From contig CM057135.1 of NCBI GenBank assembly GCA_029964075.1, positions 21,912,863 to 21,976,862 of the forward strand: 64,000 bases of DNA, written 5' to 3'. The translations under genes and the position numbers were made by a program. This document shows, in pieces, positions 1 through 64,000 of the stretch. Under the pieces are notes generated by a model. That model made no database searches, was not told the origin of the DNA, and worked only from the letters and a program-made list of their open reading frames with translations. How positions within the stretch are numbered: the stretch's first letter is position 1; each line of letters opens with the position of its first letter. Origin of the DNA: Patiria pectinifera (taxonomy: Eukaryota > Echinodermata > Asteroidea > Valvatida > Asterinidae).

Positions 1-3000
1 AATCCATTTCTGTTTCTATGCCATTGGTTATACAACCACTTCCTGTTCTTGATATTGTTTTCCAGTTTCATTGAACGTGCAACATCACCCCAAACATACG
101 TTGTTCCTCTGTAGGCAGCAAGATCAATTTTTTGTAAATCGGGGAACTTTTGTAATTTCGCCATTTTCCTTCGAATAACGCTTGTTTTCTGAGCAGTGAA
201 GAAACCTGAATATAAAATAAAAACAAGTACGATAAGAAAAGTAAATTATTAATAGAAACAGAAAAGCATTGTAGACTCCAGCTTATCAAGTCTAATCATT
301 TTTGAGCTAACTACCTCCCCCTTCAGACTAACGTTCCAGATTCTCGCCATGGTGTTTTTGAAACAATTTGAAATTAATACACCGCGCAATTTCCGACGCA
401 GGCAGGAAGGTCAGCAGACGAATCTTCATCATAAATTTTGCCGAAAGGAAGGAAAGGAAAGGACCGTTGCGAGACGGAAAGTAGTGAAGCTCTGCTTTTT
501 GGACTTTCTGAGGCTGTTCTGGATGACCAAAAAGCAATCAAACTTTCACCCCGTTAATAATGTCTCATAAGTCAGACTTTAAATGAAATCCAAATTAAAA
601 TTTTGGGTTTGTACTAAATGCGCATTTCCATTTCCATAAGCAAATACATAAACTAAAATGTGGATACTATTTCAGTACAAAAAGTTGACAGAGTTGTTTC
701 CCTTGTTCTATCGGGTTGTTCTATCGGGACACGGCAGTCAGTCACGAACAAAGTGGTTTTACCTTTTTTGTTTTACAATTCAGCAAGTAAAATTTTTGTT
801 CAAAATTTTCACACGGAAAAACCCAAAACTGAACAGTGCTTTCCTGAAATTACATCACAGTGCCGGCGCAGTCAGTGTTCCCAAAAAGCATGATGTTCAT
901 ATTTCTATGCGATTAATCAAAAAGAAGGCGAAATTCGTTTAAGAATGACAGTTGCACAAAACGTTTCCCAAGAAAAACACATCTTCTGCACAACTCATGA
1001 TTTTTTTTGTTAAACAAAACAATAACGAAATATGTCTGGTGGAACCATTAAACCAAAAGTAAACCAATAACGGTAACAGACAACGCATCAAAATGCAAAA
1101 TTTGATCCTCTTTTATTTTTTACTTTAACTCTGATATTATAAAAGCCTCGTTATTCAGGTGGTTGTATCGTCGGTTAAGACAAAGCCGAACAAGGCAACT
1201 AATATTGCACTTACATGAATTCGGAAAAAAATAAGGAAGACGGATTAATTTTTAAAGTTGTAAGACTATACCTTTACATAAAAAGCCTGCTTAGGCCTAT
1301 GTTGAAATACAAAACGGTCATTAGTTTGTGGGTTTAGGGACGAAGCATATGGATATTTTAAAACCCGCAAAAGTTATGATAAACATCGTTATTTTAATGT
1401 TTCAATAATTATCTTTGACATTTTGCACAATTTGGGGTGAAAAGTAAGTAACATTGTACTCCAGGACTGAAATACGGCTGTAAATTTCCCTCAGATTTTA
1501 AATTGATAAATACAATGGGTTTTTTTTGGGGGGGGGGGTGCCAGTTGTTTCTCACTTTTTTATAATGTTCAGCTGAGTGACCACTTTCAATTCTTTAAGA
1601 CACTTGGAGGTGATATAGTTATTACTACACTGTATAAACAATTTATAATTTACAATGATTTGAATTTGCTCTTATTTCTTTTTTGAATGAAGTGTTTTCA
1701 GTGAGATAAGATAAGCTTGTGCCGTTTATTTATTATTATTTTTTTGGCAATCAATTTGCCCAGCCATTGGACGATGTACACCTGGTCAATATCTTGGGGA
1801 AATATAGTCTTACATGGCTTTGGCTTTGGCATGGTTTACAAAGTCCGACTAATAGACGGACGGGCCCGGTTCCGAGCATTCCGAGCTGTCTCGGGCACGG
1901 TGAGTAGGGCGCCCTCACTAGTTTATTACTTTCCTTGTTAACATGTTGCGTTGTGACCTGCAGGGCCAGGGCCTCCTGACTGACGACTTCAGTGTGATTT
2001 TGTACCTTTGCCGTGATTACTGCGAGTTATGATATCTCCAACGTATTCATTATCATTCAAGGTATGATTATTATGGTGATTTAATGCCAGATTGGCCCCC
2101 AAAAGGTTAGTTTGTTGCTACAAAACGTTACTGTGACCATGACATTGTGTGCAGTGGTACATGAACAATATGTGTATGGAGCTACATACATGTCCATGGT
2201 GTAACCCACCGAGTCCACCATTTTGTTTGGTACTGAGTTGAATGTGCAGTCCAGTATTTGTATACTCCTGTTTCATTATTTCAAACATTTCGCTACATTT
2301 TTCAAGTTCAACCACTTCCCTGATTTTTGTTTCAGAGGGTACAAACAATGTCTAAAAATAATTGAGTATTATTAAGATACTTTGTTGTATTATGAGACTT
2401 TGTACTTCGGTTCAGATGCTGCTGGACACACCCCTCTTCCCCCACCCATGCCACTCCGTTTCAGATATGCAGCTATAATTATCTCCACTAATGTTAGTGC
2501 GCTAGTGCACTGTGACCCTCATACTTATAAATTGTATCTGAAGTTACTGACGCCCACAAATAGTGCCTGTTAAAAATCTTCCATATTAACATCTCCATTC
2601 ATAACACTTTTGGAAGTGAACCAAACATTTCCTTATACTTCATAGTTCTCATCTAGATTGTCTTTGAAAATTATTTAAAACAGATTTGTGTAGTCCTGAA
2701 AACATAAGACTTTTCAAACAGACAACATTTACAATTCTTTATTGATTGTAAACAAGGGTTTCGCCATTACTCTGTAGATACATTTGAGGGTACATAAATT
2801 TAAAAAAAAATGCTTAATTGTCCAAGAGGATTAAGTTTATTCAAACCCATGAAAATTGAAATGTATACAGAGGCCTAGGTTGCAAAACCTTGTATAAGTT
2901 GAATCATGTAATACCAATATATAGTAAGTACTGTTTTTAAATTATGAAAGGTTTGAAAGCACTGTTTTTATTTCAAATTTACAGGTTGTGTGTTTAATTT

Positions 3001-3260
3001 ATAAATACATGTAAGTGAAAAATGGTAGAAATAATATTACATATAATTAAATTTAAGTATAGTATTTACTAGGCCATAGCTTTGTAGTTGCAGGGATGTA
3101 CATTTCTAAGATGTCATTATCAATCGGGTAAATATGTATTATTTAGCCCACAAATTTTCATTGACCCATTATCTAAATGTGAAAATGAAGATTATGATAG
3201 CGAAGAAATAGAGAGGTGAAAGCATTTATCTTTAACCTTTTGAAAAATATTTAACAAATA
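1..3260. other. Gene-free AT-rich stretch
   Basis: I see no supported gene. The short open frames lack motifs, conserved composition and splice context. A T-run followed by a G-run near 1518-1540 is a homopolymer junction also seen near 4254-4272 and 32297-32318. Confidence 0.5.
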
Positions 3261-3263
3261 CTG

Positions 3264-4330
3264 GATCCCTTTGGACCAGGTCAGACACCTTACTTCCCAT
3301 GTCCTTTGGCCCTCCTGTATCCTCTTATAATCAGCCTTACCCGGTAAAAGACGTCCATCATGCTTAAAGGGGTCCTTCTTTTAGCGACGATTATTGTACA
3401 CAATGGCAAGATGTGCATTAAACTCACTGTAGATTTGATTAAATTTAAAAAAAATAATTTTCAAATACTGAAACCCCCTGGACCATGTGAGTCCCATTAT
3501 TTTCCAGTTCCTTCAATCCTCAAGCATCCTCCGAAATCCAGCCTTGCCCGGTCCAAGACGTCTGTCCAAGACGTAGATTTGTCTTTTTTTTCCAAAAATA
3601 TTTTAAAATACTGCAACCCCTTGGACCAGGTCAGACCTATTATTTTCCAGTTCCTTAGGTCCTCCTGCATCCTCCTACAGCAAGCCTTGCCCGGTCAAAG
3701 GCGTACTTTATGCTTAAAGGGGCATTTCTCTGGGAGCGCCGATTATGTACACTAACATATAGGAAAACGTGCATTAAAATCGCATTAAAATCAGACCCAT
3801 TTTTTTCCAGTTCCTCGGGTCCTTCTGCATCCGCCTATATTAAGCCGTGTCTTTGGGAGCGACGATTATGTACACTAACAAATTGGAAAAGCTGCATGAA
3901 AATCCACATAGATTTAAGTCTTTTTCAAAAATATTTTTAAAATACTGCAACCCCTTGGACCAGGTAAGACCCATTATTTTCCAATTCTTCGGGTCCTCCT
4001 GCATTCTCCTACAGCAAGCCTTGCCCGGTCCAAGGCGTGCTTAATGCTTAAAGGGGCATTTCTTTGGGAGCGCCGATTATGAACACTAACATATAGAAAT
4101 CGTGTATAAAATCAACATAGATTTTAAAGTCTTTTTCACAAATACTTTTAAAATACTGGAACCCCTTTAACAAGGTCAAACCCATTATTTTCGACTTAGA
4201 TTTGTTGGCATCCCCCCTATGATGCAGCCTTGCCCGCTCTATGCTTAAAAGGTTTTTTTGGGGGGGGGGGGGGAGCAGCTGTTATTGTACAAGAATATCT
4301 GGCAAAACGCACGTTAAAAACAAAGTTCAC
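3264..4330 (+). repeat. Degenerate tandem repeat, unit about 207 bp
   Basis: The phrase around GGACCAGGTCAGACCCATT recurs near 3273, 3480, 3623, 3957 and 4164, with a partial copy near 3797. Each is followed by a conserved block containing GCAAGCCTTGCCCGGTC and TTTGGGAGCGCCGATTATG. Spacing varies from about 140 to 210 bp because several units carry internal deletions. The open frames at 3360-4044 are simply repeat sequence and are not called as genes. Confidence 0.8.
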
Positions 4331-4694
4331 GTAGGTCTAGCGGGAAAGGAAACCAGTCTCTGACCCATTTGCGAATGTGTATGCAGCTTTGGATACACTC
4401 TATGCATGATTGGTACATGTAGTGTTAAGCGTGCGAATGTCGAACAAGGAACGAGGAATAACTAACTCACTTCACACCGCTCACCTCGAAATGTTAAATG
4501 AAAACGTTGCTTTGCTATCATATTTGTAGCGAAATTATCCTCTGGTAAACTGGAAACAACGAAGCGGCTAGTTATCACCAAAAGAAAATCAAAAGGAACC
4601 CTACATTTTACTTGCACTAACCGTGTGTGATAAATTAAATGATCAGACACAAATTAAATGCTTCAACGAAATTTATCCTAGGTGTCTTTTTCTG

Positions 4695-4917
4695 CACTGT
4701 AAAAACTGTGTTTAGCAATTAAACACCTTTCTAAACACTTTCTTGCTATCAGTTTGTAAACATGTTTAAATACTAAACATGTTTAGCGTAAGGATGGATA
4801 GTGTTTAGCAATTGAACATTGGTGTTTAGGAATTGAACACATAATGTTTAGCATCTAAACATGTTTACAAAGTGATAGCAAGATTGTGTTTAATTGCTAA
4901 ACACAGTTTTTAGAGTG
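4695..4917. mobile_element. Palindromic MITE, CACTGTAAAAA ends
   Basis: The left end begins CACTGTAAAAACTGTGTTTAG and the right end reads back as nearly its reverse complement (CTAAACACAGTTTTTAGAGTG). Internal copies of the GTTTAGCAATTGAACA type make most of it a long imperfect palindrome. It has no coding capacity. The same end sequence bounds the insertion at 21308-21641, so this is a family of non-autonomous elements. The parent transposase is not visible. Confidence 0.7.
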
Positions 4918-4922
4918 TGTTG

Positions 4923-5337
4923 CAGTGATTAAATTAAAGAAATCTTTTGATTACAAAAAAACCATACTAGGACCAGAAAATGCAATTTAAGTAGACTTCC
5001 AAGGGATGAAGAGCAACAGAGGGAAAAGGAAATACTCTTAATCACTCCAGTTTGTGTTCCAGTTGGCTGGCGAGAACTGCTGCAACAATCGGGCACGTCA
5101 CGAACGTCGCGGTCTGAGGTAATGTCGGCGTGGAAGAGCTGTTCCGCCGAGGCGAAACCATGGTCACTGCGCTTGAAGATCGAGAAAAACCGTTATTGAC
5201 AAAATCTGCAAAATCTTCCGAATTGACCCGGAACTGAACCAGGATGGATATCAGGATACTTCAAAACTGTCCATGTCCCAGGCTCCCAGTCGACAACGCA
5301 TCGAAACAGCTGGCGGGTGTGCGTAAATCAACGGAGG
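4923..5337. other. No gene seen
   Basis: Moderately GC-rich unique sequence without a long open frame. I recognise nothing in it. Confidence 0.4.
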
Positions 5338-5520
5338 ACGTATCAAAAGTCCGACGCTTTATAAGTCCGACGACGGAAAAACGAGGCATTTAATTTGTTG
5401 GACCTACAAAGGTGTCGGAGCTATGGAGCGTCAGAGCTACGAGGCGTCGGACCTTTGAGGCGTCGGAACTTTGAGGCGTCGGACTTACGAGGCGTCGGAC
5501 CTATGAGGCGATGTTGTCAA
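5338..5520 (+). repeat. Minisatellite of 16-bp units (GAGGCGTCGGACCTAT type)
   Basis: A leader with CGTATCAAAAGTCCGACG and GACGGAAAAACGAGGC is followed by about seven units ending GAGGCGTCGGA with a variable middle (CCTTT, ACTTT, CTTAC, CCTAT). A second copy, inverted, lies at 49378-49600 with the same leader. The shared leader shows both came from one dispersed element rather than from independent slippage. Confidence 0.8.
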
Positions 5521-6265
5521 TAGCGGATAGCTGTTGCTGGAGCTATTGCTTCGGTGGTGCCGACACGAAGGCTAAGTACAGTGGTACAATAAAGATTAAA
5601 CGTCGCGTTTAATCTAGTTTATGGAACACGGTCCCGATGTGTTAGCGATCGTCCCTTACACTTAAGTTTACATCACTGTCGCAAAAGTAAACAAATACAC
5701 AAGACGACCCCTAACTATGCAAGCTGCGCGCGTGCGTTGGAGCACACGCATTGGCTATCGATTTCGCGCCAAGCGCGTCAGAGGACATGATTGATCCATA
5801 GTTTATCCATAGCAACGTGGTTTGTTTATATCAGTTGACGCTGTGATTGACAGCACAGTCCGCCATTGCATTCAGCAGCAGCCAGTTCGGGAATATAAAA
5901 ACAAATATTTTGCACGTATTTTTGGCAGTTAAGGACTGAGTTTCGGCACCTCACTTTGTCAAGATATATACGTCGGTGGGTCCGCGATAAACTCAGGATT
6001 TGCCAGGTGAGGTTTGAGCTGAAAAGCTCTGTGTTGAAGGGTTTTTGTTAAGGCCTAACTTTGGGCTTCTTCCTCATTTTAAAGCCTATTCCTCATTTAT
6101 ATGGCCTAAGCATAACATGGCAGTGAAAAAGACGGACGGCTGCTGTTGTTAGCACAATTTTATTTTGCATGGTGAAGGTTTGCATGTTTGCTGTTAGTTG
6201 GTGTTGTAGTGAATCCTACTACATGGTGAAGGTTTGCATGGCATGGTGAAGGTTTGCATGTTCGA
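5521..6265 (+). other. Intergenic, with 19-bp direct repeats
   Basis: No gene is supported. CATGGTGAAGGTTTGCATG occurs three times near 6169, 6222 and 6241, just upstream of the hydrolase frame. These could be a decayed terminal or leader repeat of the retroelement carrying that frame, but I cannot show it. Confidence 0.4.
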
Positions 6266-6883
6266 ATGGCGAGTTCCTCAGAACATGGTCTATCCAGGCC
6301 GGTTAATGTATCGCTTGTTGGTCATTCATTCATTAGATGACTACGGAATGATAAAGGACGCAAGACTGATCCTGCTTTTACGCAAAATTTTGGAATAGAG
6401 AATGTGCATGTCTCTTATGTTAGTCAAGGGGGTTGGAAAGTACACAACGTTCAGAGCAATGTTGCGTTAATTTTTGCGCAGTCTCCAGACATTGTCGTTG
6501 TTCAATGTGGTAGTAATGACTTATGCTCCTTAAGGGATCCTTTATCAGTTTCAGAGGCGTTATTGCAAACGGCGAAAATGATAAGAGAGGCTTCAGGTGC
6601 AAATGCGGTCATGATTTGTCAGGTTTTGCAGAGAAGCGAATTTGGAAAGTATCTGAAGTCAGCCGAGGAGCTGACAAAATATAATGAGCATGTAATCCAA
6701 GTGAACAAGTAATTGAAGGTCGTTAGCAATGAAGAAAAAGGAGTGAAGTATTGGAACCACAAAGGAATGTCTCACAAGTTTGCCGGGTTTTTAAGCCCGG
6801 ACGGTGTTCATGTTTCCGCACGGGGACAGTTTAAGTATTTCAAGTCCATACGAGGGGCCATTTTATACAGCATGAATCATTAG
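6266..6883 (+). pseudogene. SGNH/GDSL-type hydrolase domain, two in-frame stops
   Basis: One frame runs from the ATG at 6266 to TAG at 6881-6883 and is broken only by TGA at 6338-6340 and TAA at 6710-6712. It shows the blocks of an SGNH hydrolase in order: LVGHS near the start (nucleophile serine), VVVQCGSNDL (oxyanion asparagine) and SPDGVHVSARG near the end (Asp-x-x-His dyad). Length is about 205 codons, normal for a single domain. Such hydrolases are known in tyrosine-recombinase retrotransposons of the Ngaro group, which fits the Gag-like frame downstream; a host esterase pseudogene is the alternative. The absence of introns and the repeat-rich setting favour a retroelement. Confidence 0.6.
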
Positions 6884-7635
6884 TTCAACTTGTCAAAGTT
6901 TATTCAGTTTTGGGCCCGCATAAAGCGGCCCTCGGTGTATGTTATTTTCTGTTTCTTTTAAGTTGAGGAGCTATGCGGTAAACATTTTACTGTTCCGGTA
7001 GTTTTCGGTTTCGTCAACGGATCGTTTGTACTTGGTCTCCTTACGGGTAAAAAGATTAGGAACATCGATCCGTTTTCGCAATCAGGACATACTGCCGTGA
7101 ATGGGGAGCCCTTACAGTTCTTCGGAGCTGGTTCCAGGTTTGAACGCGGAGCTCCTCTCATAAATAGCCCTTGTGGCTGTTCTTGCTCCTTTGGAGTTTT
7201 TTTTCGCACACTTTTTGACTGTTTTTGGTCGGTCTTTCTGCTCCTTTGTGAGTTTCAAGGGCATTTTCAAGCAGGTTTCCTGATTGATTTTTTTGATGGC
7301 CTTTTTAGGTTATATTTTGTTCTTTCGCCCATGTTTTGTATATTGCTCGGATGAGCTTTGTGTGTGCGTTTTCGTGTTTTTTTTATCACTACTTTATTGG
7401 CATTGTATTTTCCACTTGTGTGGCTCAAAAAAAAATAAAAAAATGTTGACCTCATGCTGTTCGAAAAGTCATGGTCATCTGACTGTGGCCCAGGAGTCCT
7501 TGAATGCAATGGTTTCTAAATGAACAATAATTGCCCCTTCGTGGAATGTATCATAGATATATGTATTACTTTAACAAACAAACGACATATATATTTCGGC
7601 AGATTGGTGCTTTTGGGTTTATTCTCTTTCTCAGG
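6884..7635 (+). other. Possible retroelement terminal region
   Basis: It lies between the hydrolase frame and the Gag-like start. No gene is seen. ATATATGT and ACATATAT near 7558-7592 form a short inverted pair. It is a candidate place for terminal or internal repeats of a tyrosine-recombinase retrotransposon, but I see no clear split direct repeats. Confidence 0.3.
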
Positions 7636-7915
7636 ATGCCCCGAGCGGCTAAAGGTAAAGGCAAAAAGCGTCCCACTTAACAAGTATCATCCCAGGAGGG
7701 AAAGAAGCGTAAAGGGGACAACCAAACTAAGACTGAAAACACTGTGACTGAGATTAACTCTAACATCAACGATGCAGTTCCAGTGGCCCCCACAATGGAC
7801 AGTAAGACCATACAAGATGTAACTACGGCCGTGGTCGACTCAGTTACATCGCAAATTCACCAAGCCGTGCACGCCAAGTTGGGAAAACTGCTCGGAGGAA
7901 CCCCCTCGTCCATAC
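7636..7915 (+). pseudogene. Gag-like N-terminal fragment of a retroelement
   Basis: The frame opens at ATG 7636 with a lysine/arginine-rich head (PRAAKGKGKKR), is interrupted by TAA at 7678-7680, then stays open to the junction at about 7915 where Polinton-type sequence begins. The later part is a polar, helix-prone stretch (VVDSVTSQIHQAVHAKLGKL). A basic head followed by such a helix resembles ORF1/Gag proteins of Ngaro/DIRS-like elements; this is an impression, not a motif match. The gene is truncated by the rearrangement at 7915. Confidence 0.35.
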
Positions 7916-8081
7916 GATCACGTCGTCTACACCCAATTGAGGAAACCTGACCCTCAGCATTTGCCCCGCTGATACACTACTAGGATTGTGGGTAATGACC
8001 ACCTGTTTTCTCTCACCCGTGATAGATCTGGGAACTTTTTATTAAATAGCCTGCTGGGATTCAGCTTTTTTCCATACGCAT
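7916..8081 (-). pseudogene. Capsid-like gene, N-terminal fragment
   Basis: This corresponds to the first 50 or so codons of the gene at 20885-22344. The start codon is at 8081. Relative to the longer copy it has several substitutions and small insertions (for example near 8040), so the frame is not intact. The rest of the gene is absent. Confidence 0.6.
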
Positions 8082-8107
8082 TTATTTTATTTATACGAGT
8101 TTTAAAT

Positions 8108-8471
8108 TTAAAGGTATCTGTAAGCCAAGAAGCCCACCAATAGCGTTCCTCCGGCTCCCGCGATAAACGCGAGTTCTCTTTATATTTGTTGGTCGCTAGG
8201 CTCGTAAAAATCTTCGAGTTTGGGTTCGCGTTGCAGTCCTACGGGTAGTTCGGTGGACTGTACACTCACCTCGTTGTAGTAACGCAACGCTCGGTCTACG
8301 TTGGAAAATGTCTCTTTAGAAGCATTTTGTTTTCTGATACGTTCGTTGAGAAAATCTAGATATTTCGTTCGTTCTCGTTGCCACTTATCTTTGGCGGCTG
8401 AGAGTTGTTCTATCGCTAAATCGTGTCTCTTACGCTCCTCGTCGCTCTACCATCATAGCAGCGCTAGCCAT
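8108..8471 (-). pseudogene. Small Polinton-like membrane protein, decayed copy
   Basis: This is the counterpart of 22371-22771: the same start (ATG at 8471) and the same end block, with a deletion removing most of the N-terminal hydrophobic segment between about 8445 and 8460. It cannot make the full protein. Confidence 0.6.
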
Positions 8472-8494
8472 ATTATTATAAACGTTTTTTTTAT

Positions 8495-8696
8495 ATTAAA
8501 TTATATCTTAAAAATAAAACCTTATCTAAGCTGTATAATAGCCCAAGCGGTTATTGGAGAGGGAAAAGCGCCGTCGACCATTTACACGAAAAAAACAAAA
8601 CCGATAAAAAAGTAATCAGAGAGTGGCTTAAAAAAACAAGCGATCTGGCAAATTTATCTACCGGGTCCTGCGTACGTACCCAGGCCTACGAGTACT
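8495..8696 (+). pseudogene. Polinton-type integrase, N-terminal fragment
   Basis: It matches the first 60 codons of the integrase at 22803. The original ATG is changed, and a small insertion near 8655 shifts the frame before the conserved GPAYVPRPTSTS segment. At about 8696 it joins the Tc1/mariner transposase; over the last dozen codons the two reading frames are in phase. Confidence 0.65.
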
Positions 8697-9501
8697 TCAT
8701 GTACCCCAGACGTCCTCGACATCATAGATCAGAGTTTGAGAGAAAACAGCGAACTGAATGCAGACGAGCTGCAAGACCTTATCAGGAATGCAACAGGAAA
8801 GTTCATCTCCATTTCCGCCATCAAACGTGCTCGGAAGGGACTGGGATGGGAAAGGTCAGGAACTCGCTATTGTCAATTAATTTGGCACGCAAATCGACCA
8901 AAGCGACTCGAATTTGCGGAAGCCTGCCTGGCAAGGAACGACAACTTCGACGACGTCATTTGGAGCGACGAATGCTCTGTAGAAATGCAAAAGGTACACC
9001 AAGTGGTCCTTCAGGACTCTTAGAGGGAAACCAAAGCACCCCTTTAAAGTGCACGTGTGGGGTGCGATTTCAAAGGAAGGGGCATGTGAGGCGACGATTT
9101 TCACAGGTAAAGTGGACGGAGAGTTCTATGCGACGGAAATTATCCGAAATACTCTACAACCCTTTATCCATCGTGTATTCCCACACAATCATCGCTTCCA
9201 ACAGGATAATGATCCTAAGCATACTGGCAGAAGAACACAACAAGGGATGGACAACTTGGGAATAAACTGGTGGAAAACTCCAGCAGAAAGTCCAAATATG
9301 AATCCCATTGAAAATCTGTGGGCGGAGTTAAAACACTATTTGAGAAAGACAGTAAAGCCAGCCACAAAAGACCAGTTGGTTGATGGCATAAACACCTTCT
9401 GGGCGACGGTGACGCCGGACAAATGTCAACGATACATCGGACATCTGAGAAGAGTGCTTCCAAAGGTTGTGGAAAGACTTGGGCAAGCCTCCGGTTTCTA
9501 G
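8697..9501 (+). pseudogene. Tc1/mariner transposase, DD34E, frameshifted
   Basis: A cut-and-paste transposase. The N-terminal part has a helix-turn-helix-like region (ELNADELQDLI... SISAIKRARK). The catalytic residues are all visible: Asp in VIWSDEC, Asp in FQQDNDPKHT, and Glu in SPNMNPIENLW, with 34 residues between the last two, as in classic Tc1 elements. A frame change near 8990-9010 separates the first catalytic Asp from the rest. The first DNA-binding helices are missing because the copy starts at the junction with the Polinton fragment. I could not find terminal inverted repeats, so this copy is probably dead. Confidence 0.88.
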
Positions 9502-9700
9502 ACATTAAGCCTAATACTCGAGGGTATGACAATCATCTACCAAGAACAAGCATTTTCACTTTTGCTGCAAGTATGCACATTACATTTGGTCTGATCACTG
9601 ACGCTCCAAATTAGAGCCAGCTTCAAATTTACTTGGATCCTTTTATTTGTAGAATTGTGCCTTTGATGATGCAATTATGCATAATTTGAACCTCCCTTAA

Positions 9701-10506
9701 ACCATAGAGCAAGGACCCAAGGAGTCAGAACTCTTGGGCGATTTACATTTTGACCATTAACATACCAATCCCTCGGGAATGTCTATAGCTAAAGCACTGT
9801 AACCGCAAGCCTCGACCATTCAAAGCGTGAATGCCAGCGGCCTTTGAACACGATGATCATCGCCGCCTTTTTAGTTGGTAACCAACAACCTCCCTATATG
9901 CTGCATAATAAGTCATGTAACGTCGCTACTCTTTTTTGAAAAATATATTTTACGACCAGATACGTGTTTACAACTGTTCATTTGTTAGATGTGAGTTATG
10001 AACTGAAGATAGCAATGTGCAGTTGTTGGTGCTTAAAAGCGTTATCTGTCCCTGTAATTTGGATTTATTTCAGATAAGTTTTCATGTATTTTCAGACATT
10101 AAAATTGGCAATATATCATTGATGAAATGTGTTTTTTTTGGAAAATTTCACAAGTTTTCACACTAAAGGTACAGAGCATTTTGTTCTTCATGAAATGATT
10201 GTTTCAGTGATGTTGACCACATTGTTAGCCTGTATTAGCCAACTCCGAACAAACACTTCAAAATCATTCATTTTTAGCGATGTATGACAACTGCGCATGC
10301 GTATTTACCATGGTACTGTCTACGAAGCCATGCGAACTCCTTTTTTTGGCATTAGTGAGCGCGGATCTCTATTGTGTCGAGATTAGCGTAGTGAGCAACT
10401 CAGCAAGGGGGCCCCAGGTGTTTTCTATTGTAGCTTTCGAGCGCGGCGATGATCATTTTACTTTTGAAGTCTTGGAGTACGAACTCCTTGGGTCCTTGCT
10501 CTATGC
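9701..10506. mobile_element. piggyBac-type MITE with TTAA target duplication
   Basis: It is flanked by TTAA at 9697-9700 and 10507-10510. The ends are inverted copies of CATAGAGCAAGGACCCAAGG (left from 9703, right end 10504). The 806-bp body has no transposase frame. TTAA duplication is the hallmark of piggyBac-like elements (also Kolobok), so the call rests on ends and target site. Confidence 0.82.
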
Positions 10507-10515
10507 TTAAACCTC

Positions 10516-10695
10516 CGTTAAGCCCGCTTCATACTCTGCGCCAAAGCGAATGCGAATTTGTGATGTCGTGGCTAGTATTCGCGATGCGAATTCGTAAAAG
10601 TTGAACATCTTTCAACTCGGGCGAATTTCGCAGCGAATGTTTTATGTCGTCAAATTCGCTTCGCATTCGCATGAAGTATGAACCAGGCTTTACGC
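10516..10695. mobile_element. Short palindromic MITE
   Basis: The left arm has AAGCCCGCTTCATACT then GCGAATGCGAATTTG; the right arm has the complement (CAAATTCGCTTCGCATTCGC then GAAGTATGAACCAGGC). The element is about 175 bp and almost entirely fold-back. It sits directly beside the TTAA of the preceding MITE. The target duplication is uncertain. Confidence 0.7.
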
Positions 10696-10822
10696 AAAAT
10701 TAAAAGATACAAGTTTAATGTGTTCGTTATTTTCTGTAATTGCATATAATTACATCGTATCAGAAATGTATTGCAAAACCAGAACTATACTATACGATCA
10801 TTATATCGAAATGTTAAAGTCA

Positions 10823-11615
10823 AGAAATTAACAGCTTTATCGTTTTAAGTGCACCCACATAGCTTTCACTGAAACCTGCATTAAGGAGTACAAACAGTCA
10901 CATCGTATCTTAATTTCATTGCAAACGTTGCATTTTATTGAGTGAAGCCTCCATCATTAAATTTCATAAAAATGAGAAAATTCATTATTAAAATGTTTAC
11001 AACTTATTAAAAAATCACAAAATGCTGGTGTCCATGAATGAATGAAAACTTGCCCTTAATAACAATCAATGTTTTAGAAAAAAAAGTAGATTTTTTCCTC
11101 ATATTCCTCATGTTCCAACACAAATCTGTCAGTAAAAATAATATCTCGACACTAATGATTAAAATATTGTGACATGTACTTTAACTGCCTGTGTGTAATC
11201 TGTAATTTTTACTCAGCTGACAGCTGAAGAAATTAACAGCTTTAGCATTTTAAGTGCAACCACATCGAATAGCTTAATTCACAGAAACCTGCATTAAGGA
11301 GTACAAACAGTCACATCGTTCCTTAATTTCCTTAATTGTTTGCACTTTTGAGTGAAGCCTCCAAGCCCCCATCATTTAATTTCATAAAAATGGGAAAATT
11401 CATTATTAAAATGTTTAAAACTTAATAAAAAATCACAAAATGCTGGTGTCCATGAATGAATGGAAACTTGCCCTTAATCACAATCAATGTTTTACAAAAA
11501 AACTTGGCTTTTTCCTCATTTTCCAACACAAAATCTATCAGTAAAAATAATATCTTGACACTTGAAAATTGTTACACTTTTATAGAACTATTAAGAAACT
11601 AATTGAATTTTAACA
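10823..11615 (+). repeat. Tandem duplication of about 400 bp
   Basis: The block starting AAGAAATTAACAGCTTTA near 10823 recurs near 11227. Long near-identical stretches follow, including GCATTAAGGAGTACAAACAG and AAAATGCTGGTGTCCATGAA. It is non-coding. Confidence 0.85.
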
Positions 11616-13010
11616 CTGAAACATTCAACCTATTTTTTTCTATGGCTTAAACATGAGCTTGTCTTCCCTGCCATTTGCATTGTCATCTTCGCTGGCATAT
11701 GGACTGTCATCTTCGCTGCCACTTGCATTGTCATTTGCATTGACAATGCAAATGGCACATTTGCTGTCATTTGCTGTCATCTCCGCTGTCATATTAATTT
11801 TCGTCTCTACTGTCATTTGCACAAAACATGTTACACTTTTGTAGAACGATTAGGAAACAATTAATTTTAACACTGAAACATTCAACCTAATTTTGTTCTC
11901 TGGCTTTAATATGTGCTTGTTGGCGACGACATTTGCATGGTCATCTTCTCTGTCATTTGCATTGTAATCTTCACTGTCATTTGCACACAGAAAAATTACA
12001 CTTTAAAGAACGATTAGGAAACAATTTTAACACTGAAATAATCCACTTAATTTTTGTTCTGGCTCAAACATGACTTTGTTGGCAACGACGTCTACAGAGG
12101 ATCATCATTGCCATCAAGCATAATTGGGACAACTATCCCATCACCCTGGTGTTTATTTGCGTCATTTTCATTGTCATCTGTGATGTCGCTTTCATTGTCA
12201 TCTTCGCTGTCATTTTCATTGTTTTCTTCACTGTCATTTGCACGGGAAATTGTTACACTTTAAAGAACGATTAGGAAACAATTTGTACACTGAGTCATTC
12301 AACTTAATTTTTGCTCTGGCTTAAACATCTGCTTGTTGGCGACGACTTCGACGAAGAATCTCTCGCCCCGCTTTGTCTATGGCCTATTGGCAGTTTCGCC
12401 ACTGATTGTCCTTCAGTGCCTCGGGCACTTGAACAATGCGAAAGAAATTGCTATGCACTTTTTGCAGTGTGTCTGCCTTCAGCTGAGCTCGCACACCTTG
12501 CGCACCACAGCGACTATAAGCCAACTCATCCTAAAGCTCAGCTAAAGGCATTGCACCCACAAACGCATCATCGTGGTTCCCTTCGTCGGCGGCGTCGCCA
12601 AGTACACCTCTGACTTAATTAAATTGTAACCCGGTTGCATCTGCTGTATCATTCCTTCAATAAGGTTTGTTCGATTGTTAAATTCTCTGCGAAAAACCCG
12701 CTGTTCTTCAAGAATTCTACTGGCCAAATCATGAATGCGATTGCCATCAAGCATAATTGGGACAACTTTCCCATCACCCTGGCGCTCAACTGCGTCATTT
12801 GCATTGTCATCTGTGTTGTCGCTTTCATTTTCCTCTTCACTGTCATCTTCGCTGTCATTTGTATTGTCTTCTGTGCTGTCCCCTTCGCTGTCATTTGCAC
12901 TGTCATCTTCATTGTCATTTGCATTGTCATCTTCACTTTCATTTGCACCCCCTCTTTACTGTCATTTGCAATGTCATCTTCACTTTCATTTTCCCCCTGT
13001 CTCTGCCCCC
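11560..13010 (+). repeat. Compound tandem repeat (TGTCATTTGCAT words in about 180-bp units)
   Basis: A unit with GAACGATTAGGAAACAATT, CACTGAAACATTCAACC and a GCTTGTTGGCGACGAC-type end recurs near 11575, 11835, 12005 and 12260. Each is followed by runs of the 12-13 bp word CATTGTCATCTTCGCTGT and variants. Repetitive open frames on both strands (for example 12649-13155) arise from this low complexity and are not genes. Confidence 0.8.
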
Positions 13011-13014
13011 TCCC

Positions 13015-13300
13015 AATGACACCCCCTCCCTTCCCAATGATCCCCCGCCCCCTAATAGATCCTTCTCCCAATATATCTGTCTCCCTCCCCAAATATATCT
13101 CCCCCCTCTAGCTCCCCAAATATATCTCTTCTCTCTCCGAGTTGTTATATTATAAGTGGGGGACAGGTACCAGACTTTACTTCTCCCCAATGATTTCCCG
13201 CTCCCACCCCCACCCCCACCCCTCCCAAAATATATCTCCCCCTCTAGCTCCCAAAATATCTCTCTCTCTCCGAGTTGTTATATTATAAGTGGAGGGTACG
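13015..13300 (+). repeat. CT-rich low-complexity repeat
   Basis: CCCAAATATATCTCCCCCTCTAG and CTCTCCGAGTTGTTATATTATAAGTGG recur twice (near 13090-13160 and 13220-13295) within pyrimidine-rich DNA. No gene. Confidence 0.7.
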
Positions 13301-13425
13301 GCGACAAACCCCATATCTCCCTCTGTCTAGGCACCAGACCAGGCTCTTACTAACTCTTTATTAAAGGGATAGAGAGGTTTTTATGATTGAAAACTTTATT
13401 TAAAAAAATAAATCATTTTTAATAA

Positions 13426-13866
13426 ATGAACCTCGAGCTATCTGATAAAACAAATCAGTGTGATCACCACATAATCATCGAGAATGGTTTTTAGTTTGTG
13501 AAACCTGCGGTGAAATAGTCTCACGTTACTTTGATTTTTCGGCAGAAAATGCGCAAGAAGATCGTATCAATTGGTCAATTTTAAAAAGAAATAAAAGAAA
13601 AACTGTGGAGAAACTTTTTTTTCTTCTGTGTGTCCAGAGCAAGACTCGGAAGATGTCCAAGAAACAATCAATAAATATAACGAGCTCGTTAATTACAAAA
13701 CATTGAGGGGATACGGATGCGTAAAACGGTCGTTAATAGCGGCGTGCTATCATTACGTCGTTGGATTAGACAAAGAACGAGTTAGAGATTAATTTAAAGT
13801 AACTCAAAATCAATTTAATAAGGCACTAAAAAGAAGGTATAACTTGGCGGATCGCTTTCATAATGT
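13426..13866 (+). pseudogene. TFIIB-like transcription factor, frameshifted
   Basis: The ATG at 13426 opens a short zinc-ribbon-like segment: a Cys-x-x-His pair (CDHH), then after a one-base frame change in the T-run near 13488-13492, VCETCGEIVSRYFDF. This is the C-x2-C/H spacing and GxxVCxxCG signature of TFIIB-type zinc ribbons. Further on, in another phase, GYGCVKRSLIAACYHYV followed by a polar helix looks like the cyclin fold of TFIIB (compare the archetypal K-x2-AA-x3-A pattern). A TAA interrupts at 13790-13792. It runs toward the next gene, whose stop is at 13867. In the element it would supply promoter recognition for its own genes. The family call is mine from motifs; the frame is broken. 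Confidence 0.55.
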
Positions 13867-14563
13867 TTATTCACTGAGATTCGAACTTGCAAGTTTTTCG
13901 ATGAGAGATTTTTTTTCTTTTGCCAGCCGTTCGTCTACCCGTTTTTTAACTTCTTTTTCAAAGTCTGTTTCGTTTTTAATTTTTTGAAGCTTTGTGCTGG
14001 TCTTAGTTCTATTTTTTTTGCTTAAGCTCGTTAAATTTTGCGAGCTCTCTCGTAATCAATAAGAACTCTTCGTGCGATATATCTCCGTCGTTGATGGCTT
14101 GAGACACGTATTCTTCAATCGTGTTAAGTTTGGAGTCTGCTAACATTTTAATCTGGTCGTGCTTTTTCAGCTTGGTGGATAATCGCTTAGACGCGATTCT
14201 AAGCAGAATATCTACACCAAAAGCGCTTATAAACGTTCCTTCTAACACCAATCCAACGGGGGCTGATATAACACCCAAGAGAGCGGGAATACTGACAGCC
14301 CCCGCTATAGCCCCCAATCCTTCTAATCCTATCTCTACATAATTAATAGTGTCGATCACTCTCTTTATTTTTTTATAAGTGCGCTCTCGGTGGTCTCTCT
14401 CTTTCAAGATTGAAGATCGAATCTCTTTAATCTTTTTAAGTCTGTACCCTTTTGTTTCTTCGTTTCTATTTAATCGGAGTACATCTCCAGAAATTGTTTC
14501 TTCGTTTCTATTTAATCGGAGTACATCTCCAGAAATGTCGGGGTATAATACATTATTACTCAT
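13867..14563 (-). pseudogene. Conserved Polinton-associated membrane/coiled protein
   Basis: The start is ATG 14563, directly behind the promoter word at 14564-14580. An exact 14-residue repeat (SGDVLRLNRNEETI/K) comes first, from a 42-bp tandem duplication at 14462-14545. A basic helical part and a long hydrophobic stretch (about residues 78-125) with Gly-Ala-rich segments follow, then an acidic helix (YVSQAINDGDISHEEF). The frame stops at 14009, but a one-base change in the A8 run at 14010-14020 would continue it through a lysine/glutamate coiled-coil tail ending at 13867. The function is unknown. Similar proteins are, as far as I recall, common in cnidarian and other invertebrate Polinton-like loci. 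Confidence 0.6.
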
Positions 14564-14580
14564 GTTTTAATATAAAAAGA
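14564..14580 (-). promoter_or_regulatory. Element promoter word TCTTTTTATATTAAAAC
   Basis: It lies immediately upstream of the ATG at 14563. The same 17 bases occur upstream of the oppositely oriented gene at 16233 (16203-16219). Closely similar words precede the integrase and another small gene, so it is likely a core promoter of the element. Confidence 0.6.
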
Positions 14581-14588
14581 TTTTAAAA

Positions 14589-14838
14589 TTAAAAGATCTC
14601 CAACTCTATTATTATACTCACACCCTTGTTGTTGATGATCTGTCCTTTTTCACCTATGATTGAAAATGTCAGTTTGTCGATTATACCGTTTTTAAGTTTT
14701 TTGAAATCCTCGACTCTATCAGGCTCGGGTCCGCGCGTACCCACGGGGACGATTTTCAAGATGTCAGACGGCCGACCATCAAGGAAATTTTCACTCGTAC
14801 TTAATTCGTCACCGTTTTCACGAACAGCCACATACTAT
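14589..14838 (-). CDS. Polinton-like hypothetical protein, C-terminal part
   Basis: An 80-codon open frame ending in a beta-strand-rich segment (KLTFSIIGEKGQIINNKGVSIIIELEIF region). It resembles the end of a capsid or fibre-type jelly-roll protein by pattern only. It is probably the 3' part of a longer gene, since it begins at the edge of the repeat insertion 14839-15425; the sequence at its 5' edge (CGTTTTCACGAA) recurs inverted at the other side of that insertion. The function is unknown. Confidence 0.45.
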
Positions 14839-15425
14839 ATATATTATGTTGATTTTGAAGAAAAGTGTTTTCGAGATAATCGCAAAAGAAGTTTCTCATA
14901 TTTTAAAACTTCAAGAAATACTACTTTGCAACAACTTTGTGCAGCAAGGAAACCATCACACGATTCTACGAGAGCTGAAGTTTTACATGAACCTGGTAAT
15001 CAGACTTAATACAGCAGTTAATTAATAAAAATTAATTAGTAAAGATATGTGGCTCTTCGTGAAAACGCAAATTTAGGTTTTTGGCCTTTTCTGTTCAACG
15101 TGTATTTCTATAGGTGCGCGTGAGTACGCGCGCGCAGCTGAAAATGTAACAAAGATATGTGGCTCTTCGTGAAAACTCAAATCTCATTTGACCTACTTTT
15201 ACGTATTTCCGTGCAATGGGTTTTGTACGCGTTCAAAGGGCCAAAATGTATGTGGCTCTTTGTGAAAACGCAAAATGCATTTATCGAGATTTCTGCCCCT
15301 TGCAACATTAATGTAACTTAGAAATGAATGATGTTTTGCTTATAGAAACATGTCAAAATGGTTAAGTACATTGTTTTAATGCGAAATATTGAAAAAAATC
15401 ATAATCGAAAAAAAGAGTAATTTTT
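14839..15425 (+). repeat. Insertion with GTGGCTCTTCGTGAAAACG repeats
   Basis: The word TGTGGCTCTTCGTGAAAAC recurs near 15050, 15155, 15250 and, extended by GGTGACGAATTG, near 15430, about 100 bp apart. The extended form is also present inverted at the start of the frame 14589-14838. The block interrupts element genes and has no supported frame of its own. A related word (TTCGTGAAAACGGTGACAAC) is found near 45404. Confidence 0.6.
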
Positions 15426-15439
15426 GACATACGTGGCTC

Positions 15440-16191
15440 TTCGTGAAAACGGTGACGAATTGCGGGCAGCGAATAAACAAAAATTTAAACAGATTAACGT
15501 CGTAAGACCTCGTATACACCACTTTGGGTATCAGTCTTCCTTTGGGTAAATTAAGTAATCGACAATCTTCTCTGTTTAAACGCAATTTGAGATTGACGTC
15601 GGTCACCACCAACGTCACCTTTTTAGATTCTCTAAATATTCTAAACTTACCCCGGGTATATAATTTAAAATGAAATCGAACCAATCGACGTCGTACCACC
15701 CAGGTGGGATGGTGACCGAACCGGTGACTCCGGCTAGTAACGGCGCTAAAAGACTCGAGGAAATATTAAAATCTAAAGTATCACCTTTCAATTATTTGTT
15801 CTTTTTCTTTTTCGATCGATTCTAAAGCAGAGTCCGGTCTATCTTCTTCGTATGCTTCTAAAAGATCGTTTATAACTCTATTGAAAGTATTTTCGTCTCT
15901 AATTAAAAAGTCATAGGGTATCGCAGGTATCACCGATTCAATAAAATCTCTATCTGTTCTTAGTTCTCTATCTGAGTCAACCTGTTCGTATCTTCTACCA
16001 TCATCAGGTCTTTCAGCGGGTCTCCCCTCTGTATTCGTATACCAATCAATCTCCGTGGCGCTGGAAATATTAAAATATCCGGGGTTAAACATGACCCTTT
16101 TTACGCGTACAGATTTTTGACCGTTTAAATTATCTACGACGTCTTCTAATTTAAACGTCTGCTCATTTTGAAACGAGTGAAATGAATGCAT
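15440..16191 (-). pseudogene. Polinton-like hypothetical protein, about 240 aa, frameshifted
   Basis: The start is ATG 16191 (MHSFHSFQNEQ). The first 136 codons are open and acidic at the end (EDRPDSALESIEKEKEQ). After a frame change near 15785 the sequence encodes a hydrophobic segment (SSSLLAPLLAGVTGSVTIPP), and after another near 15635 a basic segment rich in Leu/Val. The arrangement of a soluble head, then a Gly/Pro-rich hydrophobic part, could suit a minor capsid or penton-like protein, but I do not recognise the family. It is divergent from the gene starting at 16233; the two starts lie within 45 bp, so they share a promoter region. Confidence 0.5.
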
Positions 16192-16202
16192 TTATTTTAA
16201 AG

Positions 16203-16219
16203 TCTTTTTATATTAAAAC
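16203..16219 (+). promoter_or_regulatory. Element promoter word TCTTTTTATATTAAAAC
   Basis: It is identical over 17 bases to the word at 14564-14580 and ends 13 bases before the chosen ATG at 16233. It lies in the short interval between two divergent genes. Confidence 0.6.
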
Positions 16220-16232
16220 TGAAACTAAAATA

Positions 16233-17682
16233 ATGACTGATTTCAAGTCGTTAAAAAAGCAGATACAAAGTATAGCCGATCAGGTAACGCATCAAGTAAA
16301 TCAAAATGTAGCCAAGGCAAACGAGCTAAAGCATAAATTTGCATCTCAAGCAAAGTTTTTAAACAGCACTAAACCCAGTGAACTGGAAGTTATAGTTAAT
16401 AATACCAACGGGTTTTTAACCTTGTTCCCCGACTTAACCTCAGACTATAAATTGCCTCGCATCACAACGGACGAGGATGTAGATCGTTGGAAATCACACC
16501 CCATGTCGTTTTATCAAAATCAGTTAAATTGTGCGATCTACTGCGCTACTACAGGCTGCAGTGTTGGATTCGATCTTTTAAACGCGAGCCACCATTACGT
16601 TTGGGCCATGTTTAACTTTCATTTATATTTTACGGTTAGAAAGATGCTGTACGACTTTGCCGCTCCTTTACCGGGAGATGACGCATTTAAAGCTCTAGAC
16701 AACAGTTATAATCTCAGAGCTTCTACGGATACCTGTTTGTTGTTTGGCATAGATCACAACAAGTCTTTTAAACAGACGAGAGACACAAACTCTAACGGTT
16801 TAGGTATAGCTTATTACTGGGACACGTCTTACGTACCCGTACCCGGAAACGATTATGATACAACCGACCTTAATCTCGAGTATAGTCAGTATCGTAAAAA
16901 TATGATGGGTGGAACTAAAATGGGGTTTGGTTTGGAAGATCCGCCCAAGGGTTCGGGGCGTTACAGCGATTACACCGTAGCCTTTATCGAACAAAATAAA
17001 TCGGTACAAAAGGCTTGGTTAGATTTTATACCCAACACGAGTTCGTTTACCCCCGCGGGAATCATAAAGATCAACGAATCGATCAGATCTTACGTGTACG
17101 CTTTACTCGGTGCGCAGGCTCAAACAAAAAACGAGCGTATTATCACCGGGCACCGGATTAGACGCTCAGAGACAATTTAACGTCATCGTTGAAGATATCA
17201 TCAATGCAGTAGACGACATGGAAACGAGTATCAATCAATTTCAAGACTCTTTGCAGTATGCCAGAACGCCTTTAAATTTTGTCGTGAAACCGGGGTTGTA
17301 TTTAATTCCATCGGATATAAACTTGATGTTTGGAACGCACGACGGCTATAACGACAATCTTCAAATCGCTACCCAGATTATGAAAACTGGTTTGGTTCCA
17401 GATTTAAACTCACAACCTCAACCGGACGACTCTTTTGATGAAACTGATTACGTCGCGCCACCAACACCCCCAGAGCCTATGACGAACGATGTTGTATCAC
17501 CAACACCAGCACCTACACCCTCACCAACACCAGCACCAGCACCCTCACCTACAGTTTTAACCCAAGAGCCCACTAAATTACAAACTCACCAAGACGAAAA
17601 ATTATCGTTGACGGTAGGAATGTTGGCTATCGTTGGTATGGGTATTTTGACTTACGAGGCAACGCGAAAAGTCACACTCTAA
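16233..17682 (+). pseudogene. Large conserved Polinton-like protein, possible structural protein
   Basis: The start was chosen at 16233 because the promoter word is just upstream; an in-frame ATG at 16182 overlaps the divergent gene. The first segment has an N-terminal helix (KKQIQSIADQV) and an aromatic block (MSFYQNQLNCAIYCATTGC... FHLYFTVRKML). A frame change at the A6 run 17126-17131 splits it from the second segment, which has a helical part, a Pro/Thr/Ala linker (PAPTPSPTPAPAPSPT) and a C-terminal hydrophobic helix (LSLTVGMLAIVGMGILTYEA), likely membrane-anchoring. Total about 483 codons. I recall similar proteins in cnidarian Polinton-like loci, without a known function. Confidence 0.6.
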
Positions 17683-17693
17683 TCACAACACAC

Positions 17694-17738
17694 AAAAAAT
17701 AAGCCTTACCAACTTTGTGCTGGTAAGGCTTATTTTTT
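17694..17738. terminator. Perfect 18-bp hairpin between convergent genes
   Basis: The left arm AAAAAATAAGCCTTACCA (17694-17711) and right arm TGGTAAGGCTTATTTTTT (17721-17738) are exact reverse complements around a 9-base loop. It sits 12 bp after the stop of the plus-strand gene and 12 bp before the stop of the minus-strand gene, so it can serve both. The form matches bidirectional terminators and the hairpin polyadenylation signals described for mimivirus. The role here is inferred. Confidence 0.65.
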
Positions 17739-17749
17739 TTAAAAACCTA

Positions 17750-18523
17750 CTACCATCGTTTTTGTAGGTACGCAAACACCAAGGCTCCCACACCCAAAAA
17801 CAAAGCCCATACGTGCTCGGCCAACCACGATACAGACTTACTCAGCGCGTTAAATATCCAACTGAGTACGCTAGCTATGATACCCGGCAGAGCACCCAAC
17901 GCGCTCACTCCGAGTTTTTTAAGAGCAGATGCAAAATTAGCGAGTTGTTTTGAAATCCACTCTTTGATACCGCCTTTTGGTGGTGTTGGTGTAGGTGTTG
18001 GCGATGGTGTGGTTGGGGCACCCACACCTCTCACGCTAGCGACGATGCTACTCACTATCGTGCTGATGGCTAAACTGAAAGCGGCTAAAATACTCACTAT
18101 GGTCACACCTTGTTCTCTAAACAGAGTTCTAATCTTTTCTGCCAGAGTCGTGTCGCCGCCTAATATTTTATTAATCGTTTCTTTTATTCTAGCGATCTGA
18201 CTTTTGAGCCCTAGTTCGCTGGCTTTTGCGGCTTCTAATCTGGCAGATCTTTCAACGTTCAAGTCGCTCAATTTATCGTTTAACTCTCGTCGACCCTCTT
18301 TGCTGTAAGATTCGTCGAGTTCTTGTCTCGTGGCTGCAATCTCTCGGTCGAATTCAGTGAGACGCGCTAAATTAAGTTCTAGGTTACCTCTCAACGTCTG
18401 AAGACTTTTATCTAAACCCCGGAGTTCTCTGTAATTCAATCCTTCTGTTTGAGCGCCGGTGTCGCGTTGTAAATCGTCTATAATCTCGATTACCTCATCG
18501 GTGACTCTGGGTAGTTCTGTCAT
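17750..18523 (-). CDS. Coiled-coil, two-membrane-segment Polinton-like protein
   Basis: Intact, 257 residues. Residues 1-115 are a long charged helical region (coiled coil) with regular Leu and Glu/Arg spacing. They are followed by KILGGDTTLAEKIRTLF and a hydrophobic segment (VTIVSILAAFSLAISTIVSSI). A Pro/Thr linker (TTPSPTPTPTPPKGG) leads to an amphipathic part and a final hydrophobic segment ending AYLQKRW. This layout is characteristic of a protein I recall from Polinton/adintovirus-like loci of invertebrates, of unknown function, possibly a virion membrane or fibre-anchoring protein. One of the few undamaged frames in the element. It is convergent with the gene at 16233. Confidence 0.65.
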   Translation of the reverse strand: MTELPRVTDEVIEIIDDLQRDTGAQTEGLNYRELRGLDKSLQTLRGNLELNLARLTEFDREIAATRQELDESYSKEGRRELNDKLSDLNVERSARLEAAKASELGLKSQIARIKETINKILGGDTTLAEKIRTLFREQGVTIVSILAAFSLAISTIVSSIVASVRGVGAPTTPSPTPTPTPPKGGIKEWISKQLANFASALKKLGVSALGALPGIIASVLSWIFNALSKSVSWLAEHVWALFLGVGALVFAYLQKRW

Positions 18524-18949
18524 GGGGATACTCTCGGTATCGATAGCAGTTGTTGACTTTGATCGTCACAGAGTGTCTTACGTTCATAATGCGTAAAACC
18601 TAATTTGTGTCTAATACAATCTCTACCGTTTAAACCTATCTTTCTTACATTTAACTCTATAGTCCTCATAAAATAAACCGTCTTTTTTGAGAATAAATTT
18701 TTCGAATCTCGGAGATATTGGTTTTTCGTATATGTTATAAGTATCGTAAAACTCATCAACGCGCCCATTAGTGACCATGCTTCTTCCTTGATATAAAACC
18801 TCATCTATGTCGGTAGTTGGGATGGGTGTATCAGGGGTATCAAAAGTATTGTCCCAATCCAGATTGGTTTCTTCTACATCATCATCATCTAAGTTAATGT
18901 CAGGTGGATCTTCGTATACGGTGACATGGTCAAAACCTCCTTCAGCCAT
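18520..18949 (-). pseudogene. Acidic Polinton-like protein, frameshifted
   Basis: The ATG at 18949 is preceded by ATTAAATAA, giving the TAAATG start context seen at other genes here. The N-terminal half is strikingly acidic (PDINLDDDDVEETNLDWDN). It continues to a basic stretch, where a frame change near 18630-18665 carries it into a Cys/His-containing tail (GRDCIRHKLGFTHYE) ending at 18520. It overlaps the start of the next gene by four bases. The function is unknown. Confidence 0.5.
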
Positions 18950-18971
18950 TTATTTAATACTCCTATTTAAA

Positions 18972-19214
18972 TTATGCCGTTTTCATTATACTGCCCGGTA
19001 GTATACCCTGGGTCACCAACCTATTTTGTGTGGCCAGAGCTCCACTTATAATACCCGTCAACTTACCCATATCTTCTACGCTTAGTTTGTCTAAATCCGG
19101 CGCTTTCATTTTGAGTAGTTTATTTCCTACCATGGCGTATCCCATCGAAAGACCCGATATGACGGCTCCGTGGTAAATCGTATTAGCTATTCCGTTGGTG
19201 TCAAAGTTACTCAT
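18972..19214 (-). CDS. Small 80-aa Polinton-like protein
   Basis: Intact. The sequence has a Gly/Ala-rich, moderately hydrophobic helix (TIYHGAVISGLSMGYAMVG) and a second helix (GKLTGIISGALATQNRLV). Small size, two hydrophobic helices and position among structural genes suggest a minor virion membrane protein. A promoter-like word (TTATATTAAAAAC) is directly upstream of the ATG. I recall similar short proteins from other Polinton-like loci; the function is unknown. Confidence 0.55.
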   Translation of the reverse strand: MSNFDTNGIANTIYHGAVISGLSMGYAMVGNKLLKMKAPDLDKLSVEDMGKLTGIISGALATQNRLVTQGILPGSIMKTA

Positions 19215-19230
19215 CGTTTTTAATATAACA
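19215..19230 (-). promoter_or_regulatory. Element promoter word TTATATTAAAAAC
   Basis: It directly precedes the ATG at 19214. It shares the TTATATTAAA core with the words upstream of 14563, 16233 and 22803. Confidence 0.5.
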
Positions 19231-19247
19231 ATTTTTAAATTGCTGGT

Positions 19248-19631
19248 TTATTCCATGTCTAGCGTTTTTGGGGCGCTGGGTGTAGTGGGTTGCGTGACTA
19301 CCGGCACTGGCTGTACTACCGGCGCAGTTGCCTTACTGTTTAGTACCAGCAACCCCACTCCTATTATCGACGCTATAGCCCCCCACATCGCCCAAGAGCT
19401 GTAGTCTGGTGGGCTCGTAGCGTCGTCCGATGTTACGTCCATTTTTGCTAATTTTAATTTCATCTGTCTATTGTGCTCGGCTAAAGCTTTACCCTGCTGT
19501 ATTCGTTTAGGATTTTTAGACTTGGTCACTCTCGTTACCGTCGGTGATGACGTTGTTTTTATCGGTTGGGGCGTCTCTGTCTCTGATGGTTGAGCGGCAG
19601 GCGTTGCTGTTGCTGCTTTCTGATCTTCCAT
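19248..19631 (-). CDS. Small membrane-anchored Polinton-like protein, 127 aa
   Basis: Intact. The Ala/Thr/Pro-rich low-complexity head (KAATATPAAQPSETETPQP) is followed by a conserved-looking basic segment (KSKNPKRIQQGKALAEHNRQ) and a C-terminal transmembrane helix (WAMWGAIASIIGVGLLVL). The tail is again Pro/Val/Thr-rich. The ATG has the TAAATG context (AATAAATGG). The function is unknown; a single-pass virion protein is plausible. Confidence 0.55.
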   Translation of the reverse strand: MEDQKAATATPAAQPSETETPQPIKTTSSPTVTRVTKSKNPKRIQQGKALAEHNRQMKLKLAKMDVTSDDATSPPDYSSWAMWGAIASIIGVGLLVLNSKATAPVVQPVPVVTQPTTPSAPKTLDME

Positions 19632-20094
19632 TTATTATATTAGGTTTATTAAATTTCAAATGTTTTGTTGTGAAAATCGTAGCAACTAGGGGTAATATTA
19701 AAGTTCCGTAATTGTAACAAACGTCGCTCAACATACCAGCCATACTCGCGCATATAATAGGATCAGAACTCAAGTCGTTGGTGAGTTCTTCTTCAGAATC
19801 TATAGTGATGTTATATCCTAAAACTTGTACGGGTGTAACAACGGCTAACACTCTCGAAAATAGACTTAAAGTGTATTTACCAATGGTTTTAACAATTTCA
19901 ATTCCAAATTTAGTTTCATACAGATGATACAGCTTTTCGAGTTCTTTACTGTCAAGAGCTTCGATATGTTTAACGGTGTATTCCTTTCCCAAGTACTTTC
20001 TAGAGTTTCCGGCTGCTACGACACCTCACAACCGATCTTTATGTTCTGCGTTGTGATCTTGTTCGTTCGTTAAAGTAAGTTTTAGGTCCTCCAT
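19516..20094 (-). pseudogene. Polinton-like hypothetical protein, one in-frame stop
   Basis: The start ATG 20094 lies in AATTAAATGG context. After 22 codons an in-frame TGA at 20026-20028 interrupts, then the frame stays open. The middle part is helical, with a segment that could be membrane-associated (YTLSLFSRVLAVVTPVQVLG) and another hydrophobic end (YGTLILPLVATIFT). The last 35 codons overlap the start of the next gene and may be read-through after a lost stop near 19640. No family recognised. Confidence 0.5.
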
Positions 20095-20178
20095 TTAATT
20101 AGAAACGAATTTAATTTTGTTGTAGCTTTTGCAACTTTGTTACAAAAGCAAAGGTATTCCTAGGTGTAAAACGATAGA

Positions 20179-20845
20179 TTAAGCGATATGATAATAATAG
20201 CCAAAAACTGCAAATACTCGAATATTGCTATCATTTATTAACATAAATAGCTCGTAACTAACTGGAGGTCCGGTGGATACGACCAATTTACTATATTTCA
20301 CATCTCTCAAACGTCGTTTTATATAATCTCGTTCTTCAATCGGTACGACGTCATTTTCGTCTAACGCTTGATCAAACGATGTTTTATCTTTGCAGTAAAA
20401 TAACGCCAACCAAGCTGTGTTTTCTCTATAACCTTTTAAAACGCTGTTGTACTTTTGAGTCAATAACCAGCAGTTGTGATTTATGTGTCTTCCGCTAAAC
20501 GCCATCTTGCTTAAAGCGCACGTCTTTTTACGATATTTAATCTCTTGATCTGAAGAGCAATTGTCCAAGATAAACAGCGTAGCAACACCTTCGAATATTT
20601 TCCTGTAAAAACCGATCGCTTCGTTGAGCGTCATCTTGTACAATTCCGGATCGCAGAGATATACCTCGGGATCTGCGTGAATCCATTTTCTTTCGATGTA
20701 CGTTTTGTTTTTAAATAAGGTAGGGCAAATGATGATTATCGCTTCAAATTTATTTTTATAGTCCGACTCTAACAGATCTAAAATCCATTTGGTTTTTACC
20801 CGAATTTGTTTTGCCGAAGATTAAAGCGCAATGCGGTTGTGCCAT
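20179..20845 (-). pseudogene. FtsK/HerA-type packaging ATPase, one frameshift
   Basis: A genome-packaging ATPase of the A32/FtsK-HerA class, expected in Polintons. The start was chosen at 20845, where a short head leads straight into the Walker A motif GKTNSGK. A one-base change in the T5 run 20793-20797 (A5 on the coding strand) shifts the frame just after it. The remaining frame holds the Walker B pattern VATLFILDN and a downstream SGRHINHNCWLLTQ segment matching the sensor region of these ATPases. Length about 220 codons, normal for the family. The frame break makes this copy inactive as sequenced. Confidence 0.8.
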
Positions 20846-20884
20846 TTTAACTTGACAGAGATTTAAAATTTCCGTCTTCCAAGT

Positions 20885-22344
20885 TCAATTAAGCATCCAT
20901 GACCAAAAATACGTACATCGTGAGGTCACCTTGTCGTTACTTCTAAAATCGAGCCACAGACCGTACTTGTTTTTTAGATAGTCTCCGAGGTCAAAACCCC
21001 GTCAAATTTAAGTCTTTAGCTACTCCGCGCCCGCTTTCGGTATCGCTGTCTCCAAAGAACTTGTTAATTTCGTTCCAGTGTTGATACTGAAACATACCTT
21101 GACTGTACAGTTGATTGTGTTTACCTTCTACAGTCACCGATGTTTTGTTTAGTTTTGGATTATAAAATCGCTGCGGATTTTTCTCCGTGGGATCTTTAAT
21201 CAAAAACAAAATACCCTTGAGACTTTTGATGGGTTGATTGACGCTGACGTTCCAAAGCGTGTCCGATTTGTTGACGGATCTAACTTCTATAGCCAGTGGA
21301 TTTTATACACTGTAAAAATGGTGCTTAGGATTTAAACACATTTCTAAACACTTATTCTGTACCCACTTTTTCCACACGTTTAGCATCATGACATGTTTAG
21401 ATGTCCTTTTTCTGTGACACGCATTATCCGTTTGATATGTTCAATGAATAATATGTTCAGCATTTAAACACCTTCCTAAGCGCATTTAAAAATACATTCC
21501 TAAGCACATGTCCAAAACGTAAACACATTTAGTCTCAAAACATTAAAAAGTGGTAAACGTTTAGAATTGAAGCACATTCCCAAACGTTTCTAAAAATGAC
21601 GTTTCTGATATGTTTAAATACTAAACACTGTTTTTACAGTGCAGATATTGCATTAACCCCTTGTGTTTATTTCTTATGGTGATAGCTAGGTCTCTGTTGG
21701 TCACCACTTCGTATTCGAGAGACAAGTCTAAGATAGAATACATCGCCGCCGTATCTGAACTGTTGACTACTTCATCGTGATCGTTAAACTTCATCTCGTA
21801 TGTCAGAGGTTGTTTAAAACCGCTGGGGTAAAAAGGGTGATGCGAAGTCAGTATGTCAATGTCTAGGGGAATACAATATATGTGCTTGATCTTTACCGTT
21901 GTTGGCGCCCGCGTTAGCATCTTGAGCCCCCGTTTTTAGTTTAGACACGTTTTCTTTTTCTATGCCCGAGTACGCCATGTTTCGAGTCGTCGAGCTATTG
22001 ATCCAATTGTCTTTAAAGTTGTGATACACGTCGGCGTGACGATAACTTTCGATTTCGTGACCTTGAAGTCTGACGCTGATTTCGCTGACTAAATTTCTGG
22101 CTAAATTACCAAAAGTGGTTCTATTGTTGTCACCTCCACCTTCGAGTTCTAAATTGAAAGCTAGTTTACAAGTGCCGGGTACGATCACGTCGTCTACGCC
22201 CAATTGAGGAAACTTTACCCTCAGCATTTGCCCCGCCGATATACTACTAGGATTGTGGGTAATGACCACCTCTTTTCTCTCACCCTTGATAGATCTGGGT
22301 ATTTTTAATAGCCTGCTGGGATTGAGCTTTTTTTCCATACGCAT
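20885..22344 (-). pseudogene. Probable major capsid protein, split by a MITE
   Basis: A likely double-jelly-roll capsid protein. The N-terminal frame (22344 to about 21880) begins with a basic head and then beta-strand-rich sequence (DDVIVPGTCKLAFNLEL, NLARNLVSEISVRLQGHEI). A frame change near 21880-21910 leads to a second part (YEMKFNDHDEVV), which is cut by the MITE at 21308-21641. The tail resumes at 21300 and, after another change near 20993, ends at 20885. About 375 codons excluding the insertion, rather short for this family, so some sequence may be lost. The call rests on strand pattern and position next to the ATPase. Confidence 0.55.
21308..21641. mobile_element. MITE inserted in the capsid-like gene
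   Basis: It begins CACTGTAAAAATGG and ends TGTTTTTACAGTG, an inverted pair, with internal TTTAAACAC and CTAAACAC words as in the MITE at 4695-4917. A TA dinucleotide precedes the left end but is not matched on the right. The flanking capsid frame breaks exactly at its edges, which shows it arrived after the Polinton-like element. Confidence 0.75.
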
Positions 22345-22370
22345 TCGTTTTATTTATACGAGTTTTAAAT

Positions 22371-22771
22371 TTAAAGGTATCTGTAAGTCAAGAAGCCCAC
22401 CAATAGCGTTCTTCCCGCGATAAACGCCAGTTCTCTTTCTATTTGTTGGTCGCTAGGCTCGTAAAAATCTTCGAGTTTGGGTTTGCGTTGCAGTCCTACG
22501 GGTAGTTCGGTAGATTGTCCACTCACCTCGTTGTAGTAACGCAACGTTCGGTCTACGTTGGAAAAAAATTCTTTAGCGGCATTTTGTTTTCTGATACGTT
22601 CGTTCTCGTTGCCACTTATCTTTGGCGGCTGAGAGTTGTTCTATCGCTAAATCGTGTCTTACGCTCCTCGTCGGCATCACTCTGTTTCAGATTTGAAAAG
22701 AAAAAAATTGAACCCGTAAAAGCTAAGGCGTTGACGATCGCGCCTCCTAACATCATAGCAACGCCAGACAT
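22371..22771 (-). pseudogene. Small Polinton-like membrane protein
   Basis: The start is ATG 22771 (MSGVAMMLGG); an upstream in-frame ATG at 22801 lies within the integrase promoter and is less likely. The hydrophobic N-terminus (AMMLGGAIVNALAFTGSIFFF) is followed by a charged helical part and, after frame changes between about 22600 and 22660, an aspartate/tyrosine-containing segment and a second hydrophobic helix (ELAFIAGRTLLVGFLTY) ending at 22371. I recall this arrangement from other Polinton-like loci. It is divergent from the integrase with only 31 bp between starts. A decayed copy lies at 8108-8471. Confidence 0.55.
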
Positions 22772-22784
22772 ATTATTATAAACG

Positions 22785-22799
22785 TCTTTTATATTAAAC
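22785..22799 (+). promoter_or_regulatory. Promoter word TCTTTTATATTAAAC before the integrase
   Basis: It ends 3 bases before the integrase ATG. It differs from the 17-mer at 16203 by one T and one A. The second element copy keeps the same spot (about 8486-8500). Confidence 0.55.
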
Positions 22800-22802
22800 A
22801 AT

Positions 22803-23718
22803 ATGCAAACATGGTCTAAACTGTATTATAGCCCAAACGGTTATTGGAGAGGTGAAAGTGCCGTCGACCATTTAAACGATAAAACAAAAATCGATAAAAA
22901 GGTAATCAGAGATTGGCTTAAAAAAAAAGCGATTTGGCAAAAACCGGGTCCTGCGTATGTACCCAGGCCTACGAGTACATCGCGAGAGTTTGAAACACCA
23001 AACGACTTTCACCAAATGGATGTGCTATACCTAACCTGGGATAAAGTAAAACGCAAGACTTATAAATACGCTTTGACGGTTGTCGACGTTGCGAGTCGAT
23101 ACCACGAAGCAGAACCTTTGGTTTCTAAAACGGCGGATTCCACCCAAGATGCTATCGTCAAGATTTACTTGGTACTTGGTTGGTTTCCTCCTGAAACATC
23201 CGCTAGGGATCTTGACTAGGAGGTCAAGATCGCCTTTGAGTTACCCCAAAACGTTGAGAGTAGACGCCGGTACCGAATTTAAAGGCGCTTTTAAAAAATG
23301 GATGGCCTCAAAAAACGTCGATATTATCGTAGGCGAACCCGGAAACCACCGATTGCAAGGTATCGTAGATAGATTTAATCGAACGCTAGCCGACAGACTG
23401 TTTGGTCATCAGTACGCTCAAGAAATGTTAAATCCTGAGAGTAGAGAAACACGCAATGGGTCGAGCGATTACCAAGCGTGATCAAACCCCATTAAAACAA
23501 AAGAGCAACAATTACCGCAAGACGCTATGGTTAGATATTTATATTACCCGAGCGAGCAAGAGGGTGGAACCTCGAGAAGAGCCACGGATCCCATTTGGGG
23601 CGTAGACATCTTCAACGTGGAAAAAAGAACGAGTCAATTTAAAATGATTAACGGTAAAAAGTCACGACGGGTCCTACTCTTTATTAACTTCAAAACGGCC
23701 CAAAAAGGAGTTTTGTGA
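22803..23718 (+). pseudogene. Polinton-type (retroviral-fold) integrase, frameshifted
   Basis: It would integrate the element into host DNA. The first segment has a short N-terminal helical region (AVDHLNDKTKIDKKVIRDWL) and the first catalytic Asp in NDFHQMDVLYL. A small palindromic disruption near 23208-23231 shifts the frame. The second segment holds the second Asp in LRVDAGTEFKG and then QGIVDRFNRTLADR, where the third acidic position, Glu in relatives, is Asp in this copy. A stop near 23479 and a further shift separate the C-terminal domain (VRYLYYPSEQEGG... TDPIWGVDIFNV), which ends at 23718. It is convergent with the polymerase gene, 10 bp apart. Confidence 0.85.
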
Positions 23719-23728
23719 GACAAGAGCT

Positions 23729-26363
23729 TCAAGTGGTACCCGAGGACACGCAATTACCGCCGTAGTGGCCAAAAGCCAGCGTGTTTATACCGTCCGATAA
23801 AATGTACCTCTTTGTGTCCAACGGACTCAACGAAAGTTTATTTTGAAATACGGTGTAAAGGATTTGGTTTTCCGATCTAATGTGAGTCATGGTTTCGTAT
23901 TGAGATTTCTTGTTTAAGATGCAGTCGTAGTAGTGTCGGTGTTTTGATTTCTTAGAGGTGACCGATTTTGTGTCTCCCTTGGTTTTTTCAGGTTGATGTC
24001 AGAGGTTAAAATCGAGTACATTTTAGGCCTTTTACAAACGAATTCTTTGATTATTTTACCTCCAAACTCGTCTTTAAATTTACCGATCACTTTCTTATTG
24101 GTTGGATCGTACAAAGATGATCCGTCGGATAATTCGAAAGGTCGTATTGTTGCCCGTTTTGCTGCATATCTTTGTATACGTCGTCCGTGTGCACTACGAG
24201 TACCAAACTGTCTGTATCTGTGTACATCAACCTGATTTTCTCTTTGTACTTGTCTTTCAAATGGTTGTAATAAAAGTCATACATTAGCGTCTTAGATAGA
24301 TCCAAGATACTCACTCCGTAATAGATCGGTTTGTTTAACACGGTTTTAGTCTTGTACTTTTCGACAAATGACAATTTGCATTCTGAAAATGACGTCGTCG
24401 TTTTGTAGCTCGGTTTCTGTATAATTTTTTTGGTATTTACCTCGATCGCCATCGTTACTGTCTCTAAGTAGATAACCGTCAATCCTGTTTCTGACGTTTT
24501 CCATCGTCTTACCAAACACGCTGTTATTCATGAGCTTAAAAAAGTCTTTCTCAAATCAGAGGTCGCTTTTGTTCTGAGTTGCGTGTTTTTTTTCGATGTA
24601 AGATGCCATCCAAGGCGCTTGTTTAAATTGCAGCACTCGATGCACCTTTTTAAGTTTCAAGCCGAGTTTGAGATACAACTGTAACGTGACGTAGTGCAAA
24701 ACATATTTTTGCTTAGGATTAAGGGTTACACGTTAATTTTTGCACGTTGCTACTAGGTTCGGTATCCAATAACTCGTTTTGATAATCAGACATCCATTCT
24801 TTTGGTATGACGATATTTTCTGGCGCTAGGGGGTAATCGTTGTGCAGGTCGTGGAGATTGTCTGGGTAATCGAGGTCTACTTCAAAGCAGTAACCGGTGT
24901 TTGCCATTTTCCTGAGAGATAATATCTTGAACTCGGTAAACGTTTTTGTAGACGTCCATTTAAAGTCTTAGTACGGCAGGTATTGACTCATGGCCCAGCC
25001 GTACAGATTGTTTGCATCGAGGTAGGTGATGTAACTCGATGGCTCGTTTGGATTATGGTCAGGTAGACATTTGTTGTTGGCTTAGTGGTATCTCATACCA
25101 CCCACGCTCGAGATACCACCTCTTTTTGCCTTTTCCAAAAATAAATGTTTGTCTACGTCTTGCAATAGTTCGAGTTTAACTTCCGAGTGTTTTAACAAGG
25201 CATCCCACGACAATCCTTGTCCTGTGTAGTAATTAGCCTGATCTAACGCGTAGTTTGTAATACACGTTTGCCTAAAGTTTTCAAATACGCAAGCCAGTAA
25301 TAACGTATCGGTAGTGACGTACAAATCGTGATATTCCCCCATGTTTTTAACTTTAAACTCGTTCCACGTCAGTTTCGCTCTGTCGTAGTCTTCTCGCGAT
25401 ATATTTTCGTCTTTTAGGCTGCTGTAAAACTGTTCGATGGGGGTAGACTGGTCTCTTGAAATCTGTCAAACGAGTCCATGTATTCATACGGATAAACTCC
25501 TTTTTGTAACAACGAGTCGATGTTTTGACGATTAAAATGTTATCTGAGTAGTTTAAACGACTTTTTCGGACAAGCTTTAGATAATCTATCCAACGAAGAT
25601 GCCATGAAATTAAACGAGTCTTTAAATCGCATATTTCCGATCGAAAACGAAATATACTTTGTGAAAACGAAATATACTTTTCAGAATTTCTAGCGCTAAC
25701 TTGTATTTCCTTTTCGTCATCGTACTCTGAAATACTCTGCATGATCAAGTGAGCGTCGTATTTTTGCAGATTGTGAAAGACGACCGGTATGGGGGTAAAA
25801 CCTGGTTTAACTCGTAATTTTAGATTGCAGTAGGCGTGCGCAGCACCTCTATATCTACCCGTGACGTGGCAGTGATCTCTCACCTTTCTAAAATTGTTGA
25901 TTTTCTTTTTGCATTCGAGACATTTATACTCAATAAATCCATTTTTGTTTTCGTACTGATGTTCTTTTATTTGTTTTTCTGTTTTTGTTTTTTTGGGTTT
26001 CTGGCACTGACAGTTGCTCGATTAATTGGGATAAATCGGTTTCTCGCAAATCCAACACGTGTTTGATTTATCATGATGTTCTTTAGCTCGCTCTTTAAAT
26101 TTCATGGGTTTGGGTTTTTTTAAATATGCAATTTATGTCGCTTTGTATTTTTAACATTTTATTTACAAACTTTGATGCGGCATGTTTACCTCTATAAGCC
26201 TCTTGATACACATTGGTGCCGTCGCATCCAACTACTACCAACGAGTAACCGCTAGCTTTGTGAATGTTTGTCTTTTGCGTGTTGTCATTTTTATCGTCCG
26301 AGTTTTTTTCTAATATCGATTCAAAGTCGGCGTAAACTACAAACGGTGCTTTTTGTTTAAACC
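23729..26363 (-). pseudogene. Protein-primed DNA polymerase B (pPolB), fragmented
   Basis: The replicative polymerase of the element. Motifs appear in the right order: Exo I (YADFESIL) near 26325; a Cys/His region (CWICEKPI, HCHVTGRYRGAAH) near 26070-25870; Exo II (VVFHNLQKYDAH) near 25770; Exo III region (YHDLYVTTDTLLL) near 25320; LHDLHNDYPLAPE near 24840; the helix with NNSVFGKTMEN near 24520; motif C YTDTDSLV near 24215; and the end RYILSDGINTLAFGHY near 23790. At least six frame changes or stops lie between. The N-terminus upstream of Exo I is cut by the repeat at 26364. A tandem duplication of 21 bp lies near 25640-25680. Confidence 0.88.
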
Positions 26364-26640
26364 TGCACTCTTAAAAATACATGGTTAAAAAGTCGTGGTC
26401 ATTTTTAACCACGTTCCCGTCGTCAAATATGCACCGACGACATCCGTGGTCAAAACGACCCCACCTGACGTGGTCGTTATAAATAACCACGTATTTTGGT
26501 CGATATTTGACCCCATTGTGGTCATATTTTTAACCCAATTCCGTGGTCAATTAAGCTTACCCCATTGCCGTGGTCAGCCAGTTTGACCAATTCCCGTGGT
26601 TAAAATTTCGCAACCGAATTTCGTGGTCAAAATTAAAAAA
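26364..26640. mobile_element. MITE-like repeat with CCGTGGTCAAA words
   Basis: It starts GCACTCTTAAAAATACATGG, an end similar to the CACTGTAAAAA MITEs, then has about nine variants of TTCCGTGGTCAAAATT in both orientations (for example CGTGGTCATTTTTAACCACG, itself a palindrome). It ends in an A-run at 26635-26648. It cuts off the polymerase gene. Confidence 0.65.
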
Positions 26641-27300
26641 AAAAAAAATTCATGGACTAAAACATTCTACAAGTAATCCTGAAATGATGCACTTAAAATG
26701 AAACACCTAAAATTCAACGAAGGGAAACATACATAAGAAAGAATGCTTTTAGAGTGCTTTGTTATCTTCAATACACATTTTTCTTTCATAAATTCCGAAT
26801 ATCCTTATACATTTGTTAACTTTTTTAAAATGAATAGTTGACTCTCTTAGTACAAACAATTCTTTCATTTTTTTAGAGACATGAGCACCAAATGTTACAA
26901 GTACAATTAAACAGCACACACATGTTTTTCATTAATACATTGACGGTGTGAACAGTTTGTTTTACCAGTCTATTATATAGCTGATTATTTTAACCAACTT
27001 GCACAGGATACAGCATTCAGGTACATACATGTATGTATTGCAATCATTGAAAATGAACTGTCGGGTTGAACATGTAGCTGCAATTATTTAATGTTTGTGG
27101 TACATTTTTTTAAAAATCTCAAGTATGCAAAAGCTAACACTTGTGTCACCTAATCTGCATAATCAAAGATAAAGTCTGGATTAAACAAAAAAATGGTTTT
27201 CAGTCAAATTCCATTATGTATTTTCTTATTAATTAAAATTTAAAAAAATGAAACACAATTTGTGAGGTCTATTTGCAGTAGAGAGTTTGGTTTGAACTGA
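26641..27300. other. No gene seen
   Basis: AT-rich intergenic DNA with no supported frame or repeat. Confidence 0.4.
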
Positions 27301-28121
27301 CTAAACACTGTAGGACCCGTCTATCCTTGGTTTGCATCCTCGTATTGAAGGTTGTTGCTGACATTCACTCACTGTTTGGACACCTATTGTAAAAAAAAAA
27401 GGGAACTTAATAAATACTTCTGGAAGTAAATTTAATGTTTTTGTTGCATCAGTTTGAAATTTGAGTTGCATGACTGATAGACAAAATTCTTTCACTCAGT
27501 AATTCACTTTTTAAGCTAAAAATGTCCCCAAAAAAATTGCCCTGACTGATCGAAATTTACTTAAAATATTTTATCCATGTGCAGTTTTTTAGACCTAAAT
27601 CTATTATAAGAAATCAGAATTTTAACTTACCAACATGTGCTTTTTGACATTGAAAACACTGCACAATTTTAATGCGATTTGGATCAGCCAGGCTAACTTT
27701 TAAAGATTTTTTTTATGGATGAGAAAACTAATTTCTGAGTGCACGTCTACCAACACTGCAATTCAAATACAAAACCGTTATGACAACCACAAAAATATGA
27801 TTGTGCTAAAAGGTTATTAAGTTTGATATAGGCAACTGACACTGTTCCTGTTTCTTATGTGCACATACATTGCATTTTGGCAGGGGATGCCCTGCGCACA
27901 TTACATGTGCATTGTAAACATGTGTGTACATTTAATTTTCATGTTTGTGATACAAAATTACTTAATTGATGTTCAGAATGTATCCACAGTCGTAAGACTA
28001 ATTCGAAAACCTCATTGTTGTACACGTGAAGAATAATTACCTTAAATTTAGTAGCATTAACACAAGCTGAACAGCATGCAATAACGAGCGTGACAGCTGG
28101 CCCTCTACAGGTTGTTTTCAT
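27301..28121 (-). CDS. Possible small spliced host gene
   Basis: Three exon-like blocks on the minus strand. The first (28121-28041) starts with ATG and encodes a signal-peptide-like segment (VTLVIACCSACVNA), ending in AAG before GTAATT. A block at 27692-27631 contains CFQCQKAHV and ends before GTAAGT. A last block at 27383-27301 follows a T-rich tract ending in CAATAG and stops with TAG. Phases of the last two blocks fit each other exactly; the first does not join directly, so a further exon between 27720 and 28030 would be needed. Cysteines and the signal-like start suggest a small secreted protein. This is a hypothesis from splice signals only. Confidence 0.3.
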
Positions 28122-28309
28122 GATGTCGGACGCATCTATCAGTCAATCATCCAGATCATTGCAGGAATGGTCGCCAGTCAGCCAGGGCTGAAAATAAAAA
28201 CAACACAGTTTGTTTTTGTCAAAAAATGTTATTACTGGGACATTGGAAGACCATTTCGCTGACTAAAATTACCTATAATAGGTCTAACCTGCATGTCAAT
28301 TACTTGAGC

Positions 28310-28935
28310 CTGGCTCGCCTGCAGGAGCTGGCTCGCCTGCAGGAGCTGGCTCGCCTGCAGGAGCTGGCTCGCCTGCAGGAGCTGGCTCGCCTGCAGGAGC
28401 TGGCTCGCCTGCAGGAGCTGGCTCGCCTGCAGGAGCTGGCTCGCCTGCAGGAGCTGGCTCGCCTGCAGGAGCTGGCTCGCCTGCAGGAGCTGGCTCGCCT
28501 GCAGGAGCTGGCTCGCCTGCAGGAGCTGGCTCGCCTGCAGGAGCTGGCTCGCCTGCAGGAGCTGGCTCGCCTGCAGGAGCTGGCTCGCCTGCAGGAGCTG
28601 GCTCGCCTGCAGGAGCTGGCTCGCCTGCAGGAGCTGGCTCGCCTGCAGGAGCTGGCTCGCCTGCAGGAGCTGGCTCGCCTGCAGGAGCTGGCTCGCCTGC
28701 AGGAGCTGGCTCGCCTGCAGGAGCTGGCTCGCCTGCAGGAGCTGGCTCGCCTGCAGGAGCTGGCTCGCCTGCAGGAGCTGGCTCGCCTGCAGGAGCTGGC
28801 TCGCCTGCAGGAGCTGGCTCGCCTGCAGGAGCTGGCTCGCCTGCAGGAGCTGGCTCGCCTGCAGGAGCTGGCTCGCCTGCAGGAGCTGGCTCGCCTGCAG
28901 GAGCTGGCTCGCCTGCAGGAGCTGGCTCGCCTGCA
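28310..28935 (+). repeat. Perfect 18-bp minisatellite, 34.8 copies
   Basis: The unit CTGGCTCGCCTGCAGGAG is repeated 34 times from 28310 to 28921 without a visible mismatch, plus 14 bases of a 35th. Each unit contains CCTGCAGG. Because 18 is a multiple of 3 and the unit lacks stops in several frames, long open frames appear on both strands (LARLQE and APAGEP repeats). These need not be genes. The array lies about 200 bp upstream of the possible gene at 27301-28121, on that gene's 5' side. Confidence 0.97.
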
Positions 28936-29110
28936 CGTTGTCCTGCACTATGCGTCGCATCCATTGGTACCGGAATGGCCTTGCAGTGGCGCTGTTCGTG
29001 CAACAGGTGGGGCCCAAAGTCGATGAAAAAAGGCGAAATGCAAGTGAAAAATGTCAATAAATACTAATGAAACTTATTAGAAACATGAGACAGACAAACT
29101 CCTTGAACCT

Positions 29111-29337
29111 CTAGAGGAACCACTTGATGACCCTGTTGTTCACGTCGAGCAACTTTCCTGCTGTGCGGCTCATGTCATCGAGGTGGTCGTCGAAGGCACC
29201 GTGTCGCACGTGCTTTATCTCTGGGTTCACTGGTTGGAGGGTCATTGACTGGCCTATTGTCTCACCAAGTGCCGCCTTGAGTGCAGGGTAAAAGAGCCTC
29301 TGGGGGCCTCTGTCAATGTAATAGGTGACGCAGCTTC
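29111..29337 (-). CDS. Possible terminal coding exon, unidentified
   Basis: An open stretch of about 75 codons ends with TAG at 29111-29113, with balanced, protein-like composition (GPQRLFYPALKAALGETIG... FDDHLDDMSRTAGKLLDV). An AG lies at its 5' edge. It has no ATG and no partner exon that I can identify. It could be a 3' exon of a host gene or a relic. Confidence 0.28.
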
Positions 29338-29379
29338 AGCAGCCATCTTGTCTTGCTTCTTTCCTACATACCTGTGTCT

Positions 29380-29790
29380 TGTTGAACTTAAACATGTTCA
29401 AGGAATGGAGACCAACATATAACCAGTTGTGTTGAAGTTAAAAATCAAAGGTGATAGGCCTAAATCCACTGAAACGATGGCTGCCTAGTTATTATTCCAC
29501 TGCAGGACTTTGAGGAATTGGAGAGGACCAAAATATACATCCAAGGTTATACATCCAAAAAGGCATGCCTTGTTCAACTTGAAAATGTACAAGGAATTGG
29601 AGACCAAAGTATTGTCAAGTTAAAATCCAATTTTTCCGACGTTATTATAGGCCTAAATCTACTGAAATGATGGCTGTCAAGTTATTCCATTGGGCGTGGC
29701 GGACTTAAAGAGGACAAAAATATACATCCACGGTTATACATCCAACAATCCTGAAACTGAACAACTTAAAACACTCATGCTGTTTGCCAA
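29380..29790 (+). repeat. Tandem repeat of about 190 bp, two copies
   Basis: CTTGTTCAACTTGAAAATGT, GGCCTAAATCTACTGAAAT and ATATACATCCAAGGTTATAC-type phrases each occur twice about 190 bp apart. Non-coding. Confidence 0.75.
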
Positions 29791-30329
29791 GTTCAAAATT
29801 AATTTCTCCCAGTGTGTTTTACACAAAGGGCTGTGACAAAGTTAGTCAAAAGCTACACTTTCCTTTTCTTTAAGGCAGCAGAATAAGAAGCTGCCCTATT
29901 AGCTGAAAGTTATGTAAATAATTTCCTATTGGTCCAAGCTTTTCTTTTTGTTTGGCTGACACAGATGCATAAATTAGTATAGGATCCTGTCTACAATCCT
30001 GTGTTTTTCGCAAAATGTGAAATTCTATTTTGGCAAGAAATCCTAACCAAATTCTGAACATACATGCATGGACAGAAAGCAATATGTACAATACAGAGAT
30101 GACAAAATTCTCTTCTGAGAAACTGAAACTGTTGATAACAGGCAAACCGATGCGGCTCGTTTCCTTTCGGTACGCCATTGAAAAAAAATGTATTCCCCCA
30201 GACGTTCAGGCCTAAATACACCACTGGCGGAGATTTATTAATTTGAGCTGAGCTGATTTGATATGAGCTGAATCATTTCTGTTTGCTAGCTCGATAATCC
30301 TTTTGCACATTTCTAAAGGTAACCAATAC
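29791..30329. other. No gene seen
   Basis: Short open frames at 29870-30224 occur on both strands without splice or motif support. Nothing recognised. Confidence 0.4.
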
Positions 30330-30777
30330 GGCAAAATAAGATTAGCTCTTGATCCATCATGTCCTTTGGATGGGGCCTGGTCTTGTACACTCTGTGTCAC
30401 CAATGCTCCCTACTGTCTGTCTACTAGTCTACAGTCTCTCTACTGCAAAATATAAGATTGAAACTAATAAAGCTCATTATGTCGCTCTACTGGTCCCTTG
30501 AGGAGAAGACTCATGGAATCCTGCAAAAGATAGAGTAAACAATACTCATGGTTTTCTCTTGGGATATAAAAGTAAGAGTATTGTTGAGTTGAATTAAGCT
30601 GCGCCGAGCCGGGCTGAGTTCAGCTGAGCAGCACTGAGCCGCTGTGTGCTACTCAAGATGAACCCCTGCCCATAGTCTTAAATGGTTAAGCAATAAGGTG
30701 AAATACGTTACCTCTTGACCCATCACTTTCTTTGGATGGGCCTGGTTCTGTACATCCTGTGTCACTGATGCTCCCTA
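30330..30777 (+). repeat. Duplicated block flanking the nested transposon
   Basis: The sequence around TTTGGATGGGGCCTGGTCTTG... GTGTCACCAATGCTCCCTA at 30335-30415 recurs at 30705-30777. The continuation at 30480-30535 (GAAGACTCATGGAATCCTGC) recurs at 38325-38360, on the far side of the transposon. The first copy therefore shows what the second looked like before the insertion. Confidence 0.8.
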
Positions 30778-32657
30778 CACTCCGTAAAAAAGAAGTGTCA
30801 GAAACTGTTGAGTAAATGTGTTGCGTACAAAAGTTGAGTACTTTCTTACCCAATTACAGGTTAAGTGACGATTTTGACAGTACCTTTCAAAAGGGAAACT
30901 TGACCCTTTGATTGTGTAACCAAAAAAATTCAAATTGTAAACAACGTAGTGTAAGAAAGCATATTTGACCTCCCAACGTACAACAAAACAGGCATATGTG
31001 CTCTCAGATGGGTAAATATTACCCCCTAATGAGTGAACATTGCCCAATGTTGCCTAAAGAACGTTCTCGAAATAGACGGTAACATTCAAGATGGCGGTTA
31101 GTGGACTAATTACGAACGTGCTGCGAGAGTGGGATTCGAAATCACCCATATGGAGAAGTTTTGTCTCATTAGAGAGCGCCCTCTATAGTCCGCTCTCGAT
31201 AGACGTACGTAAAAAGAATAGCCGCATTTTTTAAAAACTCATAAAAAATCAAGGGAGTGTCTTTTTCAATACCACATGCAGACAGGAAGAGTACATGAAT
31301 TAAACTTTCATTGGATAAAAAGTTGTGTATTCGATTGATAACTTTACCCACCGTACCGAGCCTAGATAATCATTCAGTTGAGACCGCTCATAGCCAATAC
31401 ACTGAAAATGTCATCCGATTTGGAGGTCTATATTTAGAACAATACGTTGAGCATTATGCTAGCACACGTAGGGGAAGAAACTTCATTGATCTAAGATTAG
31501 TCTCGATAGGTCAGAATTTCTGACATGAGGGAAAATTCCACCGTACCCATCCAATCAAAAGACACAGTAAAACTTGTTTACTCAAGGAAATCATGAATAT
31601 GGATGAAAACGGTTGGACGAGACCAATTATTTGAGTGGGGAGAATTTTCTGGTCGATTAAAAGAAAAATAAATACATCACTAGTGGTGTGTTATGAAGTC
31701 TCGTACATCCGTTCTTGTTAATAACCATACTCAATTTTGTAGTTTTTACCCAGATATTTGAACCAGAAATACCACAAAACAAAGATTTTGTTCTGTAGTT
31801 TAGTTTTGTATGCGCGCGAGTTGTCTGCATATGCCAGCGCGCGGTAACAATAATACACGTACTGCATGTATTGCAAACACACAAGCCATCACAAAACAAG
31901 CGCAAAGCTAGGCCGCGCGCGCCATGTTTGTACTTAGGTCAATGTTTGTAGGCTAAAGCTAGCTAGGCCTATGCTATGCATATGCTATGCTATGCGCGGG
32001 ATGCATGACGCCTTCTGTGTACATTTACATGTACATGTATGTCGTGGGCCCGCGACTTTGCCGTCTTTGCAGCTCAGAATTTAGCACTCGTCGTGGTAAA
32101 AAAATATATATATCAGAGAGTTGAGGAAGCAATACTTTATAGAGACAACACACTGTATGCCTACTTAGAGATTTGAGTAAGTTACAAGGCCTAGTGAACA
32201 GGGGAAGATTGTTAAAAAAAAAACGTCTAAAATAACGGTACACTGAAAATCTAAATTGTAAGTAGCTTAATACAAGTCAAATTGCTGTCAGCTGGATTTT
32301 TTTTTTGGGGGGGGGGGTGATCATGCAATTATCTTTATTGATGAAAATTAAAAGGGCAATGTTGTTCATGCAATCACTCCCACCACATTCTCAACAGTTT
32401 GCTCCTTTGAGGCAAAAATAAGAAAACCACTCGCTTAAAAGATTGAAACTGAAGCAAGAAAATTTAAATGACAACATTAACATTCTTTATTTCAGAAGAT
32501 CAATTCAAAAGCACATCAAACACAAAATAACAATTTCACAATCTGGCAGATGCCAGTAAAAATTCTCAAACTTCAAAATATTAAATTTTCATGGAACCCA
32601 TGAAAGTTGGAAATTGCTTTCATCACTTACATTCAAAATTATTACTGATCCAGTCTT

Positions 32658-32727
32658 TATTGCTCACTGGTTTCTTTGTGCATGTTCTAACATTGTGGCC
32701 TCAGGCTCTGTTTACAAAAACTGCTTA
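32658..32727 (-). repeat. Partial duplication of the transposase 3' end
   Basis: TATTGCTCACTGG... TGCATGTTCTAACATTGTGG at 32658-32727 repeats 32801-32868, which encodes the C-terminal zinc knuckle and stop. It lies downstream of the gene on its coding strand. Confidence 0.75.
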
Positions 32728-32799
32728 TTAATGTGTTTCATCAAGTTAAGTTCACAAAGTATCAGGATAAATGCAATCTACACTCAGTGAATGGGTGTC

Positions 32800-34986
32800 C
32801 TATTGCTCACTGGTTTTCTTTGTGCATGTTCTAACATTGTGACCCCTCTGTTTACAAGCACTGCATTCTAATTTGTTGGGTTTCATTAAGTCAGGAGTGT
32901 TGATATTTTCAAAATACTCCACCCGGTTTTGCTTGTCCATGAGCTGAGAAAGGGCATACACCTTTCTATGATTGGTGCTTCTGAAATATGACTTCGTGGT
33001 CATGTCGTTCAGCTTCTCTAGACCTTGCTGGGTAAACTGAGAAATTGCTCCAAAACGTCCCAGCAATTCGGGAACGTGTGCAACAAGGACGTGGATGTAA
33101 GGTGTGACATGCCGCTTCTGGTATATTTCACAGAATTTAGTGAACCAGTTGTTAACCCTCTCTTTATATGCAAGCACTTCTGATGCATTGTAAGAACCCT
33201 CTGTAGATGAGAGTTTACAAGCTAACTGGTAAAACTCATCCCAAAGATACTGAATGTTCTGCACTTTAGTCGCTTCCAAGTCTGGAAAGATTTGAGAAAT
33301 CTTGATGTTAGGGAACAGTTTATGTTTCTGTGGGCCATTCAAAGTTGGCCACTTCAGAGCCTTGGACTCTCTACCTATGTAGAAATGAAATCCTGTTATG
33401 CCTACTGATGCAAGGAAATTTTCCAATCGAGCACAGTGGGTGAACTTTTCCCTGTCAAATTCTGTGAATTTTGTCATCTTATCAACTGCATCAAGCCTTC
33501 GGGCTTCCAGAATAAGCATATTCATCAGAGTATCAGTAATCCTCAGGAACAAATGCAAGTTATCAACAACTACATGAGAGATGGGTATTGTTGGGAAAAG
33601 TGGTTGGTTTGAGCAATTAAACTTTGCCTTTGATATCTTGGGTAGTTTTGCACCTCTCTCTATTTCAGCAATTGATCTGTATTTACAACTCTTGTCAGGC
33701 ATTTCATAATTCTGGTTAGACAGATAAAACATGTCTGAGGGGCATTTACAATAAATGCATGGGAATTTGCAAGATGCACAGTCAATCCCCAACACACAAA
33801 GAAGGAATTTGTAGTCACCACCTAGATGATATGACACTTTGTGCAAGTAGTCGCCCACAAGAATTTCTGTGTTCTGTGAAACAGCTTGTATTAAATCTGC
33901 CAAGTGGGTTTGGAGAGCGGTGTAACCTTCCTTATCTTCAAATATAGCAAGTAGATAATTGCCACTACCTGACATTGCCCGGTCTTCATTAAGTATAGTG
34001 AACGTTACATTTACAACATGCAGATGCTTGCCCACCCAAGTACCATCTCCTGACAATTTTACCCGCACTTCATCTCCCTCTTTTATCTTTCCCTGTCTTT
34101 GAAGAACCTCAACCCTTTCTTTTAGCAGCTGAACAAAATCTCTCTGAAATCCAATTGCCTGTGCAGGCGTGGGTCTCACTGTGCTTGTTAGTTGCTTTAT
34201 TTGTGCTTTTTTATTCTTGATCTGGTTAATGCTCGGTAAATCACTTGCTGTACACAGGGCGTGATATGCTTTATCAGAGATGGAAAACTTGTCTTTAATA
34301 TACAGCAAAGCATTAACCTTATCCGCTGCATTTGAAATGCCAGAAACTGAAGGCGGTTGATCATTCAGTACACAAATATGCTCAGCTTTCTTTGTGTGAG
34401 TATTACGTAAGACAAGGGATGAAACTTCCAATCCTTTAAAATCTAAAAAGCCAAGAGCAGCTTTACAGTCATCCTTTAACTGTTTCTTTAGGCGAAATGC
34501 CTGAGCCCTACTGTATGGCTTGTGTCTTTGCACACTTGAAGTTCTGTATTTGCATACTATGCGTTTCGATATTTTGTTGCATTGGGTTTGCAACTTCTCA
34601 AACTGGATTGTTTTTTGTGACACTACCTCAGTTAAGTCAATGACTTGTTTCTCAAGTTCTGCTACCCTCGTCATCAAACTTAGATTACAAAACTCATCAT
34701 TGAACACCTTGAATTTCCAGATTCTGTTCTTTTTTAACCATAGGTTAAACAAGTCTTTTTGCTTTCCTCCCTTCCAAGATTTTCGTACCTGTTGTTTGAC
34801 TCTACTTATTTTTGTCTGTATCTGCTTGTGAACTCTTCCTGTATATTTCAATTGAACATTCGAGTAGTCACATATTAGTTTGAAAACTACACTTTCTACA
34901 TTGCCAGATGAATCTGTTTGCCTTGTTTTTACAGCATCACATATTATTTCAGTTGGAACCTTCAGAAGTGTGTGCGGGCGATTCAT
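32800..34986 (-). CDS. DDE-type transposase-like protein with zinc knuckle, intact
   Basis: A single uninterrupted frame of 728 residues. Residues 1-100 are basic and Lys/Trp-rich; 103-140 form a coiled coil (LEKQVIDLTEVVSQKTIQFE). The likely catalytic core starts with KLSGDGTWVGK (Asp 314) and continues with LGGDYKFLLCVLGID (Asp 391). A Cys cluster (CASCKFPCIYCKC, from residue 403) resembles inserts in KDZ-like and related transposases. A Glu near residue 615 (NASEVLAYKERV) could complete a DDE triad. The C-terminus has a zinc knuckle CSACKQRGHNVRTC. I recall this family from many invertebrate genomes but cannot assign the superfamily. Lying between inverted arms, with a partner gene upstream on the same strand, it is probably the mobilising enzyme. 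The largest intact gene here. Confidence 0.7.
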   Translation of the reverse strand: MNRPHTLLKVPTEIICDAVKTRQTDSSGNVESVVFKLICDYSNVQLKYTGRVHKQIQTKISRVKQQVRKSWKGGKQKDLFNLWLKKNRIWKFKVFNDEFCNLSLMTRVAELEKQVIDLTEVVSQKTIQFEKLQTQCNKISKRIVCKYRTSSVQRHKPYSRAQAFRLKKQLKDDCKAALGFLDFKGLEVSSLVLRNTHTKKAEHICVLNDQPPSVSGISNAADKVNALLYIKDKFSISDKAYHALCTASDLPSINQIKNKKAQIKQLTSTVRPTPAQAIGFQRDFVQLLKERVEVLQRQGKIKEGDEVRVKLSGDGTWVGKHLHVVNVTFTILNEDRAMSGSGNYLLAIFEDKEGYTALQTHLADLIQAVSQNTEILVGDYLHKVSYHLGGDYKFLLCVLGIDCASCKFPCIYCKCPSDMFYLSNQNYEMPDKSCKYRSIAEIERGAKLPKISKAKFNCSNQPLFPTIPISHVVVDNLHLFLRITDTLMNMLILEARRLDAVDKMTKFTEFDREKFTHCARLENFLASVGITGFHFYIGRESKALKWPTLNGPQKHKLFPNIKISQIFPDLEATKVQNIQYLWDEFYQLACKLSSTEGSYNASEVLAYKERVNNWFTKFCEIYQKRHVTPYIHVLVAHVPELLGRFGAISQFTQQGLEKLNDMTTKSYFRSTNHRKVYALSQLMDKQNRVEYFENINTPDLMKPNKLECSACKQRGHNVRTCTKKTSEQ

Positions 34987-35180
34987 ATTTTCTTAAAGTT
35001 ATGGTACACCTTTTATAATTTGCCAGGAAGAAACTTTGAGTAACACAGGTAACAAAATGTTACATTAATTGAAACAATCAACAACAACAACTACATGTCT
35101 GAAAATTACTGGCTTAAAAAGGTGAACTATATCTTTATGTTTCCTACATTAAATGAGAAAATCATCATATGGCCCTATAC

Positions 35181-36420
35181 TCAGTGTCTCCATGGCAGAT
35201 TACAAGGGATCTTGTCTTTGACTTCTGTTTCTGTAGCATCTCCACGAACGAATTGGAACTTCACAAAGTTACCTTCATGGCTGACTATTTCCTTCCCATG
35301 AATGTCATACTCGTATATGGGCCGATGTTCATGAAGGGAAATGGTGGCTGTTCCAGGAATCACATAGCAGCATTCTCTGCTCTTGTTGAAGCGTACTATC
35401 CAACCAGTACCGAGTACATCATTAAGTTCACTGTTTGTTGGGTATCTGATTTTATTCCGAGTACCTAAAAACTGTTCATACACATCAAACTGAATGTCAC
35501 GAGTGATTGAAATATGAGGGTCAGCTTTCCTCTTCCCAAGTAAATTACGTTTTATGTCTAGTCTTAAATTCGCGCAAAACAGCTTCTGCCTATCCTCTAG
35601 AGATGAGGGTGTCGACAGGCATTGGATGTTGATGACATCTGCACATTGAGATTTGGGCAACCACTCGTTGTATTTAGAGTCCCATCCTGGGTAGGTTACA
35701 AAGACCTTGTCATCTGCTTCTTTTAGAATCTGAAAAGACAAAATTTGTCTTTGTAAATTTAACAGTATTTACTATAGGAAAAACAAAAATGAACGAAATG
35801 GTTATTTGATTATGCAGCTCATAATATGTCAGTAGGGGGCCTTATGAGCAGTACTAAATCAGGTTGCAAACACAAGTTTCTCTCAAGTATAAATGGAGTT
35901 GGCACCACACAGTTCCATTTCTTTGCTCTCATAGGTGACAAAAAAAATTTGCACTTGAGGAGACACCCCCACCCCCGTGACATTGTTTTTTTATAACATA
36001 TGCACTATTATTCATACACGTTAAGAACTTATGTTTATGAAATCTTTGTAGCTGCTTTAGTACCCAATAATTAGATCTGTATTTGTGACCTGGAAAAAAA
36101 ATCTTTCGTGAAAACTACAAACATTTAATTATTGCCAAAGTGTAGTGACCAGGAGAAACAGGCTAGAAAAAAAATCTGAATGAAGTTTTCCCTACGCAAA
36201 AATGACACAACAAGTACAAAATGTACCAGTATATGCACTGTACTTAAGTTAAGTTCAATCTTACCTCAATATCAACTCCCCTTCTCTCCAAGTTTTCTTG
36301 TCTCGATACTGACTTTTCCCGCCTTGAGAATCCTTCAAGTCAATAGTAGTAAGCCTCTTGTAAAAGCCAGGTGATTTTGCAGCACATTTCCTCTTTGGAG
36401 CTCTACATTGCAACGCCATG
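35181..36420 (-). CDS. Chromo-barrel-like transposon accessory protein, spliced
   Basis: The main exon (35741-35181) opens after a pyrimidine tract ending TTTTCAG and encodes VFVTYPGWDSKYNEWLP, which matches the MRG/MSL3-type chromo-barrel pattern (aromatic cage, GW, EW). A roughly 150-residue domain I do not recognise follows, ending with TAG-side sequence at 35181. An upstream block (ATG at 36420, ending TTGATATTGAG before GTAAGA near 36265) is a good 5' exon. The frame that best joins the main exon is not the one from that ATG, so splicing or an indel is unresolved. Chromo-type domains in transposons can steer integration to marked chromatin; that role is inferred. Confidence 0.5.
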
Positions 36421-36458
36421 GCTGGAAAACAAGAAGTGTAAAAATAACCCATCAGCAA

Positions 36459-37730
36459 ATCATGTCAATGCGAAATCCAGTCTAAAAATGTTTGTATTCA
36501 CCCAACCATTCAAGTATCTGACAAATTGCAATGGCCTGCATGTCCATGAAGAATATAGGCCGACACAGTGCTTGTCTTTTTTTGTTGATTTTTAAAAGCT
36601 GCTTTTTACACACCCTGACGGTGAAGAATCTTACAAGGTACAAAGGTAATGCTATATTATTTATCCCGCGATTAAACTATTTACTTGCAACTGTAAGGAT
36701 ATAGGCATATATTATAGGCCTAGGCCAATAATAACGTTTAATTTTACTGCAAAACTAAAAACTGAAATTTGTCAAAGAAAATGCTCCGTGTATAAGAATT
36801 GTGCCTCGGAGCTTCCTGATCTTCTTACGTGTTTATTGTGAGCCAAACAGCAAAGCATGCTGATTTTTTTTTTCATTGCCTAATTATTTTGGGAATTGAG
36901 GAGAAAGTTTGCTTGAAATTTGTCCGTAGGATCTTTAGCGGCCTAGGCCTACAAATGTTTCGGTACAACTAAAAAAACACAGACATGACAGAACATTCAT
37001 TTCAATTTTCATTTGGCCCACATGATTAGCCAGGCTCACTGTACCGTTTACGGAGGAACACAAGTAATAATTGACACATGACATGTATCGTCCTTCATAG
37101 GATCAGGAGTGTAAAACTGGTCATATACTACGCGAGGAACATGTTTCGTCCTATCACGTCGGTGCCGTTTTCAGGCTGCATGGTACGGGCAAGGCAAGCG
37201 CGGCGCTCTGGCCCCGGCCGCCGTGCAGACACGGCCCCCGCCTAGCCTGCTGAGGACTGGGGAAATGGTTTGTTAACGTTGCGTATAGTGTCTCACCCGT
37301 CTCGCGCCATCATACCCATTATAAAGTGGTACAGTCCTCACGATAATAAAAGTTTGGGGAAAACAAGCTTGCATGTCATGATCACAAATGATTCAGTTTA
37401 CAGGGTTAAAATTAATGTTACCGTTTATTTTCTACCTTACCTGAAACCACAGCTGAAGGATGGAAACATGTTTATTCTTCTGTGAAATCTTTGCATTGAT
37501 CGGGAGCTTTCCTCGGCTCTGACATGACTTTTTGGTGCGGCAAGACCGCACACACCGCACATTAAACATCGACGCACTCAGTTCCCGCCGCGCGCGTGAC
37601 GTCGACGTGAACGCGCGCGCGTTCACCAAGCGGTTGTCAATAAACAATGACGTCTCAGTAGCTCATTGGACTAGACAAATCACGTGTGTTGCTAAGAGTG
37701 GCTGGCCGTAGGGGGCTCAAAACTGACAAA
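36459..37730. other. 5' region of the inner transposon
   Basis: No frame supported. A GC-rich patch at 37150-37260 and CGCG-rich runs at 37585-37625 (including TGACGTCGACGTGAACGCGC) lie upstream of both transposon genes and could be their promoter. Confidence 0.35.
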
Positions 37731-38513
37731 TGAGACAACTTCTCCATATGGAAATCTTCATTTATAAGTAATTATCTACTTTTCAGGAGGCACTTATGAA
37801 TAAAATTACGTGATTGAGAAAACGTGGGCAGTATGAGGTACCTACAACATTGGATGTTTGTGACGAATAGGTCGATGATTGAATTTCAATGTCGCGATGT
37901 GTGTTGTGTGGATCGTAAACGTGTACAAAATGTACATGAAATTTGTAACAATCAAACGCGGTCGGTCTCTTGGCCTGCATGACAACACAATTTGTTAGCA
38001 CAGCATCCATGTTTAGGGGGTCAGGTGTGAGAGGATGGTTAATACATTATGCAGAAATGTCAAAAGAGCCCCCAACCCCCCCCCCACCCCCTGCCCCTGG
38101 GGGTCAACAGAAAGGGTACAATTTGTTGGGTACAATTTTGACGCAACACCGTTGGGTAAGAATTTGGACTCAATGTTGGGTAAACGTTTTACGCAGGAAT
38201 TGAGTAAAATTTGACGCAACCACCGTTGCGTAGCGTTTTACCCTGCCAACGACCATGTTCCCTAACTACCACTACAAAGAGTACAATTTCACGCAACATT
38301 GAGTGTATAGTCTCTCTGCTGGTACCTCAAGAAGACTCATGCACTCCTGTAAAAGAAAAATTTAAAAACTAATAAGCACATGGATATGAAAGTAAGTTGT
38401 TCTAAGTCTTGTGTTAAAAATTAAATCTCAGAAAAACATAAGAAGAAGCCGAATGAGAATTGGTATTTTCCTCCTCGAAACTTTCAATTGATTTGTAAAA
38501 AATAATTGCTTAT

Positions 38514-38560
38514 TCTTAGGCGATGCAAAATTAAATGTTTGTTTCCGGTTACCCGACCGA
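38514..38560 (+). repeat. Left arm of a distant inverted repeat
   Basis: GATGCAAAATTAAATGTTTG followed by TTTCCGGTTAC is found as an exact complement at 43757-43790, with weaker similarity extending to about 45 bp. The pair brackets a 5.2-kb segment with a coding gene, so they may be transposon ends or two solo MITEs. Confidence 0.55.
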
Positions 38561-39916
38561 CCCGCTCAAAACCCCGCCGACCCAAAACATTTTATCCGAA
38601 ATTCAACAAAATAAAATTATTTCTTAAACGCCGACCCACTGTTTTTCAAATAGTTGACGGAAACAAGAAAATACCTCAAATATTTTGCCACAGTACAGAC
38701 TTTATAATACTCAAGGTCTTCTATTAAAAATGAAAATAAAGTTGATATGAATATTATTTTTCTCCATACTTGACGGCGATAACACAACATACATCGCTGT
38801 ATGGGTGTCACGTACAATCAAACCACTTCCATTGAGCATGAGGTGCTCGCAGTGTACATATGTACATATCTATACGTACTTGGACAGTACGGTCGAGTCC
38901 CACATCATCACACACAACGCGTTGTAAAAGGGGTTCCCCATTGCCCTGCGCGCATGCGCTATTCCCATTTTAGGGGTCTCCCAATTGAGACCAATTCAAC
39001 GTACCCCGGACTCTATTACGGCCGGACGGACGTACGTGTACATGTATGCAGCTGATGTGCAGCAACCTCGTCCCCAGTGCTTACTTTATTTCCAACCGCG
39101 TTTCCAATAGTAAACCCTGGATAGGAAACTTTCTTCCTGTATCCTGATTGGATGCCGCAATTGGCTAGTAATGGATTTTTATCGTGTACTTGGTGCTATA
39201 TATTCACAACGTGCAGTACGTGTTTTCGCGATCATTCGTCCACGCCTTCTCAAAAATACTAATTTCCTTTCCAATTTGCTCATATTAATATGAAAAATGA
39301 TACTGCATGTTGTCTCGATAAGATCGTAACAGTTTGATTTCAAAAATCGTGTTTTCGTAACTCACGCCGTGCTCGCGCTGCTACGAATTGACTCTGTTTT
39401 TACCCCAGACACCGCATACAAAAACAAACGCTAATGTGTAACGCATATCCAGGCACCAGACTGTTCCTCATTTGCATACGTCTGCAAAAATCTTGCACAT
39501 GCAAATGATCCAATACCAGGGTGAGAGAGCAGGTAGTGGTGGGCGCGTACTGCTCGACACCCTGGGTACGAGGTTGGATGTGCAGTGCAGCCGGGCCGGC
39601 CAGCTTAGCTTTGTACGTATAGGCTGCGCATTGTATGCACGTGGTGATCGATACATCGGAGTGACAAGAAGCTGCAGCTGGCTAGATCGCTACAAACGGT
39701 TCCTTAAACCAATTGAATGCAAGCTTACACTTATAATATATTCAACACATGTATCTGTGTTTTCTATTGGTTCATTTATCGAACGTCAAAGGTAAATAAA
39801 TACGCGCCCGATGTAAATGAGGCAACTACTTTTACCGTGTTACCCCGTCCGTTTCAACGTGTCGTGAGCTTTCCTCGAGCAGTACCACGTGCGATTCTGT
39901 GAGGGTGTACTGTAAT
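38561..39916. other. No gene seen
   Basis: Mixed sequence with several TACATGTAC words. Short frames only. Nothing recognised. Confidence 0.4.
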
Positions 39917-39922
39917 GTCAAC

Positions 39923-39992
39923 CAAAGATCCTAGATCGCACGTAGCGCGCCCTAAGACCAAAGCGCGCTACGCGCACTCTAGGATCTTTGAA
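39923..39992. mobile_element. 70-bp palindromic MITE with GTCAAC duplication
   Basis: The arms CAAAGATCCTAGATCGCACG and its near-complement (CACTCTAGGATCTTTG) with GTAGCGCGC/GCGCGCTAC fold into a strong hairpin with a short loop. GTCAAC flanks both sides (39917-39922 and 39993-39998). Confidence 0.7.
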
Positions 39993-40281
39993 GTCAACTA
40001 AACAATCTGAGCCGCTACGGGTTCACTCATTTTTGAAAGTCGTATAACGGGGGTTTAACGGCACATGTATGTATTATATTTTGATATTGTTTAACTTCCG
40101 CCATGTCGAAATTCCACATTTAATACAATTTTCTCGAAAAATATTCATGATGACATGCCGCATGTTTATTATAGCTCTAGTTATTCATTGAAAATAAAAA
40201 CAGTGTTTAAATTAAAACATGACACCCCCTTCCGAAAGTGAAAGCGTCCAATAAAAAAAAAAGTTTTCAGGATATGCCGCC

Positions 40282-40671
40282 GCGATGCTGTTCTGTTGAG
40301 AAAATGGCGTCTTCTCACCTTATTTCGTGTTATATTGATTGCTGTTCTGTTTTATCTAATCACTTTAAGTTGTTTTCATCTGAGTCTACTTTGGAATTAA
40401 TTTTTACTGATTTACACCGTGACCAAATTAAAGGGGGAATCAAATTTAACTACCGCTCAATCGAAGGGAGCAACAATCGACAAAAATCTATTTCACACAC
40501 CAATTATAAATCTTGTAAATGTGGGTCTGTCTTCGTTTCGTCTGTCATGTTCTGCGTGTGATGAGAAGCCGCCAATAGAAGAGCCAGCGGTAGCATCAAA
40601 GGATGCATTTAATGTACTAATGCAGGGCGCTGCCCGAGAAAAGAAGCGGAAATTACCGCCGATAAGAATGT
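40282..40671 (+). CDS. Exon of an unidentified gene
   Basis: The coding-like block ends at a strong splice donor (AGAAT before GTAAGTTC, near 40671). The second half encodes a charged sequence (KPPIEEPAVASKDAFNVLMQ, then REKKRKLPP). The first half (from ATG near 40303) is open in a neighbouring frame, so a one-base change near 40420 or alternative start is implied. No family is recognised. It lies on the same strand as the block at 41906-42609 and may be its upstream exon. Confidence 0.4.
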
Positions 40672-41905
40672 AAGTTCAAATGCTGTAATACATTAAGTGA
40701 TTTTGTTAGTTCAACACGTCTTGTTTTTTTTTTTTAAATAGCATCGATACGCGATCGGCTTTGCTCACATGATTTGCGTATTTGTTTTACTATTTGCATT
40801 GATACATTCGCCGGCCTGTAGGCGGACGCAACTTCAACGTTCATTGACTTTCGTAAGCATGCGGGTACCAGTTGCCGAGGTGAAAAGAAAATGCGATGTG
40901 CACAAAACAAATCACGCAAGCTGATGTTTGGGGTGGTTTTTCTTTCATTTTACACATCAAAATGTCATTTGACTGAAATAATACTGAGATAGAAGTATGA
41001 CAAGATAACTGTTAAAAGGTACACAATTTTGCTTCACGATTTGTGTGTTTTTAAGTCTCATGAAAATGCGCTCACTCTGTGAAATTCCTACACGCATTTT
41101 TGCGTCGGCAAGACTTTGTTTTCACCTCGCTAGTCTGGTGCCGGCGCACGCCGACGTCTCATTTACATAAAAGTTGCGTCCTCCTATTTTGATAGTCAAT
41201 CCTTGCCATCCATCTCAGATTTACTCCTCCATGGATTTACCCACATCAACTGTAAGAACATATTAATTTCACCACTGAATGGGGATATTTGAATGATTTG
41301 TGTGGATAAAGCAAGACAAATTTCATTTATCGCGGGTATTATACGTCGTTCATGATCGTGATGACAATCATGTTGTATTGTACATGCACACGTACGTAGG
41401 CCCCACGCATCATGCATGCGCGCGCACGTACATGTACGTGAGTCGATTGAGCATCGGAGGGAGTGTCGGGGGTGTGTCGCGCATGAGCCAATCACAGGCC
41501 AAATTCAGGGTTTCGATGTAAAGTGGGCTTAGTGGGGAGATTTCATCAACACCTGAAATGTAAGATCATGACTTGGCGTTAAAAAAAAAAAAAAAAAGTA
41601 GTATACTCTGTATTTTTTCAATCTGATAAATACAATGCTAACATTATGTCCCCTTCACTGAGAACCAGGAAATTAATACTTTTATAATTTAAACCTAAAA
41701 CATTGATTTTTATAAAATCATAAAAAAAATCATGATATAGGCCTATTAAATTAAAATGTTAATTAAAAAATAAGGGTATTGAAAAAAAATCTGAATTCAA
41801 AATAGAATTTAAAAAACATAATGGTGATTTGGATGATTCAGTCCAAAAAAAGATACAAAAGATGTAAATATTCTAATACTTGTTCTGAATCTGGAGATTT
41901 TTGCC

Positions 41906-42609
41906 ATGTGGGATGATTTCCAAGGCTACAATGAAGTCAAACGCAAAAAGACTAAACAACAGCAAATGACCCAAAGTGAACTCACTTCACATTACATGGC
42001 ACTGTGTTCACTTACCACCCGTCCCAGCATGGACATGACAAATGCAAACCAAAAGTTCAGGGAGCACATCAAGGAGTTGGCGGAATGTCTTGAAACGTAC
42101 AGTGTTTACCTCAAGAAAAAACTGTCACAAGCTGAACAGGGACACAGTTCCTCGTGTCCACTAAGACAAGTGGAAAAAGACATATTTGTGTTTGAACGGA
42201 GAGGGGAGCGTAATATTCGTCAAGAATATGAGATTCTTAATGCAGCTATCAGTGAGAAGGATGCTTGGGAGCCGCTGATGTTCCAGGAAAGTAAGCATTT
42301 GAAGAGCGCTCAAGAATTAGCAATCCAGATGTCACAATATGAGTTCTCCTGTGGCTCCCCCCCTGATCCATCCTGAGCATCCGTTGGCACCTCAGATTCA
42401 AACCCGGCTTGCTCTGACCTGTGGAGACATCCTTGAAGTAGCTTTCTAGAAACTGGGCCGAATCGACGTCTGTGCTTTATGTGGAACATCAGGTGGCGTG
42501 GTTGACCCAGAGCAAAAAAACAAATCCAAAACAGTGTTGCCAATTTGTGCCACCTGCAAGGGTAAGGGTAAGAAACCCGTCTGCTGCAGGTCATTTGGAA
42601 AGAAACCGT
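41906..42609 (+). CDS. C-terminal exon(s) of an unidentified gene with Cys cluster
   Basis: The open frame from 41906 encodes a helical, charged protein (ELTSHYMALCSLTTRPSMDM... RRGERNIRQEYEILNAAIS). After a frame change near 42340 and a TAG near 42449, the sequence encodes a Cys-rich end: VCALCGTSGGVVDP, then PICATCKGKGKKPVCCR, closing with TGA at 42607-42609. Paired CxxC motifs suggest a zinc-binding tail. AATAAA signals near 42820 follow. I cannot name the family. It may belong to a transposon bounded by the inverted repeats at 38514 and 43790. Confidence 0.45.
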
Positions 42610-43756
42610 GAGATTGAACAGAACAGTGAGTGAATCTAGGTGCCAGTGTTTTGCTTTCTGAATTCTTATTGTGAAATTTCAAGGCTATAAAAGTGCCTTT
42701 TGAAAGTGTTTTATTTGGTATCTTAAGCCGGAGAAGCAGTGACGCAACAGGAAATATTCCATAGGACACCTACTGGGCTTATGCATGCCTGTGTTTGTTC
42801 AGTACAATGTTGTACAAAAAATAAAATAAAAGACAACTCACCTGATACTGTCCAATGTGTGTTTCTTGTTTTGTTTATAAATCGACAGAATCTTTTGATA
42901 GATTCCATGTCAATTACCCGTCTCATCGCTCACAAGAAACAAAACACCATCAAAATAAAGTGTTTTGTTGATTCAAATTCTCAATGGTGACCTTTCATAC
43001 AGTTAAAATAGAAGATTTGTGTGAGTAAAACACTTGGTAAATTACAGCCATTCGAGGTATTAGTGACAAAGACTATTTGAGCAATATCAAAAGTATTAAG
43101 GGATAAAAATTATCTCTTATTGTAAAGCTGTGCTTTTGGTATTTTTTAATAAAACAACTTATTTAATATTTTGGGTTTGAAAGTGACATGCAGGTTTGTT
43201 TATACACACTTGACAGGTTTTATTTCTAACAAGCATAAACTGATATACACCGCGAGTTATTGCTCAAATAGTTTCGGACCTTTTTGTTAGTGTGTTAGGG
43301 GCAGGCCCTTTGACATCAGACTACATACGCTGTAGTCTCATGACAAAACTCACTCAAAGTTCATCAGGTGGTTGCACAAGACCTATATGCCAACACAACA
43401 TCATGGCTTCATCAACATGGAATTCCAGTATGCAGAACAGTGAAGGATCCTACTGGACCAATTCAAAAGAGCAGATGAGTTATTAATGTGTTCAAAGAAA
43501 ACAATGTCAATTTGAAATCTTTTGAAATGAAATGCAAATAGCATGTAAAACAACGAAAATGTTCAAATCAACAAATAAAACAACAGTAAACTTGCATCAT
43601 GGATTTTTAAAAATGCAAAACAACTTGTTTTACTTCCCTGCCTACCCTTATTTTTCCAGGTGTGATTCTGGAAACAAAACTTAAGTTGAATCATGGATCA
43701 AATTTGTTTTCCAAAATAATTCTTTTTTCCTACCTACCTACCTAATTTTTTTTTCA

Positions 43757-43800
43757 GAATGTAACCGGAAACAAACATTTAATTTTGCATGGCCTTGACA
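43757..43800 (-). repeat. Right arm of a distant inverted repeat
   Basis: The reverse complement of the arm at 38514-38560, exact over about 28 bases. A diverged half copy (GGAAACAAAACTTAAGTTGA) lies just upstream near 43670. Confidence 0.55.
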
Positions 43801-43989
43801 ATAAGAAAAGTGATATCTTACACACTAGATGCCAAGTATTATGACTTCACTGTACATTATTGGAGAACATTAATTTGTCTTCTTTCCTACAATGTGGATT
43901 AAAAAAATCCTGCTTTGTCTCTGGGACTAAAGGACGTAAGACAAACCCAAGAACAAGAGAGAAACCAATATCAACTTACCTCCAGTAGT

Positions 43990-46800
43990 TGTAGCTATTT
44001 CATCCAAAGATTTGCCCCTGATGAAATCCCGAGGTTCCCTTTTCCATGGCCATCAGGATCTGACTAACCTTGACTGTCTGGGTTTATCGCCTTAGGTAGT
44101 CTATTGTATTCCCTGTGTGTGCGGATATCTTGACCAAGAAAGTTGGTTAGTATGTCCAGCTCATTGTCTTTCAGGCAGAGGACCTGTGGCAAGGTAGCAA
44201 CATGTTTGCGCAGGCGCGTTGACGTCAATAGTTCTGGAGAGCTAGCTCCACAGCTACAAGCAAATTGTCTCAGTGCATCAGAGCCTCTGTAGTGAAAGGT
44301 TCCAGAGTGAACCTTTCCAAAGAAGTACTTCTTGTGCTCATGGATCCCAACATCTCTCCTGCAGGACAACAGCAGGGCGAGGCTATGCTTGACACCCTTG
44401 GTGAGCAACACAGGAACTGTTCGTCCTCGTTTACCCTTGATTTCCACTCTTGTGAGTTTATTGTGGAGATCTCTCTCGCACAGTGACATGGATTTAATGA
44501 TGTGTTGACATGCTAGGGACTGACATCCGATACCTTCAATTTCCCTTCTTCACCTGATCTCTTTCTGTTGAACAAAACCATCTATGAGAGTGTGGCCTGA
44601 GCATGTTTGGACCAACGTCCTTGGCATGTTTTGTCTTTCTCCAGAATACTGGTGTTTTCGTTAACCACATTCTGAAGGCGCTTCTGCAATTTGCTGACAG
44701 TCTTTGTAAGGGATAGCAATTGTTGTTTGTTCCTCGTCTCGTCATAGAGTGCTTGGACACATCACTGGACCATCCGAGTCGGTGAGACCACAGAACTCTT
44801 CTGCTTCCTGTCTACCAACCCAGTCTTCACACTTGATAGCATCAGCTTTGCAAACGAGAGCGCATCTACGCAAAGAATGACCAAATTTCAGTGCAAGAGA
44901 TGGGATTTCATACTGACCCGTTTCAGGGCAGAATTCTGCCACTCTCCTATACACCAGTTATGATTGCGTCAAATTGCCTGGGCCATATGTAATCATGCAG
45001 GTGCATCTTTGCTGACTTTTTTTCTCGTGATTTGCAACAAACGTGCCGGTTCCCTCATCTTTTGACTGATGTACGTGTGCCGATTGGAATCATGGCCATG
45101 TTTCTTCTGGAGGTGCTCGCCAAATTTCATGATGAGCTGATCTCCTCGAGCAACAAAGCTGATATCGTCGATTTTCATTTCGGATAGAACGTTTGCCTTA
45201 TCTGATCACTCAGTTGACATTTGCAACAACATGCTCTGTTAAAAATGTCCGTAAATTTATGGACTCCGTAAAGTGAAATATTCGGTATTTTTGGCCGTAA
45301 TTTTACGGACTTTCCGTAAATGCAAATATTAATTATACTAATCAGCGTGATTACAATCAACCAGATCGGCCTATGCCTTTCACATGCCCATCCCTTCGTG
45401 AAAACGGTGACAACATATAAGCGTAAATAAAGTTCAATTTCACTTTCCCCACTATGTCTTTTGATTTTTGAGGTTTTAATGTGTAAATCTAAGTAAAAAA
45501 AATAATTCCTGATCCCGTAGGTCGCGATACAGAATGTCTTGGTATTTGGGGTGGTTCTGGCAGTACAAGAGAGGTTCGAACCTCATTCGACCAGCGAACA
45601 TTGCGGGTACGTTGTTGTATCTGACGCCAACGCGAAAGAGCATCAACGCATGCTAAAGTGTTAGCGTCATTTGCTGTACGTAGACGTAATTTGGATTGCG
45701 GTTGTTCTCTTTCTAGTTCCAGTACCCCTGAACCGTTAGGGTTTCACCAGATGTCATGGATGACCTGATGTAGGGCAAGAGTAACTTGTCTTGTGGTGGT
45801 TGGAACCTTTCTTGCAGTTTTCTTGAGCCTTTGGACTTTCAAAACCCGCTGCGTAAGCAAGGGGACTTAAGAAAACATCCCAATTTAACTTCAAGTAGGA
45901 CCTAGTAGCGTTCATTACCAGATACAGAAGCCCGACCACTGGAACCAAATTCTTGTACCACGCTCTGTTCACCCTTCGATGTATAAATAGTATGATCATC
46001 TGAATCGAAGGTATGCTTACCGTGAAATGACTTCTTGCACTTTTGGCAAATAAACACATTGTCCATTATGTCTCTCATAATATACTCTAAGCCATTGCAC
46101 TCTAAAAAGATCTATTTCCGAGAACCATTTCCGTGCTAATCAATGCCGGCACGTTCTCCCATACGTTACATCAACGTTACGAAACTTGCGAACGAATTTG
46201 GATTTAACAAATTCCGGCTCGCCTGGCATAACTTCAACGTTGTTGCGATTCATCCGAACTTTGCTCTTCAGTACTTCCGTGGGATACTGAGCTCCAATCT
46301 CCTCTTCCTTGGCACGGTCATTAATGTTTGGAGGATCTTGCTTTGCCAGTACCCTGTCACATTTCGGCATGTGACAAATTCTATATGTTTAATCGTTCTC
46401 TGAACAACATTTTTTTGCAGAGCTTTTCTTCTGTTACATCTGACGCTTTTTCGATGTAATTGTCATTGTAATCGAAGCAGTTTGTTTTATCATGGTTACG
46501 GCGTTGCTGGCGAAGAACAATGTCCAGTTGTTCCTGCAGATGCGCATATCGCGTTACTGCAAATAGTTCGTTTAAATCAGCCCTTTCATTGAATGCCAAT
46601 ATTTTCTGTTTATTTTCTGGGGGTGTGTCCCACATCCACTTTCGTGGCATCATGGAGCAATTTTCCTGAATTTTGGATGTACTGTCGATTTGGGCATACG
46701 AGGTGTTTATCATGATGCTTGTTGGAATTTTGCTTTCCCCAGTTATTATATGCGCCTTTCCAATTACCTGTTTATTATTGTCGCGAGGTGGCAACCCCAA
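43990..46800 (-). pseudogene. Tyrosine-recombinase-like gene with zinc finger, broken
   Basis: Successive blocks on the minus strand read like one protein: 46800-46381 (NERADLNELFAVTRYAHLQ), 46370-46140, a C2H2-like finger near 46055 (FICQKCKKSFHGKHTFDSDDH), 45178-44993, 44954-44742 and 44489-44064. The last block looks like the catalytic half of a tyrosine recombinase: LTSTRLRKHVATL matches the conserved L-R-H-T box, NFLGQDIRTHREYNR the LGH...Y box. His is Gln in the LGH position here. A small 3' exon with SLDEIATTTGG before GTAAGT follows near 43990. Stops and shifts lie between blocks and an insertion sits at 45238-45322. I recall relatives in fish and corals; it may be Crypton-like or a domesticated descendant. 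Confidence 0.55.
45238..45322. mobile_element. Small MITE-like insertion, CCGTAAA words
   Basis: TCCGTAAATTTATGGACTCCG, GGCCGTAATTTTACGGAC and TTTCCGTAAATG form overlapping inverted words over 85 bp. It interrupts the recombinase-like gene. Confidence 0.5.
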
Positions 46801-46899
46801 CGATGATAAGGGTGGTCAGGTTCACCCTCATGAAGATAGAGTAAGGTGGAAAGCAAGTCGAATTGAACTGGAACACTCAGACGGTTGTTTACAGTGATT

Positions 46900-48300
46900 C
46901 ACTTGATTAAGTTTTAATTTAATTCACTTTCTCCAATTATACAAAATAATCCAAATGAAGATCAGAATAAAGATTCCAATAAGACGACAATGAAGATCCG
47001 AATGAGACACAGGGAAAAACCCAAATGAAGTTCCCTGAATGAAGACGATGACTTAGAAGACCATAAAGAAGACCATAAAAGAAGACCCTGTTGACCATGA
47101 ATAAAATGAATTGATCTTAAACTTGTGTAAGTCTTGTTCCAAAGTCATTGGATTAAAGTAATATTTTAAACAACAGGTATTTTAATTATACAGCATGAAC
47201 TATAAATAATATAGTTGTTTTAAAGACAGTGTCATGATCACTCCAAAATAATACTAAATAGGATGACTAATTAATCAAGCATACAAAGAGATTTACAGTC
47301 TTACCCTGATATAAAATAGAGAAGGCCTGTAATGCACTTGAGATGTCAACCTTCAAAGCTTGTGACAGCAATGTCTCAGCTATAAATTAAAATACATAAA
47401 AATACAAATAGCATTCACGGGGAACATATTTAAGGAAATAGCTTCTATCATAAAAGGTCCCGTGCACCAATGAACAATGCGACATACACGAACAACATTT
47501 GAAAATAAAGCGAGTAGGTCTTATTCCACAGTGTGGTCGAGATTCAACGTTGTGCTGTGCATACGCACACTACGTACTGAATGTACACAATGCTGAACTC
47601 AATGTCGCCATTATATAATGCATTGTGCAGTGAATGTGTACGAAAACGGTCATTCAACTCTAGAAAAGTTTTGACACTTGCACACAAAACTAACACCCTA
47701 AAAACTATAAAAATAAATCAGTTTGACAATAATCATATCAACCAACCTCTTCTATGTCCCTTATCTGATCTACTCAATACTTAATTAGAATCCAACTTAC
47801 CCCAAAAATGAGGGAAAAGTGGGCGACTTTTAGACAAAGGTTGGCTCGGTCTGAGCTTCTTTCACGGCCCGCTCGCAAGAGGACAAACCATGTGAGCGGT
47901 AGCGCTCTTACCGTAATGCAATGACTACAACCCCTCGTCGCGCATAAAATTGACTCAAAAGGAGTGTTAACTTTAATTACTGACAATGATGATGACATAC
48001 TGTTACCAAATATTCATTCTCAAGATAGAATTATCAAATGACATAAATGTCGACGAACATATCCAAACTTGTTAACTAGGGCAATTAGGCTGGCGGGGGT
48101 AAGTACTCTAAAAGGAACAGCCAGAGAATAACATTGCATTATTCATGCTCCTCGTGAATTATTCATCATTTCAAACCCCAAAACCCATATCGTTACATTA
48201 TCAAAGGTACAGCGAACTACTCCATCCGGTACAGGAACATCTTCCCCAGATTCACTAACAATAAACCTCTTGACGGTGCTGTATAAAGCCAAGGCTCGAT
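46900..48300. other. No gene seen
   Basis: AT-rich sequence, with GAAGACCATAAA repeats near 47055-47085. No supported frame. Confidence 0.4.
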
Positions 48301-48324
48301 GCACAATTCAAGGCGACTGCAAAC

Positions 48325-48880
48325 TTACTCTTTGTCCAGGAGTATAAAAGAAGTGACTCTCGAGAAAAGAAAGCGGCAGCACGAGTTTGGTATTTCTGAT
48401 ATGATAGATTTGTTCCACTAGCTTGACCAGCAAATACGATTTGCTATCATCATATGGATGGATTCCGCATATGGTGGATATAAACTTCATAAGCTCCGGC
48501 GGAAGACCTTCCAGCCAAATCCTCCGGTCGCAAGTAGCTATTGACTTCATAGTTGGCCTTCGGTTGGATTAATATAGTTCGCACACGTCTTGTCTAACTT
48601 ACGTTACCATAACTTCAGTACATTATCGAACTCGGGCGGTAACGTGTTCTGGGACGTTGAGACAACCAAAGTTGGGCTAACCACATCTGTGACGGCTTTA
48701 CGTTTTCCTGATCCACAAACGTTAGTTGGGAATTTGTTTTGGAAAACCCCACCGATACAGGAATGTCATATGTTTCCCCGTTTGTCAGCACAACACCTTT
48801 CGAAACAAGAAGTGCTACGTCTTGTTTGGCAGTTTCGTTGTCAGATCTATCAAATCTGTAGAAAGGACCTGTCGGCAAAG
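48325..48880 (-). CDS. Two exons of an unidentified gene
   Basis: The upstream block (48880-48600) follows a splice acceptor (TTTGCCGACAG) and encodes PFYRFDRSDNETAKQDVALL, then ETYDIPVSVGFSKTNSQLTF. The second block (about 48550-48325) follows ACTATGAAG and encodes WLEGLPPELMKFISTICGI, then SYLLVKLVEQIYHIRN, ending at a donor GTAAGT. The compositions look like real protein, but no motif is familiar. The intron between would be only about 60 bp. It could be host or transposon. Confidence 0.35.
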
Positions 48881-49377
48881 AAGTATATCATGATCCAAGC
48901 AACTACAGCGTTTCTCGAATTTTCCGGCGGTGCCCCTCTTCATTTTCACATCGGCTTCGTTTCACATCAGCTTCATAACCAAGCACCAGTAAATATAGAA
49001 CACTAATATTGTGCGGATAAAGCCTGATTTGAGCAGTTACTTGTAGTACATGTGTATACTTTAACAGGCCTACTATGATAAACCCACTTTCGCACATGAC
49101 TATCACGCGCCGACATGCAAGTGAGTGGTTGAAATTTTTAATAGGTCATCGAGTTGCGTGATATTGCTTGTTTATTTTAAGCCAGCTTAATATTTCCTGT
49201 AAAGCAAAAAACCATGGGGAAAAAATGTATGTGGTTTCCAACAGTTGTGGACTGCATAAATGAGCCAATTTTACTTTGCTCAGCGTTATATCCGTTTTGC
49301 TGTGTGATTATGAATGTTCAACAAAGTTGTGACGGACCACAAAAGAAGAATGTAAATAAATTGGTCGTTGCGAGGGG

Positions 49378-49600
49378 TTCCGCTCATAGGTCCGACGCCT
49401 CATAGGTCCGACGCCTCATAAATCCGACAAAATCGTATCCCCTAACCAAATAAAGGCCCATAAGTCCGACGCCTCATAGGTCCGACGCCTCATAAGTCCG
49501 ACGCCTCATAGCTCCTACGCCTCATAGCTCCGACACCTCGTAAGTCCGACAAATTAAACGCCTCGTTTTTCCGTTGTCGGACTTATGATACGGCCCCGTT
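49378..49600 (-). repeat. Minisatellite of 16-bp units, inverted second copy
   Basis: About eleven units of the CATAGGTCCGACGCCT type with the leader GGCCCCGTATCATAAGTCCG in complement at its right side. It has the same leader and units as 5338-5520 but in opposite orientation. A 25-bp interruption (near 49440-49465) splits the array. Confidence 0.8.
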
Positions 49601-50607
49601 GCAAGAAGACTGACCTGGAGATAAGTCGGTTATTTGTTTTCCCTAAAGGCAACAAAATCAATGCAAAATGCGTACACCACTGAGTGTACACCCGTACTGA
49701 CATTATTATTGTGCGTATTAAATTCATCTTCGCATCAGGGTGCGAATTATCCTTACTCACGCAAATTCGTTTAATTGCGCGATCGCTTTGATTCCGCCGC
49801 GTACTTTCTGCAAAGAAACACAGAATCGCGAGTATACTCGAAGCACGCAAATTCGCACTATGCTAGGGGCGCACGGCTCGTTCACGAGATGTGCAGGAGA
49901 CCGTTCTCAATATGACGCAGTTTCGTTGCATTTGCCGATTTTCGCATAAAATGCAAAAGACACTTAACTGTCTGTGTAGTCTTCCTTCTCGTCTCCAGAT
50001 TTATCTTTACACTTGCGAAGATGGAATCTTGATGTTGGCTCCGTTACTTTCCACTTGTTTATTTGTGTTCAGTGTTGTCCACGTCCAGTGCTGAATACTG
50101 TCCAGCAACCTGGGCCCTGTGAATATGGGTTTTCACGTCCCTGCTGGTTGGGAAATAAGAGCGATCACTCTTTGGGGGTTTCACCATGTCGTACCTGCAA
50201 AGATCTTGGATGATGTACTTGTCAAGCAGTGTTTTAATTAGTAGGCAGAACGTTATGCCTGACCCAACAAGCTGATATATTTTTGCCTTGACCATAGGGT
50301 GGATGCGATCGGAGAACCCTTCTTCTTTAGTGACCTCATGGCCAGTGTTGGTTGTGACCTTAGGCAGCTGAAGGTATAAACGTCTTGTAGAGCTAACAGT
50401 TCATGTATATCTGTTGCCCATTGTATAGCATCAAGTGCTTGCTGACGGGTTTGCCTGCTTGCATTCAGTGGGACGGTAAATTATTAAAGTCTGTAACGCA
50501 CAGAGGATTAAGCACACTTATATTGTATAACTTAGCATACCCTTGGGGCCAAAAGGTGGGCCTTGGTTCCCCTGCTGTAAAGAACAAAACTACAATGTGT
50601 ATGTAAA
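49601..50607. other. No gene seen
   Basis: An inverted pair near 49738 and 49845 (GTGCGAATT.. and ..AAATTCGCAC) suggests another short fold-back element of about 115 bp. No supported frame. Confidence 0.4.
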
Positions 50608-50937
50608 TGTCACAGGCGTAAAAAGTATCCCCCCTTATTATTTTTTAGATTCACCCCGCAAACCTTTATTCTGATTCAAAGCATCGTCTTGAATATTCAT
50701 TTTCATTGACCAATCACTTTCGCCGTTACCACAATAGAGATTCGGAATACGGGGCGCGGCCCGCGTTAGAGCCATCCCAATGCTAACCGGAGCCGAGGGA
50801 ACACGTTGTCCTAAACTGAGCTTCCCTTTCCCGTATTTTCATCTTTCAGTGAGTGTGACAATAAATCACCACATCAGAACTGAGAAGCCGAGTCCTCTTC
50901 CCCTTTATTATTGACTCTAATAATACCAAGGGTCACA
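50608..50937 (+). repeat. 5' LTR, 330 bp
   Basis: It starts TGTCACAGGCG and ends AAGGGTCACA. Four substitutions and one 2-base indel are visible against the 3' LTR. A polyadenylation signal AATAAA is at 50860-50865. Confidence 0.95.
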
Positions 50938-50939
50938 AA

Positions 50940-50957
50940 TGGTGGAAGATCCGGGTA
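50940..50957 (+). promoter_or_regulatory. Primer-binding-like site
   Basis: TGGTGGAAGATCCGGG begins two bases after the 5' LTR. It starts TGG as expected for pairing with a tRNA 3' CCA. The tRNA is not identified. Confidence 0.6.
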
Positions 50958-52396
50958 GACGACCTTCATCGGCAACTCACATCTCTGACAAATAGTTGAC
51001 AAGGGCCGTCGACAAAATCCTCCTATCCACTCCGTCACAACAGCACTGCGACGCGGACCCGAGACCTGTTCCGAAAAGCTGCTACCAAGCCGATCTGGTC
51101 ATCGAGGCCGATACAGCAGGCTGGCTTACCAGTGCTTTCGACGAGCCGTCAGGTTGCCGGATGCTGTGCGACCATGACGCAACGGCCTGCAGGTCGTTGA
51201 TCTTCATCGAGCTACCTGGCACTGTGCACCGTGACCGAACCGAGGATCTCCCGTGTATCCGCATCGAAGAATCGTGTGCTCGTCCAGCTCCCTGGTGCAG
51301 TCATCGCGCTGTTGAACAACAAACCCGGACATCGCCTATCCTGTCAAGCCTGATCCTCTGTCCCTGACCACGAAAGTTCTCATCTCAGCTCAAGTTTTCT
51401 TGAACATTCGCGAACATTAAAAAGGAATCAAAAACTGAACTTTGTATTCGCCGCGATCGTCAACTCGAACTGTAAATCCCGTTGTCCACAACCTTCGCCA
51501 TTTTCAAGCACCATTGAGCAACCGGCACCAGCTCTACACGCATACCTGCTATTGTCAAGACGCCGTAAGTGTGTGTTAAATGAACAAATAGATTGTGTAG
51601 TCCATTGATTGTCAATTGCTTTTTCAATCGAACAATTACATTGGAATTTTGACTTCCGAATTCTGAGCATATACTCACCTGTCATTGCACTCTCAGCTAA
51701 ACAAAGCTCTTCCCAAATTTGTAGTAGACAAGTGCTTCGTTTGCGTGCTCAACATTTGTGACATTTGTGACAGACTCACACAGGTGTAGCAACTTAAAAA
51801 CCCTTCTTAAGATTCAGCTTCTTTAGTCTAACGTTTACTTGTTGCCAATGTAGCCATTTGAAGATTTGTTTCATTGAAGTGTTTTGATTTTGGTTTCATT
51901 GCTTTGATACTTATTTGTGCATGCTGATTGATTTTTTTTTTTTGGATTGTTATCGCATGAAGAGTTAGACACATATTGGTACTCTCATTTTCGTCAAATT
52001 TTCCTGATTTTCCGGTCATTGATTGCTTTGTTCAACGCACTATTCTGATTGTTGTGACATTGCATGTCACAAGTTTGTTTCATTTTGCTTTTTAGATTGA
52101 TGCACTGATTCTGATATTTTGTGACATTGCATGAAGTTTGTTTCATTTTGCTGCTTTGATTGATATTAATTCGCCTTTCATTGCTGATCATTCCTCATAT
52201 TGCCTTTGCATTCATTTAGACTGCTTTGCTAATTTGATAACATTTTGCAGTCATTTTGGTTGGTTTTTCATTCGCTTTGCATTGCTATTATACATTGCTT
52301 GTTTTTGTGCATTGTTGTTTTCCAACCTCTAATCTTAAATGATAACAGGACCTGATCCACCTCTTCCATCTCGTCCACAACCACGTCCTGGCACCA
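50958..52396 (+). other. Gypsy leader without a clear capsid gene
   Basis: The open frame 50996-51367 shows no Gag pattern. A direct repeat (GTGACATTGCATG, AAGTTTGTTTCATTTTGCT) occurs at about 52044-52092 and 52107-52152, in TTTCATTG-rich DNA. The capsid part of Gag seems missing or unrecognisable. Confidence 0.5.
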
Positions 52397-52858
52397 ATGA
52401 AACCGAGAGAGATGACATTCAGAGAATTACAGATGGAGGTGCGTCAGATAGAAAGAGAATCCAAAGTGGCAGCTGTTTTCAAATCGGAACAGAAGGCTCA
52501 GACCCAGTCAGCCCGGTCACAGACGTCTCCATCGCAGTTATCTCCTTCAAATCAGAAAGAACAGAAGACATCAAAGCCAACGACTCAGGTAGCTGACAAA
52601 CCCCAGCAGGCAAGCAACGAGGTTTTGCAAGAGTTGATTCTGACGGTGAGACAGCTAGCAGATAAAGTAGAACAGATTACTGTTAAACCTACTCGACCTC
52701 GTCAGCAGCCGAGAGAATACTCCGACCGAGTGTTCGTCTGCCATCGCTGTGGACAAGAGGGCCACATCGCTCGCGGGTGCAAAAGCCAGCCGTTAAACCA
52801 ACAGGGCCCACGGCAGCAGGCCATGCCGCTGGAGCCCCCAAATTCAAAGGCCTTGTAA
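52397..52858 (+). CDS. Gag nucleocapsid-type protein, CCHC knuckle
   Basis: 153 residues. Helical N-terminus (FRELQMEVRQIERESKVAAVF), Gln/Ser/Pro-rich middle, a second helix (QELILTVRQLADKVEQI) and one zinc knuckle CHRCGQEGHIARGC near residue 116. It would package genomic RNA. It is short for gypsy Gag, lacking a recognisable capsid domain. It overlaps the protease frame by 82 bp in the -1 phase, as in elements using -1 frameshifting to make Gag-Pol. Confidence 0.7.
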   Translation: MKPREMTFRELQMEVRQIERESKVAAVFKSEQKAQTQSARSQTSPSQLSPSNQKEQKTSKPTTQVADKPQQASNEVLQELILTVRQLADKVEQITVKPTRPRQQPREYSDRVFVCHRCGQEGHIARGCKSQPLNQQGPRQQAMPLEPPNSKAL

Positions 52859-53310
52859 CTTCTTCATTTCACTCGACTGACATCGTACCAGAGCATAAAC
52901 TGATGATTGGACCACACAACGAAGATAGAGTCATCATCAACGGTGAGAATTACACAGCTTTAATCGACTCAGGATCACAGATAACATCCATAACTGAGGT
53001 CTTTGGAGAAGCCATCCTAAACTTCAAAATTTCAAGTTGACTCCAGTAGACGTCACCATTGAAGGTGCAAGCGGACAGAAAGTGCCTCATCTTGGTATCA
53101 TCCCAATCTCCTTGATTATTTTTGATGTAGTCTATGATGAGGTTCCTGCCTTTGTTGTTCCATCTGACAGTTACAGAGAACGTGTCCCTGTACTCATGTA
53201 CAAATGTGATCCGAGCGTCAAGGAGAGACCAGAATCTGGCTCGAGGGAAGGAGTTTATGCAATTTTTGAAGGCAAAGAGTATGGCTTGGCACTCCGCTTT
53301 CATGGATACT
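52777..53310 (+). pseudogene. Gypsy protease region, frameshifted
   Basis: A retropepsin. The active-site triad ALIDSGSQITSI is in the first frame (52777-53040). A frame change at about 53035 moves into the 53037-53300 frame, with the expected flap and C-terminal strands (GQKVPHLGIIPISLIIF). A second change at about 53250-53320 returns to the original phase before the reverse transcriptase. As sequenced it is not translatable in one piece. Confidence 0.8.
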
Positions 53311-54564
53311 TCAGTCTCGGAACCTGGGGATCAAGCAGGAAGAATAGGTCCAGCAAAGTATGTAGGTCGCTACCCACGCACTATACCACCTGGTGAGGAG
53401 GTTGATGTCATGTGTCAAGCCCCTGATGCTCCCGCAGGTCTCACCTATACCGCAGTGGTAGAGGGATTTCCTCAAAATGAGTCCTGTCTTAAAGTCGGAA
53501 GTCTCATCACTGATGTCGGCCCAAACCGCAGAGTACCAGTCCGGCTTTGTAACATGTCTGCTAGGCCTATCACCATCAAAAGGAACACTCATCTAGCCCG
53601 TCTCTCTTCGGTCTTACGAATAGAGGATACACGCAGCGACCATAGAATGAGTCTCAATGAGTCCGTCGAGATTTCACCAGCCTCTACCACAAAAGCCGCC
53701 ACAAATTTCCATCAATCACTACAAACAGCCCAAAGTGGTCGAGTTCGGAATGCCAACGTAGGAGAAGCATCTGCAACCATTCCTTCCCTTGACCTGTCCA
53801 CTGCTGCATTTGAAGATGATGTACAGAAGGAACAACTTGATGGTCTTCTTCAAAAGTACTCAGACGTCTTTTCCAAGAGCTCTTTGGATTATGGTTGTAC
53901 CTCAACTATCAAGCACACAATCCCACTCATTGATGACCAGCCCTTTCGTCTACCTCATCGACGCATCCCTCCCTCCCAATTTCAAGCAGTCCGGGAACAC
54001 ATCCAAGCTATGGAAGACACCGGAGCCATCAGACGTAGTTCCAGTCCATATGCATCCCCTATTGTCATTGTTCACAAGAAGGCTGGTTCCCTGCGAATTT
54101 GTATTGAAAACAGCAGAACTGTGCGCGACGCATTCCCTCTTCCTCGAATCGAAGATGCACTAGATGCTCTTGGGAATGCTTCTCTCTTCACGACACTAGA
54201 TTTAACCTCAGGTTATTGGCAGGTGGAGGTCGACGAGAAGGACAAGGCCAAGACTGCATTTACTACGCCTATGGGACTTTTCGAGTGCAACCGGATGCCC
54301 TTTGGACTGCAAAATGCACCGGCTACTTTCCAGAGGCTTATGCAGACCTGCTTAGGTGATCAAAACTATACCACAGTGTTGCTGTACCTAGATGACATCA
54401 TTGTGTTTTCTTCAACCTTTGAGGAGCACATCCAGCGTCTTGAGAAAGTCTTTGCTTGTCTCCGGCAACATGGTCTCAAATTGAAGCCATCAAAGTGTTT
54501 CCTGCTACAGGAAAAAGGTCAAATACTTAGGTCACGTGGTGTCTTCCGAGGGCATCTCAACTGA
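53311..54564 (+). pseudogene. Gypsy reverse transcriptase
   Basis: An open frame with RT landmarks: SSPYASPIVIVHKKAGSLR, the catalytic Asp in FTTLDLTSGYWQV, MPFGLQNAPATFQRLM, and the YLDD box VLLYLDDIIVFS near 54385. A frame change at the A5 run near 54513-54517 breaks the end of the domain. It would copy the element RNA into DNA with the adjacent RNase H. Confidence 0.9.
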
Positions 54565-55215
54565 TCCCGACAAGGTCTCACAGGTGAAAGACTGGCCCAT
54601 TCCGCAAAATCGCAAAGAGCTTCTGAGACTTCTTGGTTTTACTGGGTATTACCGACGGTTTGTGAAGGGTTATTCTCTCATCGCTGCTCCACTCTACAAA
54701 CTAACATCAGGGGACCCGAAACTTCGAAAGAAAGGAAAGAGGAAAGTGTCCAGTCCAATTCCACCCTTCGTCTGGGATGACCAGTGTCAAACAGCATTTG
54801 ACTTGCTTAAGCACCATCTCACGTCACCACCGATACTCGCTTATGCAGACTACACCATTCCGTTCATACTTCAAACCGATGCGTCCGGACAGGCCTTTGT
54901 GCGGTGCTGAGTCAGATCCAGAATGGCAAGGAGCGAGTGATCGCGTACGCAAGCAGATGACTGACCCCAGCTGAATCCAGATATCCTGCGCACAAGCTGG
55001 AGTTTCTGGCGTTGAAATGGTCAGCTACAGATAAATTTCGTGACTACCTGTTGAACAACAAGTTCTCGGTCCTGACGGATAATAATCCGTTACTGTACAT
55101 CACATCATCAGCAAAGTTGGACGCCACTGGACAGAGGTGGGTTGCCGCTCTTTCGCAGTTTGACTTTACTGTTAAGTACCGGCCAGGCAAGAACAACGGA
55201 GCAGCTGATGCCCTG
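54518..55215 (+). pseudogene. Gypsy RT connection and RNase H
   Basis: It continues in the next frame with GFTGYYRRFVKGYSLIAAPL and the RNase H start FILQTDASGQAF. A frame change near 54895 and a TGA at 54958-54960 interrupt, then LTDNNPLLYI and ADALSRKPQ complete the domain. At least two lesions. Confidence 0.88.
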
Positions 55216-57111
55216 TCGAGGAAGCCTCAGTCTGAAACGACCAGAACCTCTATAGCTTTTCAGAGGGACGCTGTTACCATTCCCAGTGATGTTGTTCAGG
55301 CATTGTGTTCTGGTCATCCTCATGCCACTCGACTGTTCATGGAGCCTACATCGGTTCAGTGTCAAATGTCAACACGACAGAAAACAGATCCAAATACTCC
55401 CGAAGCTCCTCTCAGGGTTCTGCATCAGTTAACACCAGAGGACATCATGACAGCACAGCGAGACGACCCCCATATCGGCCGAGTTATCCTGTTTCTTGAG
55501 CAGAACAAGAAACCTTCATCTCTCGATAGGATGAATCAACCACCTGAGTGTTTAATCTATCTCCGTCAGTGGAACAGATTACAGTTGAGGGATGATGTCT
55601 TGTATCGATCCAGAGCAGCAGCAAATGGAGAACAATCTTTCCAGCTCGTTCTCCCGCCAGAGTTCAGAGAAACAGCTTTGACTTGTCTTCATAACGATCT
55701 AGGACATCTGGGTACTGAACGAACTATAGATATGGTCAGACGCCGATTCTTCTGGCCGAAGATGGCAGAAGATGTGAAACACTGGTGCGAAAGCTGCGAG
55801 AGGTGCTGTCTGAGGAAAACCCCGCCATCAAAGACCAGAGCCCCACTAGTCAACATCATCAGCAGTGAACCACTTGAACTCGTTGGGATAGATTTCCTCA
55901 AACTCGAGCAATCTAAAGGAGGCATTGAAAACATCTTGGTCATCACTGATCATTTTACGAAATACGCACATGCCTACCCCACACGCGACCAGAAGGCATC
56001 CACAGTCGCCAAAATCATCTGGCAAAACTTCATCCTTCATTATGGTTTCCCAGTTAGAATCCACTCGGATCAAGGAAGGAACTTTGAGGGACAGCTGATA
56101 CGAGACTTGTGCAAAATCTGTGGAATCAAGAAAAGCAGAACAACTCCATATCACCCGCAGGGTAATGGTCTCACGGAGAGATTTAACCATACTCTTCTCA
56201 ACATGCTAGGAACTCTCGACCTCAACGACAAACTTGACTGGAAACAACATGTTGGTGCCATGACCCACGCGTACAATTCCACCCGTCATGAGTCGACAGG
56301 ATACGCCCCATTTTACCTGATGTTTGGTCGTCATCCAAATCTACCAATCGACCTCATGTTTGGACTTGCTTCTGAAGAAACCAGAGTTGCCCCATCATAT
56401 GATGAGTTCGTAGAAAACCTTAGAGAGAACCTGCACTCCTCATACAAAACAGCCCAAAACATCGCAGAGAAGGCTCACGCCAAGCAAAAGCGGCTGTATG
56501 ATCGACGAACATCTGAAGGGCCTCTGTATCCAGCAGATCGAGTTCTCGTCCAACGTAAACACATCGTCGGTACTCAAAAGCTGGCAGACCGATGGGAAAC
56601 CCCTCCATATGTTGTCATTTCTAAACATCCGAGTCTCCCAGTATACGTCGTAGCCAATCAGGAAACTGGTAAAGAGAGGACACTGCACAGAAACTTACTG
56701 ACTCCCTGCATGTTCCTGCCTGTTGACATCAAGCCTGATGAGTCGTCTGACAGAAAAGAGGAATCGAAAGAAACAGATAAAGTAAAACAGGTTGAAGAAC
56801 AGTCTCATCCAGATAAAGACCGATCTGTCAGCACGCCAGCAGAATACCATGAAGATGATGATGAGTCCAGCGATGATGCAGTGTACGTAGCATTCAATCC
56901 CACTGAAACAAGTCTTCCTCGTGAAGATAAACACAAGATGACCACAACAGTATACGGAGATGTGTCTGAACGACAGCAGCTGAACGACACACTCGACCAC
57001 TGTCGATCCAACTTGGCATCAGATCCTGCATCTCTTTTGCCCTCGCCGTCATCATCTTCTCCATCCTCGTCCTCATCCCCATCGTCGTCGGCACTACCAA
57101 CCTCCTCATCC
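55216..57111 (+). CDS. Gypsy integrase, cut by the hAT insertion
   Basis: The open frame contains the zinc-binding domain (HNDLGHLGTERTIDMV with CESCERC), and the catalytic core: Asp in LVGIDFLKL, Asp in IHSDQGRNFEG, Glu in GNGLTERFNHTL, with 35 residues between the last two (DD35E). The C-terminal part has a GPY/F-like beta region (DRWETPPYVVI) then an acidic, Ser-rich tail. The hAT element enters in that tail at 57112. The frame resumes at 62030. Confidence 0.92.
57104..57111 (+). repeat. hAT target-site duplication, left
   Basis: CCTCATCC, repeated at 62022-62029. Eight bases, as usual for hAT elements. Confidence 0.9.
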
Positions 57112-57129
57112 CAGAGTTGTAACGAGTCA

Positions 57130-57290
57130 CTGATTTTTGTGACTCGAGTCGAGTCGAGTCATTTTAAAGAAGTGACTCGAGTCGAGTCATTAGGTCAACA
57201 AGGTCGAGTCGAGTCGAGTCGAGTCACAGTGTGTGGTCGAGTCGAGTCGAGTCGAGTCAAGTATTTAGCTCGAGTCAATTCGAGTCACAA
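57130..57290. repeat. hAT subterminal GACTCGAGTC array, right-hand side of the gene
   Basis: About ten overlapping copies of GAGTCGAGTC / GACTCGAGTC. GACTCGAGTC is itself palindromic. Such arrays are likely transposase-binding sites. They match the array at 61815-62010. Confidence 0.85.
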
Positions 57291-57518
57291 ATATTTGGAC
57301 ACTATACAATTAGTACAATAAAAAGCAACACACACAAGAGAGAAAGTCATTTTCTTTTGTTTTTTATTTTAAATTCGGGACACTACATGTGGTACGTGAC
57401 ACCACATTTGACTCAAAAATAAAAAAGGGGGTGCCAGCTGATCGCCATCCAACTAATGGGGGCACTTATCAAACCACGTGTGCATGTAAACCTGTATACA
57501 GTAACCCCTTCACAAGGT

Positions 57519-57915
57519 TTACTTGCTCACGTGGTTTGACTTCAGAAAAACCAGGTCTGACAGCAACTTGTCACCTAGACGAGCCCGATGAGGTCTGATT
57601 ACTAGTCCTCCACGGCTAAAGACTCTTTCCACTGGAGCGCTTGATGCTGGAATTGCCAGGGTTCTTCTGAAGAGAGGATAAAGGAGGTTAACTTTGCCCT
57701 TATTGATGTGCCAAAACTTCAGTGAACTTGTGGATTCTTCCTCTATCATGGCCATGTACTTTGTCAGCTGTGAAGCTGCTGATTTACCCCCACTGAGCTT
57801 TCTTCGTTTGTATGAAGAGAACAGTCTGGTGCAGTTTGAGGCAGTTTCATCCTCGTCTGTTGTCTCTTCCTGTGGACTGTCTGAAGTCATAGACTCAGCT
57901 TCCGTCACCACCAAA
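57519..57915 (-). CDS. hAT transposase, C-terminal exon (hATC dimerisation)
   Basis: The acceptor TTTCTGCACAG lies at its 5' edge. It encodes an acidic Ser/Asp-rich stretch, then KFWHINKGKVNLLYPLFRR and the hAT dimerisation signature SSAPVERVFSRGGLV followed by RPHRARL and LVFLK. It ends near 57519-57597. An intact frame. Confidence 0.9.
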
Positions 57916-58309
57916 TCTGTGCAGAAAAATAAAATGCATGTAGAGCAAAAAGGTTTCATTATTAATCAATGAAAACTAATTCTTGTTTTTACATAGAAGG
58001 GTGTGTTTTAATCAGTTAAGCTGTTTTTTTTTACCAGCACATGGAATCCACAATAAAGGTAAGGCCTTTTAGAGTTTGGTGTCATTTTAAATACTTGCAA
58101 CTTTACTGCCATTGCATGTACATGTACATGTACACGTGTATATGATGTGCACATGAATGAAATTTATCAAGACCTGTCATAAAAGAGCTTCAGTTTGCAA
58201 ACCCTTTCATTACAAACAAAATACATGTACTTGCAAGATTTTCTGAGTTAAAAAAAGGAAAGAAAAAGCTAAACAAATCACCATTACCCATGCAAGAATT
58301 ACACATTCT

Positions 58310-58940
58310 CACCTCTAGCTCTCAAGCGGATGACCTCTTTTTTCTCTTCAGGTATACTGACATCAATTAGCCACTGCATTCCAAATGAAGGGTCTAGTAC
58401 AGCTGCTAGGATGTAGATGTCCTCTCCAAATGGATGAATGTTTCCCACCTCAACTTCTCCTCCTTCACTCATACCAACCGTGCAGAAAATCCCATGGAAG
58501 CGTCTCTTCAGAGACGAGTGCAGCTCCGTGACAAGCAGCTTGAGGAACTTCACTTTCTTTGTGCAGTTCACAAGGTGTCTGTTCAATGCGAGAACAGTGG
58601 GCAGAACAAAACTTATTGTAGGTATTTGCTCTCCTTGTGTAAGGTTGGTGGCCTCTGAGAAGGGCTGTAGTATGTCCACCATCTCTTTCAGTTGTGCCCA
58701 TTCACGTACTGTTAGTACAATCTCTGGATGACCTGCATCTTTACAAGTGTCCGATAACTGTTGGTGACCCAGTGAAGTGACTGACAACAGCTGTTTGAAA
58801 ACAGAGTTCCACCGGGTGGAGTTGGGGGCTGGAATACACCTCTCAGAGCCAAACGTCTTCTCAAAAGACTCTTTGAACACAGTGCTGGAGTGCAGGAGTG
58901 TTGTTACTCTTGACACTTTTGACATAGCTGGCCTATTAAC
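58310..58940 (-). CDS. hAT transposase, middle exon
   Basis: An open frame after TTCATGTGTTTAG. Contains NSTRWNSVFKQLLSV and EWAQLKEMVDILQPFSEAT, the insertion-domain landmarks of ZBED/hAT transposases, and ends at ILAAVLDPSFGMQWL and LRARG before GTGAGAATG. Confidence 0.88.
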
Positions 58941-59589
58941 TAAACACATGAAATAAAAAAATATAAGTTAACTATTCAACAAGAAAAAAAATTGTTTACC
59001 AATTTTGTTTTTAATAAAGGAAGTAATGTCAAAATTGTCTATTTTTCTCAAACGATATCACCCCCCCAAAAAAAGAACCACTTAATTACTTTTCAAATTC
59101 TGTAATCTGTATACTTTTAAGGACATGCTCCTTCTCTTTAAATAGGGAAGGGTACACATAGTTCCTGCCCAATATCAGATTTGATATTGTACTTAAGGGA
59201 CTAGGAACCAGTCTAATTCCCAGAGCCAGGACAGATCTAAATGTGCGCCAAAAAAAATGGAAATGGAAAAAATGCTACATTCTTAGGGGTAGCAGAGAGT
59301 ATAATGCCAAAAATGGGGAAAGAGCTTTGGAAATTGAAATAAAAAAGGACATTTTTTAAGAAGAAATCAAAATATAATCAAAATATATGTTTTAAATATA
59401 TATTGAATGTTATCTCTTCATGTTTTTTTTTAATATTGTAATAATTGTTGCAATTCAGTTTTTTGCTGTGATGACAATTTTTAAAAAACCTTTTATGAAT
59501 GAATGAATGAATGAAAATGAAATAGCTTTATGCTTGCCATGGGAGGAATTTTGATGAAACAGTAGACTGTTAAGCTCTTACTTTTGCAG

Positions 59590-60146
59590 TGATTCAGGCC
59601 ATCACCAACACAGAGTTGAAGCGTGTGTGCAAAGCAGGAAAGTCGACCCCTCCGCGCAGTATTCTGGAATGTTGTGTCAATTTCCTGCTGGTCCTCATCA
59701 TCCAGGGCCTCCCATAAGGATGCATCATCAAGTTCTACTGCTGCATCCAAACATGATTCCAACTCTGCTTCAGTTGTGGTATCCTCAGCACTTGGAAATG
59801 ATGTTGTAAAAGCCTTTTTGACATTTGAGGCATTGTCAGTTATTATGAAGTCCAGTTTATTCTTTATTTTGTACTCATCCATGATCCTGTCAAATGCTGT
59901 TGCAATACGTTCACCTGTGTGTCGACCTACAAAACGATCACATGCCAGCGTATATGACATGAGTTTGAGTTGATCACCATGTTCTTCCATGACGTGTGCC
60001 GTGATACCCATGAAAGATCGCATCCTTCTGTCTGACCACAAGTCCACCGTTGTGTTAATAGCATCATGCTGGGCAAGCTTTCCAACTATGTCCTCCTTCA
60101 GTTCAGATGCTTTGCGTGTTATTTTATTTTCACTGTTTGTCGACAT
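59590..60146 (-). CDS. hAT transposase, exon with first catalytic residues
   Basis: It contains TVDLWSDRRMRSFMG (first Asp region), CDRFVGRHTGERIA, DFIITDNASNVKKAF (second Asp) and a Cys/His block (LSCFAHTLQLCV) ending at a donor GTAAGA near 59580. At the 5' side a frame change near 60155-60160 separates it from the preceding DPRYKPP segment. Confidence 0.88.
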
Positions 60147-60416
60147 GGAGGTTTGTATCGTGGATCAACCGTCTTCAGAAAGTTGGTAAATCCAGAGGAT
60201 TCGACGATTCGCAGGGGCATACTTTCAGTCACGATGAGATCCATTATCAGGAATCAGTGATGGCCTTGGCATGTGGACTCTTTGGGGCATAATAGCTGTC
60301 AGTTCCTCGAGCTGTTTTGTCCGACCGGTTTGGAAGAAAATTAGTTATGGATGACTGTCCAGCTCCAGGAGACTCACTTCTTGCTTTGTATTCTTCATAC
60401 CTACATGTACATGTAA
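60147..60416 (-). pseudogene. hAT transposase, linker exon, frameshifted
   Basis: It follows an acceptor ending TACATGTAG and encodes SSITNFLPNRSDKT, then after a change near 60245 MPLRIVESSGFTNFL and KTVDPRYKPP. The second change near 60157 leads to the next exon. These lesions probably inactivate the transposase. Confidence 0.7.
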
Positions 60417-60959
60417 ATACAGAGAGATAACACATTATTCACTATACATGTAGATACATCCCTGCCATTGCCTGTGCTATGTTGGGGCTAGCTGACCTAT
60501 TTTTTTTCTGTACTTAACTTAGTAAAAGTTTTAAAGTATGAAAGTGAAAATATTAACAGTAGGCCCCCTACTAACTTTTTTTTTTTAACAAAAAAAATCT
60601 TTTCTTTTGCGAATTAATGACATATTCTAGACAGTACATCAACGTTACAAGACCATACAATGCCATGAAAACAATTTTTTTTTAAATTTCACCTGACCTA
60701 GACATGTTTAATAACATTGATTAACAAAACATTACGAGAATTTAATACGGGGCTCCCTGACCACTGACCGTCATGACCGTATCCCAGATGATCATACATA
60801 AGTACATGTCATATGCAGTTCTACTTTCTGAGAAAAAAATAGGCCTATAATGCTATATCAAGTATTCAAGTTGCAACTTTTTTTATGCTAAAATATGACA
60901 CGTTTGGACCAAGCCCTTAATTCATGTTCTTGGACAATGCACAAGTTGGCTTATTACTT

Positions 60960-61122
60960 ACTGTCTTGCATGTTTTCCTTTTAAGTGTCTGGAAAAGTTC
61001 GACGATGTCCCCCAGCGCTCGCTGATGTTTGATTTGCAAAATGTGCACGACGCCGAATGCTTATTTTTCTGTTTGTCCACTTTGTAGTTAGCGAACCCAA
61101 ACGATACTACAGCTGGTTCCAT
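60960..61122 (-). CDS. hAT transposase, first exon with BED zinc finger
   Basis: The start is ATG 61122 (MEPAVVSFGFANY). The BED finger is visible as CTFCKSNISERWGTSSNFSRHLKGKH (given here as C-x2-C ... H-x4-H, spanning about residues 26-51). It ends at a GTAAGT donor near 60958. It would bind the element ends. Confidence 0.85.
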
Positions 61123-61814
61123 TGTGGACAGCTGTACGCGATTAATTTCTCCCACAAAAGATAAGGATTGTGAAAACAAGTTGCTGCGTGCACGTGTAGG
61201 GCCTATAAAAAACGTAGGTGAAAAGCGAACTCGGCTGCATGCTATGCGCATTAGTGGACGAAGTAATACATGGCACCGGTCTATTACGAAAATCCAAAGA
61301 CATAAAGTATGCTGTATGGTACCCAACCAACAGTTTTCATTGCTAGCCACGGCACAGATGTGAAACTTGGGTCTTATAACTGGTTTGGCTTCGGGTCTAG
61401 ATTTTGTTGTTCGCTGATCGCTGGCAACGTCAAAACCTAATTACATTATACAAAACTGTTTCTGATTATTTAAAGGTGGGCCCGTTCGTATCCAATTTTT
61501 TTGTGTGAAATCGGGACACAAATTTAGCCAGCGTTCCACCAAGAGCTTGATAAGAAATCGCCCGAAACCAATGTTGAAACCACGAATTGAGAAATGCGTT
61601 TTAAGTCTGGTTCCGGGTTTAGCATTACATGCTATAGAACCACAAGGTGGGAGTCCGCGACACGGTGTATGATTGTTGTATCATTATGGAGGAAGGAAAA
61701 CAGACGGCCGCTGTATAATTTGCGAACATAACGTGATGTGAACAAAAACTGGCAACGCGAACGGCGCGGCGTAAGTCATTGCAAATATTTTTCGCAAATA
61801 AGTTTTGCTTTTAT

Positions 61815-62010
61815 TTTTGGGACTCGAGTCTTATTAGCCTTCATCGAGTCGAGTCGAGTCATTCTGATGATGGACTCGAGTCGAGTCGAGTCATTTGCTC
61901 GCAGTGACTCGAGTCGAGTCGAGTCATTTACCCATCGGGACTCGAGTCGAGTCGAGTCGCCAAAAAATGTGACTCGAGTCGGACTCGAGTCGAGTCATTG
62001 ACTCGAGTCA
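61815..62010. repeat. hAT subterminal GACTCGAGTC array, promoter side
   Basis: Five or more clusters of GACTCGAGTCGAGTCGAGTC about 40 bp apart, inverted relative to the array at 57130-57290. Confidence 0.85.
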
Positions 62011-62021
62011 TTACAACTCTG

Positions 62022-62029
62022 CCTCATCC
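62022..62029 (+). repeat. hAT target-site duplication, right
   Basis: CCTCATCC, matching 57104-57111. Confidence 0.9.
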
Positions 62030-62314
62030 CCATCGTCGTCGGCACTACCAACCTCATCCAGCCAGTCCATGGAAACTCCACCTCAGGTCCGTCTCCCACA
62101 AAGACCACAGAGAACGCGAAGACCTCCAGATCGGTTGTCCTATGATTTTCTTGGACAAACTAAGCAGCACAGAGTTCCCATAGAAAAAAACAATAGAAGA
62201 ACTCTACCAGTCCAAATTACTGTCTGGAAGGAGGTTGTGGGCGAGGTGGAAAAGTCCAAAATTGGCAGAGACCAGGAAAAAGGTCGGTATGAGATTTATG
62301 CTTCGCCATATTGA
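62030..62314 (+). CDS. Gypsy pol, C-terminal tail after the hAT insertion
   Basis: It continues the Ser/Pro-rich pol tail (QVRLPQRPQRTRRPPDRLSY) and ends at TGA 62312-62314. The first 40 bases repeat 57071-57111, so the gypsy target already held a short tandem repeat, or the repeat arose with the insertion. Confidence 0.75.
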   Translation, partial: PSSSALPTSSSQSMETPPQVRLPQRPQRTRRPPDRLSYDFLGQTKQHRVPIEKNNRRTLPVQITVWKEVVGEVEKSKIGRDQEKGRYEIYASPY

Positions 62315-62684
62315 TTAATTAATGATTTGATTTGATTAAGAATATGTTGTATTAATTTTCCTGACATTTTAGGAAAAGTATCTCTTGTGTTAACAGCATT
62401 TGTTGCTAAGTTTGATCAGCAAAACTGACTGTTTATCCGTGTTGTGTAAGTAAGAGATAATCGATTTTGTGTACTTGCTATATTCTTTTGTTGGAATATT
62501 TCCCTCCTTATTCTGTGTATTATCAAACCAGGCGCCGGAATGATTTGCATGTAGTTTTGAGGAGTTTAGTACATAATATGCTTCAGTGCATGTTTTCTTT
62601 CTCGATTATTATTGTATAATTAATGTAAGGTTACTTCTGTAAATATTTGTAAATAATTGAAATGGCGAGGACGCCATTTTTCAA

Positions 62685-62696
62685 CAGAGGGGAGAA
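62685..62696 (+). promoter_or_regulatory. Polypurine tract
   Basis: AGAGGGGAGAA directly precedes the 3' LTR, the plus-strand primer site of LTR elements. Confidence 0.85.
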
Positions 62697-63024
62697 TGTC
62701 ACAGGCGTAAAAAGTATCCCCCCTTATTATTTTTTTGATTCACCCCGCAAACCTTTATTCTGATTCAAAGCATCGTCTTGAATATTCATTCATTGACCAA
62801 TCACTTTCGCCGTTACCACAATAGAGATTCGGAATACGGGGCGCGGCCCGCGTTAGCGCCATTCCAATGCTAACCGGAGCCGAGGGAACACGTTGTCCTA
62901 AACTGAGCTTCCCTTTCCCGTATTTTCATCTTTCAGTGAGTGTGACAATAAATCACCACGTCAGAACTGAGAAGCCGAGTCCTCTTCCCCTTTATTATTG
63001 ACTCTAATAATACCAAGGGTCACA
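62697..63024 (+). repeat. 3' LTR, 328 bp
   Basis: Starts TGTCACAGGCG, ends AAGGGTCACA; nearly identical to the 5' LTR. Followed by TAAA. Confidence 0.95.
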
Positions 63025-64000
63025 TAAATACACAAAGAAGTCGAAAGAATTATTTCCAAAACCAATTTTTGTACGAGCATGCAGTGTGTGTTTAATGCAA
63101 AATGTACAGAGCATTTAAAATCCAAATTTTCCCTGGGCCCATTAGTTCTCGAATACCCCAATGGTTAAAATTTGAATATTTTTTTTTAAACAGCTAGGCA
63201 GCAAAGGTTGAGAGTGGTCCATTGGGATTTGTAGAGGCCGGCCAGACTCCCCCGCCCCGTTCTAAATTCCACTTATGGATAATGGTAAACATACAATTTC
63301 ATGTTTACCACATTTCTCATATGTCATTTGTAATAGGTTAGTATGTACCTGCTAACATAACAGATGATGATTGGGGCTCCGCATCACACTTTCTTGATTG
63401 ATTGAGTGTTGAATCTGCTCTTGCTCTTGGAGCTGTACGAATGGTCTTAATGAACTTAACATTATTTTTGACTGCTTTGATGTGGTTTGTGACCTTTCAA
63501 CCTGAAGAGCTAGTGCCACTTAACCCTCACCCTCAATGGTATTTTGGTAAGAAACCCTGCCAATTAGTTGCAGCATCATGCAACACTTGTCTAAGTGACA
63601 AGCCTGCCAAGTGGAGCAAGATCTATCACGCCAAAAGTCTCTAGGCCAAACTACCTCAGGGTTTGTCATCACCCAGTGCAGCTGGATACAACTGTTGCAT
63701 TGTAACCGTTGCATTGTTCTATAGGACTGCCGGTAGCTCTCATTGTCTCAGAAGCTGGCCATTGATTATTGATGAAATGGTGTTGGTAGCTGATACATCA
63801 AAGTGTTCCAGTTCTTTTCCACGTGATGCAGTGTGTTGCGTCTGTTAGGATGAGGGTTAATGTTAAAAACAGCATATCCCACATCACGGCGGTAAACAAT
63901 TATTTTGCTATCACTTGCCAATAACTAAAAATATGATTCGAAAAGTTGAACAAAGACATTGACTGCAGAGGGCTAAAACCTGTGATATTCGGATCCATAC
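63025..64000. other. No gene seen
   Basis: The frame at 63402-63644 has a hydrophobic start, but neither splice sites nor motifs support it. Nothing else recognised. Confidence 0.4.

What the first reader, a model, noticed from the sequence alone, without database searches (positions are those of the whole stretch)
13426..13866. TFIIB-like gene inside a Polinton/adintovirus-like element
A zinc-ribbon signature (CDHH, VCETCGEIV) followed by a cyclin-like helix (GYGCVKRSLIAACYHYV) lies at the left edge of the element and converges on its next gene, whose stop is at 13867. General transcription factors are known in large DNA viruses, but I do not know them as standard Polinton genes. If real, the element carried its own promoter-recognition factor.
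Basis: partly seen in the sequence, partly recalled or inferred. Interest (0 to 1): 0.75.

Follow-up and report, generated by a model that had tools for sequence, protein, structure and literature searches.

The report
Broken TFIIB-like gene in a Polinton

Summary
Observation confirmed. Window 13426-13834 (+) holds three pieces in three frames. They match one continuous 158-aa protein (P0001) in order, so they are one broken gene. The converging neighbour (stop 13867-13869) has an 87% identical relative, P0002. P0001 and P0002 are each listed on a single contig of the same length, 5175 bases, so the pair probably sits together in a second element copy; the contig itself was not readable.

The TFIIB reading is partly supported. 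The four ligands of a TFIIB-type ribbon (C-x2-H, C-x2-C) are present. The hhalign score, which comes from the ribbon, beats 200 of 200 shuffles that keep C and H in place, but 2 of 200 unrelated ORFs reach it. The helical half prefers cyclin repeat I over II, but hhalign does not support it (86 of 300 shuffles as good). No Pfam or NCBIfam hit. A low-confidence model lists TFIIB repeatedly among structures, never significantly.

Best reading: a minimal TFIIB-like initiation factor (ribbon plus one cyclin-like fold) that used host RNA polymerase II for element genes. It is not filed as a TFIIB member: repeat II was tested and is absent.

The parts
13426..13494 (+). TFIIB-like gene, first frame piece: start codon, C-x2-H half of the zinc ribbon (CDHH), then a stop
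   Evidence: matches P0001 residues 8-23 at 13435-13491
13488..13694 (+). second frame piece: C-x2-C half of the ribbon (VCETCGEIV) and linker
   Evidence: matches P0001 residues 23-89
13595..13834 (+). third frame piece: cyclin-repeat-like helices, one in-frame stop at 13790-13792
   Evidence: matches P0001 residues 58-137 at 82.5% identity, E 7e-40
13867..14566 (-). converging neighbour gene, helical protein of unknown function, split in two frames, with a 42-bp tandem duplication at 14452-14535
   Evidence: P0002 matches 14566-14015 and 14025-13879; nine further relatives P0003-P0011; duplication D15
20179..20820 (-). probable packaging ATPase remnant of the element
   Evidence: Pfam Pox_A32, E 0.002, 18.1 bits, below cut-off 22.8; PHROG terminase large subunit, E 0.0016
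22782..23481 (+). integrase remnant of the element, in two frames
   Evidence: Pfam rve E 7.1e-5, 23.4 bits, below cut-off 32.6; PHROG transposase E 0.00017; second piece rve_3 E 0.097
23914..26021 (-). probable remains of a family B DNA polymerase, with an endonuclease VII-like stretch in the ORF at 25353-26021
   Evidence: Endonuclease_7 E 9.5e-5, 22.7 bits against cut-off 23.6; PHROG endonuclease VII E 1.8e-5; the three ORFs at 23914-25465 gave no Pfam or PHROG hit; polymerase reading rests on a DTDS motif in the ORF at 24087-24527 (meaning recalled)
14564..14595 (-). AT-rich TATA-like stretch directly upstream of the neighbour gene's start; the same 15-mer recurs exactly at 16204-16218 (+) before the ATG at 16233

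Best explanation
The three pieces are a decayed gene of a Polinton/adintovirus-like element. The intact product was about 150 residues: an N-terminal TFIIB-type zinc ribbon, a short linker of about 20 residues, and one cyclin-repeat-like helical domain, ending about where TFIIB repeat I ends. Most likely mechanism (inferred): the ribbon docked on host RNA polymerase II and the helical domain contacted promoter DNA or TBP, so that element genes were transcribed from the element's own AT-rich start regions by the host polymerase. Shown: one gene, broken here; an intact relative; four ribbon ligands kept; ribbon similarity to TFIIB/TFB. Inferred from equal contig length: the neighbour pair on a second contig. 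Inferred: cyclin identity, polymerase and TBP contact, promoter role.
For: Intact relative P0001 covers the three pieces in order. P0002, 87% identical to the neighbour, is also listed on a single 5175-base contig. Ribbon: hhalign score 31.1 to a 15-sequence TFIIB/TFB alignment, 0 of 200 C/H-preserving shuffles as high; ten neighbour-family control proteins score 10.3-20.2; ribbon HMM 0 of 1000 C/H-preserving shuffles and 1 of 335 decoy ORFs as high. Helical half: Smith-Waterman to human repeat I, 80 of 5000 shuffles as high; repeat-I HMM 2 of 1000 shuffles and 1 of 335 decoys as high; repeat-II HMM 281 of 1000 and 153 of 335. Ribbon plus repeat I jointly: 4 of 5000 shuffles. Structure: of the 50 PDB rows shown (348 with E <= 10), 11 are chains of Pol II initiation or TFIIB complexes taken as TFIIB, 7 of them in entries that one search lists for TFIIB; of 50 viral rows shown (305 with E <= 10), 6 are named TFIIB; a control model of the neighbour shows none in 50.
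Confidence: 0.45

Rival explanations
1. A small zinc-ribbon plus helical DNA-binding protein of the element that is not homologous to TFIIB: a regulator or virion/DNA-packaging protein whose ribbon resembles TFIIB because many ribbons do.
For: 2 of 200 decoys score as high by hhalign and the cyclin half is not significant there; no curated family hit; the viral structure list holds more DnaA C-terminal rows (10 of 50) than TFIIB rows (6 of 50).
Against: Ribbon and helical half both lean to the same family, in the right order and to repeat I only; TFIIB is recovered in both structure libraries and not by the control.
Confidence: 0.37
2. A TFIIB mimic that acts as a decoy: the ribbon occupies the polymerase dock, and because repeat II and most of the linker are missing it blocks host initiation rather than starting element transcription.
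For: Repeat II is absent and the linker is about 20 residues instead of about 60 (sequence of P0001, against the human sequence).
Against: A plant TFIIB-like protein with ribbon, linker and a single cyclin fold (AtBRP3) is described (PMC7865254, passages), so a missing repeat does not by itself mean a decoy; no direct evidence either way.
Confidence: 0.12
3. Host pseudogene or chance frames next to the element.
For: The pieces lie at the element's left edge, beside CT-rich and GTCATC-type repeats, and no terminal inverted repeat was found to fix the boundary.
Against: Collinear intact relative with E down to 7e-40; the neighbour's best relative is listed on a contig of the same length; best local score to human TFIIB only 44, whereas animal TFIIB is highly conserved (recalled).
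Confidence: 0.04

Closest known systems
Eukaryotic TFIIB / archaeal TFB
   Same: C-x2-H ... C-x2-C ribbon as in human TFIIB, followed by helices whose best match is cyclin repeat I, same order
   Different: one repeat instead of two, much shorter linker, 9 instead of 15 residues between the ligand pairs, no curated profile hit
AtBRP3, plant single-cyclin TFIIB-like protein
   Same: ribbon, linker and one cyclin fold, as described in PMC7865254 (passages)
   Different: a plant nuclear gene; no sequence comparison made here
TFIIB genes of giant viruses (NCLDV)
   Same: virus-encoded TFIIB; six named ones appear in the structure list
   Different: the six listed are 236-428 residues long; one giant virus is said to pair TFIIB with TBP, probably to steer host Pol II (PMC12085832, passages)
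Herpesvirus late factor UL87 / vPIC and poxvirus VITF-3
   Same: viral factors that bring a polymerase to viral promoters; UL87 binds TATT and host Pol II (PMC8360532, abstract in search listing), VITF-3 is an unusual TBP/TFIIB pair (PMC12917281, abstract)
   Different: different proteins; analogy of mechanism only
Ziftr genes of adintoviruses
   Same: putative zinc-containing transcriptional regulators seen in some adintoviruses (PMC11071296, one passage)
   Different: described there as remotely like CTCF and other zinc fingers, not TFIIB; sequences not compared

Membership tests
TFIIB/TFB family | N-terminal B-ribbon, C-x2-[CH] ... C-x2-C | tested here: met
   P0001 C13, H16, C26, C29; kept in the window pieces; 0 of 200 C/H-preserving shuffles reach the hhalign score, though 2 of 200 decoys do
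TFIIB/TFB family | cyclin repeat I | tested here: inconclusive
TFIIB/TFB family | cyclin repeat II | tested here: not met
   protein ends about where repeat I ends; repeat-II HMM: 281 of 1000 shuffles and 153 of 335 decoys as high
TFIIB/TFB family | curated profile hit (Pfam, NCBIfam) | tested here: not met
TFIIB/TFB family | binds RNA polymerase and TBP-DNA | not testable with these tools
   needs protein biochemistry
Polinton/adintovirus-like element | packaging ATPase, rve integrase and protein-primed family B polymerase in one element | tested here: inconclusive
   Pox_A32 E 0.002, rve E 7.1e-5, Endonuclease_7 E 9.5e-5, all below curated cut-offs; PHROG terminase 0.0016, transposase 0.00017, endonuclease VII 1.8e-5; no polymerase profile hit for the broken pieces; DTDS motif by eye
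Polinton/adintovirus-like element | double jelly-roll major capsid protein | tested here: inconclusive
   the three ORFs in 20991-22353 gave no Pfam or PHROG hit
Polinton/adintovirus-like element | terminal inverted repeats | tested here: inconclusive
   no pair of 20 nt or more spanning the element in 10500-30500 nor of 40 nt or more in the window; the copy is degraded and may be truncated

The most novel reading that the evidence does not exclude
A Polinton-type element of animals carried a private, minimal promoter system: a one-repeat TFIIB that hands host RNA polymerase II to TATA-like AT-rich stretches abutting the element's start codons. That would be a self-encoded initiation factor in an element without a polymerase of its own, and a small-virus counterpart to the TFIIB genes of giant viruses.
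Probability: 0.2. Interest if true: 0.75.

Novelty: new variant of a known kind. Interest (0 to 1): 0.5.

Why it matters
TFIIB is used as a marker gene of giant viruses (PMC12638062, passage). Eight held papers mention both TFIIB and Polintons; the matching passages of seven of them speak of TFIIB in giant viruses and not in Polintons (the eighth, on Thaumarchaeota, was seen only in the listing). If the gene is what it seems, some Polintons encoded part of the initiation machinery, which bears on how these elements express their genes in the nucleus and on the history of viral TFIIB. Its size would also make it a test of how little of TFIIB is needed to work with Pol II.

Tried and rejected
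Family libraries: three pieces and then P0001 against Pfam, two pieces against PHROGs, P0001 against NCBIfam: only sub-threshold unrelated hits or none. Sequence search of solved structures with piece three and with P0001: no TFIIB match. The eight scans of viral contigs found no relative of piece three, P0001, the neighbour (twice), the ATPase piece or the endonuclease VII-like piece, and no exact match to a degenerate motif. A scan with a human/archaeal TFIIB alignment also found none, so these scans reach only close relatives and say little about absence. Phage records: no match. The protein database gave one relative only.

Terminal inverted repeats: none found.

Start-region motif: noticed after looking, so its statistics are post hoc. 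The first test used a wrong start (13427) and internal ATGs as background; I discard it. The AT-matched rerun used 8 of the 12 starts and, for the ORF at 16155-17180, the second ATG. It gave 6 of 8 with a TATA-like stretch against 1.7 expected (P 0.001), and TAA before ATG in 4 of 8 against 1.2 expected (P 0.017). With the strict first ATG it is 5 of 8 against 1.5 (P 0.005), and with all 12 first ATGs 5 of 12 against 1.5 (P 0.005).

full-length TFB HMM: P0001 4.7 bits, above the 777 shuffles that were scored (of 1000 made), but two of 237 scored decoys (of 336) equal or beat it. A third, at 400.9 bits, looks like a TFB copy left in by mistake; a stricter filter left 335 decoys.

Changed on checking: I had left out the DnaA rows. 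Putting them in lowered the best explanation from 0.50 to 0.45 and raised the unrelated-ribbon rival from 0.32 to 0.37. The Polinton gene-set row went from met to inconclusive.

Full report
What is in the sequence. Window 13426-13867 on the plus strand reads in three frames. The first gives a start codon and CDHH and then a stop; the second gives VCETCGEIV and what follows; the third gives the helical stretch with GYGCVKRSLIAACYHYV, interrupted by one in-frame stop. A search with the third piece against 5.8 billion proteins found one relative, P0001, 158 residues, 91% identical over 75% of the piece. P0001 is continuous and contains the counterparts of the three pieces. Mapped back, its residues 8-23, 23-89 and 58-137 fall on 13435-13491, 13488-13694 and 13595-13834 in frames +1, +3 and +2. 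The pieces are therefore one broken gene. The first seven and last 21 residues of P0001 have no match in the window.

The neighbour. The minus-strand gene that ends at 13867-13869 is split in two frames here. Its best relative P0002 (87% identical, 218 residues) is listed on one contig of 5175 bases, the same length as the one contig of P0001. I could not read that contig, so the pairing rests on the equal length. Nine further neighbour relatives (P0003-P0011) come from contigs of 505 to 10805 bases, six of them under 2.3 kb and three of 6.7-10.8 kb. A search with P0001 found nothing but itself at E <= 10 among 11 candidates. So the TFIIB-like gene may not be in every element of the group, or those contigs do not reach it.

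The element. Sub-threshold Pfam and PHROG hits (A32-like ATPase or terminase, rve integrase or transposase, endonuclease VII) between about 20 and 26 kb fit a Polinton/adintovirus-like element. The genes are in pieces. The polymerase rests on a DTDS motif by eye; capsid genes and terminal repeats were not established. No tool named the host. Its transposon and retroelement content suggests an animal, which is inference.

Is it TFIIB? For: the ligand pattern C13-x2-H16, C26-x2-C29 equals that of human TFIIB (C-x2-H ... C-x2-C). Local alignment of the ribbon to human TFIIB scores 41, reached by 62 of 5000 shuffles that keep every C and H; the helical half to human repeat I scores 39, reached by 80 of 5000 shuffles; together 4 of 5000. 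HMMs from 79 sequences (human and archaeal) give, for scores as high as P0001's, ribbon 0 of 1000 C/H-preserving shuffles and 1 of 335 archaeal decoy ORFs, repeat I 2 of 1000 and 1 of 335, repeat II 281 of 1000 and 153 of 335. hhalign to a 15-sequence alignment gives 31.1 over the ribbon, with 0 of 200 C/H-preserving shuffles as high and ten neighbour-family controls at 10.3-20.2.

Against: 2 of 200 decoys reach that hhalign score, and for the helical half alone 86 of 300 shuffles and 74 of 200 decoys do. Two of 237 scored decoys equal or beat P0001 with a full-length TFB HMM. No Pfam or NCBIfam TFIIB hit. The single-sequence AlphaFold model is poor (pLDDT 46.6, pTM 0.44), though it has two strands followed by helices, five of them in residues 57-143. 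With it Foldseek shows 11 Pol II or TFIIB complex chains among 50 PDB rows, 7 in entries that one search lists for TFIIB and 4 judged by chain and title, and 6 named TFIIBs among 50 viral rows. None is significant: the best TFIIB E-values are 0.58 and 0.51. Other proteins rank higher (TraR, E 0.18; an unnamed viral protein, E 0.13), and DnaA C-terminal domains take 10 of the 50 viral rows. A control model of the neighbour (pLDDT 63.4, built from 10 of the 11 sequences at hand) has no such row in its 50; as a long-helix protein it is an imperfect control. VIA-align does not single TFIIB out.

How it most likely works. Polintons have no RNA polymerase known to me, so an initiation factor would have to act on host polymerase II. 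The ribbon would dock on the polymerase as in TFIIB, and the single cyclin-like fold would touch TBP or promoter DNA. PMC7865254 (passages) describes this division of labour and a plant protein, AtBRP3, with only one cyclin fold. PMC12085832 (passages) describes a virus whose TFIIB and TBP are thought to steer the host polymerase. In the element, of 12 first-ATG starts, 5 have a TATA-like stretch within 25 bases upstream against 1.5 expected at the same AT content (P 0.005, post hoc), and an exact 15-mer recurs before two start codons. This fits a private promoter class but does not show one.

Literature. Searches for TFIIB with Polinton (8 papers), adintovirus with transcription factor (6), TFIIB with virophage (22, 15 listed) and looser combinations of which the best 12-30 were listed showed, in titles and abstract openings, no report of TFIIB as a Polinton or adintovirus gene. 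Passages by search term were seen in PMC11071296, PMC10328495, PMC11464507, PMC11244446, PMC12085832, PMC11003980, PMC12638062, PMC10598087, PMC8547959, PMC6401483 and PMC6746690; PMC11071308 and PMC8097293 held none of the terms. None reports it there. Supplementary files were not searched and the original adintovirus paper is not held, so this is not proof of absence.

Verdict. A real, broken gene with an intact relative, very probably of the element; ribbon of TFIIB type likely; cyclin fold possible; function inferred. It is TFIIB-like and is not filed as a TFIIB member, since the second repeat was tested and is absent.

Noticed in passing
window 8066-8640: A second partial copy of the element: five blocks, 87-100% identical, correspond to 22329-22926 at a spacing of 14.2-14.3 kb. 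It is followed by what looks by eye like a Tc1/IS630-type transposase (about 8616-9501); Pfam gave no hit for the ORF at 8616-9020.
   Followed up: partly
window 14564-14595 and 16191-16219: The same AT-rich 15-mer CTTTTTATATTAAAA, exact, lies upstream of two start codons that point away from each other; several other element starts follow similar TATA-like stretches.
   Followed up: partly
window 14452-14535: A perfect 42-bp tandem duplication inside the neighbour gene; the added residues are in none of the nine relatives of alignment A2.
   Followed up: no
window 28300-28950: A long, nearly perfect 18-bp minisatellite that reads open in several frames.
   Followed up: no
window 11600-12995: Diverged GTCATC/TTCGC repeats with a 12-bp step to the left of the element.
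   Followed up: no
window 32800-34992: A 730-residue open frame with sub-threshold Pfam matches to DUF1280 and RAG1 (E 7.5e-5 and 0.0017) and a zinc-knuckle-like end (E 0.034).
   Followed up: no
window 5361-5510 and 49383-49586: Inverted GTCGGA/GAGGCG minisatellite arms 44 kb apart.
   Followed up: no
window 52346-57321: A Gypsy-type retroelement by eye, with frames broken; no profile search made.
   Followed up: no
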